Source: Halocafeteria seosinensis | Lineage: Eukaryota > Sar > Bigyra > Bicosoecida | Assembly (NCBI GenBank): GCA_001687465.1 | Contig: LVLI01000135.1 | Span: forward strand, 1 to 64,000 | Reading direction: 5' to 3' | Length of the DNA: 64,000 nt | Part shown: in pieces, positions 1-64,000 of the stretch | Position numbering within the stretch: position 1 is the stretch's first letter | How the letters are laid out: the number at the start of each line of letters is the position of its first letter | The notes under the pieces: generated by a model | What the model saw: the letters and a program-made list of their open reading frames with translations, nothing else | Told to the model about the DNA's origin: nothing | Database searches by the model: none | Made by a program: the position numbers and the translations under genes

Positions 1-294
1 TCTGCCGCCTGCACCAACGAGCGAACTCTTATCCAATGCTGCGCCATGAAAGACTAGCATAATAATTACATACCACCATCACATCTCCTCCTCCTAGCAT
101 GTACGGGATAGTTTCATCTTGAACATCCGAGGGCAACCTGCATGAACCACACCAATGCAACGAAAAATGTGGCACCCGTAAAACACCATACTGTCGTCAT
201 ACAACGTGTATATGAACACATACAGCCAGCCCAATTCCTGTGTAGCCCGAACCAGTTCAGGGGAGAGCCCGAGATCTTCGAATCCACCGCTCAT
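1..294 (-). CDS. DDX1: DDX1-like DEAD-box RNA helicase, 5' part only
   Basis: This is the N-terminus of an ATP-dependent RNA helicase of the DDX1 branch, which in other eukaryotes acts in RNA processing, tRNA ligation and double-strand-break repair. Three exons are visible: 224-294, 74-137 and 1-8, with introns of 86 and 65 nt bounded by GTATGT and CAG. Splicing gives a Q motif beginning MSGGFEDLGLSPEL, then GWLLPSDVQDETIP, then LGGGDVMV running into AAE. DDX1 is distinctive in having GGGDV followed by AAETGSGKT, and the window stops just before that Walker A motif. The start is the first ATG of the exon and its reading phase holds over both junctions. The rest of the gene, including the SPRY insert and helicase core, lies outside the window. 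Confidence 0.85.
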
Positions 295-660
295 TTTAGA
301 GGGTATAATCGCACGATTCGCAAGCTATAAGTGTCTTCAGAATCATATATCAGGACATAGCCAATCCTACAGCATACGGGCGTGGCTGGATAAAGCAAGG
401 GAATGAATGAATGGCTCATTTTGGTATCAGAAAAGATTGTCGTGTACAGCCCCATTAAACACGTTTCCTTGTCCATGACCCGCAAGTTTGAAGGGAATGA
501 GGCCACAAATGTAATGCATGTCGTTTTACCCGTGCCGGGAGAGCCCGTAAAGACCAACGAGCCAATAGATTCAGATTGCAGATTGGTTAGCTCTAACGCC
601 CGCGATTTTTTTTTATTACCAGGTAAATTTAATAATTCTTGAAAATATACAAACGTATAT
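291..660 (-). other. Possible P-loop NTPase exon, identity unknown
   Basis: A minus-strand open frame without an obvious ATG encodes a hydrophobic strand followed by GSPGTGKTT, a good Walker A signature, at about position 540. The frame extends back to about 640 and reads LELTNLQSESIGSLVFTG before the P-loop. It could be an exon of an AAA-type or replication-factor-C-like ATPase lying just upstream of the DDX1 start, or the relic of one. No Walker B, start codon or clean splice pair was found, and the stretch is squeezed between two other candidates on the same strand. I would not assign a function. Confidence 0.3.
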
Positions 661-701
661 TAATTAACGTTATAGTTCTGGTGCGGTGTATCCAATCCAC
701 G

Positions 702-1013
702 TCAAAGCTTTCTTAGCTTCCTCACAAGAGTATTTCCTTCTGCCGCCTCCACGCCACCGTAGCTTCTGAATATCCTTTCAGCAACGCTTATGTATGCTAA
801 GTACTATGCTTGCCATATGTAAAGTCGTCTCGGCTGCCAATTATTTCCAAAGAGTTTGGTTGGAAAGGCAATTGTTTGCCCAGCTTTGAAAGGCGTATTA
901 CCGATCCCGAATTTATCGGTTACAGAAGTATTCCCCGCGACGCAAGCCTCTGAGCCATCCCGAGTGGCACTATCGAAACTGTTCACGAACTCTTGAAGTA
1001 CGGCGGAAGGCAT
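702..1013 (-). CDS. Possible small two-exon gene, unrecognised
   Basis: Two minus-strand segments, 902-1013 and 702-796, join in phase across a 105-nt GTAATA...TTAG intron. They give a 68-residue product starting MPSAVLQEFVNSF and ending NTLVRKLRKL before a TGA. Without splicing, the same frame is interrupted by a stop at 804, so the intron is required. The C-terminal part is charged and looks protein-like, but no family is recognised. The frame is open a little further upstream behind a possible CAG acceptor, so this may be only the 3' end of a longer gene reaching into 1014-1860. Support comes from composition and splice phase only. Confidence 0.33.
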
Positions 1014-1902
1014 CGCTTCATGGATCCCTGGAACAGAGACAAGCAGTACAACACAACAATCAGACGATCTGAGCTGCAGTCTGAGCGCCCATCGATGTCA
1101 TTTGAGTTCATTCAGCATTGCTAAGAAGAGGTAACGGTTAAAGATCGCGTTAACAAGCTGTATACCAAGCCAGGTTCTTTACTTGAGTGTTAGATTTCGC
1201 TTCAGCCACACTAAACATGGACGAAGGCCTCTCAAATGTGGCGATATTGGGGTTCTGTACCTGCCTGTGAAACTAGCGCTTAAGCACGCTTATTCTTTGT
1301 ATCGAGAAGCAAACTGGCATGCTTCTTATGGGGATATTGCCAATATTTCCAAAGCCAAGTAAGCATTCTTTCAGAGTTCAGGCAATGCCGGTTTATCGGA
1401 CTTCACCTTTGTTGTTGCAGAGCCGTCGACACGGAGAGGACACCTGGATCTCAGAAACATCCACAACTTAAGATCCTGGACATGTATATTCAGGAAATAG
1501 AGGCGAGTTTGATCCATCACTGGAATCTTCATCTACGTTCATCCCATCCTCGGTGTCCATTGGGGAGCCACTTGGAGCCGTTCTTGACGATGCTACATCG
1601 GTACAAAGTCCCGCCGTTCCGCGTAAAATTTTGGAAACAATGTGCCGCAAATATGTCTAACAAGACACGGGATTCCACAACAATCGTCGGTGGGAATTTT
1701 GGCGAAGTACTCGGAAACTACAAAAAGGACATCTTGGGGGGCCAATGGGGGCGAGAGAAGGGTCCCTTCCGTAACTTCAAGGCCTGCACACACAAAAAAC
1801 CCCTTCGGGTGGTTCATTCACCTCCTTGTGATAGGGGATATATTCGCATGGATAGTTGTTGGGGAGGTGTAAGTGATGAATTAGAGTTAGTAGAGAGAGG
1901 CA
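1014..1902. other. Unresolved stretch between the 702-1013 candidate and SPCS2
   Basis: Both strands contain open pieces and I could not settle which is real. On minus, an acidic, Ser/Asp-rich segment at 1468-1600 looks like a protein C-terminus and can be joined through a GTAGTT...TTAG intron to 1720-1800 and to an ATG at 1849. On plus, a frame at about 1150-1370 ends at a good GTAAGC donor (1371) and continues after a TTGTTGCAG acceptor (1420). No family is recognised in either reading. The last 40 bases before 1903 are presumably SPCS2 leader. Confidence 0.3.
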
Positions 1903-2848
1903 ATGCCGTCGCGGAAAAACAAGAAAAACCAGAGTGGCACGCCGCGGGCGCCTCCCGTAGAAGTGTCCAAGGCTAAACAGGACACTTCAGAAGCTGAAGA
2001 AGAGGCTATTGAGCTGGCAGCTATCGATACGGATGACCAGACACTCGTACGGCGGATTCTAGAGGATGAGTTAGCGGATGTAAGTGTGTACCAGATGACA
2101 ACGTGTGGAGCACAACAACATGGAATGGAAGTATCCACGACGCTATGGCATTGCAGGTGTTGGAGGAGGAAGTGGGGTTCACGCCGAATTTTTCATTGTC
2201 CAATATAAAACTGGTACTCATGACAGTCACGTTGTTTATAGGCGTCATAGCCCACTTTGTACCGAATCCATATGTGGAATCTGCTGTGTCAAATCCTGTC
2301 TATGGCGTTCAAGAGAGACTCGGGAGAATATCATCTTTCCCCTTATTAGACAATAACCAGCTGCTAGGAGCATGCGTCATACTATTCTTTACGCTACAAG
2401 GGATACTACAAGTTATGCAGTGGACGTGGGAGGCTAATTACGTCTACATGTCCCATCCATCGAAGGTGGGTTGTGCTCTGTCAAGTTTCGCTTTATGCAA
2501 GGACTCACGCAAGTATCCTGACTCAACAGACTAAGTTCGGCTCGTTTCCAAGCCTTTATTTCAGAGCATATATGCCGAAAAATAGCTATGACTTCACTGT
2601 GGAAGTGCGGGACAGTAGGAATCATAAACTCGCATCATGGTCGACTACGGCCTACAAGTATTTTACACAAGTAAGCGAGTCGTATCAGTTGGGAGTTTAC
2701 GGTATTTACAAACTTACACGGAGAGATGAATGAACATTGACAGAGCGGTTTCTTCGTTGAGGAAAAATATAGGAAAGACGTTTTTAGTTGGGTTAAGGCT
2801 GAGTTCCCTAAGCTAAAAGGAGGCAACAAGCATGGCAAGGGCTCTTAA
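1903..2848 (+). CDS. SPCS2: Signal peptidase complex subunit 2 (SPC25 family)
   Basis: This is the non-catalytic ER subunit of signal peptidase, which holds the complex near the translocon. Four exons, 1903-2079, 2157-2465, 2530-2670 and 2744-2848, give 243 residues with consistent phase across three introns of 64-77 nt. The N-terminus is a lysine-rich, acidic cytosolic segment. It leads into VLEEEVGFTPNFSLSNIKL, which matches the family pattern of a helix followed by an aromatic FSL/FGL and the first membrane span. A second span follows at about residues 125-145, then a conserved block FRAYMPKNSYDFTVEVRD and a charged lysine-rich C-terminus. The two spans, cytosolic ends and length agree with SPCS2. 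An apparent longer frame from 2103 to 2156 reads into intron 1 and is not used. Confidence 0.85.
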
Positions 2849-3440
2849 TGTTTGACGCAGCTCTTGTGTTGCCTTGTCCTGTTACAGATTCTAGTAGAAC
2901 ACCTCAAATATTATGGAAGTTTTTCTTGTGGCAGGCCGGCAACGATGCTCCTTGCGAAACGATATTCCACATCCCTAGGTCTGTGAAGCGTCTCCATATC
3001 GGCTAGATTGGTACCAAACAGTTGGAGACTGATGTTGAAACTATGTTTCGTGTATCAATAAGTCGTAGTATAGTCCTATACTGTACAATGCAGCCTGTAT
3101 TTGACCGTCTGGAGAAATACTATAACAATGCGTTCCACGCAAACGCACCGACACAAAATACGAATCGCATTTTCTTTACATATCCTTTCAGATAAGCGAG
3201 AATGACTCTCTACCATCGACGAATCGTCCTGCAAGAAACAGTGTGTGTCTCAAGAGCCTAAGCTATCAAACTCGTTCAGTGCATCAGAAGTTGTGAAGCT
3301 CATGCGAGGCTGCCAAAGCAAGCCTTTTGCACAAAGTAGATGTATTGGAGTTGGTTGGGCACAGCTCAGACCAATGGTTTTGTGGGTTCGAAAAACTCCC
3401 TTTGTTGTAGCTTAGTTTGCAGTTGAACGAGTCGTAAAAA
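2849..3440. other. Intergenic, no gene seen
   Basis: This stretch lies between SPCS2 and the SLC12 gene, both on plus. Short frames only; it should hold the SPCS2 3' end and the SLC12 promoter. No repeat or RNA gene was recognised. Confidence 0.5.
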
Positions 3441-6400
3441 ATGGAGGTGGAACAGCCAGCGACAACCCTGTACAGACGCCCGGAACAGCGCAAAGGCGTC
3501 CGAGAGCTCATGGGACTCTCCCACGATGGTTCAGCCGCGGCCGAAGCGAAAGATGACGAGGACACTTCCTCCCCAGACCAAGCAAAGCAAACTCAGAAGG
3601 GGGAAGCCAAGGACGAAAAATTAGGATGGGTCAAAGGAGTCTTCATTCCTGTCACATTGAATATCCTCGGCGTGATTATGTTTCTCAGACTAAGTTGGTA
3701 CGAGGAATCGAAAAATCGATTTGTGGATGTTAATTTTACTTACTTGCTTCTCCTGGGCTTGCAGGGTAGGTGGTCAAGCTGGATTAATTGGTGGGACAAT
3801 TATCATCCTTCTGTCCAACTTCGTCACCGTAATTACCACACTGTCCTTGAGTGCCATAGTCAGCAATGGAGAGGTTCAAGGTGGAGGAGCGTACTACCTC
3901 ATCTCGAGGTCTCTCGGTCCTGCGTTCGGAGGGTAAGTGTAATGCATAATCATGTCCCCTTGATTGCTGGTATCTCCATAGCCATGGAAGGCGGTATGTT
4001 TGACATCTGCAGATCTATTGGAATCTTGTTCTTTCTTGGTCAAAGCATGGCCACGTCCCTGTATGTCATCGGTTTTGCCGAGAGTGTGGTTGAGCTGTAC
4101 ACATCTGTAAGTATAGTGCATGCGACGGCTATCTAGACTATACCGCCGAGCAACCGATCCTCATGGTTATTTTGTGCCACAGGAAGGAGCGGAGTTGATT
4201 ACGGGTTCCATCATTGATGATCAACGTATTGTAGGATTTGTGGCAGCAACTGCAGTTTTACTAGTGTCTCTTATTGGAATTGGCTGGTATGCGAAAACTC
4301 AAACAGCTCTCCTTGCGATACTGCTTGTGTCTGTTGGAAGCGTATATGTAGGAGCATTCTTCCCTGCTATTCCTGACGAAACCGAAAATGAAACTGAAGG
4401 GTTTGTGGGTTTTCAAGATAATGATATTCCTTGGACGAGCAAGTACACAACAGATTTGACAACTAATGTCCAGTATGACTTCCTGTCTGTCTTCAGTGTT
4501 TTTTTTCCAGCTGTGACAGGGATAATGGCCGGGGCAAATATAAGCGGAGATCTGAAAAATCCCTCAACGGCAATCCCAAAAGGTACCTTGAGTGCAGTGG
4601 GTTTGACTTCAATAGTTTATCTATTGATACTGTGGTTCTTGGCATTAACGTGCCTTCGATGTGTTGGCGAGGCTTGCTCGGATATTACTGTTGGTGGTCA
4701 AGTTCTTGCGTACGGAAGTAAGGCGTGGGCCGATGCTATTTCCTCCGGAAGGGTAGCAGAGCCAGAAGGGGGATTGGCCTTTAGCCCGCTAATTATGGCG
4801 AATGTGTCACTTTGGAGACCGCTGGTATACATTGGAGTGTACGCTGCGACGCTCTCATCTGCGCTAGCATCCCTGGTAGGCGCTCCCCGCATCTTACAAG
4901 CAGTGGCGATTGACAAGTTGTATCCCTCTGCCGCGATATATTATTTTTCTCAGTATGGCCCGGGACCGAACCCCGAAAATATTGCGAATGTGCTCCGATG
5001 CAATTGGAAAGCAAGTCATTCAAATAAGGGAAACTCCAGCACGAGCGATTCCCAATTTTCTCGACCTCCATTGGCGAGTGACAAGATTGCTTACCCTCAC
5101 ACTTACGTGCATGGGAAACATGTACAGGCCCAACACGAAGATGTAGAGGGTACTACCCAGAAAAGTGTAACCGTCTCGGGTGCTGTACCTTCTCCCGTCA
5201 GGGGCTACTTCTTGACATATATCATTACCCTTGCCTGCATTTCTGCGGGTGATCTGAATCGAGTGGCACCACTGATAAGCAATTTTTTCATGTTGTGTTA
5301 TGCACTCACAAATTTTGCTTGCTTCCGTGCTTCTATGAGTGCAATGCCAGGATGGAGGCCGAGCTTTAGGTTCTACAACCGCTACTTGTCTCTCGTTGGC
5401 GCCATTGTATGCATCGTTCTAATATTCGCTTTAGAATGGATAACTGCTCTAGTCTCAGTTACTTTGGGAGGGGTTCTCTATAAGTACATTGAATGGACGG
5501 ACCCAGCGATCAATTGGGGGCCTGCCAGTGATGCTGCGAGATACTTGACTGCCATTAGCGCCTTGTACAAACTACGAAAAATTAAGACTGACGCAACCGG
5601 CCGTGGTCACGTCAAGACGTTCCGTCCTTCCTATCTCGTAATGACAAAAGATCCGAGATCTGTTACAGGGAAGTGTTTGATAACTTTCGTGTCGAAACTA
5701 TACAAGGGTCGGGGAGTATCCTTAATCGCTCAAGTGTTAGAGGCACCCATCCAGGATCTCCGAAAGCCGGAGGGAATGAGTTCGTTGGAGAGTACTTCAT
5801 GTAGCTTGGCCTTACGACAAAGACTTCGTAATCAGCGTTTCTTGGATAGAGCTGCCCAGAATAGCACAGATAGCGTACGTTCTGAGAAGGGAGATGTTAA
5901 TAGTACTAGCACGTTTACTTCTCCGAACAGTGTACCTATCGAAGTCGAAGGCGAGGAGAATGAGGATGATGAGAATCCAACATTTCATACTCAAAACAAG
6001 CGGAGTCCAAACTTTCGAGGATCCAATGGGTTAGATGCACTGAGGTTAACGGAAAAGCAACGATCTTTGCTCATAGCGGAAACAGTTACTGCTCCTCATC
6101 CCGTGGAGGGGTTGGCTAACTTCCTTCAGCTGGGAGGTATAGGACCCTTGAGACCTAATACAGTTGTATTGGGATTTCCTGAAGCTTGGATGTTCGGTAA
6201 ATCGCAGACCTCCGGTACAGCGGAAGAAGAAGATGGCAAAGCAGAAGTTGTAAAACGTGTCTCTGAATACGAGTCCATGCAATGGAACTCGTTCACCGCC
6301 GGTCTGGCTATCATGACATTACGTGATACAAACTTTCAACTTCTTGATGGGATTTTACCCTCAGAACGGCGTCGTATGTGTAGCTGTATGAACCACCGTG

Positions 6401-7104
6401 AGACAGTCGACAACGTGAATGAAGGAACAAAAGTTCCGACGATTGACGTGTGGTGGCTAGAGGACGAAGGAGGTCTAGCCGTGCTGATACCATACTTACT
6501 TAACCAAAACCCCCAGTATCGAGATCACAAAATACGAGTCTTCACGGTTGGAGCCCCGGATAGCTCGTCTAATGACGCGACAGTCGATGCAAGGCACAGG
6601 TCTGTCAAACTAGGAAATCTTCTAACGAAATTAAGGATAAAAGCCGATTATGTCAGCTATAAATCAGCCTTAGATTCCATCAGTGGGTACTCAATCCAGT
6701 TGTTCGAAGCTCTTTACCCTGGAATATTGCAAGATAAATCCCAGAACGAGGAACAGCGTTCTGAAACGAAAGATGTGAACCATCTTAATGAGTCTTTGGC
6801 AAAGAATTGTTACGAGACAGTGATGAACAGTGGAGGAGTGGTCAACTTAGAGCCAGAGTTAGGGCACTTAGATAAGAGTATGAAGAATCGATTGGACTTG
6901 GAAACACGAAGAGTTATCCGCGCGGGCGAATTGATGAGACAGGAATCTGCCGAGGCGTCGATAGTATTTGCCGTGCTACCGTATCCGCGTCGTTACCAAC
7001 CAGTTGGCCTTTTGACTGCGTGGTCTGAGATCCTTTCGCTGAACTTACCTCCGACAGTGCTTCTCCGGGGAAATGGAGATCCTGTTGTTACACTAGATGC
7101 TTAG
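3441..7104 (+). CDS. Cation-chloride cotransporter (SLC12 family)
   Basis: Electroneutral symporter moving Na+ and/or K+ with Cl- across a membrane, used for cell volume and chloride control. Four exons, 3441-3697, 3765-3932, 4013-4106 and 4183-7104, give 1146 residues. TM1 ends MFLRLSW, followed after splicing by [11 protein letters not shown] and the family hallmark [18 protein letters not shown]. Further spans run to about residue 620. A loop-like insert of about 90 residues (418-512) precedes RGYFLTY and [21 protein letters not shown], the conserved TM9-TM10 region. The cytosolic C-terminal domain has [20 protein letters not shown] and [20 protein letters not shown], typical of SLC12 regulatory domains. 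Whether it is an NKCC-type or KCC-type carrier cannot be decided by eye. The long insert could hide an in-frame intron. Confidence 0.93.
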
Positions 7105-7182
7105 TTTCAGTATCCCGGCGCTACTCTTGTACAATGTGCATTTGTAAAATTATAAGAGTCTTATTCCAATACCTACTCTGGT

Positions 7183-7770
7183 GTGAAAACCATTGAGCGT
7201 TCACGTTATTTCAGCTTTTGCGATAAAGACTTGAGACTGAGGAGATACAGTAAGCTAAGCGCGGCCATCTGTTGGGACGAAGAACACGCAGGAAGCCGGC
7301 TGGACAGACACGACGCAATCAGAGATTCCATAGCAGGATTTCTCACGTACTGGGGAATGTGGGCGAAGATAGAGCAGTGGATAAGCGCAACCACGAAGAG
7401 AAGATCCGATGTGGAGGTAATGCAGCCAGAGGGTATATACGTGATTGACGTCACGGTCACCCATCCCTCAATGCTCCTCCACCAGCAACACCTCAAATCG
7501 ACGTACGCCACGCTGATAAGGGACAAGCTGGCAAGGGAGGCAGAGAAGCTCTTTATTCCATTCGTCTACCAAGCCTAGGGAGGGATGGGCTCAACAGCGC
7601 TTACCTTTTTGGAAGAGCTGCATGATAGGCCGTCTAATCTCAGGTAACGGATCCGGTCCTTTTTGTCAGGGATCTCGACTGCGCCTAAGCTGTTTGGTGC
7701 AGAGGAGCAATTGTAGGATGCTGCGCAAGTGGTTGCGTTTAGCAATGCCCAATACAGCATATGAGGAGAG
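7183..7770 (+). mobile_element. Remnant of non-LTR retrotransposon C-terminus (restriction-like endonuclease)
   Basis: The frame starting near 7183 encodes RLDRHDAIRDSIAGFLTYWG, then RRSDVEVMQPEGIYVIDVTV followed by THP. Arg-x-Asp...Ile-Asp-Val-Thr-Val is the pattern of the PD-(D/E)XK-like endonuclease at the C-terminus of site-selective non-LTR retrotransposons. After PFVYQA the same frame meets TAG (7576), TAA (7645), TAG (7714) and TGA (7762), yet the residues between stops still look protein-like (GGMGSTALTFLEELHDRP). The element is therefore dead and 5'-truncated: no reverse transcriptase core is present upstream, where the SLC12 gene ends at 7104. No target-site duplication was identified. 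The family assignment rests on motif recognition alone. Confidence 0.55.
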
Positions 7771-8033
7771 GCGTAGCCTCGGCAAACGGGCACTTACTAT
7801 AGCTGAAGTTGAACACACACACATCGTTAGGTACCCTGGCCGTTTCCGGCTGAGAAAAATCGCGAGATTTTTTTTTTTCACAGAGTTCTACGGCGAATAG
7901 ATAATATATTAGATATACGCTCCATACATTACTAATCGATGGCGTTGTTAGTGGTTGGTCTACAATTGATGGTAGCTTCAAAGTCTCCACACACTAAAGT
8001 CTGCGTAGAAACTTGATACAGTAACTGTGCGCG

Positions 8034-9539
8034 ATGTCTGAGAAAGAACAGGCCGGTGCCAAGAACAAGGAAATCCCAAAGCCAAGAAACGGGGATCCAT
8101 CGAAAACCAAAGGTAAAGATGAGGCCTCAGGGGAAACTAAAAGAGAAACAGCCCGTACAACGACGACATCATCAAAGACTGTAGCTGAAGGAGCGGCAGC
8201 TTGTACAGATAGTGGGGCAAGTGATACCAAGAAAAGTGACCGGCAGGCGCTTCCGGGTGAGAACAAGAAAAACCCAACGCCAAGAAACGGGGATTCATAA
8301 AAACCAAAGGTAAAGATGAGGTCTCAGGGAAAACTAAGGGAGAAGCAGCTCGTACAACGACGACTTCTTCAAAGACTGTAGGCCAAGTGATGCGAAGAAC
8401 AAGACGTCGTCAAAGACTGTAACTAGTAAAACGGAAGGGCAGACGGTAGATACTGGCGACAACAGTCGAAAGTGACATCAAATGAAGGTGCCAAAAACCA
8501 ACCAGCAACGACAAAAAGTAAAGAAGATTCTGCTGAAGGAGACAAGGCAGAAGACAACCAATGTGAAAGCAAGGACGCAAAGCCGCAAGAATATGTCTTC
8601 CTGTTTCGAGGCGTACACTTCAATCTGGATGAATTCGGGGAAGCTGAAGACGATTGGCGGATAAACGCCATCCGTAAAGAGAAGTGCGGTGGCCGTTTAC
8701 CACTGTTTTCTCGTCATCTCCTGCCTGTTGACAAGTTGATAAAATGGTACGAAGAACGAGATCGAGACGATTCGGCGGAACCGCTCCCAATTCCTACTTG
8801 CGATGAAGAAACGTTTTTTGAGCGGTGGTCAAGCCTTAACCCAGATAATCGCTGGCAACTTCTTACGGACTATTGGCAGAGTAAAAGATATTCTGTATTC
8901 CATGAAATTGTGAACCTTGGATACTGTCGGAACACCCCTGGCACTCCTTTGCTGAAAGCCAAGGATGCTTTATTGGGTAAAGAGGGGAGGGGGAATCCGT
9001 TTACATATTTCATGCAGCCGTGGGCTAAAGAATGCCCTTCTAGCTGCAGCAGGCCATCTAGACCGCAACCCTGCTAAGGCCAGACTTCGTAACGTGGCAC
9101 AATCCGACAAGGCTGTTGGAAGAGTTTACATCATTAAAATGCCACGCAGCGTTTATGAGAGAAAGATAGAAAATTGCGAGATAGTGCTTAAACCTGCCAC
9201 TGCTGAGAGAGAACGTACCGACATCGCAACGATAACCTCGGGAATGGAAGAACTGTCCGTCCGTACTGTATGAGCAGCCAGGTGGCAAAAGATGAAGCAG
9301 CCTTTGTGGGCAAGGTTCCGCAAGAATACGTAGTTGGATCTATGGACATTGTTGGAATCGAGCAGGAAGACTTGGATCAACGCTTCTCGGGAGTAAGAAG
9401 ACGGCAGAAAATTCTACGGACTGTGAATAGCAACTTTAACAATAACAGTTACAAGTACTATCTTGAGTATGATCCCCCGTCAGGACACAACTACAATGAC
9501 GACTGGAAGGAGTATTTGGAACTTAAACAGGACCAGTAG
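8034..9539 (+). pseudogene. Decayed gene with internal tandem repeat, unrecognised
   Basis: Open pieces in two frames follow one another in order. 8034-8300 is a Lys/Thr/Ser-rich low-complexity part. 8472-9030 is a folded-looking part with Trp, Tyr and Cys (YVFLFRGVHFNLDEFGEAED). 9020-9265 (AKARLRNVAQSDKAVGRVYI) is shifted by one base. 9270-9539 is back in the first frame and ends LELKQDQ. The first part holds a direct repeat of about 200 bp, with copies starting near 8061 and 8260. In the second copy a one-base loss changes GAT-CCA-TCG into GAT-TCA-TAA and stops the frame. No introns explain the two later shifts. It looks like a former member of a lineage-specific or mobile gene family next to a retroelement remnant. 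Assembly errors could also cause the shifts. Confidence 0.5.
8061..8386 (+). repeat. Two-copy direct repeat, about 200 bp period
   Basis: Bases 8061-8186 and 8260-8382 are near copies. They share ccaagaaacggggat, aaaaccaaaggtaaagatga and acaacgacgac, followed by tcaaagactgta. Copy 2 has lost a base near 8296 and is truncated at its 3' end. The repeat lies inside the low-complexity N-terminal part of the broken gene. Confidence 0.8.
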
Positions 9540-9664
9540 CAGTATTGCCAAGTTCGCACTGGGGCAAAACGAGCTACATAGTTAGTCCCCTGTAGGGTGT
9601 TTGTCCGCTTTGGTGTTACTATCGCGAGAAATTACAAGATATATTCTTTATTGAAGGAAGAAAG

Positions 9665-12092
9665 TTATCGAAATAAGGCATCATACTCATCTTTATCAGA
9701 CTTCTTTGCTCCAAACGTCGGTTTCGCAAAAGGATCTTGATTCATCTCACCACCCACATCATCATCCGTATCATCCCGAAGCCACGGAGGTAAATCATCT
9801 GGTGCATTGCTACTACTGGCGCCGACATTTTGTTTCGAATTGTGATTGTGTCCTTGGTTGTTATTTTGCGTTAGCGTCGCAAGCAGTTCTGCATCCCCAT
9901 CGCTCCCGTCAAAGTCCTCATCGTACTCGTCTTCGTTTCCAGAGTCAGCCAAATTAGAATAGTCCACATTAGCCAATCCACGATTGCTACTACCTTGGAC
10001 GTCCTGAGCATTCGGCTGTCTTCCATGGAATTGTACGTGAGAGATCTTACCACTCTCATCATGACTATTGTCCTGGGATTCATCAGGATGGTGAACTCTA
10101 GATCCCTGGTTGGCTTTCACCTGATTCAAAGATGCCTTTTTGTACCATGAGGGCATCTCCTTTCCCAAGGAGGATTCCTTTGAGTCTTCCACATCACCTT
10201 TCTCTTCCGGCGGCTCAACGGTGTGCGAGGCAACCTGTGACTGTTGCGTCTGTCTTCGCCGTGTTTCTTTTTCTTGAAGCTGCTGAACAACACTATGCTG
10301 TTGCGCAGGGTTCTGACTTTGAGCATTCCGGGCGTTCGCCTCGGCGAGTTGCTTCTCCAAGTGCTGGATATGCTCGAAGAGCTGTTGTCTTTCTTGCGTC
10401 CATTCTTGCTCCGCTGCACGGAATACATGCACTGGCACGTAGTTGTTGTCGTCCTTCTTTTTCTTTCCGGAGGGAGAATTCGCCGGGCTCGACTGGGCTG
10501 ATGAGGACGGAGTAGCGTGCTTGGAGCCGGCTCCACCTTTCTTACCTTGTTGTTGCTTTAGGTTCCGCAGTTTAGCCTTCAGATCCCGATTCTGATCAAC
10601 AGTATTCATTAGACGCTCTCGTTGTTTATCATAATCTTGCTTCGCTTTCGCTTCGTTTGCTTGGGCTGCTCTTAGGCGTTCCTTCAACGAGCGGACATCT
10701 TCCGACATGGCTGCCAGACGCTGGGGAAATTCTGAATTAGCTTGGTCTTGTTCATCGATTTTACGCACAAGCTGACGCTGCATATTCCGTAGAGCTTTGT
10801 TTTCGTCGGCCATCGCAGCCAACTGACGCTGAAGATCGCGCTTTTCATTCTCCATGTTCATTATTTGATCCGTTGCAAAGGCCCTTTCAACCTGTTCTTT
10901 CTTAGATTGCAATGACTTTCTCATACCCTCTAGTTTTTTCGTCAGATTCCTAATTTGTTTGTCTTTGTTTGAAAGCTCTGTTAGTAACCGTCTCCTCTCC
11001 GCGTTTGCCCCCTCACTGCCTTGTTTACTTCCGACACTGTCGCGACGCTGAGCTCCGAAAGCCCGGGCTTCCTCCAGCTGGCTGTTCAGTTGTTGCACTT
11101 GACGCCTCAATGCTTGGTTTGCTAAGCGAAGTTTCTGTAGTGTTTCTTCTGGAGATTCCGTACTCCTGTCTATATGTGGTCGGCCATTTCTTTCTCTGGA
11201 AGGTTCGTCTCCTTCAAAAGTCGCAAGGCCCATTTCGTTGCCACCGCTGTGCCGCGATGACCGTCCAGACCGTTGTGACAACGGAGCTCTGGACGAACCA
11301 TCATCTGCATACCACATTCGTTTACGAAACAGCAACAGACAGTGATTCCCGGCTGTTTCCAGCCCGCCCTCTTGCATTCAACTTACCACCACGTTCTCGT
11401 CTTGAGAGTGAAAGGTCTGCGGCCGCATCCAAAATCAAAAATCAATGATATAGAACTAATACATAGGGTGGAAATCCCACTCACCATGTTCTTTTCGGTC
11501 ACTATTTCCTGAACGCAATTCGCGCGGTGGTCCTCCTCCTCCAACGCCACCGCCCGAAGGCTTCAGTTCTCGGGTCTGCATGCAGTTCCAGGTAGCAGTC
11601 ACTCAAAACACCAACCAACATACGAACATGTTCTTCGACATATCTATCTACCAACACCGGTGTGAGGACTTGTGGAAGTCAATGCGCGTAAAGTCGGGCT
11701 CTGTCGCAAGACGAGCTATGACCGATGCGACCTCCCAACGGAACACCCCCGTGCCGAGGTGCCTTTACCCAAAGCTGAACTAACGCGGTGGAAAACAAAC
11801 TTACCAGGCGTGTTTTCTGGTTCCCCTGCATGGTAGGAGAGTGACCATTTTGGTTGCCGTTGCCTCCTCTGTGCTCAGTGGTCTTAGTCCCATTCATGAC
11901 TGCATTGGTGTCGGTAGCATCGGCATAGCCGTTGTTGTGATGAGCATCTTCGTCGACTACTTCGTGTTGCATATGTTCATTGCTCTTTGTTTGCTGACCT
12001 TGGGCGGCTATAGCGTCGGCTCCTTCAAAGTCGCTCCCATAGTCGTCCTCCTCCTCATCACCTGAGCTTTCTGGGTAAGGAATAGCAGACAT
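9665..12092 (-). CDS. Lebercilin-like coiled-coil protein
   Basis: Probable ciliary or basal-body scaffold. Four exons, 11805-12092, 11485-11575, 11387-11416 and 9665-11304, give 682 residues with matching phase; one exon is only 30 nt. The N-terminus is acidic (SSGDEEEDDYGSDFE), then Gly/Pro- and Arg-rich. The centre, about residues 180-420, is a long coiled coil including LRNMQRQLVRKIDEQDQ, FPQRLAAMSEDVRSLKERLR and RERLMNTVDQNRDLKAKL. The order resembles the lebercilin (LCA5) domain: a basic helix, then an acidic E-F/L-P step, then EVRxLxxxLR. The C-terminus is acidic and ends with DDLPPWLRDDTDDD and a basic KKSDKDEYDALFR. Lebercilin binds intraflagellar transport proteins in vertebrates. 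The link is a pattern match to a coiled coil, so the name is tentative, while the gene structure is well supported. Confidence 0.7.
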
Positions 12093-13520
12093 TTTCGCTG
12101 GAGCAAAAGGGAAATAGAGGCAGTCAACTCTCACTCGGATGTAAGATATCAGAACCAAAAAATTACAAGCTCTGGTACGGATTGGAAAAAGAATAATAAG
12201 TGTTCTCTGTACGAGGAGGGCAAACAACAGCAATAGGAGTAGTCAATCCACTAACTTCTCCTCTCACTCCGTCCCCGGGGATCCAATGAGTCAAGGGCTC
12301 GTGGGAGCAAGCTCATGTCAAACTCACAGTTGCTTGTAGCAAGCTAATTGAGGCTCGTTGAAAGCACTCTGATTCCACTCTCTTATTCTTCATAGAAATT
12401 CCCGGTCCATTCGGGGCATTTTCGAAAACAATTTGGCTACTCGTAAGTTCACCAAGCCCGTTGGATTCCTCGACCCTCCCACCCGGTGTAACCCTGGTAA
12501 CCGGTATATACCTTATTGATATTGCCCTGAATGCACAATGAAGCGTTGTGATTGTAGTTGAACCCAACTACACAAACCTCTCGATACATGCCACAGATAC
12601 GTCTGGACCCTCGACCTCCACTAACAAGTTGTACCCAGCCCTGGGTTTTCAGATCGATACAATAGTAACGACAGCACTCACGAACGAAGTGCTGCTAGAT
12701 CCTTATCGGGGTCTTGTTCAAAGAACACGAATAACTCGCAACTCGTTCTACAACATGCAGCATAAGCCCACAAAGGGGTACAGGTGCGTACTTACTTTGT
12801 CTAAGCTCGCCGAATATGCGAATTCCGGAATGGGTCACTTCCGGGTATGTTTTGCTCAGTCTAAAGGCTGCGGTACACTTCTGTTTAGCACGCTGATACA
12901 GTAGAGTGTGCAACGTGCTTACCTTACTGTCGTTGGTGGTGCATGTCGACAGTTCTCAACCCACACATTGGCCCCTAGAGCTAACTTAGGCCACCGTAGT
13001 ATGTACACTCGTAGTCTAGGTATCAAAGAGCTTGTACAGCGTAACCAGTCGAAAAAGAGCCTTGTATACTCGCTCTTGGTTCGCCGTTGAGCGTTGGTGC
13101 TGCGCAAACCGACCACAAGTTGAAGTTGATGTGCTGTCGCTTTCTCCCGTATGACGCGCTTTTTCTCGTTTCTGGATGAATTCACCAAGTTGGGAGTGGA
13201 ATATTGAACTCACACACAGCATCTCGTTGTGTCCTTGCGACACAGACAACAACAACTGGGAGCAAACAATGAAGTGCAACATTTGTTTGTCGCCTCTTAA
13301 CGTTTCCCCGTCAAGTTTCGCCGCAATAGAGGCTTATATAGGATGAAATAGTCCATTTTTTCCCCGTATTGTATCCGCAGCTATTCTATACGGCTGTGCC
13401 CATCTGATGCGCCGTAGTTCGGTCTGATGCGGGAACGCAAGCGATCGTCAGAACCGATGATTTAGCATCCTTACCGAGTTTTGGTGGTAACATATCTCGC
13501 ACGACACCAGTGTGCGCGCG
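12093..13520. other. Intergenic between divergent coiled-coil genes, no gene seen
   Basis: About 1.4 kb between the starts of the lebercilin-like gene (minus) and the coiled-coil/proline-rich gene (plus). Open frames of up to 118 codons occur (for example 12548-12904 plus) but have no ATG near the start, no recognisable motif and no supporting splice pattern. It presumably contains two promoters. Confidence 0.45.
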
Positions 13521-16500
13521 ATGGACGGCGCCACTGGTCGTTCAGCTTCTGTTCGGCGTCTTCGAAGAGGAGGCCGAGAGGAGGGCTCACACTTTCATCG
13601 TCCAAGGAGCCAAGGCCCAACACCGTCGAGACGACAACCCTCTCACCAGGAAACACCTCGGACCATGGAGGAGCGATTGCGGGAGCAGCGACAACGATTC
13701 CGGGAGTCCAAGGAAGCTTTGAACAGGAGCTACTCGCGGCTGGCATCGCCTCGGAGTGTTCGAGAGGAGGGCTCTGTGAGATCTCGACGAGTGGAGGAAG
13801 AGTCTCGGCGGAGTCCGAGTGTGACGAAAGTAAATAATCCTATATCGCCTGCACGCACACATGCTCACACTGTCCACAAGCCTCAGTGGCATGGATCAGG
13901 GTTGCCTACTGATTCCCGACTCTTTGAGGTTTGGGGCGCAAGGAAGTCTTCAAATGCCTCCCCGGCGGCGGTGCCAGGACGCATCTCGTCTACGGCGTTT
14001 TCTAAGAAGTTAAAAGAATCTACGCCGTTAGCTCTTCGGAGTAGACGAGTCAGCCGCGATCCCACGGACAGACGTAGAAACCACTCTGGAGAAGATCAAC
14101 ACAATGGCCATGCAGGGGGTGACACTATTATCAACCAACTAGATGATAAATCGGTTTCGCCCGCAAGGGCCTCCTCGTCCAGTACACACTATGCAAGGGA
14201 CTCCCAGGCAACGCATGCAATCAATTCTCCTCTCTTCTTTGGTCAAGAACAGGGCGAGGATAACGACCCAGTGCTGCTTCAGGCCATAAATCATTTCGTT
14301 CATCAATTCAACCAAGATGGTAATGAAGAACAGCTTCGGGAATCAGAAAGAATCATCAAATCTCGCCTGGGAAACGATGTGTTTGAGGAGTTATTGGCAG
14401 GCCTGCAAAATGCACCCTCTCCTAGTCGTCAACGTGAAGGGTTAAATTCTAACGGACCAACGGGTTCCCAAGCGGATGGAGAGGAAGTTGCTCTCAAAGA
14501 CCTGCAGCAAAGAAACGTGGCCCACCGCGAACGGATCGTCGAGCTCCAGAAAACAGTTCAACAATTGCGTGTTGAGCGAGACGATGCTCGCAGTGAAGCA
14601 CAACGGAAGAATGACATCATTCGGGAGTTAGAAACAAAACCCCCGGAAACTGCACAGAAGGCAAAAAGTCAACTGCGTCAACATAGGACACTGAGGCGTC
14701 TGCGAGAGCAAGCAAACGAAATTGGTAGTGCCTTCAATAAGCTAAAATCAGACTTCCAGCGGCATGCTTACCATTCTAACCAAGTGTTTCCAGCAACAAT
14801 TTCTGATATACTGGATGAAACAGAAAAACAAGACCGGGTGCTTTCTCAAATGAAGAAAATGATGGAGCAGTTCTCTTCAGCAGCCGTGTCCGACGAGAAT
14901 TCGGAGCGTAAAATAGAACAATTGACCAACGAGAGAGAAGAACTGAAGCGACAGCTGGAGAGTGAAAAGTCTAAACAGGCTCGAAATACCAAACAGCATG
15001 AAACCCAGATGGCACAACTAGAAGAGGAAGTTGCCTATTACAAAGATACGGCAGCGACGGAACGTCAGGAGAAGGAAAGCATACAAGAGCGCTGGAAAAC
15101 CGAAAAGAATAGAGCGATTGATACTCAGCAGAAAGTCGAATCGCTCCAACAAGAACTTGCTCGGCAGAAGGAAGAAACTGAACAACACAAGCAAGAAGAG
15201 GGTGAGACTTTAAGGACAGAGAACAAGAAACTCGAAAGCATGTTGAAACATAAGGATGAAGAGCTTTCGAATCTCAAGGATCAAATACAAGGTGTGGACA
15301 ACTGGAAGTACAGGGTATTTCAGTCACTCCAGAGCCGTATGTCGACAGAAGTCGAAAACTGCTCGGCCGCCTTGGAATACGAACTCAAGGGGGTCGAACA
15401 TGAATTAAAGCAGAAGCAGGTAACACTGAGATCACTCGAAAAACAGGTTGGAACAATCGCATCACAGTTACCACTGTCGATCGATAGGGAAATAAGCCGA
15501 AGAAAGGAGTCAGAAAACGAACTCGTAAGTCTGAAGGAGAGGATGAAGAATTTGGAAGAGGAACTCCGAGAGAAGGAAGAGCTACTATCGCAAGAGTCCA
15601 AACGCGTGAAAGAATTGGAAAGACACTTGCAAGAGATGAAGGAACATCTCGGAAATAACGATGAAGACAATGAGGAACTAAGCTTTTCGCGGAAAGAAAC
15701 GGAGAACCTGCAAAGGCAATTAGCAGGGAAAGACGATGAGTTGCAAAAAATATCCTCTGAAGTGGAAGACCTTCGACAGGAGAAGGAACAGAAGGACAAA
15801 CTCAAAGACGAATTGCAAAAATTGCGAGACGGTACCGAAGAAGATAAAGAGAACTTGCGAAAAGAGTTGGAAACAACTCAAAGTACTCTACAAGAAAAAG
15901 AGCAGTCGCTGCTGGAGGAATCAAAGCGCGTGAAGGAGTTAGAAGAGAACCTGCAGCAGTTGAAAGAACGTCTTCACCAAGAAGGTGAAACTGAACAGGT
16001 GCGTTCTTTGCAAGAAGAGACAGAAACCTTGAGAAAGCAAATAACAGAAAAGAACAACGAAAGGGCGCTCATGGAAGAAAAACTGCAACATATTCAAGAA
16101 AGAACCAAGGAGTTTGAACAGTCCATCCCCAAAACTCTTACCGAGTTTAGAATAGAGTACGATGCAACTTCTGAAGACGATGAGCAAGGACATAAGATAG
16201 AGTCAGCATCAAAGAAGATTCATGAATTGCTGACTTCTATTAATAGGTATAAGGCTACTCTCAAGCAAGATATCGAATCCGTAAGTAAAGCCATGAACTA
16301 CAGCAAAGTCCAGGAGAGACTAAAGAATTCTAGCTTTAGCCTTGCGGATATCCTGGAATTATCCTCTACCCTCCTGCACTCATTTGCAAGAGATCCAGCA
16401 AAATCTAAGAGAAGGTCTTCGGCATCAAGACAAGGGCATGAAACTACTGATAGCTCTAATCATGCCTCCAAACCCGCGGGGTTATCAGGAGATGAGGACT

Positions 16501-17279
16501 ATCGTGCTGAAGGAAATGCTAACTCATCATCCAATACGACAGAGACTCCTAAGCCAGAATCTGGTAGAGAAGCGACGAATTCCGTTCCAACTTCCGAAAC
16601 TGTCCCTCCGACAGATAGCGAAAAACCTCCGGCTCCCCGACCTCCACCGCGACCCCGCGATCATCGGAGTAGCGACAGCTCGGGCACTCACTCAACGAGT
16701 GCCGCTTCTTCGACAACCGCTTCCCATGCGGTCACTGGTTCAAAGACTAGCAGCAGTCCCCCTACTCCTCCAAGAGTACCTGCTCCACCACGCTCAGCAG
16801 GAGGTGCAACTAGCTCAAGCACAACCGCAAGCCCTCCACGCGCGCCCCAGCCACCTCCTCGTCCTCCATCTTCCCAAGGTGGTTCCTCCTCTGCAACCCG
16901 TAGTCCACCGGGACCGCCTCCGTCCAAATCGACTGGATCTCCCACTCCTCCAACAGGCGCTTCGAAGCCACCGACTAGTGCATCGGGCTCTTCATCTAGC
17001 TCTCAGCCGCCTCCTCAAGCACCCGGCAGTACATCAGGGACGCGTCCTCAGCCACCGTCAAACTCGCCTCCGAAACCGAGGCCACCTTCTGCTTCAACTC
17101 CAAAGCCTCAGCCTCCCTCAAATCCCTCAGAGCAGAATCCAGGAAAAGCAGGAGACTCCAAACCCCCAACTACACCACCAAAACCCAAGGGTAGTGTGAT
17201 CCCACGTCCGCCTCCTTCCCAAAGTCCCCCGAACAAGCCAAAGCCTCCATCAGCACCACCACTGTCGAAGAAAAAGTGA
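13521..17279 (+). CDS. Long coiled-coil protein with proline-rich C-terminal tail
   Basis: Intronless gene for 1252 residues. An upstream GTG is in frame but ATG at 13521 is the likely start. Residues 1-250 are basic and Ser/Arg-rich, with no folded domain seen. About 330-980 is a near-continuous coiled coil full of Glu, Lys, Gln and Leu heptads; an internal duplication is visible because the phrase SKRVKELE recurs near residues 700 and 800. About 1085-1252 is a tail with repeated PPP, PPRPP and KPPSAPP units, typical ligands for SH3, WW or profilin domains. This suggests a filamentous scaffold that recruits actin- or membrane-remodelling partners, but no named family is recognised. Low-complexity composition makes frames in other registers look open (for example 16342-17199 plus); these are artefacts. 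Confidence 0.8.
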   Translation: MDGATGRSASVRRLRRGGREEGSHFHRPRSQGPTPSRRQPSHQETPRTMEERLREQRQRFRESKEALNRSYSRLASPRSVREEGSVRSRRVEEESRRSPSVTKVNNPISPARTHAHTVHKPQWHGSGLPTDSRLFEVWGARKSSNASPAAVPGRISSTAFSKKLKESTPLALRSRRVSRDPTDRRRNHSGEDQHNGHAGGDTIINQLDDKSVSPARASSSSTHYARDSQATHAINSPLFFGQEQGEDNDPVLLQAINHFVHQFNQDGNEEQLRESERIIKSRLGNDVFEELLAGLQNAPSPSRQREGLNSNGPTGSQADGEEVALKDLQQRNVAHRERIVELQKTVQQLRVERDDARSEAQRKNDIIRELETKPPETAQKAKSQLRQHRTLRRLREQANEIGSAFNKLKSDFQRHAYHSNQVFPATISDILDETEKQDRVLSQMKKMMEQFSSAAVSDENSERKIEQLTNEREELKRQLESEKSKQARNTKQHETQMAQLEEEVAYYKDTAATERQEKESIQERWKTEKNRAIDTQQKVESLQQELARQKEETEQHKQEEGETLRTENKKLESMLKHKDEELSNLKDQIQGVDNWKYRVFQSLQSRMSTEVENCSAALEYELKGVEHELKQKQVTLRSLEKQVGTIASQLPLSIDREISRRKESENELVSLKERMKNLEEELREKEELLSQESKRVKELERHLQEMKEHLGNNDEDNEELSFSRKETENLQRQLAGKDDELQKISSEVEDLRQEKEQKDKLKDELQKLRDGTEEDKENLRKELETTQSTLQEKEQSLLEESKRVKELEENLQQLKERLHQEGETEQVRSLQEETETLRKQITEKNNERALMEEKLQHIQERTKEFEQSIPKTLTEFRIEYDATSEDDEQGHKIESASKKIHELLTSINRYKATLKQDIESVSKAMNYSKVQERLKNSSFSLADILELSSTLLHSFARDPAKSKRRSSASRQGHETTDSSNHASKPAGLSGDEDYRAEGNANSSSNTTETPKPESGREATNSVPTSETVPPTDSEKPPAPRPPPRPRDHRSSDSSGTHSTSAASSTTASHAVTGSKTSSSPPTPPRVPAPPRSAGGATSSSTTASPPRAPQPPPRPPSSQGGSSSATRSPPGPPPSKSTGSPTPPTGASKPPTSASGSSSSSQPPPQAPGSTSGTRPQPPSNSPPKPRPPSASTPKPQPPSNPSEQNPGKAGDSKPPTTPPKPKGSVIPRPPPSQSPPNKPKPPSAPPLSKKK

Positions 17280-17577
17280 TAGTGTCTCTTTGCTTCAACG
17301 GCTGAAGTGTGAACCGCGTTCGCAACACTGTTGCCCCAGTGTAGTATACAGGTGCGGAGCATTCCCCTCCGAGTTTTGCTGTGGCTCTTAAAGGGGCGTC
17401 AATAAGTTGATATGAACGAGAATGAATACCTCAGCAGTTCTGCTTATAGCTAGGGAACAAAATTGTGGTGTGCCAAGAGTATGTCAGAGGATGAGCAGGC
17501 AAAGTATAATGTCATGTTCATTGGTAGGAGCTACGTTGAACGCACAGCTTTTTGGAATCCGCGCCCCCAGCAAGAGC

Positions 17578-19432
17578 TCAATGGTCAGTTTCCACCCAAT
17601 CTTTTGGATTCTTCAACACCTGCAGAAGTCTTTCCTCCTCACTCCCACGGTCAGGCTCATGACAATATTCCCACGAGGCTGTTAGTGGCAAAGACATCAG
17701 GATTGATTCAATCCTGGACCCAGGTGTAGCTAAACCAAATTTTGTCCCCCTATCGTGCACTAAATTAAACTCAACATAACGTCCATGCCTGAGTTTCTGC
17801 CACCGCTGCTGGTCAAAATTGTAGGGCATGTTCTTTCGTCTCGAAAGAATGGGTATGTAAGCACTAAGGAAAGAATCCTGCAGAACATTGCAAATATACG
17901 ATTACAAGGAACCATGCCTCTTGACAGCAAGACGCAAGACCGTACCCCGACCCCTTTGACGAAGTCCAAACACCTCTTCTGACGTTGTTTAGCCTCTTCA
18001 TTGGATTCATTTTTCTCCTGAGAGTAGGAAGGCAAGTCTTCTAGATCATCGAAAAAGATTCCTCCCACCCCTCTTGCTTCATTCCGGTGGCTGATCCAAA
18101 AGTACTCATCACACCACTTTTTGTATGCTCCGTACATTCCCTGCTCCCCGAATTTGTCACACGCATTCTTAAGGACCGAGTGAAAATGCCGAGCATCCTC
18201 ATCATACAGGTAATGGGGGGTTAAGTCAGTACCACCTGAGAATGGCACATTCAAATAGACCCTGTTTGCCAGAGACATTTGACAAAACGAGCAGCATAAT
18301 TAATGTACCTCCAAACCACCAAACTAGTTTCTCATCACCGGTCTTTGGATCTTTGCAGAGCACTTCGAAGAAGCGAAAATTAGCGTGAACGGTAGGAGCC
18401 TGCCGAAACATCAAGAAATGTCCATGAAATCCGTCGACCGCATGAAGCCAAAGCAACATTATTTTCGTGCTTACATGAGGATTTCTAGGATGTATCACTA
18501 AGCTGACACCTGTTACATAAAACGGTAAATCTTCTCCGAAAATGTCTTTTCCTGCAACGAGAGTGAACATAGATATATACTCCAAGAATACTGAATAGGA
18601 ATATGCTTACCTCTCGCTTTCATTTGCTTTACTGCGGATGCTGGTAACGTTCCATGGATGACGGATACGTTGACACCTCCCTTTTCAATGACATTTCCAT
18701 GCTGAGCAGAATGATTTGTACTAAAATAAGTAACGGTTGATGTGTGGGCGAATCAAGTCAGCGACGGACTTACTTGTAGGACTCTGCTTCGGCCACCACC
18801 TCCATCATTTGGGCGTTGCCATTGATCCTCGTGGAATGAGCCGCCATCAATTTCCGAAATCGTCTGAACAACAGAATCTGACATTCTTATCAGGGTCGAA
18901 CATCAGGGCACAGTGAGGTACATACATCACAAATTTTATCCTGTAGGTCAAACATCATCGTCTCTATGTCATCCCGGTTGTGAGACTTGAATGGTGTATC
19001 AGGACTCCGGAATTGAATCTGCAACAGTTGGACCCATGCGTCAATAAGAATTCATTACAAAATACTTTACCGCATGAGGCTTACCTCCCTCGACGAAGAC
19101 GAAGATGGCAAGGATTCACCCGTGGTGGGACTATGATTATCGAAATTTGGGGCATTACTGTTCTTTCCTTGATCGTGACCCGTGTTTCCGATACCAGACC
19201 TTGGCTTCTCACACTTCGCTGACGCAATTCCACCCAAGGAAGCCGCCAAGACGGCAGCCGCTATTTTCCACGGCCCAAAGCGGGTGGATGACGCACCCTC
19301 GCCGTCATTCCCTTTCCACGTGGGGAGCACTGAAAAACGAGGGACACCCGAGGCGGCGGCTGCTTTGGAAGTGTAAGTAGTACGCGTGAAATGCGTAATA
19401 CCACGTGCAATGCGTTCTGTCTGTCTCAGCAT
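17578..19432 (-). CDS. CPOX: Coproporphyrinogen III oxidase, mitochondrial type
   Basis: Oxygen-dependent enzyme of haem synthesis that decarboxylates two propionates of coproporphyrinogen III to give protoporphyrinogen IX. Eight exons (19085-19432, 18926-19018, 18774-18863, 18611-18701, 18475-18551, 18309-18399, 17946-18235, 17578-17877) join in perfect phase to 459 residues. The N-terminal 116 residues are an Arg/Ser-rich leader followed by the hydrophobic stretch [16 protein letters not shown], a bipartite signal like that of intermembrane-space CPOX in animals. The catalytic core shows [56 protein letters not shown] and [16 protein letters not shown], all family hallmarks, ending in [10 protein letters not shown]. 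Introns of 59-74 nt set the standard for this genome. All recognised conserved blocks are present, so it should be active. Confidence 0.96.
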
Positions 19433-20334
19433 CACTAGATACCAGCACTTACTATAGCACATACACAGAGGAGAGCGACAACTATTCTTATGACGGCGAT
19501 TAATGTACGACTGGCCTACAATTCGTCTCACTACAGGGGTCTACATAATACTCCATGATCAGCTTCACAAGAGACTCGCATATCCCTGTGAAGTTGCTAG
19601 ATGGAACTGAACTTAAGGTTGTAGTCTGAAACTGTTAGCCATGATTAACGGATGTAGAGTTTTGAGAAGCACATATTCTAGTGCGTCCAATAAGTTGTCT
19701 GTTTTCTTTTTCGCTTGAGCACGACAAGCAAACAATACATTTTGCAACTGATTGTACATGTACCGAGCGAAGAACTGAAGTTGAGTGAAGTTTTAATCTT
19801 AGTTTAGCGACGACGAAGATGTGACTGATGGCCCACCAGCAGCTGGATGTTAGGCGCTCCATGTTTAGCACCCGTCGACGGGACGTCGTAGCGGGGGCGG
19901 CAGAGTTGACCACTCTGTGAACGGATTCAGGCAGGCTTTCCGTGTTTGAAGGCTTCACGTGACCCGCAATGCCGCGCTTGAATAGCCGCTGCACAGTTCA
20001 GACAGTTGTTTTTATGCAACGAAGCCACGGGTTGCTACAGAAGACCGCACTCGCCCGGAGTTGGTAATTTTCTTGCCAAAATTTCACGGACCATGTTTCA
20101 GTGTTTGTAAATAGAGTTAGTCAGCCAAGGGCGTAATCGACTCGCTAGTAGTGGAGTAAAGATGATGGGAGTCAAGAATCGTGGAATAAAAAAAGATCCC
20201 TCTATGACATTTTGCAACGCTTTCCACACTCACTTCGACGAGCTGTAACTTGCGCTTTATTTTAGGACACTGACAGGATTTACACAAAACAGTAGCTTAC
20301 CATCGCTTCATTCGCATGTTTTCATTTTACCTCA
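19433..20334. other. Intergenic with dispersed repeat, no gene seen
   Basis: This stretch lies between the CPOX start and the 3' end of the IQ protein gene. A 119-codon minus frame (19635-19994) lacks any recognisable feature and overlaps a 44-bp sequence repeated at 41513, so I do not call it. Confidence 0.4.
19808..19851 (+). repeat. Dispersed repeat, copy 1
   Basis: This 44-bp segment, starting cgacgacgaagatgtgactg and ending cagctggatgtt, recurs in the same orientation at 41513-41560 with a four-base insertion and one substitution. Both copies lie in gene-free DNA, which suggests fragments of one mobile element or a satellite-like repeat. Confidence 0.65.
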
Positions 20335-22465
20335 CTATCTTCGGTAGTGTTGCAAGAGCTCTTCGACGGAGGATACTGGATGCCCATCGTATGAGATAAA
20401 GGGAGAACTTGGAGGTTGCGATGATGACGAAGATGACGCCCCGCGGCGAGATCGATGTTGCCGACGATAATGAGTCTTCGAATGATGCCTCGCCAACTCT
20501 TCGCGAATTGCGGCGCCAGGGTTAGAATGGTTGTGGTACGATGATATCGAAGTGGTTTGATCAATCTTGTAGTTCAAATGCTCGAGTTCAACTGGAGTCT
20601 CTGTCATGATGGGGTTGAACCTTCGTGCGGCAGCATTGCCAACATTACTGTTGTTTCCTTTTCCGTGGCTTACAGAGTCCTTCAATTCACTGTCATTGAT
20701 TTCGTGTTCAGAGTCTTGCTGCGTACCTTGAGTGATTTGAACGGTAGCTGTGACATCGAACCCTGAGTCCGAGTCATTTGAGTCTTCCTCCTCCGCTTGT
20801 CCAAAACCGAAGTAGCTTCTAACTTGGTTCCATGCAGGGGTACGAACCCGTATAGGGGTAGCAGGGGCGATTCTTGGTTGCTTGTCATCCATGCTTCGCA
20901 AATGTGACGGCTCCTGGGATGACAAGCCTAGTTCTTGCTCAACACTGATGTCGTCGTTTGCATTCTTTGGGCCCCGTCTTCGTTTCCTCGACTTTTTACT
21001 GGAGCTTATAGGCTGTTGATTGGCTTGCCGAGCGGCAGCTATTCGCATGTGATCTTTTGCGCTACGTGAATCTTCTCCTGGACTAGATCCTCTCGAACCT
21101 CTGGAATTTATAGAGCATTGATGGACGTAACTGTTCGCGTCAATTGCACAATGATTGTAGTAGCTTACGTCTGGGAACCATCCTGAGATGCAGCACTCTG
21201 TTGCAGACGATTTCTCAATGCCACTCTAGCATTTCTCACTAGCGCTTGCATTTCTTCTCTTAACTGAGCCTGTAAATCTCGCCAAACATAAGGAGTTTCA
21301 ACAAACAGTACATCGTTGTGGAGTTGTACTAGCGTACCTTGTCTTTAGGACCGTCATGTTCCTCGGATTCTTCATGTCGGTGTTTAGATGCCCTTATTTT
21401 CTCCGCTCGTTTGCGTCTTGCTTTTGCCTGCTTCTTCTCTCTCTGAGACTGGTGCCAACGCCTTAATTCTTTCATAAGATCCTGAAATAGGCCTCGCTGA
21501 CGCTCTACAATAGCTTCCTTCGCCCTTTTCCCTGCTTCCTGCTTGACTTTACGCCTCACTGCTTCTAATCGTTGCTTCTCCATCATTTCCACCTTCTTTT
21601 GTCGTTCTCGAATCTGTTCATTTTCATTTGATGTAGACATTAAAGCCTGTTTTGCAGCAGCTGCTCTAGAGGCAAAAACATCATTGATGTTTGTGAAACC
21701 CAAAGATCTGTTACTCTCCTCGCTCCATTTACGCTCGCTCTGTTCACTGGGCAGATCACTACGCATCGACGATTGTGCCATGGGGCTGTGCTCCATCGCA
21801 GTCGATGGGTCACTTGAGCGAGGAGAATGAACAGATTCCAGTTCCATTTTCTCCCGAGTGGGTTTACCATTCGTCCCCGTGCGAGATCCGTAGGGTGCTG
21901 AAACAGTTTGAAAGAGTGCGCCGTTCTCCGCCTCCGTTTCGGAACCCGAGTATTTACCGGCTTCATTAGAGGGTAATTCATCAGTTTTTTCTTGTTGCCA
22001 CCATTGTTGTATCATGATGGCACATCCTTCTTTCAGCGAGGTCTTGCCCGGAGCAGGATTGTCGGTTACGGTGGCATTCCGTCTTCTCCTTCGTCTCCAG
22101 TTCCACAATTCATTTTCAATTAAACGAGCACCTGATTTCCATTTGGAGAACTCATATCCTTTCCGAAGTAAAAAGCCTTTGACATGCCGCTGTATTGTGA
22201 CGGCAGCGTCTTTCAATCTCTTTCGTCTACGCCTAACTAGAAAGCGAGCGTCACGTTTCACCGACTTGGGAGCATCTCCCTCCACAATCCAGTGCAGATT
22301 TTCTACGCATTGCGAGGAGCAGAGATGGTTGCGAATGAACTTCGCCGCCTCAGAAAGGTTAATTTCGGACAAATCAAGCTTTAACGACGGTACACATGAG
22401 GTATGAGGGGGATGCTCCTCATGCGAAGGGTTGTTTTGCTCTTTATCGAGGGTCATTTGCCCCAT
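20335..22465 (-). CDS. IQ-motif, basic coiled-coil protein, unrecognised family
   Basis: Three exons, 21338-22465, 21169-21269 and 20335-21100, join in phase to 664 residues; the start is the first ATG of the frame (MGQMTLDKEQ). Near residues 90-110, AAVTIQRHVKGFLLRKGYEF is a good IQ motif (calmodulin or myosin-light-chain binding). A weaker one is AIMIQQWWQQEK near residue 155. Between about 280 and 375 there is a strongly charged helix (RQKKVEMMEKQRLEAVRRKV; KKQAKARRKRAEKIR), probably a single alpha-helix or coiled coil. The C-terminal third is disordered, with Ser/Arg runs, a bipartite basic patch SSKKSRKRRRG and a final VSSVEELLQHYRR helix. A cytoskeletal or basal-body role is plausible but is inference only. 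Confidence 0.75.
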
Positions 22466-23885
22466 TTCTGTATCCCACACGTACCGTCTATCAGACCCCT
22501 ACTCAACTGATCCCCTACAATAGTCTCAGTAAATAGCATTCATCCTGTGAATGGAAGCCAATTTCCCTCCTGTGGCGTCAAAATCGCGTTAATCCGCTAC
22601 TTCAAAGCTTCTCGACTACCGTTTACGGTGCTAACTATTCTACCTGGTACGAGTGGCTTTTGAGAGTCAAGTTACAATTGTACAAGCACCTTTACAGTTT
22701 GGATGAGGAGCGTACTACTGGACCTTGGTTCCCAGGAATGCGTTCAACAATTCTAAGGGAGTAAAGGACTACAAGCGAGTCGATTGTCGACATTATTGCA
22801 CCGACGGTAGGTAGGTCGCATCATGCGACTTGCAGTTTCAGCGTTGCAACGAGGCACAGATGATCGACAGATCAGAGCTAAGGTAACGAGTTCTTGTACT
22901 AGTCTAAAATAGGTTCGCATAACATTGGAAAAGTGTAATGATCCCAAATAGAGTTCGATGCTTTACTGCTCCCCCTTGTGTTGTGGTCAACTCAATCTAC
23001 TGTATACAGTACCAGGGCAGTAACATACTATGTTACTAACAGTGCTGAATTTAGGAACACTTGAGTGTGGCAGTTGGTGGTCAACTTGACAGGCATATTT
23101 CCTCGTTCGGCCTTTAGCACAATAATGTATCACAAGACGTATTTCAACTCAGATCATAGTCAATGAATTCAAGTGACCACCCGTTGCCCCCTTTACCGGT
23201 AAGAAGCGTGTACTGGTTTTGTTTCATTACGGTGTATTGCAACAAAACTGATTAAACATCCGACTACCATAGTCTCCTATCTCTTAGTTTGTAATGCTTC
23301 CATTTCAGGTTATCGAAAGGCAAAAAGTAACACTGTAGTTCAAGAATCTGCTTCTCCCACCACGCTAATCAACAAACGATGCTCATCCACAGAATGAAGA
23401 ATAAATTGAAAACCCTTGAAAACTTGTCGATGAAAACTTCAGTCTCGAACAACACGGTAAAAAGCGACATCATCGTGCCGAAAAAGGAATTCAACAATAG
23501 GAAGCACTCTCGGTCGTTTTATTAAAGCGTGTGGAAAAGGAGAACAAGAGTCTTCAGCAGTGATGATGAATCAGGAGGGGCCCGGATTCCGGCGAGTTTC
23601 ATACAGCTAAATATCACAACCAAATTTACCAATTCAACAAAAGTGGAGTTCTACTAAGTACTTAGTGGGCACACACACACACACACACACATACATGTAC
23701 ACACATGTGACAGATAGCCCACCGAACTTCGGTGCAAGTTGTGAAAGTGTGGAAACTTGAGCGATTCACATTTTCAAGCAAACCGAAAGTTAACCAAATA
23801 ATATTTTGTATTATATTGAAATTCTGTTGATGCATATATTTTTTTCCCTGGTTGATTAAAGTGTGAGAAGCGCACCGCTGGCTCA
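22466..23885. other. Intergenic, no gene seen
   Basis: About 1.4 kb between divergent genes. AT-richer than its neighbours, with a (CA)n tract at 23670-23691. No open frame worth calling and no tRNA-like arm was recognised. Confidence 0.5.
23670..23691 (+). repeat. (CA)n microsatellite
   Basis: Eleven tandem CA units followed by imperfect acatgt repeats, about 200 bp upstream of the SR-type gene start. Confidence 0.9.
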
Positions 23886-25722
23886 ATGTTTCGCGGAGGT
23901 GGGGGGAAGCGCCACCGACATTCTGGCGGGAGAGGTGGAGCGCCACAGCGTACGATAGAAATTGTCCCAGATGACAATGAGGAGGGCACGTCTCGGCAGT
24001 ATACAGAACCACAGGAGTCCAACCAGTCGTTCACGAGGCGAGAGACCAAGAGCTCTAGACCCTCGAGATGGAGTGGTGTGGAGCAAAGCCAGCCCCAGGA
24101 GGTCAATAAACCCAAGAATACAAGCTTTCAGAGGAGCAATCAAGGTGCCCACTCTTCTGCGTCCAAGTCAGATGATAAAAAAGGGGCGTATAAAGTAGTC
24201 AAAGATGAATTCGGACGGGATAGAAAGGTACCCTTGGACGAACAAAGTGGGCAACAGCATGGTACGAACATAGATGAGGGGGCTCCCACCACAGATATTC
24301 ATCGAGCAAGGTCAAAAGAGCGTTCTAGATCCCCTTCCAGAGCTTCTGAACGCAGTCGACATAGTCACAGAGGATCTCGTTCGAGGTCCCCTTTCCATCT
24401 GGAAGATTGGGACGCTCACTCGCGGGACTATCCCAAGGAAGGGAGGAGATCAGATGAAGGGACGTTTGGTGCCCTTGGAGGAGGATATTCCCGAGTGCAA
24501 GAATATGGCCGGAATGAAGATTACAGTAAAGAGGAGAGGATATTACCCGAACGAGAACGCCGCAGCTCTCGGTCTCGAAGTCCAAGACGCCGTGAATCTT
24601 CAAGACGCCAAAGGTCTCATTCACGCAGCCGTGAAGCAAGAAGTAGATCTGCTTCTCGCTCAGAACGCAGTCGTTCCAGATCTCCTCGTCGGAGACGCAT
24701 GTCCCGCTCTCCATCTCATCAACAACGGGACGGCCGTTCCCACGACAGGAGAAGTAGGCGCAGAGATCAGGAATCTTCTCCACCGCGTGACCGAGGTCGT
24801 CGCCGTTCCAATTCAAACAAGTATTCTGACTATCCCGAACAAGAGCACCAGCAATACGAAGCGGAACCTAAGTTAGCTAGGGAGCCTTTCCCTTTCGAAA
24901 GAGATACGGACCGACAAGTGTATAAGTTAGATTCGGGTACAGGATTCTTTTTCGACGCTTCAAGACGATTCTATTATGATGCAAGAGCAAAATTGTACCT
25001 TGACGCTGTTACAGGGGACTACATGTGCATAGACAACAATGGGTACTTTGCGTACTGGGTTCCCCCGCTGCCCTTAGGACCACCTCCTCCTCCACCACCT
25101 CCAGTTGCGTGGCCACCTACGCAAGCATCTTCCGTGTCTGTATCTGCAGCCGCCGTACAGAATCAGCAAACAGCTGGTAGTGTCGCAGCTCAGGGGACAG
25201 GAGATTCCCAAGAAGCGAGCACTTCTACGTCGGAAGCAATGGCCCAAGGTAAGTTGGAGCCTAATTGCAGACTGGCAGTTTGTAGCGCGAGTTGTTGACT
25301 CTAATCTAATACCGCAGAAACGACCACGTCTACCTCAACTGCACCAAAGGCTACCACAGAAAGCAAGCTAGAACACATTTGCTTTGTAAGGGATATGATT
25401 GGCTGTCGAAACAACCAAACTGCTACATGCGTGACTATATGGCCACTAATGTGGATTTTCCTGATATGTTGGTCCCAACACTACTGCAGATATGCCGGAG
25501 AGGTTTTGCAACGAAGCAGCAGTTAGAGAAGCATGAACGGAAATCAAAGCTGCATAAAGTATGTCATATATGATTACGAGGTAGTGTTTCTTAACATGTG
25601 ACTGTTGTCCTCCTCCCTCTCTTTTGTTCGTTTTCCAGGAAAACCTCCAAAAACTACAGAAAACCGGAGATAGCGTCACGTCGGCCTCGACCACTGCAAC
25701 GAGTACAGCCCAAAGTAGCTAG
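23886..25722 (+). CDS. SR-rich protein with OCRE domain and C2H2 zinc finger (RBM5/RBM10-like)
   Basis: Probable nuclear splicing factor. Four exons, 23886-25248, 25318-25385, 25490-25558 and 25639-25722, join in phase to 527 residues. The N-terminus is Gly/Arg-rich; about residues 140-310 are an RS domain with many SRSxSRS and RRRSRSR runs. Residues 345-395 form an OCRE-type aromatic repeat (YKLDSGTGFFFDASRRFYYD, then DARAKLYLDAVTGDYM), known from RBM5, RBM10 and AGGF1, where it binds SmN/B' tails. A poly-proline stretch follows. Splicing then assembles the finger HICFICRRGFATKQQLEKHE with His at the expected second position (SKLH), as in RBM5/10. The RRMs and G-patch of RBM5/10 are absent, so this is a reduced or different member. 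The finger is split by an intron exactly between its first two cysteines. Confidence 0.82.
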
Positions 25723-26230
25723 GCATATGGATAGTGAATCCCCTAGTTCGGAATTGGGAAGACACTCAGGCAATTACTTACTGTGATACGTGATTGAGTT
25801 GTATTTGGCTTATCGAACTAGCAACAGATCCATATGTGCTTCAATCAAACAGCAGTAACTACATGCTGCTCGCATTCCCTTATTTCCCACTACTGCTCCA
25901 GTAGCACTTCCTTATGTATGTTAGTGTTGTCATTGTACTCGGTTGTCCATTTCCACAAGGTGCTGCGACCGGTTGAATTTTGGCGGTCGCAAGCTGCGAG
26001 CCTCCTATGCGTTAACGGCTCTGAGACCGGAGGTTGCGATAGCGTGTATCGTGCACTCAATGGGTAACAATGACGGACCAAAGGTGGAGTTGTTAGGACC
26101 GAAACAAATGCTTTTTATGCGATATAGCTGAAGAGAAGCATGATGCACGGTATGCCGTCCTGCAGGTTAACTTGAACCTTCGTCCTGCGCCAAAAAAACT
26201 AAGGAATTTAACTACAACGACCAGTAAACA
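25723..26230. other. Intergenic, no gene seen
   Basis: Short interval between two plus-strand genes, with only short overlapping frames in several registers and no motif. Confidence 0.5.
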
Positions 26231-29200
26231 ATGAGCAACTCCTTGCAGGAAGATAGTGCAGAATATAGCGATGTTGTCCCTGCATCGCCCAGTGGAGGCC
26301 GTCCCCATCGACCGGCTTCTAAAACCAAACGAGGAACTACTGGCCCCGAGGCCTCCGTGGAATCATCTCAGTCTCTGGAGGATGTCATTAACATATCTCG
26401 CCCCCGAAAGCGCTCAGCGGCTGCTTCTCATATTGACTCTTTATTTGATCAGATGAAAATGACGGACGCCCGCCGTCATATATTCCCATATGTCAAGTAA
26501 GCTGCTAGATTCCCCTTGTGGGAGTGTCTGAGATGCAGATTCTCTGAAAATTTTGCGTATTCGTTGTTTTCGTGTCGGAGGGTTATATTAGTTATACTGC
26601 AATGACTGATTTTGGCTACAGGGCTCTTAGGGAAAAGTCTGGGCAAAAAGATGTCGACGCACCGGTGGAACTACGGGACTTACAGAAATTAGCCTGCTTC
26701 TGGAAACTGAACAAATCGTCAGATTTCTGGAGCCAGCATTCCACCTCGGAATCTCTCCTAAGGGTTCTATATGATCATGCAAAACGACATGAGAAAGATC
26801 CGTTACCGAAGAAAGAAAATAAACGACCGCCCTCTAAGGGTAGTGAAGCACTTTGGTCCAGTCGAAAGGAGGTTGTACCGGAAACCAAGGAAGACCTCAC
26901 AGAACCGGAGCCCTCCATTTCTATGGGAGAATTTTCTCCGTACAAAGGGGATCTATTTAGTACCCGCGGAAGCTATGAGAGGGGTATAATATACGCCTCG
27001 AGGAGAGGACGGCGGGTGTCCAGCATGACTGAAGGTGCGCAGGAGAGTGAAGGATCCCATACTGTGCGCGATCAAGAATCAACTATGCAGAGTGAGCATG
27101 ACAGTGCAAACGTCACCCAAATGAAGAGTCAATCATCTAGCTCGAAGCATGAGTCAAAATATGGCGATGGGGATACTGGCCGCTTCAATGCATTCGAGGT
27201 TCTAAGAATGTCTTCTACCGCTACGCTTGCAAACGTGTCGTTCGATGAACAGGAGCGAAAACGCATTGCTGAGTCTGGGGCAGCTCAAACATTGTTTGAA
27301 ACTTGGAAGTCCTCACCTAACCAGATTATCAAAAGGAACTGTGCAATCACTCTGGCCAATGTCTTTAGCACTGAGGTGTTCCCTCATGACGATATGCTAT
27401 TGCCGATAATCACTCTCTCCTCCATCGACCCTTCGCTTTACGAACTTCTCAAGGAGGTACCTTCCACTGTTGTGCGCGTAAAGGAGGACTGCCAGGGAAA
27501 GGAAGTTATGGCGGCAGCAGCTCAGGCAATCTATCAACGGTTGCACAGCGGCACAACACTAGATATCATCTATTTACCGGGGATACTTGCCGCGTTAACC
27601 AGCATAATTCGTTACAAGATGTCAGATAAGTCTACTAGGCTGAAATGTGTGGAATCGATCCTGCAAAGTCTTCGGGTCTGCAAAGAAACAGGTTTTGACG
27701 ATGACCCAGATGTTGACCAGTACATTGGAGACTACGACGAACTTGAAGATAGTAGTGACGACATCAACCAGGTTGCTGCGGGGAACCCGTATTCGAAGGG
27801 CGGCAAAGGTACAGATAATTCTGAGGATGCTTATTACGCTCCTCATCGGACTGCGATAGAAAATGGGGTCGTACCGTTGATTGTTCGGATGCTCGACACC
27901 CCTTTAATGAATGAGAAGGCCTCAGAGGATTCCAAGACCCACTCGACCATGGTAAAAGAAGTATGCACTAAGATACTAGCAGAACTTATGCATGCCCCAA
28001 ATGCTCGATCCGAACTGAATAACCGTGTCGTTCCCGCATTACTTGAACTGGTGTCAGAGAAGAACGGAAATGAAAAAACTAGAGATATCGCCGCAGGAGT
28101 GCTATACGAGGTGTCTATTTCTCATTCAGCAATAGCGGATGATTTGCTAGGTATCGCGGCAGGGGTCGAGGCGTTAACTCGGGCTGCGTTGCGGCAGAGC
28201 AAACTCGCTGCCTTGGCCCTAAAGCATGTCAGCGAAACTAAGGAGCACGATGATAAACTTCAATGTTTTTCTCACAAGTACTACTTAAGTACCGATCCGA
28301 TTGGAACTGAAGAAAGCCTAACATACGAAATACCCGAATGGAATGATATGGCGCTTCGAACGTGCGGTGCGTTGCTTTATATGTCGCGCGATCCCGATCT
28401 TGTAGAAATACTCCTGCCTTGTGGAGCGGCAGACGCTCTTCGACTCTGGTTCGACCTATCAAATGAATTCTCGGATGCAACGGTTATTCGGGAACTGTCA
28501 CTATTAGGATTAGCTAATTTGTTTGAGAAGGTTCAACCGGGCAGCGATAGCGCTCAGACGCTACTGCGCTTGGGCTTCACTAGTGTCATGATTGATGTGA
28601 TAATGAACCCTGTCTCCTCAGGAGAAGGTGGGAGCTGTTCGGAGAAAGCCGAACACATTCGGGAGAGTGCACTCCAGGGCGCTCCATCAGAGTCAAGGTC
28701 ACCAACTCGTCGCTGTGCAAAAGCCCTGTGCAGTTTGAGCAATTCCGACGAAAATACCGTAACACTCCTACTTCAAGAAGGGGTAGTCGATGCGTTATCT
28801 GAAATCTTAGAAACCACACAGGATATTCAATCTCGCAAAGATTCGCTTAAAGCTTTAAAGAATTTATCGCAACGACCTGTATCAATTCCCTGGATGGTTA
28901 ATAAAGGTGAACGGGAAAAAGAATCGGACTCTGGCGAAAAGTTTGTAAATCTTGTAATGGATATCGTACCGAAAATCGAGGATATTGAAGAACTCATGGA
29001 TGTGGTTGATCTGGTATGCTCCCTGAGCCACCACGAGGAGTGTCACTCTGCTTTGTTAGCGGTCTATTCGGAGGAATTACTGCTCAGTCAACGAGGTGTA
29101 GAGGCAGCCAAAGAAGAGCCATGCTTACTGTTTTCCCCTCCTCGACTCCTACAACTTCGCATCTGTCAGTATTATTTCCCCGAAAGATACGGAGATGAAA

Positions 29201-32200
29201 CGGTGGAGGATCAATACCCACTATCTAGTTCCATACCCACTGGCACAATTGATGGTTTACTTGGGATTGACAATGGCAGAATCGTAGGTCCTCTGGAACT
29301 GTTGTCTCGAATCGCAACGCTTGATTCCCCTGTGCGGCACCAGTGCATGTCATCATTGTGCAAGCTTTCTTGGCACAGTGAGGCGCAGACACCTCTAATC
29401 CGGTATGGCTTCTTAGACTTGCTTGCATTTTATGCTCGGGCCGTAGAGTCTTCACTGCGGCGTGCCAGTGCTCAATCCGCGTACAACTTTACCTGTGCCC
29501 GCGACGAGTCGGCTGTCTCCATTGACGCCGATGAGAGAAGAGCGATAGCTCGAGGTGTGGAAGCTGTCTCAAAGAAATACTCAAGTGCTTCTCAGTGTCC
29601 TGCCGAAGAAATTATTTCGAGTGCCGCGACTGCTTTGGAAACGCATCGCAGCCAACACCAGGCTGAATGTTCAACCAGGGATATGCAGATAATTGTTTCT
29701 GGTGTTGCTGCTTCTTTAACTATTGGAGCGTTATTCCGGAGTGACGATGCCTCCACAAAGAGCTTGTGTGCGGCAGCCTTGCACAACTTGGCCTTTGAAA
29801 AAGCTGCGCGCAACTACCTTGTACAGGAAGGGACTCTGTGGGCATGTGTCCGTTTGGCTCTTGAAGCCGAGATTCATGCTCAAGAAGCATCCGCCGATGA
29901 AGAAGAAAGAACTGCGAAGGAGCTTGGCCTTGTCTCAGAGGATCTTGAAGGAGATGATTCGTATATGTCGTACTCAGTTGCAGTAGATGACTCTGGAGTG
30001 TTTCGTGATTGGGACGATGATGATAGTCAGAAACCTGTGGCAGGCCAGGGGCGGGGTGGAAAAACTTCCCGACAACAGTTAGTGGAGAGGCAAGTAAATT
30101 GGCAGCAGACTAAGAAAAGCCAGAAGCTGGCCATTATGCGCCAGAGATCAAATACAACTCAAGCGTCTCCATCCTCCTCCTCTGACGATCAAGACTTTGA
30201 CTACGAAGAGGAACAAACCACTTTACAGAACAGTACTTCCAGCAGGGGTAATAGAGATACTTCTGCATCTCTCGAGGACGGAGATAAAGATATCTCGTTG
30301 ATTTCCTCGCCGATGGTGAGGGCACAGCGTTTGGGCTCCCGTGGAAGATTTTTCTCAACAGATCGGGTATCTGTTGACGGAATGAGCAGCGGCGTGATCA
30401 CTGCGCAGCGAGATGATGAGGAAAACTACTTTACATTCGAAGAAAACGGAGGAGAGACAGGTGACAATAAGAAAAAACCCAGGGTGGTTACAGACGAAAA
30501 TGGAACCCGAGTATTGTGCTTGCCTGAACGCCATTACTCGTTGTTCGACTGCCAATTGACGGCAACTCGGCTCTTAAGAAACATGATGTTCACAACAACT
30601 GAGAGCAATGGAGAAACGGTGCCCTTTTATGAAGTTGTAGCGGAAAAGCGAACCATTGACGCGCTTGTTACATTTGCATCATCTCATCATCCGCTTGTTA
30701 GACTGGACACCTCTGTACTAGTCGCAAATTTGTCCTTGATGAAGAGCTTAAGAGAACCAGTCCTGAAGCGAGGAATATTGGCGGCTGTATGGGAGAGTCT
30801 AGAAGCGACGGATCTACCTATTTCTCTGCGGTGCGCTGTAACTATCCTTCGACTCTGTTGCAATGGGGAAGCAATCAGAACAATCTGTTGCACGGGAAAC
30901 AACTTGGTCCCACTCTTCGACAGGTTACTTCGATACTGTGACAAAATGATTAACGAATGGACTCGTGACTTTCAGTATGGCGAAGAGACTGACAAGCGTT
31001 GCTTTTTGAAGCGGCATATAGGTGCTCACGGTGGAATTGGGACCGGGGCTTGGGAGGGATTCAAAGCAGGGGAGTTTCTTCAGGTGTCTCCATGTCGATT
31101 ATGCAACGACTTCGAAGGTGATATCAAAGAATGTGGTTCTTCACTGAAGGAGAAAAAACCATCGATTCATTGCGCCGACACGAGATGTGGCGATCATGTC
31201 CGTAACCTCTTTTCCCGTATTATGCTGGCTTTAGCCGCTATACTTCGGAGGCTAAGTGAAGTGTCAGCAGCACACGAGACCCTAATCAGTCAAGGGGTTC
31301 ATGGGATGATCTTACATATGCTTCGCACAACGAAGAAAGCTCGAGGGGCCAGTATATTTCCCGAGACACTATGTTTGGCCGGTTGGGAATTTTCTGAGAG
31401 TCAAGAAGAAACAACTATGCGACGACTTACCAACCCTTACAGTAGAATCATGACGAAAATTGTGCACTGTCTTGACAGGCTAATGCTTGTTAGGGCCGCC
31501 GAGGAACCTAAAAATATGAATCAAATCAACAAGAAACTAGCGTTTGTTGTAGGTGGCGAATGTCTAGGCTTGAGGGAAGGATCTGATGAGCTGGATGACG
31601 TCGCGTTGGATGAAGAGACGCATGGAGGACTCCTACCATACGTTTTGAGAATCCTGGCAAATATCACAGCTCATGAGAACACCTCCAAGCTGGTAAAATC
31701 CAACGCAACGTTCACCATCCTGTGCGGCACACTCAGCGGGGGCACAGAAGAAGATAACGTGCCACAATCAACGTCAGATTGCATAAGAACCCTTTCCCTC
31801 CAGAGCTCCTCTTCGAAAATTATGTGTAACCTGCTTGCCGGTATCAAGGAATCCAATGAACTCGACCGTTCAATCTATGAAACAATCGCAGCGAAGCTTC
31901 ATGAATATTCGCAGTTTTGGGTGTGTCAGATTAACCAGTTCCCCGTGCAGTCAACTTTAAACCTGGCTGAGGTTTTCCAAGGCGATGTGGGTTCCACCAA
32001 GGAAGAGTTAACAATGAAAAATGCTTGTTTCGGACACACGTCTTGTGGTCCATTAATATCTGCTCTAACAAATTTGGTTTTCTTGGATGACAGAAAAACT
32101 ATGCAGTATTTTTCTTCATCGCACCCTCCTCCTGAAACCGGAACCCAGCTACCTTCCATGAGTAGGTCGACGAAGATGATGTTGCTGAATACCGTCGCGA

Positions 32201-34923
32201 CGTCGCTGCCGGTGTCGGTTGCTGAAGTAGCCGTGATGACTTGCGCACTGTTGCCGCGTCTGGAGGTGTTGTTTTTTGAGAGTAAGGACGCTCTTAAGGA
32301 TTGCCTTTTAGCGGAGGCTGGCCTTAAACGAGGTTCACTTAAAAGTAGTCACTCGTGGAGCCCGCAGAAGAAAAACAGAGAAATTTCCGACGTCCATATT
32401 TTTGACTTGGCACAAGAACTGATGAATGGTGATGTCAGTGAAGAGACTGTTGATAGGTTAAAGATGCTCATTCCTCAAGACGACGTAAAAGACATGTTTG
32501 ATTGCGTCCTAGAAGAGATCGGGAGTGACCGTTCAGGCGTAGTCGAGAACCTAAATGTAAAACTACACGAAAAATACCGAACGGAGTTAGTGGCAGCAAC
32601 CTATTACAGGAAATCCTTTCACTTCATGAGACGGCTTCAATTATTATCGGTAATAACGATTACGCAGTTTACCCGCGACGAACTACTGGCTCAGAAGCTG
32701 GTTAGCCTGGATAACAAGCAATCTGAGCAGGCTGAGAATAGTGGAGCACCTAATGCATCTGGAGTTGGCGTGAGTATCGTCAGTGCCTTGGGTGCGCTGG
32801 CGCGATGGGGTCGGCCAGCCGTGTCATGCGCTGCCAGTGAAGGAATAGCTAACTTATCCCTTTCAGCCGACAACCGGGCATACCTTTTACGGAAGCGAAT
32901 TGTCCCTACTCTCGCTTCGTTAGCAAGTCAATCTTCAACAGATGCAAATACCAAGCAATGGTGCGCATTAACTTTGCAGCACATGTCCCTCGATACTAGT
33001 CTGCAAGATTCCCTAGTCAACGATGCCCGGTTGGTTAAGAGCGTTCTCCTGATGACGCCTGAGGAAGAGGGAGGTAATGCTGAAAATAGCCAAATGGATT
33101 ACAACCAACCAGACCATTATGGCTTCGAATCCGATGATAATGCTTGGCATATGCTGTACGGTGACGAATACATTTCGGCATCGAACAGCCTCTTCTTAAG
33201 CGAAGATGAAGCCACAAGGCTTCACGAATCGTATCTGCAAGCCCTCATTATGCACGAGAAGTGCTTCACTCTCGGTGGGAGATTCGATATCATGATACCG
33301 CCGTACAGTGATGATGATGCAAAACAAGAAAGAGATGATGTGGAAGGTTATAATTCATCTGGCCTCTTTCTGCGGGTCGGGGGAGTTAGTGCGGGCGAAT
33401 CTAGTGCTCTATGGGACCCTGATCGTTTACCGAACTGGGAAAAACTACAAGGAATTAGGTCTGAGACCTCTATACAGGAGAATGGAGGGAGCGCAGCAAC
33501 TGGAGATGGTGATGAAGATTCCTTGTCCGAGCGGATGATGCATGCGGGTGATAGTGAGAGCACGGCTACTTCGGAGCTGACAGGGGCCGAGGGTCCCGTG
33601 GGCATCTCGCAAAAACATGCTAGGGGGTTAACTCAGCCGTTTCTTGTGCAAGATCGAGGTGACGGCGGTGGTTCCAATGTCGCAGAACGTCGCCGATACA
33701 GTTTAGAGGATATCGCGGTGATGCGGAAAACCAATGCCCCCATGGCACAAGCGTTGGAGGCAGCAGGAACAGTGAGCTCGGAGCATGTAGTCAGAGCTAG
33801 TGGCCGGCTCGGCCTCTCGAGTCTTGTTCTCAATGCATCGTCTCCTTACCATTCATCCAATATCCTTGAGAGTTTGTACGGAAACCGGCGGACAAAGAAC
33901 GCTGCTAGTGGTTCTGGTGACGGTCGGCAAACAGATGCAGCTCTTCATTCTGGCACCCAAAGAACCAGTGAAGATACTACTTACTTGGCTATCAACAAAC
34001 ATGACTTGGGTAGCTCCAGCAGATGGGAAACGGTTGATGTGCTAGGGGAGAAAGAAGAAGAAAAAGAGCACTCCTTCTCTAGCTATAGACATTCTTCTCG
34101 CATGAAGACGCGCCAAGTATCCCAATCGTTCCTGTTTAGGCCTACTTCCAATCGTAACCACTTTGAAGGCGTACTTCTGGACAAGAGCGAGGAGGCATCC
34201 AAACAAAGAAACGAGCTGGCTGCTCGGTCTTTCTCGCGTAAGAGTTTAGCAACTGTTGAACCAGACGCTCAGGAGGATCCCGTCCAGGAGCCTGTCTATT
34301 CTCGTCTAATCAGCAGCAGCCGTGCCTGGGCAGACGATCGTAACACCGACCGTGAGATACGCCGTCAAGCTGCCCTGATCCCGTTGCAGCGACAGCAGCA
34401 GATGCTGGAATCGATACAGGCAAATATTCGTTTCACTGGTTCGGCAAAATCGAGTCATGATCTTATTAGGAAGCAATCGTTGCCTCGGAACTTACAGCAA
34501 TACATGCAGAACCAGAAACATATGATCAAGAATGTTGACAAAAAGGGGAACAGGATGAAAGGAACTACTCATCGCCAACGGAACGTGAAATCTGCTCTGC
34601 AATTACATAAAGCGCACCGCAGTGGCACTGCTACTTCATTACAACGAAGTGCCTCTGCTTTCCAACAAGCTAGAGCAGGGACGGGCCGCAAAAGTACCGC
34701 CAAATCCTCGAGGCGCTCTTCTTCCCGCAAAGTGACATCAACCAGAAGCAAGGACCGTTGCTTACCGGCAAATCGAAGTATTTCTCCGCAGGAAAACTTA
34801 CGAGGAACTGGAAATTCCCTCTCTGAGCAGCATAGCAGTGGTGAAGCAAATGCTTCTTCCTACTATTTTGATGAATCTAGTTTTCTGACCAGCGGAAATG
34901 CCGACTCGGATCCGCAGCAGTGA
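26231..34923 (+). CDS. Giant armadillo-repeat-like protein, 2855 residues
   Basis: Two exons, 26231-26496 and 26622-34923, join in phase. The 125-nt intron is the only one in 8.7 kb. From about residue 290 to 1850 the sequence is a train of alpha-helical ARM/HEAT-like units, recognisable from phrases such as ALCSLSNSDENTVTLLLQEG, SLKALKNLSQRPVS, AALHNLAFEKAARNYLVQEG and GIANLSLSADNRAYLLRKR. Acidic low-complexity linkers separate the blocks. The last 700 residues are disordered and become very basic and Ser/Arg-rich (SRRSSSRKVTSTRSKDR). No catalytic motif was seen. A structural or adaptor role, possibly at the basal body where large ARM proteins are common, is inference. The intact 8.3-kb open frame argues strongly for selection. 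Confidence 0.85.
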
Positions 34924-35236
34924 AGTTCTGTTGACCTTGCGATGGCATGAACCTAGGGATATTTGAAACGGAAGGCAGCAAAACTTCCCATCTTAACCGA
35001 TCATCCGATCATCGATGATGGTGTTTGTACCTGGCACATGATACTCAATTTTATGGTGAGTGACAATTCATGCAAGGGTGTCTAGTGGTACGTCCTTTCT
35101 TGAGTAGCGAGAACCAATTACCAATTAATTTGAAATACGCAATCGGTTTTGACGCTCAATTTCTTTACCCTAAAGTCGACACATGTGTATTAGAGTTTCA
35201 ACAAAAGATACAATCCATGAAATACATTTCACGCAT
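34924..35236. other. Intergenic between convergent genes
   Basis: About 310 bp between the ARM-protein stop and the end of the minus-strand membrane-protein gene. No gene or repeat was recognised; it should hold both polyadenylation regions. Confidence 0.5.
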
Positions 35237-36494
35237 TCACGTATCGGCAGTTGCGGCCGTCGCGGCGGTCATAGGGTTTTCCATCAGACCTTCGTCTGAC
35301 CCTTTCCGATCCTTCGAGCCGCTTTGGCTGCCCCGTTTTCGGCGCATCACCATCACAATTATAACGACTGCTATGCTGGCAATTCCAACTCCAACACCAA
35401 TACCCACCGCAGTCGCAGAACTAACATTGGCATTTCCGGAATCGGAACTTGTCTGATCATCTTCATCGTCATCAGCCTCCGCTCCCACGTCTCCACCCGA
35501 AATTGTGGGGTCGTATGTCAACAAATTCTCGAAATGGGGTAACTCGATCGTTACACTCTCACCATTTGACCCAATACTCACGTTGGCCGTACTGAATTTC
35601 ATTAACAAACAAGAAGCGTTCAAAACTCAGTTCTATACAGTAGACGTGAATGTCAAACGATTCAACTATCAGCTAATCTTACCTGGGTTGACCATCAACA
35701 ACAGAGGCTGCTTCGAAATCAATTTCTCCTTCGGCAAATTCAAGTTGGTTTCCTTCTTGGCGACCTCCAGAACCCTGGAGCTGGAACAAGAATTGTAACT
35801 TATTCGTCAAGGAGCAGAAATTCCTGTATACCAGCAATGTAGGTGACAAAAACAGTATATCAACCCTGATTCAATGTGTATATCCCTACGAAATCACTTA
35901 CCATTTAGTGACGTTGACAGCAAATTTCAATCCATGAGCTGGTACAAAAAGGTCATTGATTGTCGTGGCATTCTGGAACATCCAAACCAAACAAATACCA
36001 ACTCTCATAGCGGTCCAACGATACATGATACTAGTACGTACAGCTGGAATGTAGTTGATCACCTGCAGAGCCACCGGATCGTCCATACCGCCACCCTGAC
36101 CCTTGCATGTCTTCATCGTCGAATCCAGAGACAGAGTAATCTTCAGTGTCTCGACGTCGTTATTCTCGCCGGTGAAAACTGTCTCATCCAACCATTCGAA
36201 ACCCTTGCTCGGAATTCCCGTCAGTTGATGCCCTACACTCTGACCATTCTCATCAACTTCAATGACTTTCATGAAACTAACTAACAGCGACTCGTTGACA
36301 TCCTTGTTAGCAAGATACCGGAATTTCGGAGCTGCCCCGACGAATTCAATCTTGCGATCGCCAGAGATAACATCTGTTCTCGGGGAGTTCTGTTGCAATC
36401 CTCTCAATAACTGACGTTCGGCTGCTACTGCTAGCATCGGAGCAATGATGACGGCAAAGAGCACTGGCACGAGCAACTTGTCGCGCCCTTTCAT
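35237..36494 (-). CDS. Type I single-pass membrane protein, unrecognised
   Basis: Three exons, 35902-36494, 35683-35823 and 35237-35591, join in phase to 362 residues. The first 25 residues are a clear signal peptide (KLLVPVLFAVIIAPMLAVAA). The lumenal or extracellular part, about residues 26-295, has several potential N-glycosylation sites (NESL, NATT, NVTK, NVSI) and few cysteines. A Ser/Asp-rich stalk precedes one transmembrane helix near residues 295-325 (GIGVGVGIASIAVVIIVMVM), followed by a basic stop-transfer MRRKRG and a short cytosolic tail. The topology is that of a cell-surface or secretory-pathway receptor or adhesion protein. No domain family is recognised. Confidence 0.8.
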
Positions 36495-37080
36495 TGTTCG
36501 CTATAGCTGTTATATTTTCGTCGCACCTTTTTTACTAAAATATCTCGTTGCGCATAAGGATCAATCCAACTGCACCAATTCATTATAATACAACGATTGT
36601 ATTGTCAACTTGCTCCTACTACATGTTCCCGGTGCACTGGACATTTTCCACTGACAACCAAGCAACTCCGGAGGCGAAAGGGTCAACTCCGGATGCTCGG
36701 CGGCTCGACGCGAGCGCAGTCTGATAAAGCAGGCACAACAATGTGTTGCGAACCTTGTTGCTGGAAATACAGTTGCTGCTATCTGGCGTTCTTACTCTGT
36801 GCAGCCTCGACTACGCTCTGTGTGTGGGAGGAGGTGCTCAGTACAGCGTTTCCAGAACATCCAGCGAAACTTTCACTTCAACAACCGTCGGGGCTGCCAG
36901 GCTGGTAGTACTTACGGAGCGTACCGATTCGTACGTCACTCACTCCTGTGGTTCAACAGGATCGTACCAATTCCGTGCATGAGAGTGCGGTGAATGCTTA
37001 CGCCGTTGTCTATCGTGAAAGTGTATGATTCTAGAGGTACCAACATTTACACCGAGACGGGTGTGGGTAACTCGAGGACA
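36495..37080. other. Divergent promoter region, no confident gene
   Basis: This stretch lies between the starts of the type I membrane protein and the coiled-coil gene. A 103-codon plus frame (36597-36908) and an overlapping frame in another register show no family feature or splice support. Confidence 0.4.
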
Positions 37081-37737
37081 ATGGCGTCTACATCGGCATT
37101 GAGTAAGTCTTCCCCAGAAAACAGAGCAACAGAAGTTTTGGTATGAACAACCACCTGAATCACAGACTTATTAAACGTACTAAGCTGTACATTCGACCGC
37201 GAAGAGGATGTGACAGAGGAAACAGAGCGCTTTTCCAAGGTTTTCGAGGTATGCTGATTTGGACCATGCCCCCACTAATACAAATGTGTATAGCTTACTC
37301 TGTTGCAGAAGAGTGTTTGCGGGGCATCGATAAAAGAGCTGGAACGAGGAAGCTGCTCTGAAGTCGACCAAGCATCGCATGCTGTCCTGAGCTCTCTCCG
37401 ATCGGATGAACCTCAAACTCACAGAGACGAAAATGATCCCTCAACCCCTTTGGAAGAGTGCTCTCGTTATGGTAAGAAACTGCTGTATTATTTCCCCTGT
37501 GTGTGTGCTTGGTTGAGCGATATGATGGGTGCAGTTAAGAATATTCAGGAGAGGTTGAGCACTAGCCTCAAGCGTGCCAAGGAAGTAAGGCAAAGCGAGC
37601 TCGAGCCAAACGAGAGAGCGAAGCAAGAAGAAGTGGAAGAAAGAGAGAAACAAATGTGGCGAGACTTGTGGAATAATGCGAAGCGTAAGCAGGAAGAAGA
37701 TGAAGAAGGAGGTGGTGGAGATACATCTAAGCTATGA
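37081..37737 (+). CDS. Small acidic coiled-coil protein, unrecognised
   Basis: Four exons, 37081-37102, 37166-37248, 37309-37471 and 37535-37737, join in phase to 156 residues. The first exon has just 22 coding bases (MASTSAL plus one base), so the gene is easy to miss. The product reads SCTFDREEDVTEETERFSKV, a Ser/Cys-containing middle, and a C-terminal helix rich in Glu, Lys and Arg (KNIQERLSTSLKRAKEVRQS) that ends with a glycine-rich GGGGDTSKL. It looks like a small soluble coiled-coil subunit of a larger complex. No named family is recognised. It converges with the KTI12-like gene, leaving 24 bp between stop codons. Confidence 0.65.
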
Positions 37738-37761
37738 AAAGAAGCCCACGGTGGCTGAGTA

Positions 37762-39349
37762 CTAGTGCTGTAGTGTTGAATTCAGGAACTCAACAAACAT
37801 TTTACCGACTGCTTTGGGGTCTTCCGGAAGTCTCTTGGATTCTATAGTCTGCAAACGAACAGGATGGGGAAGCCCACGATAATTCATATATTCCAAGCAG
37901 TTAAGTCAACCCTCGTTCGTCTTACCTTTAGGAACTGTCGCTTTAACTTGACACCTTCCCGTTGCGTTACCTTGCGTTTGAGAAAGACACGCTTGTCTGA
38001 ATAAGGAACTGTTATGTAATCGCCCTCGATTGCCGTGGAAGATGATAGAGCGATCGCTGATAGTATTTCTCCCAAGGCTCTGTCAATAGTGTGGAATGTT
38101 GATGTGCCTGATTCTTTCGCCTGCAAAAGAAATAGCGTATAAACCAATCTGTGCAGGTCTCGAGGCGATGTTTAAAATATACATACTTTCACGGTAGCAG
38201 AACTAGGAGTATGCTTTCTACCATGGACCAAGGCATAGAATATTTTGTCCAATGTGTCGTCAGGTATCATCGCATCCCCCTCGGTTTCAGTTTCCTCGTT
38301 CCGGGTAGAGAGTGCAGCCGACTGTTTAGTTTGGCCTTCTGCGACATAGTCAGAATGGTCTTGCCCCATACCGGTTATAGAGGAGTGGGTGGAAGTCTGT
38401 CCTACTGCAGTTGCCTCGTTGCGAGGTTCATCTGGCTTCTCTTCACCACTAGTCCTTTCCGGAGTGGGGCTAGGCGGTAACCTTTGCTTGCTTTTCTGCA
38501 ATCTCGCAGCAGGTTTAAACGCCGACTTTCGAGTATTTGACTCTTGACGGGAAACATCCCCCACACTAGCTGATTTGTTGTGTGATGCCTCCTCTCCGTA
38601 TATCAAGTGTCCGTGGATATCCCTATCCGGTCCTGAAGAAAATCCCTCCATACCCTCTGAAGTATTCGGCGCCAACGAAATATTAAACAAGGGCGAATCC
38701 CATCGATTTCTTTCTTCTGGAGTTTCAAACCGGGACCAAAGATCCTCCATTCTGTTCTATTCAAAAACAAAATTCCCAATATCACACGCACGCATCGCGA
38801 AACGATGAGAGACTTACAGCGACGGTTCATATCGATCAGCTTCTGCGCGTTTCAAATTCCTCTCCTTGCATCTATCAAACGTATCTTCGACAAGTACCTG
38901 TGCCGAAACGAAGTTAAGGGAGCAAATCTAAGTCATTCAAAAATGCACTCCGTACGCCGACACGTACCACACAGTGGGAAGTGGCAGTTTGCCGCGCGAG
39001 GCAATACAGCTGGTATCGGTACCCCTTGATATAATTCAGTGAATCCGCGATGACGATACGCTCTGTGGAAAGGGCTCGTTCCACAGCCGACATGAGTGCC
39101 CCTCGGGTCATTTTCTCCTGTTTGGCATCTGTTGGCCACCTTCATGTTTAGCAACTATGGTGTGAGTACAAGCGTCGAATTCCGTATCCACTTACCAGAG
39201 TAACCTTGGGCCTTGCTTATCTGGAGGGACTCCTCATTGACTAACTCCACATCGTAGTACCCTTTCTGGGTCTTTAAATAATGCAGGAGACGCTCTGCCA
39301 CGGTTGTCTTTCCAGTCGCAGGACGCCCCGTGATGATTACCAGCGGCAT
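37762..39349 (-). CDS. KTI12: KTI12-like Elongator-associated P-loop protein
   Basis: KTI12 is a P-loop ATPase that binds tRNA and Elongator and is needed for wobble-uridine modification; it is related to the Sec-tRNA kinase PSTK. Six exons (39196-39349, 38968-39128, 38818-38897, 38187-38751, 37926-38120, 37762-37848) join in phase to 413 residues. The start MPLVIITGRPATGKTT carries Walker A at residues 8-16. Other family marks are IVIADSLNYIKGYRYQLYCL and, after splicing, EPSLMEDLWSRFETPEERNR followed by WDSPLF. A low-complexity insert of about 130 residues (Ser, Glu, Pro, Thr) sits between WDSPLF and the conserved C-terminal helices, where other KTI12 proteins are shorter. It may be a regulatory loop. 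The start lies 76 bp from that of the divergent CX9C gene. Confidence 0.9.
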
Positions 39350-39425
39350 TTCTATAGACTAACTAATTAGGTTTGTTCCATAAAAATAATAGAATGGACA
39401 GTGCTTTCCTGTAGTAAGTTCAATA
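39350..39425. promoter_or_regulatory. Compact bidirectional promoter, KTI12 / CX9C gene
   Basis: Only 76 bp separate the two divergent start codons. The stretch is AT-rich (taaaaataatagaatg) and must contain both 5' leaders and any core promoter, so the genes are likely co-regulated. No specific factor site can be named. Confidence 0.4.
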
Positions 39426-39739
39426 ATGAGCCAGTTTTTCAAACCATGTCTAAACGCGATATTGAATGGCGAAGAACTACGTCCGTGTCGAGCCATGGTC
39501 GGTCTCGTTTCCACCAAGAACCCCTGTCAACCAGAATTAGACCGATACGTGAAGTATGTCCCAAGTTGCACGCTCTCTTGATTGCACGCTGAATGGATGA
39601 GTTTGGGACGCTTGAAACGCGCAGATGCATGGATGAAAACAAGGACAGGGCTCCTGACAAATATGAATTGGAATACTGTGCTGAAGAGAGGGAATTGTAT
39701 AAAGTGTGTCGAGAGAACCTCAAAGACGACAGCAAGTGA
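39426..39739 (+). CDS. Small twin-CX9C (CHCH) protein, mitochondrial type
   Basis: Two exons, 39426-39553 and 39625-39739, join across a 71-nt GTATGT...GCAG intron to 80 residues. Splicing creates CQPELDRYVKC, a C-x9-C, followed 19 residues later by CAEERELYKVC, a second C-x9-C. This is the defining pattern of helix-coil-helix-coil-helix proteins imported into the mitochondrial intermembrane space by Mia40/Erv1. Members act in cytochrome oxidase assembly, complex I or cristae organisation. Two more cysteines, at residues 8 and 21 (C-x12-C), lie N-terminal to the twin motif. The second cysteine of motif 1 lies just after the exon junction, so neither unspliced exon shows the pattern. The exact family member cannot be named. 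Confidence 0.75.
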
Positions 39740-40220
39740 TGCGCTCTGGCAACGGCAAAAAAGAACACCGGGTGTTATACCGATTGTTTCATGAAAGCTT
39801 TGGAGTGTACAAACAGGCATCTGGAAGATTGGCAACAGACCTCTGTACGTGCACGACAAAAACCATGTACCTTGGAGGTTTGTCTTTGTGCATTAGAGAA
39901 ATTGGCTAGAGTATAACTGACGAACATGTCGACTCCGACAGTTCGCTATATACATGGCATAGTGGCAAGTTTGCATGGCGGTAGTAGTCCCAGCAGTACA
40001 CAGCAGTTAGTACTGGGCTAGCTATTAAACCGCCATTTCCAAGAGGGTATATTGATTCTAAGGAATCTGCTATGCATGTTTGAACCTTTTATTTTCAGAT
40101 ATAAAAACCGGGTAAGACGCTTGTAGCAGATATCATCCGCAACATCCCTTGAGACCCACGCGATATGCTCCTCCTCCAAAACCACTCTTCAAAATACAGA
40201 GAAAGTATTCCTATAAGGTT
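39740..40220. other. Intergenic between convergent genes, no gene seen
   Basis: About 480 bp between the CX9C stop and the end of the minus-strand lysine-rich gene. Short frames only. Confidence 0.5.
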
Positions 40221-40976
40221 CTAGGACTCTTCTTTTGCTTTCTTATTCTTCTGGTTTTTTGCCTTGTTTTTTCCTTGTGGAGTACGATTGGTGTCCGAGG
40301 AAGATTGCTTGCTAGAGTTGAGTATCTTATCCCCGTATCGCTGTTGACAAAAACATGTGGATCATAATAGTTAGTAATAGCATTACAGTTAGAGAAGCAA
40401 ACAGACACACACCTTTTTCAGTTTTTCATTAGCCCCAAATTGTTGTTGAGCGAGGAACATCAGGTCGTCGTCGTCACCACTCTCTTCAGAGCTATAGCCA
40501 GCCGAGGTTGCTGGTGTTTTGGCCATTTTTTCGACTTCTTCTTCTTGCTCTTCTTCCTTTTGCTGTTGCTCCTTTCGTCTTCGTGCTCTTTCTTGTTCAA
40601 TCTTAGCCTGTCTCTTCTTCTCCTTCTTTTTCTGCAGCCAATTGTCGCCAGGACGTCTACACAGTTCCACGCCGTTTACATCGAAATAGAGGAAATATAA
40701 GCGCATACATACCTGTTTGCTCTCCTCCTTTTCCTTTTTTGACATTTCCTTCTTCTCTTCTTCCTCTAAGAGTTCTTTTGTCACTTCCTCTCGTGTTTTA
40801 TCAGTGGGTAAGTTCGTTCGAGGGTCCAACTTCTTGTACAAAATGGCTCCCCCGACGGCGACAATTATGAGTACCACCGACCATGGAAGAAACACAGATG
40901 CAAATCCCATAAAGGAGAGCACTCCCACGGGCAAAATGAAGTGGAGATTCTCATTCACTACCCTCTGAAGCTTCAT
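40221..40976 (-). CDS. Lysine-rich membrane protein with N-terminal hydrophobic helices, unrecognised
   Basis: Three exons, 40713-40976, 40413-40631 and 40221-40340, join in phase to 200 residues. Residues 10-45 are strongly hydrophobic (FILPVGVLSFMGFASVFLPW then SVVLIIVAVGGAILY), enough for two short or one long membrane helix, with cytosolic residues after LYKKLDPRTNLP. The remainder is a charged helix (EEEEKKEMSKKEKEESKQ; RARRRKEQQQKEEEQ), an acidic SSEESGDDDD patch and a Lys/Asn-rich tail. The layout recalls ER membrane proteins with charged cytosolic arms, but no family is recognised. The ATG at 40976 is chosen because the frame upstream begins right after a possible TTTCTTTAG acceptor, so an extra 5' exon cannot be excluded. 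Confidence 0.68.
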
Positions 40977-42086
40977 TTTGTCGCTAATGTGGTCTAGTCC
41001 GGAGTCACTCTCCCTAAAGAAATACAGAGATATACAACGATATACGTCTTTCAAACTATATATTCATATAGATGAAAGACCGGCAAACTGAACCGTAGTG
41101 CCACGATGAATACAATTCGTTCGATCACCGCAAAGTAGACATGGCGGGTTTTTGTGAAAATCGCGCGCTAAACTGTGGCCCCCACCAGCGAGCGAAACAT
41201 CAACCGGGTCACACTGAAATGTAGCCCTTCAGGTTTGGTACCATTGCGTGTCAGCCAAATTTTTTATATCAGCATTGTCGATAGGTGCTTTGTCTATGAC
41301 AAATGGTCTGGGAACAGTACATGTATGCATCACGCTAAGTTTCAGGAGAAGGTGCACCATCATGGTACAATGAGAGTTTCCCTGTCGTACCGAAAGAATC
41401 TGTAGCATCTGGTGTACGAAGCTAGTCCTGTGGAAACACATTACTGCCAACATGTACAACCAACGAGAGACTCTAGGAATGCTGATCACATGGCTCAGGG
41501 GGCTCGGGCTATCGACGACGAAGATGTGACTGATGGATGGCCCACCGGCAGCTGGATGTTGCCCACTACACTTAGGTAGCAGCTGGCGCCCGTGTCTGGC
41601 AGCTACAGGCCCGCTGTTCCACTATCTGTCACATATGTGTGTGTGTGGTGGGTCATGTGCACCCAAAATCCCGAGGAAGCTGGAACAGGAATTTTCGACA
41701 AGTCCATAATGAAAACACATGCGAGCCCTTAATCAGTATCATTTAATCAGCAGACCTTGGATTCGTGTAAACCTTTGCGATGCTCTCTGTTGCTGCTGGT
41801 GGTACTGTAATTCGGCTGAGGAATCCCGAACCACGTAATAAGACCGCACACAAGTGCACTTCACTTCTTCCAAGTCTTTGTATCAAGTATTAGAGTGGTA
41901 AGAGTCGGTACTGTCTGGTAGAGTTTGTAGGAATAAGTAGCCACGTATTGGATGGGTTGAGTTTTGTGTTTCTAAGGTCCCCGTATAGTTGTCGTTTGGA
42001 GGAGCACTTTCTGTCTACTGGATTCCCAGGGTGTTTTGAGGGCTTCATTTCAGCCATTTTCGCCCGATTAAAGGCAGCAGATTGAC
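40977..42086. other. Intergenic with dispersed repeat, no gene seen
   Basis: About 1.1 kb between divergent genes. It contains the second copy of the dispersed repeat and a short GT-rich tract at 41635-41650. No open frame with recognisable features. Confidence 0.45.
41513..41560 (+). repeat. Dispersed repeat, copy 2
   Basis: Matches 19808-19851 in the same orientation, differing by an extra four bases (gatg duplicated to gatggatg) and one substitution. Homology appears to end at both sides. Confidence 0.65.
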
Positions 42087-43541
42087 ATGGCAGCAGGGAG
42101 GAGGAAGCCTTGGGCGATGATGGCGCCGTACATGCTCCTGTTGAGCTGTATATTGTGTGCAATGGCAAGAGAAAGCAGCGCTACGCCGAGCGACACGGAG
42201 GCCGGGATGCCAACTGTGGACATTGATTCCTCCAAAACATCGATTTCAGGGATTTCAGCTGGCGGATACGCCGCTGTACAGGTTCACGTAGCATATTCCA
42301 GTAGTTTCATTGGAGTCGGGGTCATAGCAGGTACGTGTGCGGTTGTATACAGTGGGGAGAACGTCCAAGCTCGCCCTGTCGTGTAGCAAAAAACATGTTG
42401 AAGCGGCCTCCCCTGTGGACGCCCCTTTGAGGTGACCCCCGGGCGCCTAAGAGATTCTAACTTCCAGTTTTTCTTTCGGTTTACTGCAGGTGGTCCCTTT
42501 TACTGCGCCTACGATAACGAAGTGACAGCACTGACCACTTGCATGCAGGATGGCAAGAATATTGACGCGGACGTCCTTGCGGGAATTACCCGAAATACAG
42601 CTTTATTTGGATTTGCCGATGACCCCTCGAATATCCAACATGATTTCATCTGGGTACTGTCGGCTCGGAATGACACGGTTGTGGACAGAATGGTGGTACA
42701 GAAATTGCAGGAGTACTACTTGAATTTCATTGATAATCCCCATGAACAAATTAGAGCTGTCTACGATGTAGACGGAGAGCACAGCCAGTTAACTAATTTC
42801 TACGGTAACCCTTGTGCGAAACTGGGAAGCCCTTTCATCAATAACTGCAATTATGATGCTGCTGGCTCCATTCTGCAACACATTTATAAAGGCAGTCTGA
42901 CTAAGCCGGACACACATACATTCAAAGGCAAAATCTACGAGTTTAACCAAGCTGCATTCGTGGATGGGACTTTTTGGAGTCTGACGTTTGGGTTGAACCC
43001 CACAGGAGCGGTATACGTACCACCGCAGTGCGATGGTGGTCAAAAGAGATGCATTTTGCACGTGGCCCTCCACGGATGTGAAATGTCATTAAGTCAGATC
43101 CAAGAGAAATATGTCAAATACGGTGGATATAATGCCTGGGCAGATGCGAACGACATTGTCATCCTGTATCCACAGGTATGTTTCGCTGAGCTCTTATCTC
43201 GTAGTTCGTGTTACCAATGCAGGGTGTTTTCGTTTCATTTGCAGGCCCACTCGAATCCTTTGAACCCTAAAGGGTGAGTTGAGTTGATTAGTGAAGAACT
43301 CCCTTCGTACAACCCTTCGAAAGTATGCATTATTTCTCAAACATGCAGGTGTTTCGATTGGTGGGGATACAGTGGAACTGCATACGCCTCGAACATTGGC
43401 ACTCAAACGTTAACGATTAAGCGTATGATTGAAGCCCTTCAGGGGCAGACGCTATCAAAGAATAACTCTGCTAGTTGGCCTTCCGATCCCCTTGATAAGT
43501 TCATGCCGAACAGGACGACGATGTTACGCACCAGCAAGTAA
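42087..43541 (+). CDS. Secreted poly(3-hydroxybutyrate) depolymerase-like esterase
   Basis: Alpha/beta-hydrolase predicted to cut polyhydroxyalkanoate or related polyesters outside the cell. Four exons (42087-42330, 42490-43175, 43245-43273, 43349-43541) join in phase to 383 residues. A signal peptide covers about residues 10-30 (MMAPYMLLLSCILCAMA). The nucleophile elbow GISAGGYAAVQVHVAYSSSF has Ser57 in a G-x-S-x-G context, close to bacterial extracellular PHA depolymerases. Splicing restores VIAGGPFYCAYDNE. Later motifs are LHVALHGCEMSLSQI (oxyanion-hole region), WADANDIVILYPQAHSNPLN and CFDWWGYSGTAYASNIG. Asn/Cys-rich segments suggest disulfides. The family is mainly bacterial and fungal, so an old transfer is plausible, but introns and a signal peptide show domestication. 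Confidence 0.88.
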
Positions 43542-43627
43542 ATAGTCAACAGCTCTGCAAAACGTAGGTACAACCGGTGTACCCTCCACTGCTTCGCACC
43601 TTCACCTTATTGTGCGCTTGTACAAAA

Positions 43628-46600
43628 TCATTTTGTAAAGCCAAGAACCTCCTGCATTACATCCTGGAGAGGTTCATACTGTAAGATTTTCGATGCCAGT
43701 GCGCGACACTGTTCGTTCGAGTCATGTTCACATGTTGCTCGAAGCCAGTTGAAGGACTCAACCATATCACCACCGAAAGTGCTACCGATATTTCCCTCCA
43801 ACAAACCCATGCCATCAGTGGTTCTTCGTTGAACTTCCTTCATGGAACCGCCAGCACTCTGTTCTTTGGACGAGTTCTCAATTTCTTGGATCATTCCTTT
43901 GGCGCCGAAGTTTCCCTGTTCACCATGGATGGTCACCTGGCTCAACCGGGAGTAGCTCTCGTCATGTGTAAGTCCCATGGTTGAAACAACCTTGATGACC
44001 GAAAATAAGGCGAGTAAGACAGCTTTCCTCACGGCAACGTCTTCATGAAATCGTATCATCCAAATCAAACCAAATAACTCTTTCGCCATCCTCTGGATTT
44101 TGGGACTCAAATAGGCTGCTTCCACTACAATGGCGAGATACTTTACCAGATGCCCCAAAAACAGAGAATCAGAGCCTAGCGGATCCACTCCACTCGATGG
44201 ATCTCTTAGTCGGCCAATGAATGGAAAGAAAAACTCTCCCGCAATTTCAGCCAACGAATTTCGGCTATATTTAGCAGTCTTGCTTCTCTTTGAGCGATTG
44301 CCCCATCTTTTCGTACGTGGTCTGACTGACCCGTCTCGCAACGTAACCATCTCTGACGAAGGTTCTAACTCTCGTGAATCATTTTGTGATGAGCAAGCGT
44401 TTTCGGTTGGTTGATTTCGGGCTGTGGAAGATATCCCCCCGAGTTCCATAACCGCATCTCCCAGGAGATCTAATACCGTCAACCTGGTTCCCATAGTCTG
44501 CTCCTGTGCAAACACGACTTTGCTTAGATAGCGGACCGCCAACACAGGCGATTTAATTATAGCCTTTCGCAAACTGTGCAAGCGTAACTCTTCGAACCCC
44601 TCGAGTGCGAAATAGTTATCCACCACGAGCAAAGTTCGTAAAAGGTACTGAATGTTGCGATGAAGCTCGTTCGTTGTACGAACAGATGATGCTAAGTTAT
44701 CGATTAACTCAGGAAGGGATTGAATACAAACGTACACTCGTTGATAACTGTTAGTATCCTTAATTCCAGCTAACGCGTCGTGCAAATAAACAGGACGATT
44801 CGGAGCAGCTTCTTCCATATGCGCATCCGAGCTGGAGTTATCACTGGTCTCTTTCGCATAATTCGTTTCAGATATTTCGAACGCTTCCAAACTCCCATCG
44901 CTGTCGGTGTCGGTATCAGCACCTTGTTCTTCGTTAGCCTGCATAGATGCCTCTGGTTGCCCAGAGCAATCGGCCATGCTATGTGATATAGAGAGACACC
45001 AGTCATTGGTGAAATCCGAATCAACGCTCCAGTCGCTATCCGATGCCAAATCCTCGTCATCGAATTGAAGTGGTGTAAGATCATCATCCGACTCCTGCTC
45101 GTCATCATTTTCCCGGTGGGATTGCTTCTCTTTTCGTAATTGTAGAGCTGTTCTCTCAGAGAATTGCTGGGCCACGCGTAATCCAAGTCGAACGGTGCGT
45201 TTGTCATGTAGGGACATTCGCGACTGCACCCCTTCCATAACGGAGGTAGTAAAGATAGAGGCAGCACCGAACATCTTTGAAGGAAGTGTCCGCATTGCGT
45301 ACAGAATTAATCTTGTCAGCGAAGCTTGTAATCGGTAGTCAGACGTAGTGATAAATGACGGTTCCGACCACACAGTGAGCCACAAATTAAGAAGGAACAA
45401 AGCCGAGGGGTCAGTAACTTTGCTCTCGAAGCGCAGGACTGAGCCCCATTCCGCATCATTGGGGTTATAGAAGACTAAAGTTTTCCCTTCCACTCTGCAC
45501 GGAACAGAAAGATAGTGACACAAGATCCTGCTCTGAGAAGCATTCAATGTGTGTCTAATTGGGATCATTTTGCAAAGGATCTCGGCAAGCGCTTCGGCTG
45601 CTACTGAGAGGCGGCCCCCGGTATCAAAGAAATCCTCTTTCAGAGTTTCAGCGTTCCTATCCCTGTTGGGTGTGTCTGGCGTACGAGTTAATGAATATCT
45701 GCATAGTCCAAAAGCTACCTGAGGAGAACCAAAGGCGACAAACAACGGATTCCGAAACTGATTCAAAAACGACACAGCTGTTCCCGAATGCCTAGCGGTA
45801 AAAGCATCTACTTGAGTCTCAGTGAGGACATGTTTTGCGCAACGGATGGTATGAAGAATTACGCGTTCACGATACGACTCTGGAACGAGCCGTAAGAATA
45901 AGAGACCGGTCTTGGTGTGTGTTATAAACAGATAGCATAGGTCTTGGTAGTTCAACAAATCCTCACACTCGTCACTCTCAGCAATTCCATCCGATTTGGG
46001 CCTGTAGTCCAGTCGTGGGGCGATAAGGCCTTTGACAGCCCCAATTACCAAGGGAACGCACGAGGCTGCTCTCTCTTCCAGCCATTTTTCTGCCAACAGC
46101 TTTGTATATCCGGTGCGACACAAGCAAGTAACTGCATTTCCACATGTAATATCACTAGAGGAACCCATATTGGCATATCCTATAGTTGGATCCTCGATGC
46201 AGTGAGGAATGCACTTAGCCATCGCTTCATAGATTCTTGCCGGCAAGAGACTGCGTGGTGTCTGTTGTTGGAGAGTGTTCGCAACGTACGTCGAGATGCT
46301 ACCCAGCATTGAAGCCGCCTCGGTAGTTACAGTGAGCGAAGGCAATAGTGCTACTTGTTGATTGGTCAGTATCGCCTGCACGTATTGTTTGCGCACAGCA
46401 TCATCTTCTAAGCAACACCGTAAGACCCAGGCGGAAACCTCTACCACCCCATGTCTAAGACTGGAGTCTTGTTTGGAATGTCGAAGAGACTCAAAAATCA
46501 GCGAGGTCATCACCATTGGGTGGCATAACCTACTCAGAAACAGGTGCTGTACGTGGTTGACCATACTCGTGTCGTCTCGCCACCGCCAAGCAAACGCCGC

Positions 46601-46966
46601 TGCGCATTCCAGGACTTGCTCCAGCAGATTCTTGTAGGCAATGGCGAGCACACGCAGTGAAAGTTTGGGGTTTTCCACTTCCGAAAATGTTTGTGTGCTC
46701 TCGGAAGAAGCAGTCGAGTTGTAGTCATGCTGGTACTTCACCACCCACTCCTCCACTTTATCAATCTCCTGCGTAGTGCTCGCGATAGCATTAGCAGCGA
46801 CCACATGCATGGAAGATTTCCCATCTGAAATTCTCGCTAATGAACTGACTTCTTGTCCTTTACCTTCCTTGAGGAGATCATGCAGCACACGAGTTTGCTG
46901 TCGAATGGTCTCGTGTGCCTTGGTGAGGAGAGGGTTGTCTTCCTTATTCGTTTCCGATGCGGCCAT
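43628..46966 (-). CDS. TELO2: TEL2/TELO2-like protein, PIKK co-chaperone subunit
   Basis: Part of the TTT complex (Tel2-Tti1-Tti2), which with Hsp90 matures ATM, ATR, mTOR and related kinases. It is intronless, 1112 residues, with the start at the first ATG of the frame (MAASETNKED). The protein is an alpha-solenoid of HEAT-like repeats. An acidic linker (about residues 610-740, EQESDDDLTPLQFDDEDLAS) separates the N-terminal solenoid from the C-terminal part. The family signature lies near residues 895-1010: EFFFPFIGRLRDP, FLGHLVKYLAIVVEAAY and AKELFGLIWMIRFHEDVAVR, corresponding to the Telomere_reg-2 domain. The acidic linker resembles the CK2-phosphorylated segment that binds R2TP in yeast and human TEL2, an inference from position and composition. 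Confidence 0.87.
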   Translation of the reverse strand: MAASETNKEDNPLLTKAHETIRQQTRVLHDLLKEGKGQEVSSLARISDGKSSMHVVAANAIASTTQEIDKVEEWVVKYQHDYNSTASSESTQTFSEVENPKLSLRVLAIAYKNLLEQVLECAAAFAWRWRDDTSMVNHVQHLFLSRLCHPMVMTSLIFESLRHSKQDSSLRHGVVEVSAWVLRCCLEDDAVRKQYVQAILTNQQVALLPSLTVTTEAASMLGSISTYVANTLQQQTPRSLLPARIYEAMAKCIPHCIEDPTIGYANMGSSSDITCGNAVTCLCRTGYTKLLAEKWLEERAASCVPLVIGAVKGLIAPRLDYRPKSDGIAESDECEDLLNYQDLCYLFITHTKTGLLFLRLVPESYRERVILHTIRCAKHVLTETQVDAFTARHSGTAVSFLNQFRNPLFVAFGSPQVAFGLCRYSLTRTPDTPNRDRNAETLKEDFFDTGGRLSVAAEALAEILCKMIPIRHTLNASQSRILCHYLSVPCRVEGKTLVFYNPNDAEWGSVLRFESKVTDPSALFLLNLWLTVWSEPSFITTSDYRLQASLTRLILYAMRTLPSKMFGAASIFTTSVMEGVQSRMSLHDKRTVRLGLRVAQQFSERTALQLRKEKQSHRENDDEQESDDDLTPLQFDDEDLASDSDWSVDSDFTNDWCLSISHSMADCSGQPEASMQANEEQGADTDTDSDGSLEAFEISETNYAKETSDNSSSDAHMEEAAPNRPVYLHDALAGIKDTNSYQRVYVCIQSLPELIDNLASSVRTTNELHRNIQYLLRTLLVVDNYFALEGFEELRLHSLRKAIIKSPVLAVRYLSKVVFAQEQTMGTRLTVLDLLGDAVMELGGISSTARNQPTENACSSQNDSRELEPSSEMVTLRDGSVRPRTKRWGNRSKRSKTAKYSRNSLAEIAGEFFFPFIGRLRDPSSGVDPLGSDSLFLGHLVKYLAIVVEAAYLSPKIQRMAKELFGLIWMIRFHEDVAVRKAVLLALFSVIKVVSTMGLTHDESYSRLSQVTIHGEQGNFGAKGMIQEIENSSKEQSAGGSMKEVQRRTTDGMGLLEGNIGSTFGGDMVESFNWLRATCEHDSNEQCRALASKILQYEPLQDVMQEVLGFTK

Positions 46967-47733
46967 CGTTCTTTCATTAACACGCACCCCAATCTACTGT
47001 GATAGGGACGCACCGTGATGCCAATATGTAGATTGTCGTCAATGCTTAGATATGGGGGTAAAGCACCCCACCCAATGTGGGGTAAACTTCACAGACCGGG
47101 TGTGAAGCAGAATTAGCATCGACAACGTGCTACATCATGCATACGCAGGAACTCAGCGCTAGAATGCTTCAGAGTAGCGGCTACACCAGCAGTGTTGCAT
47201 GGTATGTCAAATATCTATGAGCCACCATTTTATCAATTGTACAATCTAACTTCGCGCGCGATAATCGCCACTACCAAGCATTGACTGTAAATAAGGAATT
47301 GTTGCAGCAGGTTTTGGCATACACGGACAGTGTGTCCTCATATATGATCTAAAGGCTGTGATTGACGCGTCTCATTCCGCAATTTAAGTCACTTAGTCAA
47401 AGGAGCACACAAACTTCAACAAACACATGACTCCAGACCAACTTTACAGACTATTGAACAGCTCGAAGTTGTATCACAAATCACCAATAGCTCCTTCCAT
47501 CTACAAGGAGGTTGAAAAAGGTTGAATTAGTCTCAGCGTGTGGAATTACGTTCATTTGATACCTGCATTGAACTCCGGACCGGGGACGCAATGCCCTCGC
47601 GCGCCAAAACGGTAATAATGCAACGGACCACAGTCCCTCAACAAATTGCTATCCAGGATTGTTCAGTAGGTGAAGTCAATCCGGAATAGCAGTGCTTTAG
47701 TATCTAATCGTGTTTGAGGATAGAGTGTACAAC
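46967..47733. other. Divergent promoter region, no gene seen
   Basis: About 770 bp between TEL2 (minus) and the IQ protein (plus). A small inverted repeat, caccccacccaatgtggggt, lies at 47067-47086. No open frame of interest. Confidence 0.45.
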
Positions 47734-50700
47734 ATGGACAGTCCACGTCTAGCTAAAGGAGCTGGGCTCCCCCCATCCAACTCGTCCAAACTGGAGTGGT
47801 ATTTAGAGAACAGTGAAAAGCATAGAAAAGAGATGAGGGAAAGACTTAAGAACGTTATTGCAATGCTACACACTCGTCGCACAATGCACGCAGTGAAGAG
47901 ACGCCGCATGAAACCATTCTATCTACGTACGGGACTGGGAGACACAAAGGTAACAACCAAATGGCCATAGGTATAGGTGTTTAAAGCGTCCCGTCAAATG
48001 TGGTGTTATGCAGGGAAGACCTAGTGTTAACTCCAGGGTGAAATCTACGCTGTTCGGGAAAGACTTCCGACTGAGGAGCTCAGGTGGGTTTAACGAAATT
48101 ACTGTCTAGTTTAGATATTGGCAACAGTAGTGCAATTTCTTCCACCAAACTGCAGCAAGTCACCAGAAAAAACATCTAAAAGCGCTTTGGGTTTCACTCT
48201 TTGTCCAGGCTTCTCGTGCAAGGCTCATGATAGAGAAACTGGCGGAATACCAACGCCACAGGGATCAGAATGAAGCTGGTACGAATAAAATCGATCACAC
48301 TAAACGTTATGACAGTGGACTTTAGATACTTGCGTTGCAGCCCTTCAAATTCAGAGACTCTGGAAAAAGAACAGACATCATCGGAGAGTTCTTCAGATGA
48401 GCCGCGTTGCCCGAATATTTTACGGTTGGACTCTGAATGTTCGCTTCATTATGCGCACCAAAATTCACATCCGAAGGTCTACAGAGGCAATTAATATGGT
48501 GAAGAAGTTTATCAAAGCTTCAAGTACTCCTAGACATCGCTGGTCCACTATCGTACATATATACATGCAAAAAATCAAGACTTGTCAAAGAATATGGAAG
48601 GAATACCGGCAAATCACATTCTACCGGATGCAACTGCTGTCTAGGGTATGTTGGTGTGAGCGCTCAGCATATCGCTTTCAAGAATAACTCAGTCAACTTT
48701 CTACACAGATTTGGGATGACTATGAAAAAATGGCACTGGCTGATCAAGCACGTGAATATCATCACACAGCCGCAACGAACCTATGGGATGCGGACGAACT
48801 TCAGCGCAAAGTAGCGTTTCAAGAAGCGAAGAGACTTCGAAGACATCGACCTGTAACTCCAGGGGCAGAGGACGAAGGAAAGACATTCCAAACATTGAGG
48901 CAGTCCATCCGCAACAGCAACAAAAACAGGAGAACCCAAATACCATTTGGGTCACTTTTGTTGGAAACGCTGGATGACATGGAGGATACTTTAACCACTC
49001 CGGCGATGGAAGCTTCCCGGGAGCGTTATTTTAACAGTCAGTCGTCTATGACATTTTATCGTTCCCCTGTAGCAGAACTTGGGAGTAAAAAGAGTAAGCT
49101 ATTTTCAGGTAAAACGATTTCCATTGTCGTTGTATGTCAGTCATGTTGCACACATATGTCCAGCCCCAGTGCCACGTTGGCTTCGGTCAAAGAAAGTAAT
49201 TTATGCCTTGGACCCTGTTACTAACGAATTCATCGCGTGTCGATACGCTCCATTACCTGCTCCCCAGACGTAAGTAGAGTGAATTCAATAAAAGATCTTT
49301 GCGCAACTACACTAGATTGGTTAACTGCAGTATCAAGAGCGCGATGTTACGACGGTACCTGACGCATCGGAGAAGGGCATATGCTTCGGTAGTGCGAAAG
49401 ATTCGGGCGCAGAACTTGAAATATCTCCTGAATGAAAAACTGAAACTGAACCAGCACGACGCCAAGTTCATCCTAACACAGCCCATAGAGCTGGCACAAG
49501 AAGCTATTAGTCTTCATTTTAATGCTACCTTTCAGATGGAACAAGATAGCTCTCCAACAATGCTGATTACGTCCGCAGCTAAAGTACGTAGAAAGCATGA
49601 TGACATCCCCCATTCGCATTGGGCTTACCTGTTTTACTACTTTGTACAACAGAACGACGTCATGCATTTGGTCAAAGAGGCATTTGCGGTTTCAAGGAAG
49701 ATACGCGAAGCAAGGAGCCAGGAGCTGGTCGAGGCGATGAGCGAGGGGAAGGAGGATCCTCTAGGCGGTGGACCCATGCAGACAAGGTACGTTTCAATAA
49801 ATAAAATGGATGAAACTCCGACGCACCTCACACTTCCGAAATACACGCAGTACGTGGTCTGCGAAAGTGGGATCGACCCCAAACGAAAGGGAGATAGCGG
49901 CAAACGCTGCAACTGGGGCACTTATCGCTCTCTATGAGAGTCGTGGAGACAAGTTCGACCGCCGTAGCATGGAGGTGGTCAAAATAAGAATGAAAGATAG
50001 AGATTCCATCTCTACGACATCGTCAAGCCGATATTTAGACCCAAAGAAAGCATCCACCGAGAAGATACAGAAGAAAGGGCGGAGACTATCACGTGCGCTA
50101 GCATTTAGTACCGATGAACCACCTTCTCCAAAGACACCGGTTTTGGACATTCCTCAATTAGAAGTGAATACTAATGAGGAAACTGCTATAAAACCTTCGC
50201 TGGACATCGCTCCTACAGAGATGCCCGCATTGACTAGTCTCGGAAGCGAATATAGTTTGCAAAGCAGCACTAGCTGTATAAGCACCCAAGAGGACCATCC
50301 GCTCTGGTCTCAGGCATCAGAAGATGCGTTCGATGAAATCCTGAGTAGGGGATCTTTCTCATCCATTGATGACATCGAAGTAGCGAAAAGTATGGGAGAC
50401 CAAGATTTTGTGGAAGCATACAAGAGCATCCCCAAATCAGATAAGCCAAGAAGGGAGTCCATTAAAGAGATAGAAAAGAAAAGAAGGACTCTAGACTTGT
50501 TTACAACCGACGCAATTAAGCCTAAAGCTGACCACTTCGTTCTAGGAAAATTGGGTGGAGCTCCTTTGACGGCGAGATCGGAGCCTTCTCCCCGGGTGGA
50601 AGATCATACGGGAAGTGTGGAAATTCCCGTGTTTCCTAAGAGATCCAAGCGGCGAGCAAGTATCCATCAGGATACTGGGATCAAAACACGATCTAAGGTG

Positions 50701-51024
50701 GTGGAAAAGAAACGAAGTAAAGGGGTAGACGCACCTCTCCAGAGGCAGGCCGCGACGCCACAGAAGTCAACAGACTTCAAGACGGATGTTCAAATTGCTA
50801 ACTCTCCTGCCACCCCTTTGGACGAGTTTTTACAGAATGATATCACCGATTTCGAAACCCCAAGAGAAGATGGACTTCCCAAGACACAGTTTTCGCTGGC
50901 CAATGTTCTTCACCCTTCTCAAACCCCTCGAACAAAATCGAGAACTAGGGGGAAATCTCCTGACAGACGTGTGTTCTCCCCTTCGCTAAAGCGTGCAGGC
51001 CATGCCATATTGAGCCCCCATTGA
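47734..51024 (+). CDS. Eight-exon IQ-motif protein, unrecognised family
   Basis: Exons 47734-47949, 48014-48083, 48156-48278, 48341-48645, 48709-49093, 49164-49269, 49331-49786 and 49851-51024 join in phase to 944 residues. Splicing builds NEAALQIQRLWKKNRHHRRV near residue 135, a good IQ motif. A second comes about 70 residues later (IKTCQRIWKEYRQITFYRMQ), and aromatic-basic helices between them suggest calmodulin or centrin binding. The middle is helical and charged; one block reads AFAVSRKIREARSQELVEAM. The last 390 residues are disordered, with many Ser/Thr-Pro sites (PPSPKTPVLDIP, HPSQTPRTKSRTRGKSP), likely kinase targets. The end of exon 5 is ambiguous: GTAAGC at 49094 or GTAAAA at 49109 keep the same phase. 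Overall architecture suggests a cytoskeletal or basal-body protein, but no homologue is named. Confidence 0.78.
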
Positions 51025-51072
51025 GTCACTATATCCTTGCAATCTTAAGTGTATATTGAGAACGCTACCCTA

Positions 51073-54000
51073 CTACACAGGAACTTCGAGATTATCCAGC
51101 AAGAACGCATACTCAAATGCGCGCTCCCGAATCCACTTATACCGATCTGATGCACTAAAGTGTCCCGAGGACAAATCGGTCTTTAATATGATGGGGTTCT
51201 TGGAAGTCGTCTTCTCCCGCAGTCTTACTGCAAACTTTGCGGCTTCCCAGTACCCTACGCTGCAACTCGTCAAACCAATGCACTAAAGGATTACAAACAG
51301 GCATGTTGTGTAAGAGGGGTACCACATACCGGTGGTCATTCAATCCAGCTTGCAGCAGCGTAATGGGGTACGGCTTTGCCGCGATGTTGTTCATGGGAGA
51401 GTATGACAACATGTACTGCATAAAGGAAACTTTCAAAAATGAAGACGTTGATATATCCTACTTTACGGACGGACTTACATCATAGTACTTGGACTCATTT
51501 GGGTTTCCCCATTCTTCCCATTCTTCAACCGTAAGAGGAATCGATGGATCGCACATCGTTGTCATCAAGTCCACGAATGGCACCGCGGCGACCACGCATT
51601 TCCACAATTCAGGTCGCAGATTTAGGGCATTTCCCATCAAAAGGCCGCCCGCAGACCTTCCGACAGTTGCAATCTTTGTCTTTTCCGCCCAACCCTGATC
51701 AGTTCCCAAGCAGCGCTTAACTCAAACGTATGCGGTTACTTCTTAAGTGCTGGTTTTACATACCAGGTCAATTAATTTATCCGCACAGTCGACGAAGTCA
51801 TAGAAGGTATTTTTCTTTTGCAGGAACTTGCCTTCGTCCTCATACCACTTGCGGCCCATTTCGCCGCCTCCTCGCACATGGGCTGGGTAGACAAAACCGT
51901 TGTGGGACGTCGTTCATTACCGGCTACCACCCTTTATTAATCACTTACCAAAGGCATACACCACCCCTCGGTCGCAAAGTGACAGCACTTTGTAATCAAA
52001 ATCCATGTCGACACTCGCTCCGTAACTCCCATAGCCTGGACACCATTCGCCTTATGTCTTGAGGCTGAATAGTGACTAAGACACACTACAAGAGCACTTA
52101 CCATCAAGCAGCAGAGGGGCTGGGTTGCCGATGAGAGTGTGACCTGACGACGACCCCGGATTCGCGTGCTTGGCTGGGCACCAAACAAGAGAGACCGGAA
52201 CCTGTGTACCATCTCTTACTTCAACGAAGATACGGGTAGTGGCGTAATTCTTGGAATCAAAGTTCGGTACTTCTTTCGTTTTAAGCACATGGGAGTTCTT
52301 CAAGGAAGGTTCACGATGCGGTACCATAGCGTCTTTTTTCACACCGGAATCTCCTGAACGCGAGTCAGCTTCGACATCGAATTCATAGGTCGTTTGAGGG
52401 CAAGTAGGTGATGAGTAAGTGTATCGCAACCTGGATGCATCCCACTCTTCATTTGCCGGACTTGTGCAAATGTCGTACACTTCATCAATCGTGGGTATCC
52501 TGCTGACTGTTGGGACATGTTCTACGCAGCGGTCCAAGTTGTCCAAATTAGCCAGGGCCTGTTTTAATGAAGCAGAGTGCACAACCCAAATATGAGGATG
52601 GCTATTTTGGCGACCTTCAAGCACAATGAAGTCACTGAGCAAAGAGAAGGTAGCATAATGTAGTTGTTGTTTTAAACGAATCGACATTTTTGTTTGACGT
52701 ACCGGAAGCAATCAACGTCCTCAATGACCACCTCATGCCGATGAGGAATTAAGTCTATCCACTTAGAATCCTGTTGACGTTCCTCCACAACTGGTGTCAC
52801 ACAGACCTTAAAATTCTTAGCTACTCCCGCGTTGGTAAGAATTAGAAGCAAGTCTTTTTCTACTCCTTGAGAATCCGCATAAATCCAGTGGTCAACCTCG
52901 TAAAGGACATCCTCCTCCCGTGGCTTAACTAATGACATTGTTGGAGCGTATTTTCTCTCTCGTTTACTTGGATTCTTCAACCAATCATGTACTTTTCTAA
53001 GGTCTAGTAGATGGCATTCAGCCGTCGTTTTGCTGGTCGCTTCCGCCACAAGAAAGCGCTCCGAGCGCGCTTTCCCTATCTCCAATACAAATCTATCGTC
53101 TTCTTCCTCGAGCAACATGATGTCCTGGTTTTGCTGTGTACCAACAATATGCATCCACAACTTATCAGGGCGCATAGTTTCGTCCTTGGTTGTGTAAAAT
53201 AACACATTGTCATCAACACCCCATTCGAGGTTACCCGAAGTTTTTCTGAGAACGAAATCTGGCTTTGCACTGTGCCCCGATGCTCGCCTATAGTGTACGT
53301 CGTAATTCTCATTCCCTTCGTAATCGACACCTGCCAAAACAACAAGGAACGTCTGTCATGTATCCAGGAAACATTTCTTACTCTTGTTTCGCAAACGTAC
53401 CATAAGCTACAAATTCATGGGAAGGAGACGGAGAAACAGCCGTCACGTCACAATGGGACTTGCCCTCACCAAGAGTGTTCACATCCAGATATAGCTCCTC
53501 TTTACCCGGTTTTCCATTTTTCAAAAACTGGCGACAATATAATGGGTAGCTAAGACCTTCTACAGTTCGCACAAAATACTGGTACGGCCCATGCTTGTAA
53601 GGCACTTGGCTGTCCGTCTGCTTGAGCCGTGATAGCATCTCTCGGTAAAGTGTATTCGTCGAGCCCGAGAGATGCCGCGTCACATAGTCAGCATACGTGT
53701 TCTCCCGCTCCAAGTGTCGAATGATATCCGGATCTTTCCGATCATCGTCTCGAAGCTGCACCAAAGGATTATAGTTGGTGATTGTCCTCTTCAGTCTCAT
53801 CGATGCGCGACTTACCCAGAAGAGGTCATCGTTGTGAACAATTGGTGGATTCATGGGGTTATCACCTCTGTCTTCTCCCTCGACCTCGCCGAAATAGACA
53901 TTGTGAGGGATCTTTTCCGGGCCTGCAATCAGTGATCAACACACAAAACAAAAAAAAAAAGCAGCTATAACGCTTATAAACTTTCTTTTGAGGAAGTCGT

Positions 54001-54208
54001 CTCTATTCTTACATGGCGGTCGTCGTGCCTGGATGTCTCTGACCAAAGATGCGGTCGACAGCGTGGCAGCAGTAGCGCCAAAGTAGAGCAGTGGATAGAG
54101 TCCACTGGAATCCGTGTTGGAGCCCATTATCGTACTTGTACAAGCCTTGGAAACAACAGAAAAGCGCTTTCGATTACACTGGGTTGCTCTACTGCAACTT
54201 GCAAGCAT
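51073..54208 (-). CDS. Oligopeptidase B (S9A serine peptidase)
   Basis: Cytosolic or organellar peptidase cleaving short peptides after Arg/Lys. Nine exons (54013-54208, 53401-53922, 52703-53330, 52102-52634, 51949-52035, 51764-51882, 51479-51715, 51330-51415, 51073-51259) join in phase to 864 residues. The N-terminal half is the beta-propeller with [11 protein letters not shown] and [18 protein letters not shown]. The catalytic half shows [53 protein letters not shown] (nucleophile about Ser716), [19 protein letters not shown] (Asp about 801) and [17 protein letters not shown] (His about 836). These are the S9A triad and oligopeptidase B signatures. Two in-frame ATGs are possible: 54208 adds an Arg/Cys/Ser-rich leader that could be a mitochondrial presequence, while 54127 starts [10 protein letters not shown]. 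Confidence 0.93.
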
Positions 54209-54610
54209 TCACAGTCTATAATCCCTCAATTCACACCGACTCTGGTCAGAGTCCTTGGAGCAAGACGAATTCAACAACAAAATGACCGGGGAACCGCTAT
54301 ACAACACTTTTGTAGCAGGTGTAATCAAGATGTCCCGAACGATCGGCTTCAACTTTTTTTTCGGAACAACAACTTACGACAATCTTTTCGTCGAGCTAGG
54401 AATTCAAACGAGGCTTTCTTGACCATTGCCGTCATTTTACATCAATTTCAGAGGATTACTATCCCCCTTATTGTGGTCAATCGATGGTTTCTCAGTCTAT
54501 TTTTGTATGAACCTTGGCGATACACCCGTAGATTGTACTATTGTTGTTATCGAGGGCAAAGAGCATCTGCGCGCTCCAATTTGAATTGCAAAAAAGCGCT
54601 TTGGAACACT
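54209..54610. promoter_or_regulatory. Divergent promoter region, oligopeptidase B / RING-BRCT gene
   Basis: About 400 bp between two divergent start codons. The plus frame is open upstream of 54611 back to 54419, with no features, and is more likely leader than coding. No specific regulatory site is recognised. Confidence 0.4.
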
Positions 54611-56661
54611 ATGGAGAAACAACAGGCTGTACAAGACGAAGAACAGGTTGTTAAGCAATTTTCGACATGTCTGGAAGCTTTTGGAAAGGAATTAAAATGC
54701 CCCGTCTGTCTAGGATTAATGGATAACCCATACGCTGGAGCCTGTGGTCATCCAGCGTGCTATGAATGCTTCGTACATGCCTTGGAGGCTACCAAGTGTT
54801 GCCCCGTATGCAAAACCCCCGGAAAAAAGCGATCTTTGAGGCCAAGTATCCGGTTTCAGTCGTTTGTGCACGCGTACCGCTGTCTTCAGCCTCAGAAAGT
54901 GCGCAATAATTTGCAAACTCAGGTATGAAAGTTGGAAGACTGCCGCCTGCGCTGTCACGGCTCATTGCTGGTTTTATGCAGTTCTCCCAACTTATTGGCT
55001 CGACCCAAGTTTTCGGAGCGATGATGGGGAAATCCAAAAGCTCTCTAGACAATATAGATGAAGCGACTTCGAGTGCCGCTCCCGTTGATCGTACACATCG
55101 CACTTCTGCGGCGTCCGCAGCACCGACAGCTATTCCGTCGGCAAGGGCAGTGACGCAGGAAACCAGCAGCGACATCCCTGCTGAGTCCGCCGTGGTGACA
55201 TCTACTAGTGAGACCACGAACTCCGCCTCCTGTGCAACCAGCGTTGGTGTCTCTCCGGCTACTGCAGCCCACGAATCTGTGGTTCCTAACCAGGCGAGCA
55301 GTAGGACAGATACGAGGACGCCACAAAACCAGAAAACTAACAAAAGAACTAAATCGAGTAGTAATAGCTCAGGGAAGAAAAGGTCTCGACGTCCGTTGGG
55401 GGAAAGAAGTGCCAATAGAGTGGTTGAACCAAAGCAGCAAAATAGCTCTCGAAAGAAACGGCGAGACATCCCTTCCTGCAGAAGAAACGAAGGCACCTTA
55501 GCAGGGAAGCTCTTCTCTGCACATACAACTGAAGAAGATATTACGCGCATACTGTTGGAAGAACCGGTTGTATTTTGCTGTGATGGTCTAGCGATGGAAG
55601 AACGAAATCACCTACAGAACCTAGCGGACAAGATTGGGGCTACCATCCAGGATAGTTGGAGCGAAGACGTCACTCATTGTATTTTGTCCACTGTGGCTGT
55701 AAACACAGATAGAGACCACGCCACCGTGGAAGATGTTCAACGAGTTGCCCATTCTACTGCTGCAGTGCGCAGTGGCCGTGGCTCTCAAAGACTTCAGGAG
55801 GAGCAAGTAAGAACAGAGAAGAAGCGAAATCGGTTTTTCTTGGCACGTAAGCGAACATCGAAATACTTAATGTCTATACTGTCAGGAGCGTGGGTTCTCG
55901 GTCCGGATTGTAAGTGCGAAAGCGGCTTTCTACGTATCCACCGGTTCGGTAATTGTTCTTTTCTTTCTCAGGGATATCTGCATCCAGCATGGATACAGCT
56001 CCTACACTTATCGGAGAAGATCCGTACCAAGTTATAGGAGACGTGGAGACGGCGGCTTCATCGCTTTGTAAGACCATGATAAACAATGGGCCGCGACTGG
56101 CACGGTCTCTCGCTGTTCGCGAAAAAGAGAGTCCAGCCACTGGCATACTAGATGGCCGTGGCGTGGTTTTGATTGGAGAATGGCAATTTCCAGCGCCTAT
56201 AGAGAAGGATATAATAGAGATGCTAAATTATCTTGGGGCTGGAGTACGTAATCAGAACAGGAGTACTGCTTGATATAAATCCATGACTGGTGTCCATTGC
56301 TGCAGCAGATTTTGCGCCCTGAATCCCGAGAAGATGATTTCCGGAATTTTATGAAGGACGCGGATCAGCGTTTCATCGAGGTCATTGTCCTTGCTGACGC
56401 AGATAACTGCCGATGTAAGTTCCGTGGTCAGTGGCGGGGCATTAACTGCCTTCCCTCTTCATTCCAGTTGTCACCAACGCAGTGGCCGGGTTTTTGGATG
56501 ATGAAATAAAGGAACGCCGAAACGCGTCGCGGATGAATGCAGTCCAATTGAAATTGGCGCCCTTACAATGGCTATATGACACGATCTGCACGTTTTCGTT
56601 GGTAGAAACTTCAGCCTATAACACCACAGTCCGAGTGTCGAGGGCTGCGAGAAAGACGTAG
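54611..56661 (+). CDS. RING finger plus tandem BRCT protein (BRCA1/BARD1-like)
   Basis: Likely ubiquitin ligase of DNA-damage repair. Five exons (54611-54922, 54982-55909, 55972-56243, 56309-56414, 56468-56661) join in phase to 603 residues. The N-terminal RING is complete at residues 30-67: CPVCLGLMDNPYAGACGHPA continues to CYECFVHALE and CCPVC, flanked by helices as in BRCA1 and BARD1. About residues 110-285 are disordered and Ser/Thr/Arg-rich with basic nuclear-localisation patches (SSRKKRRDIPSCRR). BRCT 1 spans about 300-415 (LADKIGATIQDSWSEDVTHC, then WVLGPDWISASMDT). BRCT 2 spans about 460-590, with GRGVVLIGEWQFP, RFIEVIVLADADNCRF and the conserved PLQWLYDTICTFSLVETSAY. No ankyrin repeats are present, unlike animal BARD1. 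The exon 4 acceptor is a CAGCAG doublet (56306 or 56309). Confidence 0.88.
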
Positions 56662-56734
56662 GATTGCCTTCCCTGGGCTTGACTTGTGCTGCACATTGGA
56701 ACCTGGCCAAAAAGCCTAGTTAAGATAAGTGCAA

Positions 56735-59607
56735 TCACTGTGGAGCGTGACTGAAATGAGGTGTGGTGTAACCGATACCAGTGGAAGCGATGGTGAAGAG
56801 CCCAAGGACGATAGATACTATCCGTTCTTGAGACAGAACCACGCCGGGCCACATTGTCAATGCCAACACGTTATCGCGCACAGTTTCTCGAACGGTGTTC
56901 AGAGCTTTTGAAGTTTGGTGGAGGGTGTGCAAGTTTTTTTCTTCGACTGCCGAACGTTCGCCCCTTCGAATAGTTCCCTGACGGGTCTCCAACTGTTCTA
57001 CTGCCGTCTGTTGGTTACCTAAGAGTTGGACCTGCCTAGTTTGTTGCTGTTGCAACTTCGAGGCGTTGTAGAAGACGTACAAAAGTACAGCTATGGCGTA
57101 TAAAGCGTCCATCAGCACAGTGCTGTTCAATGCGATACTTTTGTCGTTTACCAGTACCAAAAGGAGATGTCCCAGAGCGAAACCCACCATAATCATAGGT
57201 AGCAGTAGGACACAGCTGGAGTCTGCAAAAGCTTCCTGAGTTTGGTAGAATAGGTTCTGTCTAATGTGGATCCAAGAATATATATTCTGGGGATTCTCAG
57301 GCAGGACATTGTATGAACAACGCTCTTCCTTGCTACAACAGCAGTTGTCCGCTATCCAAGAACATATATTCTTGGAATTCTCAGGCAGGACATTGCATGA
57401 ACGACGCTCTTCCTCGCTATTCGTCGATCGACAACAGTAGTTATCCGCTTTAGCATCGTTTTTCATCACAAGAAGCTTCGTCACATGTTTCATTGTTTCC
57501 AAACACATCGAAGCGGTTCCTCCGGCTACATAAAGTATCATAAAGACTGCAACGCCCATTAAAATCGCACTACCTCCTCGCATCACCCAGTATCCAGTAT
57601 TGTTCATATCAGAAACGTCTTCTAACAGTATCGGCCTTCCGCTAGCAATTCTTGATACAAAGGAGCAAGCCACATGTAAGGCAAAGACGAACCCGCCCCC
57701 CCAAATCGAGACTCTTTTTTCTTTCTTTACTAGGTTCACCCGGGCCTTCAACAAGATATCGTTTTCTATCTCTTCAGTCGTCCAGCTCGAGCTTTCTACA
57801 CCCCTGTTCTGATGCTCTACATCCTCTGGCTGATCTGCGAACGCTTCCATGGATTTTGTCACAATCCTACATTGGCGAATCCTATGCGACTGCTTTGATA
57901 GTGTACTTGTTGCAGACCAGCCAGCATAAAGGATGCAGACCCCTGTGAAAAGGGTCAGGTACTGGTGAGCAGCTGCCCGAAATGCCTCTCTGACAGAATG
58001 TTCTCCCACTTCTTCTACTGAATAGTATACTGCAATACCGAAGATTGCCAAACAAACGCTGTGAGCAATCAGCATTACACCTATTTTGCAATAGGCACAG
58101 AAAGTGCGATCTCCTTCGTGGCTGAATCCAATCGGGTTGGCGATGGTGATCCGGCGCGTGACCGCTCGCCATGGATTGCGGACAAATAGTCCTTTCCCTG
58201 GTCCCCAGAATGAACGTACGTGCCGCAATCTGGCGCGTTTCCACAGTCTTTGAGACCACTCATAGCACCAACTTACTCGCGAGCTTCCTGTATATACTCT
58301 GTCTTCATGGTTCGGTCCTAGGGAAGATATAGTCTCACTCCCAGGCTGGATGTTGTCCTCGCGATTTCCGAGTAAAGAGTCGATCGGAGCTTGTACTGAG
58401 CGGTTTAGTTCGTTTTGAAATAAATTAGCCACCGTTGCTCGTGCGATCTTAAAAGCGCTCTTCAGGACATGTAGGCATATAGCTGCATTTAGCAATGCTT
58501 CGATGAAAAAGAGAAAACTAAATTTGAGATCCTCCAACAATTCATATTCCCAGATGGAAGTTGATAGCCTATGTCGGAAACTGTGTTCCTCGGGGTTCAC
58601 GCCATCGGTCTGGATTTTAAAGTAATCAGACTGCGTGATTACTTCATTCTTCTTGTTTGTCTTTGAGACATCGGGGCTCATCACAGATTCTCCGCGACCA
58701 TAGAGGTGATGGTCCAAAGCACCGGCTTTAATAGTTTTTACTCGAAGCTGCTCCTGAGAGTTCTCGTCGTGTCTTCCCTCATTGTGGTATGCCATGATAT
58801 AGGATACGCTTAGATCCACGACAGAAACGAACCATTCTTTGGAACATTGCCTCCCGCTCCACTCTGCGAATTCCAACGGTAATATATGCGCAAGGACTAC
58901 GCCGGGAAACTCAAACTTATTCCGTACTCGTCTAATATCACGAAAGAAGTTTCCCGGGATTTGGATTTCAGAATCTCTGGGTTTTCGAATCAGAAACACT
59001 ATTCCAAGTAAGTTGCCGATGTTTGAATCCAGTATTTCCTTCATCCAATACTCTGCCTGTTTAATCCAATATGCTAGTCCTTTTACCCAAGGTACAACGG
59101 GTTTCTCTCCAAACACCCCATCGATGGTAACGTAGACGATATTAGCACTTTGAATGTACGGATAGGATCCAGCGTGGACTCGTCATGATCTAATTCCCTC
59201 CATATCAGCTTGAAAGTTCCGGAACCCCCATTGCTACGTCGCGCAAATTCGTTGTTTGCCCCAGACTGGGCTCCTGTATTGCGCTGTTGGGGTACGGCAA
59301 GTCTCAGATTCTCGATCCATGAGGGATCAAATGCATCTTGCCCGAGGTTACCAACGGAAGTAATCCAAAGTGGTTCCTGTCGCTCTGTCGCCTCAGAATC
59401 CGGATGAAGATTCTGTGGATACAAGTCGTGGCCTGGAGTGTTTGGAATGGCACAGGCGATCAATCTGTCACCTGGTCGAAGGTATGGAACAGAAAGACGC
59501 ATCTCCCTCGGAGGGTCCCTGTCGTCCTGGTTATTGTCACGACGTAGCGGTTTGTACATGTCTTTCGTTTTTTCAGTGGGATCCATGTCCATGCTCATAT
59601 GGTTCAT
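56735..59607 (-). pseudogene. Multi-pass membrane protein family, copy 1, one-base frameshift
   Basis: This is a close relative of the 60857-63790 gene along its whole length. The N-terminal frame (59607 down to about 59165) ends correctly as IWRELDHDESTLDP and then shifts. The continuation, YIQSANIVYVTIDGVFGEKP through to PHFSHAPQ at 56735, lies in another register. Against copy 2, six bases replace seven between GGATCC and TACATxCAAAG, so a single base is missing near 59160-59170. No intron fits because the residues on both sides are conserved. The membrane region holds about nine hydrophobic helices plus a Gln-rich coiled coil near the C-terminus, as in copy 2. A repeated short block (NVLPENSKNICSWIADNCCC and NVLPENPQNIYSWIHIRQNL) shows a small internal duplication. 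It may be a young pseudogene, an assembly error or a recoded gene. Confidence 0.72.
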
Positions 59608-60562
59608 TGTCCGACGCTGTTGCACTGGCTAGAGATACAAAGAACACCAGACGCAAGATTGCTAAACCTTTGGGTCCTGAATTGTCTCGTTAGCGATTGA
59701 GGCTCTTCAACGCGAGGTGGGTGACTTTACGAAAGCTTAACAACACGTTGCTTTCGGCGGGTATTCTTCCATGGCGACGCGTTCCCTCTGCTGCACTGCA
59801 GGCCCAAACCGCCCGGCGCGTGCCATGTTCTGTACAACTGTACAGTACTGTACTCGTTCATGTCGTCGTACCCCGAGTAAACTGGGTACAGCAATGGTGA
59901 TGGACTGGAACTACATTTCAGATCGATCCTTAGATATTCATGGAACTTTGCGTCTACTGATAGCCGAGCAACCCTCATGATTAGTCGTTCCTCCCAGCTG
60001 CAGCGCCATGTGTGAGGTAACGTCGATTACATATTGTATGCACAGACTTTACTAGCAAGGCCACGAAGTCGAAAATACAAAGAATGAGACATTCAGTGAA
60101 TAATGAAAGCCTCAAATTCTGTTGCAAGCATGCGATGTAGAAGATGGGGTGCATGGGTGTGTGTACTCGGCGGAGCCATTCGCCGCCAATGATTCGCGTA
60201 CCCTGTCGGTGTGCGACGAATTCCCCGGCGGTCTCCTTGCTTTCCGTCATCGAAAAAAGTCTATGCACACCTGCACTGGTCAATATGGCACTCAACATAT
60301 CTAGCTTGCGGCCGAAGGGGATCATTATGTAGAAGTGGACTTGCGTGTCATTTGCCACCAAGTTATTCATTTTCGCAGCATCAACGAAATCGTCCTAGCT
60401 GGTCTACCTTGGAAAAAATGATACAACAGGTGACACTTACCGTCGTTTTCCATCTTCTGTCATCCCATTCTATAGTCAGCTGCATCGCCTGAACATTTAT
60501 TGCCGCAATCATTCGACCCAATGGCACCTAGCCGATGACGGCCAAACCGTGTGCGGCCGTGT

Positions 60563-60612
<50 letters not shown>

Positions 60613-60856
60613 TGTGTGTTGGTATGTGTCCCATTAGCAGCCCCACGGGAAAGAAACCAATAGATTCGTTAAAAGGACAAGTGGTATAACACTAGTATAG
60701 TTTAGTCAGATACTATTTAGACAAGGATTCAAACGGAATACCATGGTGAAAACAGGCAAAAGTTCAAGCAACGAGATTAGTAGTTCGTAAATTTCCAGAT
60801 CACAACAACTAAATTTGCATACGATGTCCGAGCAGGTTTATCTGGCCTTTCACTGA
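59608..60856. other. Intergenic with (GT)n tract and a possible small minus-strand gene
   Basis: Separates the two membrane-protein copies. A 129-codon minus frame with a true ATG (60370 down to 59981) contains MIPFGRKLDMLSAILTSAGV and RQGTRIIGGEWLRRVHTP and looks more protein-like than chance. A preceding exon-like piece ending at a GTAAGT donor (minus, about 60439) could feed it. No family is recognised and I give it about one chance in three of being real. Confidence 0.35.
60564..60622 (+). repeat. (GT)n microsatellite
   Basis: About 58 bp of almost perfect tandem GT with a single T insertion, in the gap between the two paralogous membrane-protein genes. Confidence 0.92.
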
Positions 60857-63790
60857 TCAGCCATGATGGCTAAAATACGGAGTTACATAGCCTATGACGG
60901 TAGAAAGAAGTGTAACAAGGCCAATGACTATGGACAGAACTTGCTGCTGAGAAAGCACTATCCCAGGCCATAAGGCGAGTGCCAAAACGTTGTCCCGAAC
61001 GGTTTCACGCACTAGTGCCAGAGCTTTGGAAGTTTGCCGTAGCAACTCAACAGTACCAGTATCTGTCCTCTCTGTATCTTTTTCTTTCTGCTTCCGACGC
61101 AGTTGGTCCTCCAGTTGTTCTACTACTGTTTGTTGGTTGGCTAGAAGTTGCACCTGTCGAGTTTGCAGTCTTCGCAAACTCGAAGCCCTGTACATGACGA
61201 ACAGAAGAAGAATCACCACGAATAATGCATCAATCAGTACATTACTGCTCAAAGCTATGCTCTGCCCTTGTACCAAAACTAGAATAAGGTGACCGAAAGC
61301 GAAAGCGATCATGAGCATCGGTATCAATAGGACACAACTGGACTCTGCGAAAGCTCCTTGAGTCTGGTAAAACAAGTTTTGCCGAATATGGATCCAGGCG
61401 TAAATATTCATCGGAATCAACGGAAGGATATACACCGAGGAGTTTTCCTGCCTTGATCTCCAAGTGCATCTACCACAGCATACCGTTTTATCTTGTCCCG
61501 ATTTCTTTCTTTTTGCACCGAAACTTCCACTGTTCTCCTTTACTACTAGCAGGTTTGTTACAGTCTCCATTGTTTCTAAGCACATAGAAGCTGTTCCGTC
61601 CGCTAGGTAGAGTATCATGAAGGTTGCAATGCCCATTAGCGCCCCACTTCCGATACGCAGCATCCAATACTCGACTCTATCCAGGTCTTTAACATGTTCT
61701 AATCCCACAGACCTTCCGATGATAATTCTGGAAAGAATTGTACAAGCAACATGCAGAATGACAGCCACTATACCCCAGAGAGCAGCGATAGTCTTCCGAT
61801 ATCCAACTAAGTTTTGCTGAGCATCATTTAGGATAATATTTTCAATCTCTTCAGTTGTTCGGTAGTCCCCGTCGGCTCCAGGAAGAAACGAGTTCAGCGT
61901 CGAGTCTAACCCCTGTCTAAATATGTTTCCTCCAGCATTCAGCTCCTGTCGATGGATCATTTGTATTGCTTTGGACTTGATTCCTAGATCACCCACAGAC
62001 TTGGGTGCAACCAGAACACTGCACTGGCGGATGCGTGACCATTGTTTCGGTAGTAGGGTTGTCGCAGCCCACCCGGCATACAGGAAACAAATCCCAGTAA
62101 AAAGGGTAATGTACTGATGGGCAGCAGCTCTGAAGAGTTGACGGACATCAGGTTCCGTTGGTCCGTCTAGCGAAAAATATATGGCGCGTGCAAAAAGAGC
62201 TGCACAAGCACAATGTGCAACAAGCATTAGGAGTATTTTCCCCCGAGTGTTCACCGTCCTGTCCGCAGCATCGCCTAATCCAATAGGATTGGCTACGGTA
62301 ACTAATCTGGTAACCGCACGCCACGGGTTTCGAACAAAGAGTCCTTTTCCAGCTCCCCAGAACGACCGTATGTGACGCAGCCGGGTACATTTCCATAAAC
62401 AGTTCCCACATTTATACAAATGCAAATGCAACCAGCCAAATTTTCGGTTTGGGGTGTGTAGCTTGTCAGTGAATGCGCGACTTGAAGCATTAGGTGGAGC
62501 AAACGCTGACGTATCGACAACTGTTGTAGAACTCGTGTGCTGCGTACCGGAAAAACCACAAAGAACAAAGACAACGGTGGCTCGAATCGATCTTAATGCG
62601 GCTCTCAGTTCATGAAGGAACATAGTCATGTTCAACAGAGCCTCGAAAAATAGGACAATGCTAAACTGCAAGTCCTCAAACAATTCATAGTCCCAAATCG
62701 ACGTCTTTACCGTGGTGTAATCTTCGTCGATAGTGCGTTTTCCGCTTCCAAACCCTTCCCTTACCCGTATCACTTCATTTTGATGTATTCCCTTAATTGG
62801 GCCGTGATTTAGGGAGTGTTTGACTGTGTAGAAGTTGTCGTCCATCGGATGAGACCAATTGAATCTTTTCCACACATGCTCGGGAACCTCGGACTCCTCG
62901 TATGTTTCCGGATGGTTACTCTCCGTTCTACTGCGGCATTTCATGATGTAAGATATACTTATATCGACAATGGAGGTAAAAAGCTCCTTGGGACACTGCC
63001 CAATCTCCAGACCTTGTTCGGTTTGCCGGATATCTACAGGTATAAGGTGAGCAAACACAGTTCCGGAAAAGCAAAGCTTCCTACGGATCCGTTGGATATC
63101 CGCAAGAAAATCTTCTGAAAGCTCCCCATCTCTAGTTTTCCTTATTAAAAACACAATGCCCAACAAGTTTCCCATGTTGGAATCGAGAATCTCCTTCATC
63201 CAATATTCTGCCCTCTTAATCCAATATTCCAATTGCTTCAGGCAAGGGGCCTGCGGGGTTGCTCCAATGATTGCATCCAGAGTAACGAACACAATATCAG
63301 CACTTTGTATGTAGGCTAACGGATCCAAAGTAGATTTACCGTCATCAAGTTCTCGCCATATTATGTTGTAGACTGAGTCTCCCAAGCGACTGGCAGAACT
63401 GTCTCCATCTTTGGGGTTGTGTCGAGGACCCCCTTCTTCATTAGATACGGACAAAGTCAGACTATCGACCCACTGAGATTTGAAGAGAAATTCATTGATG
63501 TTGCCAAGAGATGTTATCCAAAGCTGTGTTGGCGGCTCATCCAGCTTCTCGATCCCAGGGAAAATATCTTGTGGAGGCGGAATCCTGGCGTCACTGTCGG
63601 ATATAGAGAATGCTACAAGTCTAGGATCCGGATGAAAAGGATAATCCTCCAGATCTTCAGCATGAACATATCTTTGCTCGATGTGCGCACGATGATGTTG
63701 GTCCTGGTTAAGAAGCCGGGCCTTGTGCTCCCCGTTGGTGTGAACCACGGGAGCACCAGAATCGTTCACGGCAGAATATGAGCGTAGCAT
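60857..63790 (-). CDS. Large multi-pass membrane protein, unrecognised family, copy 2
   Basis: Intronless, 977 residues from the ATG at 63790 (MLRSYSAVNDSG); the frame is open another 56 codons upstream with one more ATG, so the start is uncertain. Residues 1-370 look soluble and alternate strands and helices: QLWITSLGNINEF, IIWRELDDGKSTLDP, ADIVFVTLDAIIG, GNLLGIVFLIRKTRD and GTVFAHLIPVDI. This could be a Rossmann- or GTPase-like fold without an evident P-loop. From about residue 400 there are some nine hydrophobic helices (LMLVAHCACAALFARAIYFS; TLFTGICFLYAGWA; IVAVILHVACTILSRIII; LLIPMLMIAFAFGHLILVLV). A Gln-rich coiled coil (QTRQVQLLANQQTVVEQLED) precedes a last pair of helices. The neighbouring copy 1 is a tandem duplicate. 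Channel, transporter or receptor are all possible; I know no matching family. Confidence 0.85.
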   Translation of the reverse strand: MLRSYSAVNDSGAPVVHTNGEHKARLLNQDQHHRAHIEQRYVHAEDLEDYPFHPDPRLVAFSISDSDARIPPPQDIFPGIEKLDEPPTQLWITSLGNINEFLFKSQWVDSLTLSVSNEEGGPRHNPKDGDSSASRLGDSVYNIIWRELDDGKSTLDPLAYIQSADIVFVTLDAIIGATPQAPCLKQLEYWIKRAEYWMKEILDSNMGNLLGIVFLIRKTRDGELSEDFLADIQRIRRKLCFSGTVFAHLIPVDIRQTEQGLEIGQCPKELFTSIVDISISYIMKCRSRTESNHPETYEESEVPEHVWKRFNWSHPMDDNFYTVKHSLNHGPIKGIHQNEVIRVREGFGSGKRTIDEDYTTVKTSIWDYELFEDLQFSIVLFFEALLNMTMFLHELRAALRSIRATVVFVLCGFSGTQHTSSTTVVDTSAFAPPNASSRAFTDKLHTPNRKFGWLHLHLYKCGNCLWKCTRLRHIRSFWGAGKGLFVRNPWRAVTRLVTVANPIGLGDAADRTVNTRGKILLMLVAHCACAALFARAIYFSLDGPTEPDVRQLFRAAAHQYITLFTGICFLYAGWAATTLLPKQWSRIRQCSVLVAPKSVGDLGIKSKAIQMIHRQELNAGGNIFRQGLDSTLNSFLPGADGDYRTTEEIENIILNDAQQNLVGYRKTIAALWGIVAVILHVACTILSRIIIGRSVGLEHVKDLDRVEYWMLRIGSGALMGIATFMILYLADGTASMCLETMETVTNLLVVKENSGSFGAKRKKSGQDKTVCCGRCTWRSRQENSSVYILPLIPMNIYAWIHIRQNLFYQTQGAFAESSCVLLIPMLMIAFAFGHLILVLVQGQSIALSSNVLIDALFVVILLLFVMYRASSLRRLQTRQVQLLANQQTVVEQLEDQLRRKQKEKDTERTDTGTVELLRQTSKALALVRETVRDNVLALALWPGIVLSQQQVLSIVIGLVTLLSTVIGYVTPYFSHHG

Positions 63791-64000
63791 TGTTCTTCTT
63801 CCGCCACTACACTTATAGTACAAAAGCAATTCAATATTTGCCACTACAAAAAGGCATCTCTCTTGCTGACAATACAACTCTTCTACCTGTTCATCAAGGG
63901 CGGGTGGCGGTTTCTTGCCCCGCACCGTATGCATTTGTAGATCAGCATTCCGCAACACTGTGACGCTTCTCTACGACACAGCTCAAATTACAGCTACAGC

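Follow-up and report, generated by a model that had tools for sequence, protein, structure and literature searches.

We describe here a family of large membrane proteins in Halocafeteria seosinensis that is new, lineage-specific and expanding in tandem. Going by low-confidence structural models, the C-terminal half of these proteins (about 470 residues) probably has the 7TMIC fold seen in insect odorant and gustatory receptors and is fused to an N-terminal alpha/beta domain, and the proteins would then probably be gated channels or sensors. A more specific reading, which we offer tentatively and at somewhat less than even chance, is that the family constitutes the protist's own tandem repertoire of seven-transmembrane ligand-gated channels of the insect-chemoreceptor type, fused to an alpha/beta domain and independent of the animal repertoires.

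Source and searches

The window, that is the whole stretch of 64,000 nucleotides analysed, is C89:1-64000 of a 30.6-Mb assembly in 605 contigs. A tree built from one gene, SLC12, with 39 rows places the host in a clade of 15 rows with Cafeteria, and a RuBisCO large chain was not found in the 30.6-Mb assembly. The census of the family used six-frame genome searches with five members together with mapping of open frames, and the numbers of members are lower bounds. Searches of protein databases covered 5.8 billion proteins, and since scoring was limited in each to about 8000 candidates with exact shared words, distant relatives can escape them.

The A and B genes and the C89 array

Table 1. Features of genes A and B in the window; residues are those of gene A.
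Feature	Position	Strand	Description
Gene B	56735..59607	minus	Tandem relative of A; two overlapping frames
Gene B, match to 7TM core of A	56738..58132	minus	Alignment
Dinucleotide microsatellite between A and B	60559..60619		Tandem Repeats Finder, 31 copies, 93% matches
Gene A	60857..63790	minus	Intact, 977 codons; predicted N-terminal alpha/beta domain and 7TM core
Gene A, residues 86-290	62921..63535	minus	Predicted N-terminal alpha/beta domain; 9-row alignment and low-confidence model
Gene A, residues 374-392	62615..62671	minus	TM0, extra hydrophobic segment ahead of 7TM core; 10-row hydropathy
Gene A, residues 505-977	60860..62278	minus	Predicted seven-helix core; hydropathy, AlphaFold2 model m06c09b19c702, PDB fold matches
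Gene A, core helices			TM1 519-537, TM2 561-579, TM3 668-686, TM4 713-731, TM5 820-838, TM6 849-867, TM7b 951-969 (residues)
Gene A, residues 868-942	60965..61189	minus	Gln-rich predicted cytosolic TM6 extension and putative TM7a; model helices, sequence
Gene A, TM7b	60884-60940	minus	Preceded by the Gln-rich stretch with putative TM7a, then the turn WPGIVLS

An earlier note on this DNA, made from the sequence alone, had described two tandem genes of almost 1000 codons beside a microsatellite, and the repeat is indeed present (Table 1). With regard to the genes, the description holds for A, which is one open frame of 1033 codons (60857-63958), 977 of them counted from a family-like ATG at 63790, but not for B. 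There the coding sequence falls into two frames that overlap, 59083-59625 and 56735-59182, and near 59150 it differs from A by one base net. This frameshift may be due to decay or to an assembly error; rescue of the split by an intron was rejected on reading the sequence. The blocks said to be shared by A and B are found in the alignment, with about 50% identity across 757 aligned codons (E 9.2e-212), and the B counterpart of the ADIVFVTLD block sits in the second frame.

The C89 array lies entirely on the minus strand and extends beyond the window. In addition to B and A it comprises a fragment with stops (64.3 kb), the intact gene D (75.2-78.3 kb) and, between these two, an A-like pseudogene (72.4-75.0 kb) that in places reaches 87-92% to A. 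A leucine-rich-repeat frame with near-identical repeats (L052; C89:65485-66405, plus strand) lies within a gap of the array.

Family size, expression and selection

The assembly contains at least 11 near-complete members and six fragments, which bears out the tandem duplication and the lineage-specific expansion that had been surmised from A and B. The near-complete members fall into four subgroups, {A, D, B, C536}, {C63a, C63b, C416}, {C108a, C108b, C603} and {C118}, and seven of the 11 (A, D, C536, C63a, C416, C108a and C603) are single open frames. As read from the sequence, C63b appears to be split by an intron (GTATGT...CAG); C108b is without 8 bases that are present in C603, and C118 consists of two overlapping frames. 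The fragments are at C89 64.3 kb and 72.4-75.0 kb, C603 4.6-5.6 kb, C108 20.2 kb, and C66 8.6-9.7 kb and 1.2-2.2 kb. The three contigs C108, C603 and C66 carry near-identical copies (92-96%) of one subgroup, with frameshifts and fragments; these copies may represent recent duplication or unmerged haplotypes, and some of the fragments (C603, C66) may be other haplotypes.

Same-species transcripts, available from EukProt with the TSA prefix GECG01, match D (one of 1015 residues differs) and C536 (3 of 1181 differ). A and D are under purifying selection (dN/dS 0.22). The other values were 0.24 for C63a-C63b, 0.19 for C108a-C108b, 0.40 for C108b-C603 and 0.34 for A against the 3' part of the pseudogene, while pairs involving B or C536 were saturated.

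The suggestion that the family is undescribed stands at the level of sequence, with no convincing match to it in Pfam or among PDB sequences. Across 10 members the best Pfam E value was 0.0039 (DUF5522, one member); the weak matches were UPF0093 (E 0.022) and WLS-like_TM for A, both far under the cut-off, and DUF3185 and RIC3 for B, also under it. The best E value against PDB sequences was 0.044 with A and 5.9 with the family profile, and a match of the calcium uniporter to the coiled coil of A (E 1.4) was discarded as weak. A search of a phage collection gave no family match.

When residues 57-1033 of the A frame were compared with the 5.8 billion proteins, the candidates scored included no relative from outside the species, only P0001 and P0002 being found, and the nine-row profile of the membrane half found P0001 alone among the candidates scored, again from the same species. 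As a control, the SLC12 gene of the window gave 727 proteins, the nearest from outside the species at 58% and the same-species transcript at 99%.

Membrane topology

In the C-terminal half, the mean hydropathy of 10 rows shows eight strong segments, TM0 and seven more; individual rows have 7 to 11 peaks. The membrane helices, about nine in the earlier note, are thus reduced to eight, the ninth being a weak peak at residues 166-184 where a strand of the soluble domain is predicted. The remainder of its outline, a soluble N-terminal half, a helix-rich half and a Gln-rich helix ahead of the final membrane helix, is present in alignment, hydropathy and model.

At aligned positions long loops (63-110 aa) alternate with short ones (10-30 aa) in all 10 rows, and the linker from TM0 to TM1 has a net basic charge in every one of them. 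The K/R density of the remaining loops is independent of their length, and the cytosolic placement of the long loops depends solely on the basic TM0-TM1 linker. The charges flanking TM0 fit an outside N-domain in 9 of 10 rows, and the domain would be outside if TM0 spans the membrane. A, D and C536, however, begin without a visible signal peptide, which would favour a cytosolic N-domain with TM0 inserted but not spanning. Conserved blocks on the predicted cytosolic side, among them RSFWGxxK in the TM0-TM1 linker and YxWLxxRQ ahead of TM5, could couple the N-domain to the anchor.

The N-terminal domain

In the low-confidence model of A the strands ITSLGN, ADIVFVTLD, GIVFLIRK and GTVFAHLI alternate with helices. 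The domain is present in all four subgroups, with five columns (R, Y, D, W and E) invariant in nine rows. This strand-helix-strand order and the conservation across subgroups make an alpha/beta nature plausible. As to the proposed resemblance to a nucleotide-binding fold, Pfam searches with nine N-domain rows at E up to 10 gave no GTPase family, and the N-domain profile had zero matches in PDB. The absence of a P-loop is confirmed by reading, as the Walker A motif GxxxxGK(S/T) does not occur in residues 1-370 of A. In C118 the alpha/beta domain is in the frame upstream of the member (L058; C118:139248-140588, minus strand) and is preceded by an extra strong hydrophobic segment (hydropathy 2.11) that is absent from the other members checked.

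Fold of the membrane half

For both models the best fold matches are insect odorant and gustatory receptors, over the C-terminal half only and with models of low confidence. This one superfamily tops the PDB fold ranking of the two models with 17 and 18 consecutive entries; warnings attach to helical models. The helices of the core model at 198-242, 289-336, 345-399, 407-436 and 444-472 would fit a projecting TM4-6 anchor and a TM7 split into 7a and 7b, at a pLDDT of 46. A confident full-length match to a characterised family, against which the earlier note had weighed its claim of novelty, was not found; the receptor match covers the C-terminal half in these low-confidence models. Its guess of sensors or channels gains support, with channel activity argued by analogy.

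Sequence comparison gave no such signal. Family profiles that began ahead of TM5 and ran to the C-terminus, compared with those of the receptors, gave 0.1% for GR and 0.3% for Orco, against 72.5% for GR with Orco as a control. There was no family match to Pfam 7tm_6, 7tm_7 or DUF3537, and the insect Pfam models hit no member in the genome. The TM7 motif of animal GRs and ORs, (T/S)Yhhhhh(Q/K/E)(F/L/M), is in none of the 10 alignment rows. Because the sequence, profile and motif tests were negative, we propose a probable shared fold with the insect receptors and do not claim descent.

Among the rival readings, an unrelated polytopic family of new fold, be it a transporter, scaffold or receptor, that resembles 7TMIC by chance or convergence is unlikely but is the strongest. 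It would account for the very low confidence of the models and for the lack of GR/Orco signal in sequence and profile when the positive control works, and the tool warnings on helical models point the same way. Against it, two models rank a single superfamily first for 17 and 18 entries running, and the pattern of segments and loops pointed to 7TMIC ahead of the fold searches.

Less probable again is a genuine 7TMIC fold in a non-sensory role, as a PHTF-like protein of intracellular membranes or a pore-less scaffold. The missing TM7 motif and the lack of a visible signal peptide in A, D and C536 would suit it, and most 7TMIC relatives outside animals are without demonstrated channel activity, as the authors of PMC9998090 state. 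Repeated tandem duplication with purifying selection is compatible with both roles but suits a receptor repertoire better than housekeeping. A GPCR-like or ordinary 8-TM carrier family, suggested by the seven or eight hydrophobic segments, is very improbable. The C-terminus and the long loops fall on opposite sides and TM1 has a basic N-side, whereas a GPCR is arranged the other way round. There are no GPCRs among the best 50 entries of either fold table (one elsewhere, prob 0.04), and in Pfam none of these families came up with 10 members.

Proposed mechanism

If the 7TMIC reading is correct, the core would have seven helices with the short loops non-cytosolic and the long TM2-3, TM4-5 and TM6-7 loops cytosolic. 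TM3 to TM6 would be long helices, and a break in the last helix would leave TM7a in the cytosol and TM7b in the membrane. If Orco and Gr43a are a guide, TM7a and the parts of TM4-6 that reach into the cytosol would hold four subunits together, with TM7b lining the cation pore of the tetramer. An agonist or partner would open it, either through a ligand in the membrane bundle or through the N-domain; the latter, joined via TM0, may be a regulatory module that binds a ligand or partner. The channel activity, tetramer, ligand, membrane and side of the N-domain are all inferred.

Comparison with known systems

The smell and taste channels of insects are among the largest families of ligand-gated channels. 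Orco, Gr43a, Gr9 and Gr64a resemble the present family in the seven-segment layout and the alternation of short and long loops, and also in the long TM4-6 and broken last helix that are predicted for it. They differ in that our family has no detectable sequence or profile similarity to them and no TM7 motif, and has in addition TM0 and an N-terminal region of about 370 residues with the predicted alpha/beta domain.

Few 7TMIC relatives have been described outside animals, and according to the authors, in the parts of the papers available, their conduction is mostly unknown (PMC7746228, PMC9998090). The trypanosome GRLs have the fold that is probable here, with a large N-terminal domain and relatives within one lineage, but there the domain consists of MORN repeats and each of the two species screened has a single such protein, whereas here there are at least 11 near-complete members with a predicted alpha/beta domain (PMC9998090, available text). 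That fusion is called the first example by its authors in the same text. PHTF likewise has the fold without sequence similarity, as is proposed here, but is conserved across eukaryotes, while the candidates scored for our family came from a single species (PMC9998090, in part). Trypanosome GRLs and PHTF were accepted on structure despite little or no sequence similarity, their authors keeping convergence possible (PMC9998090, in part).

The GRLs of Vitrella, Thecamonas and chytrids and the plant DUF3537 proteins share with our family the predicted layout of seven TMs with longer intracellular loops and an extreme divergence, and they too form small gene families, one protist having as many as 6 members (PMC7746228, available text). 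In that text they have 350-500 residues with no fused domain reported, compared with 977 in A, of which the core has 473, and are similar to known GRLs or DUF3537 at the HMM level, a similarity that our family did not show in comparison with GR and Orco (PMC7746228). No alpha/beta-7TM fusion is described in the portion of the 7TMIC and GRL literature searched, which did not extend to the broadest survey (Himmel et al. 2023). If our reading is true, this would be a second kind of domain fusion on the fold beside the trypanosome MORN one, and a protist with at least 11 members and a fused domain would be a multigene test case for ligand, gating and origin of the fold.

Other genes in the window

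The SLC12 cation-chloride cotransporter gene (3441-7104, plus strand) has a frame of 994 codons, compared with 1146 in the transcript protein P0003, which has about 150 extra N-terminal residues. A lebercilin-domain protein (9665-11377, minus strand; Pfam E 1.6e-11) suggests a ciliated life stage, and a frame of 2783 codons at 26572-34923 (plus strand) contains armadillo repeats. At 52076-53337 (minus strand) there are two overlapping frames, the upstream one matching the beta-propeller domain of prolyl oligopeptidase (E 2.1e-32). Finally, an apparent BRCA1/BARD1-type gene, divided among several frames or exons, lies at 54419-56273 (plus strand), with a RING-finger frame (54419-54928), a BRCT frame that overlaps it by a few bases (54925-56037) and a further frame.
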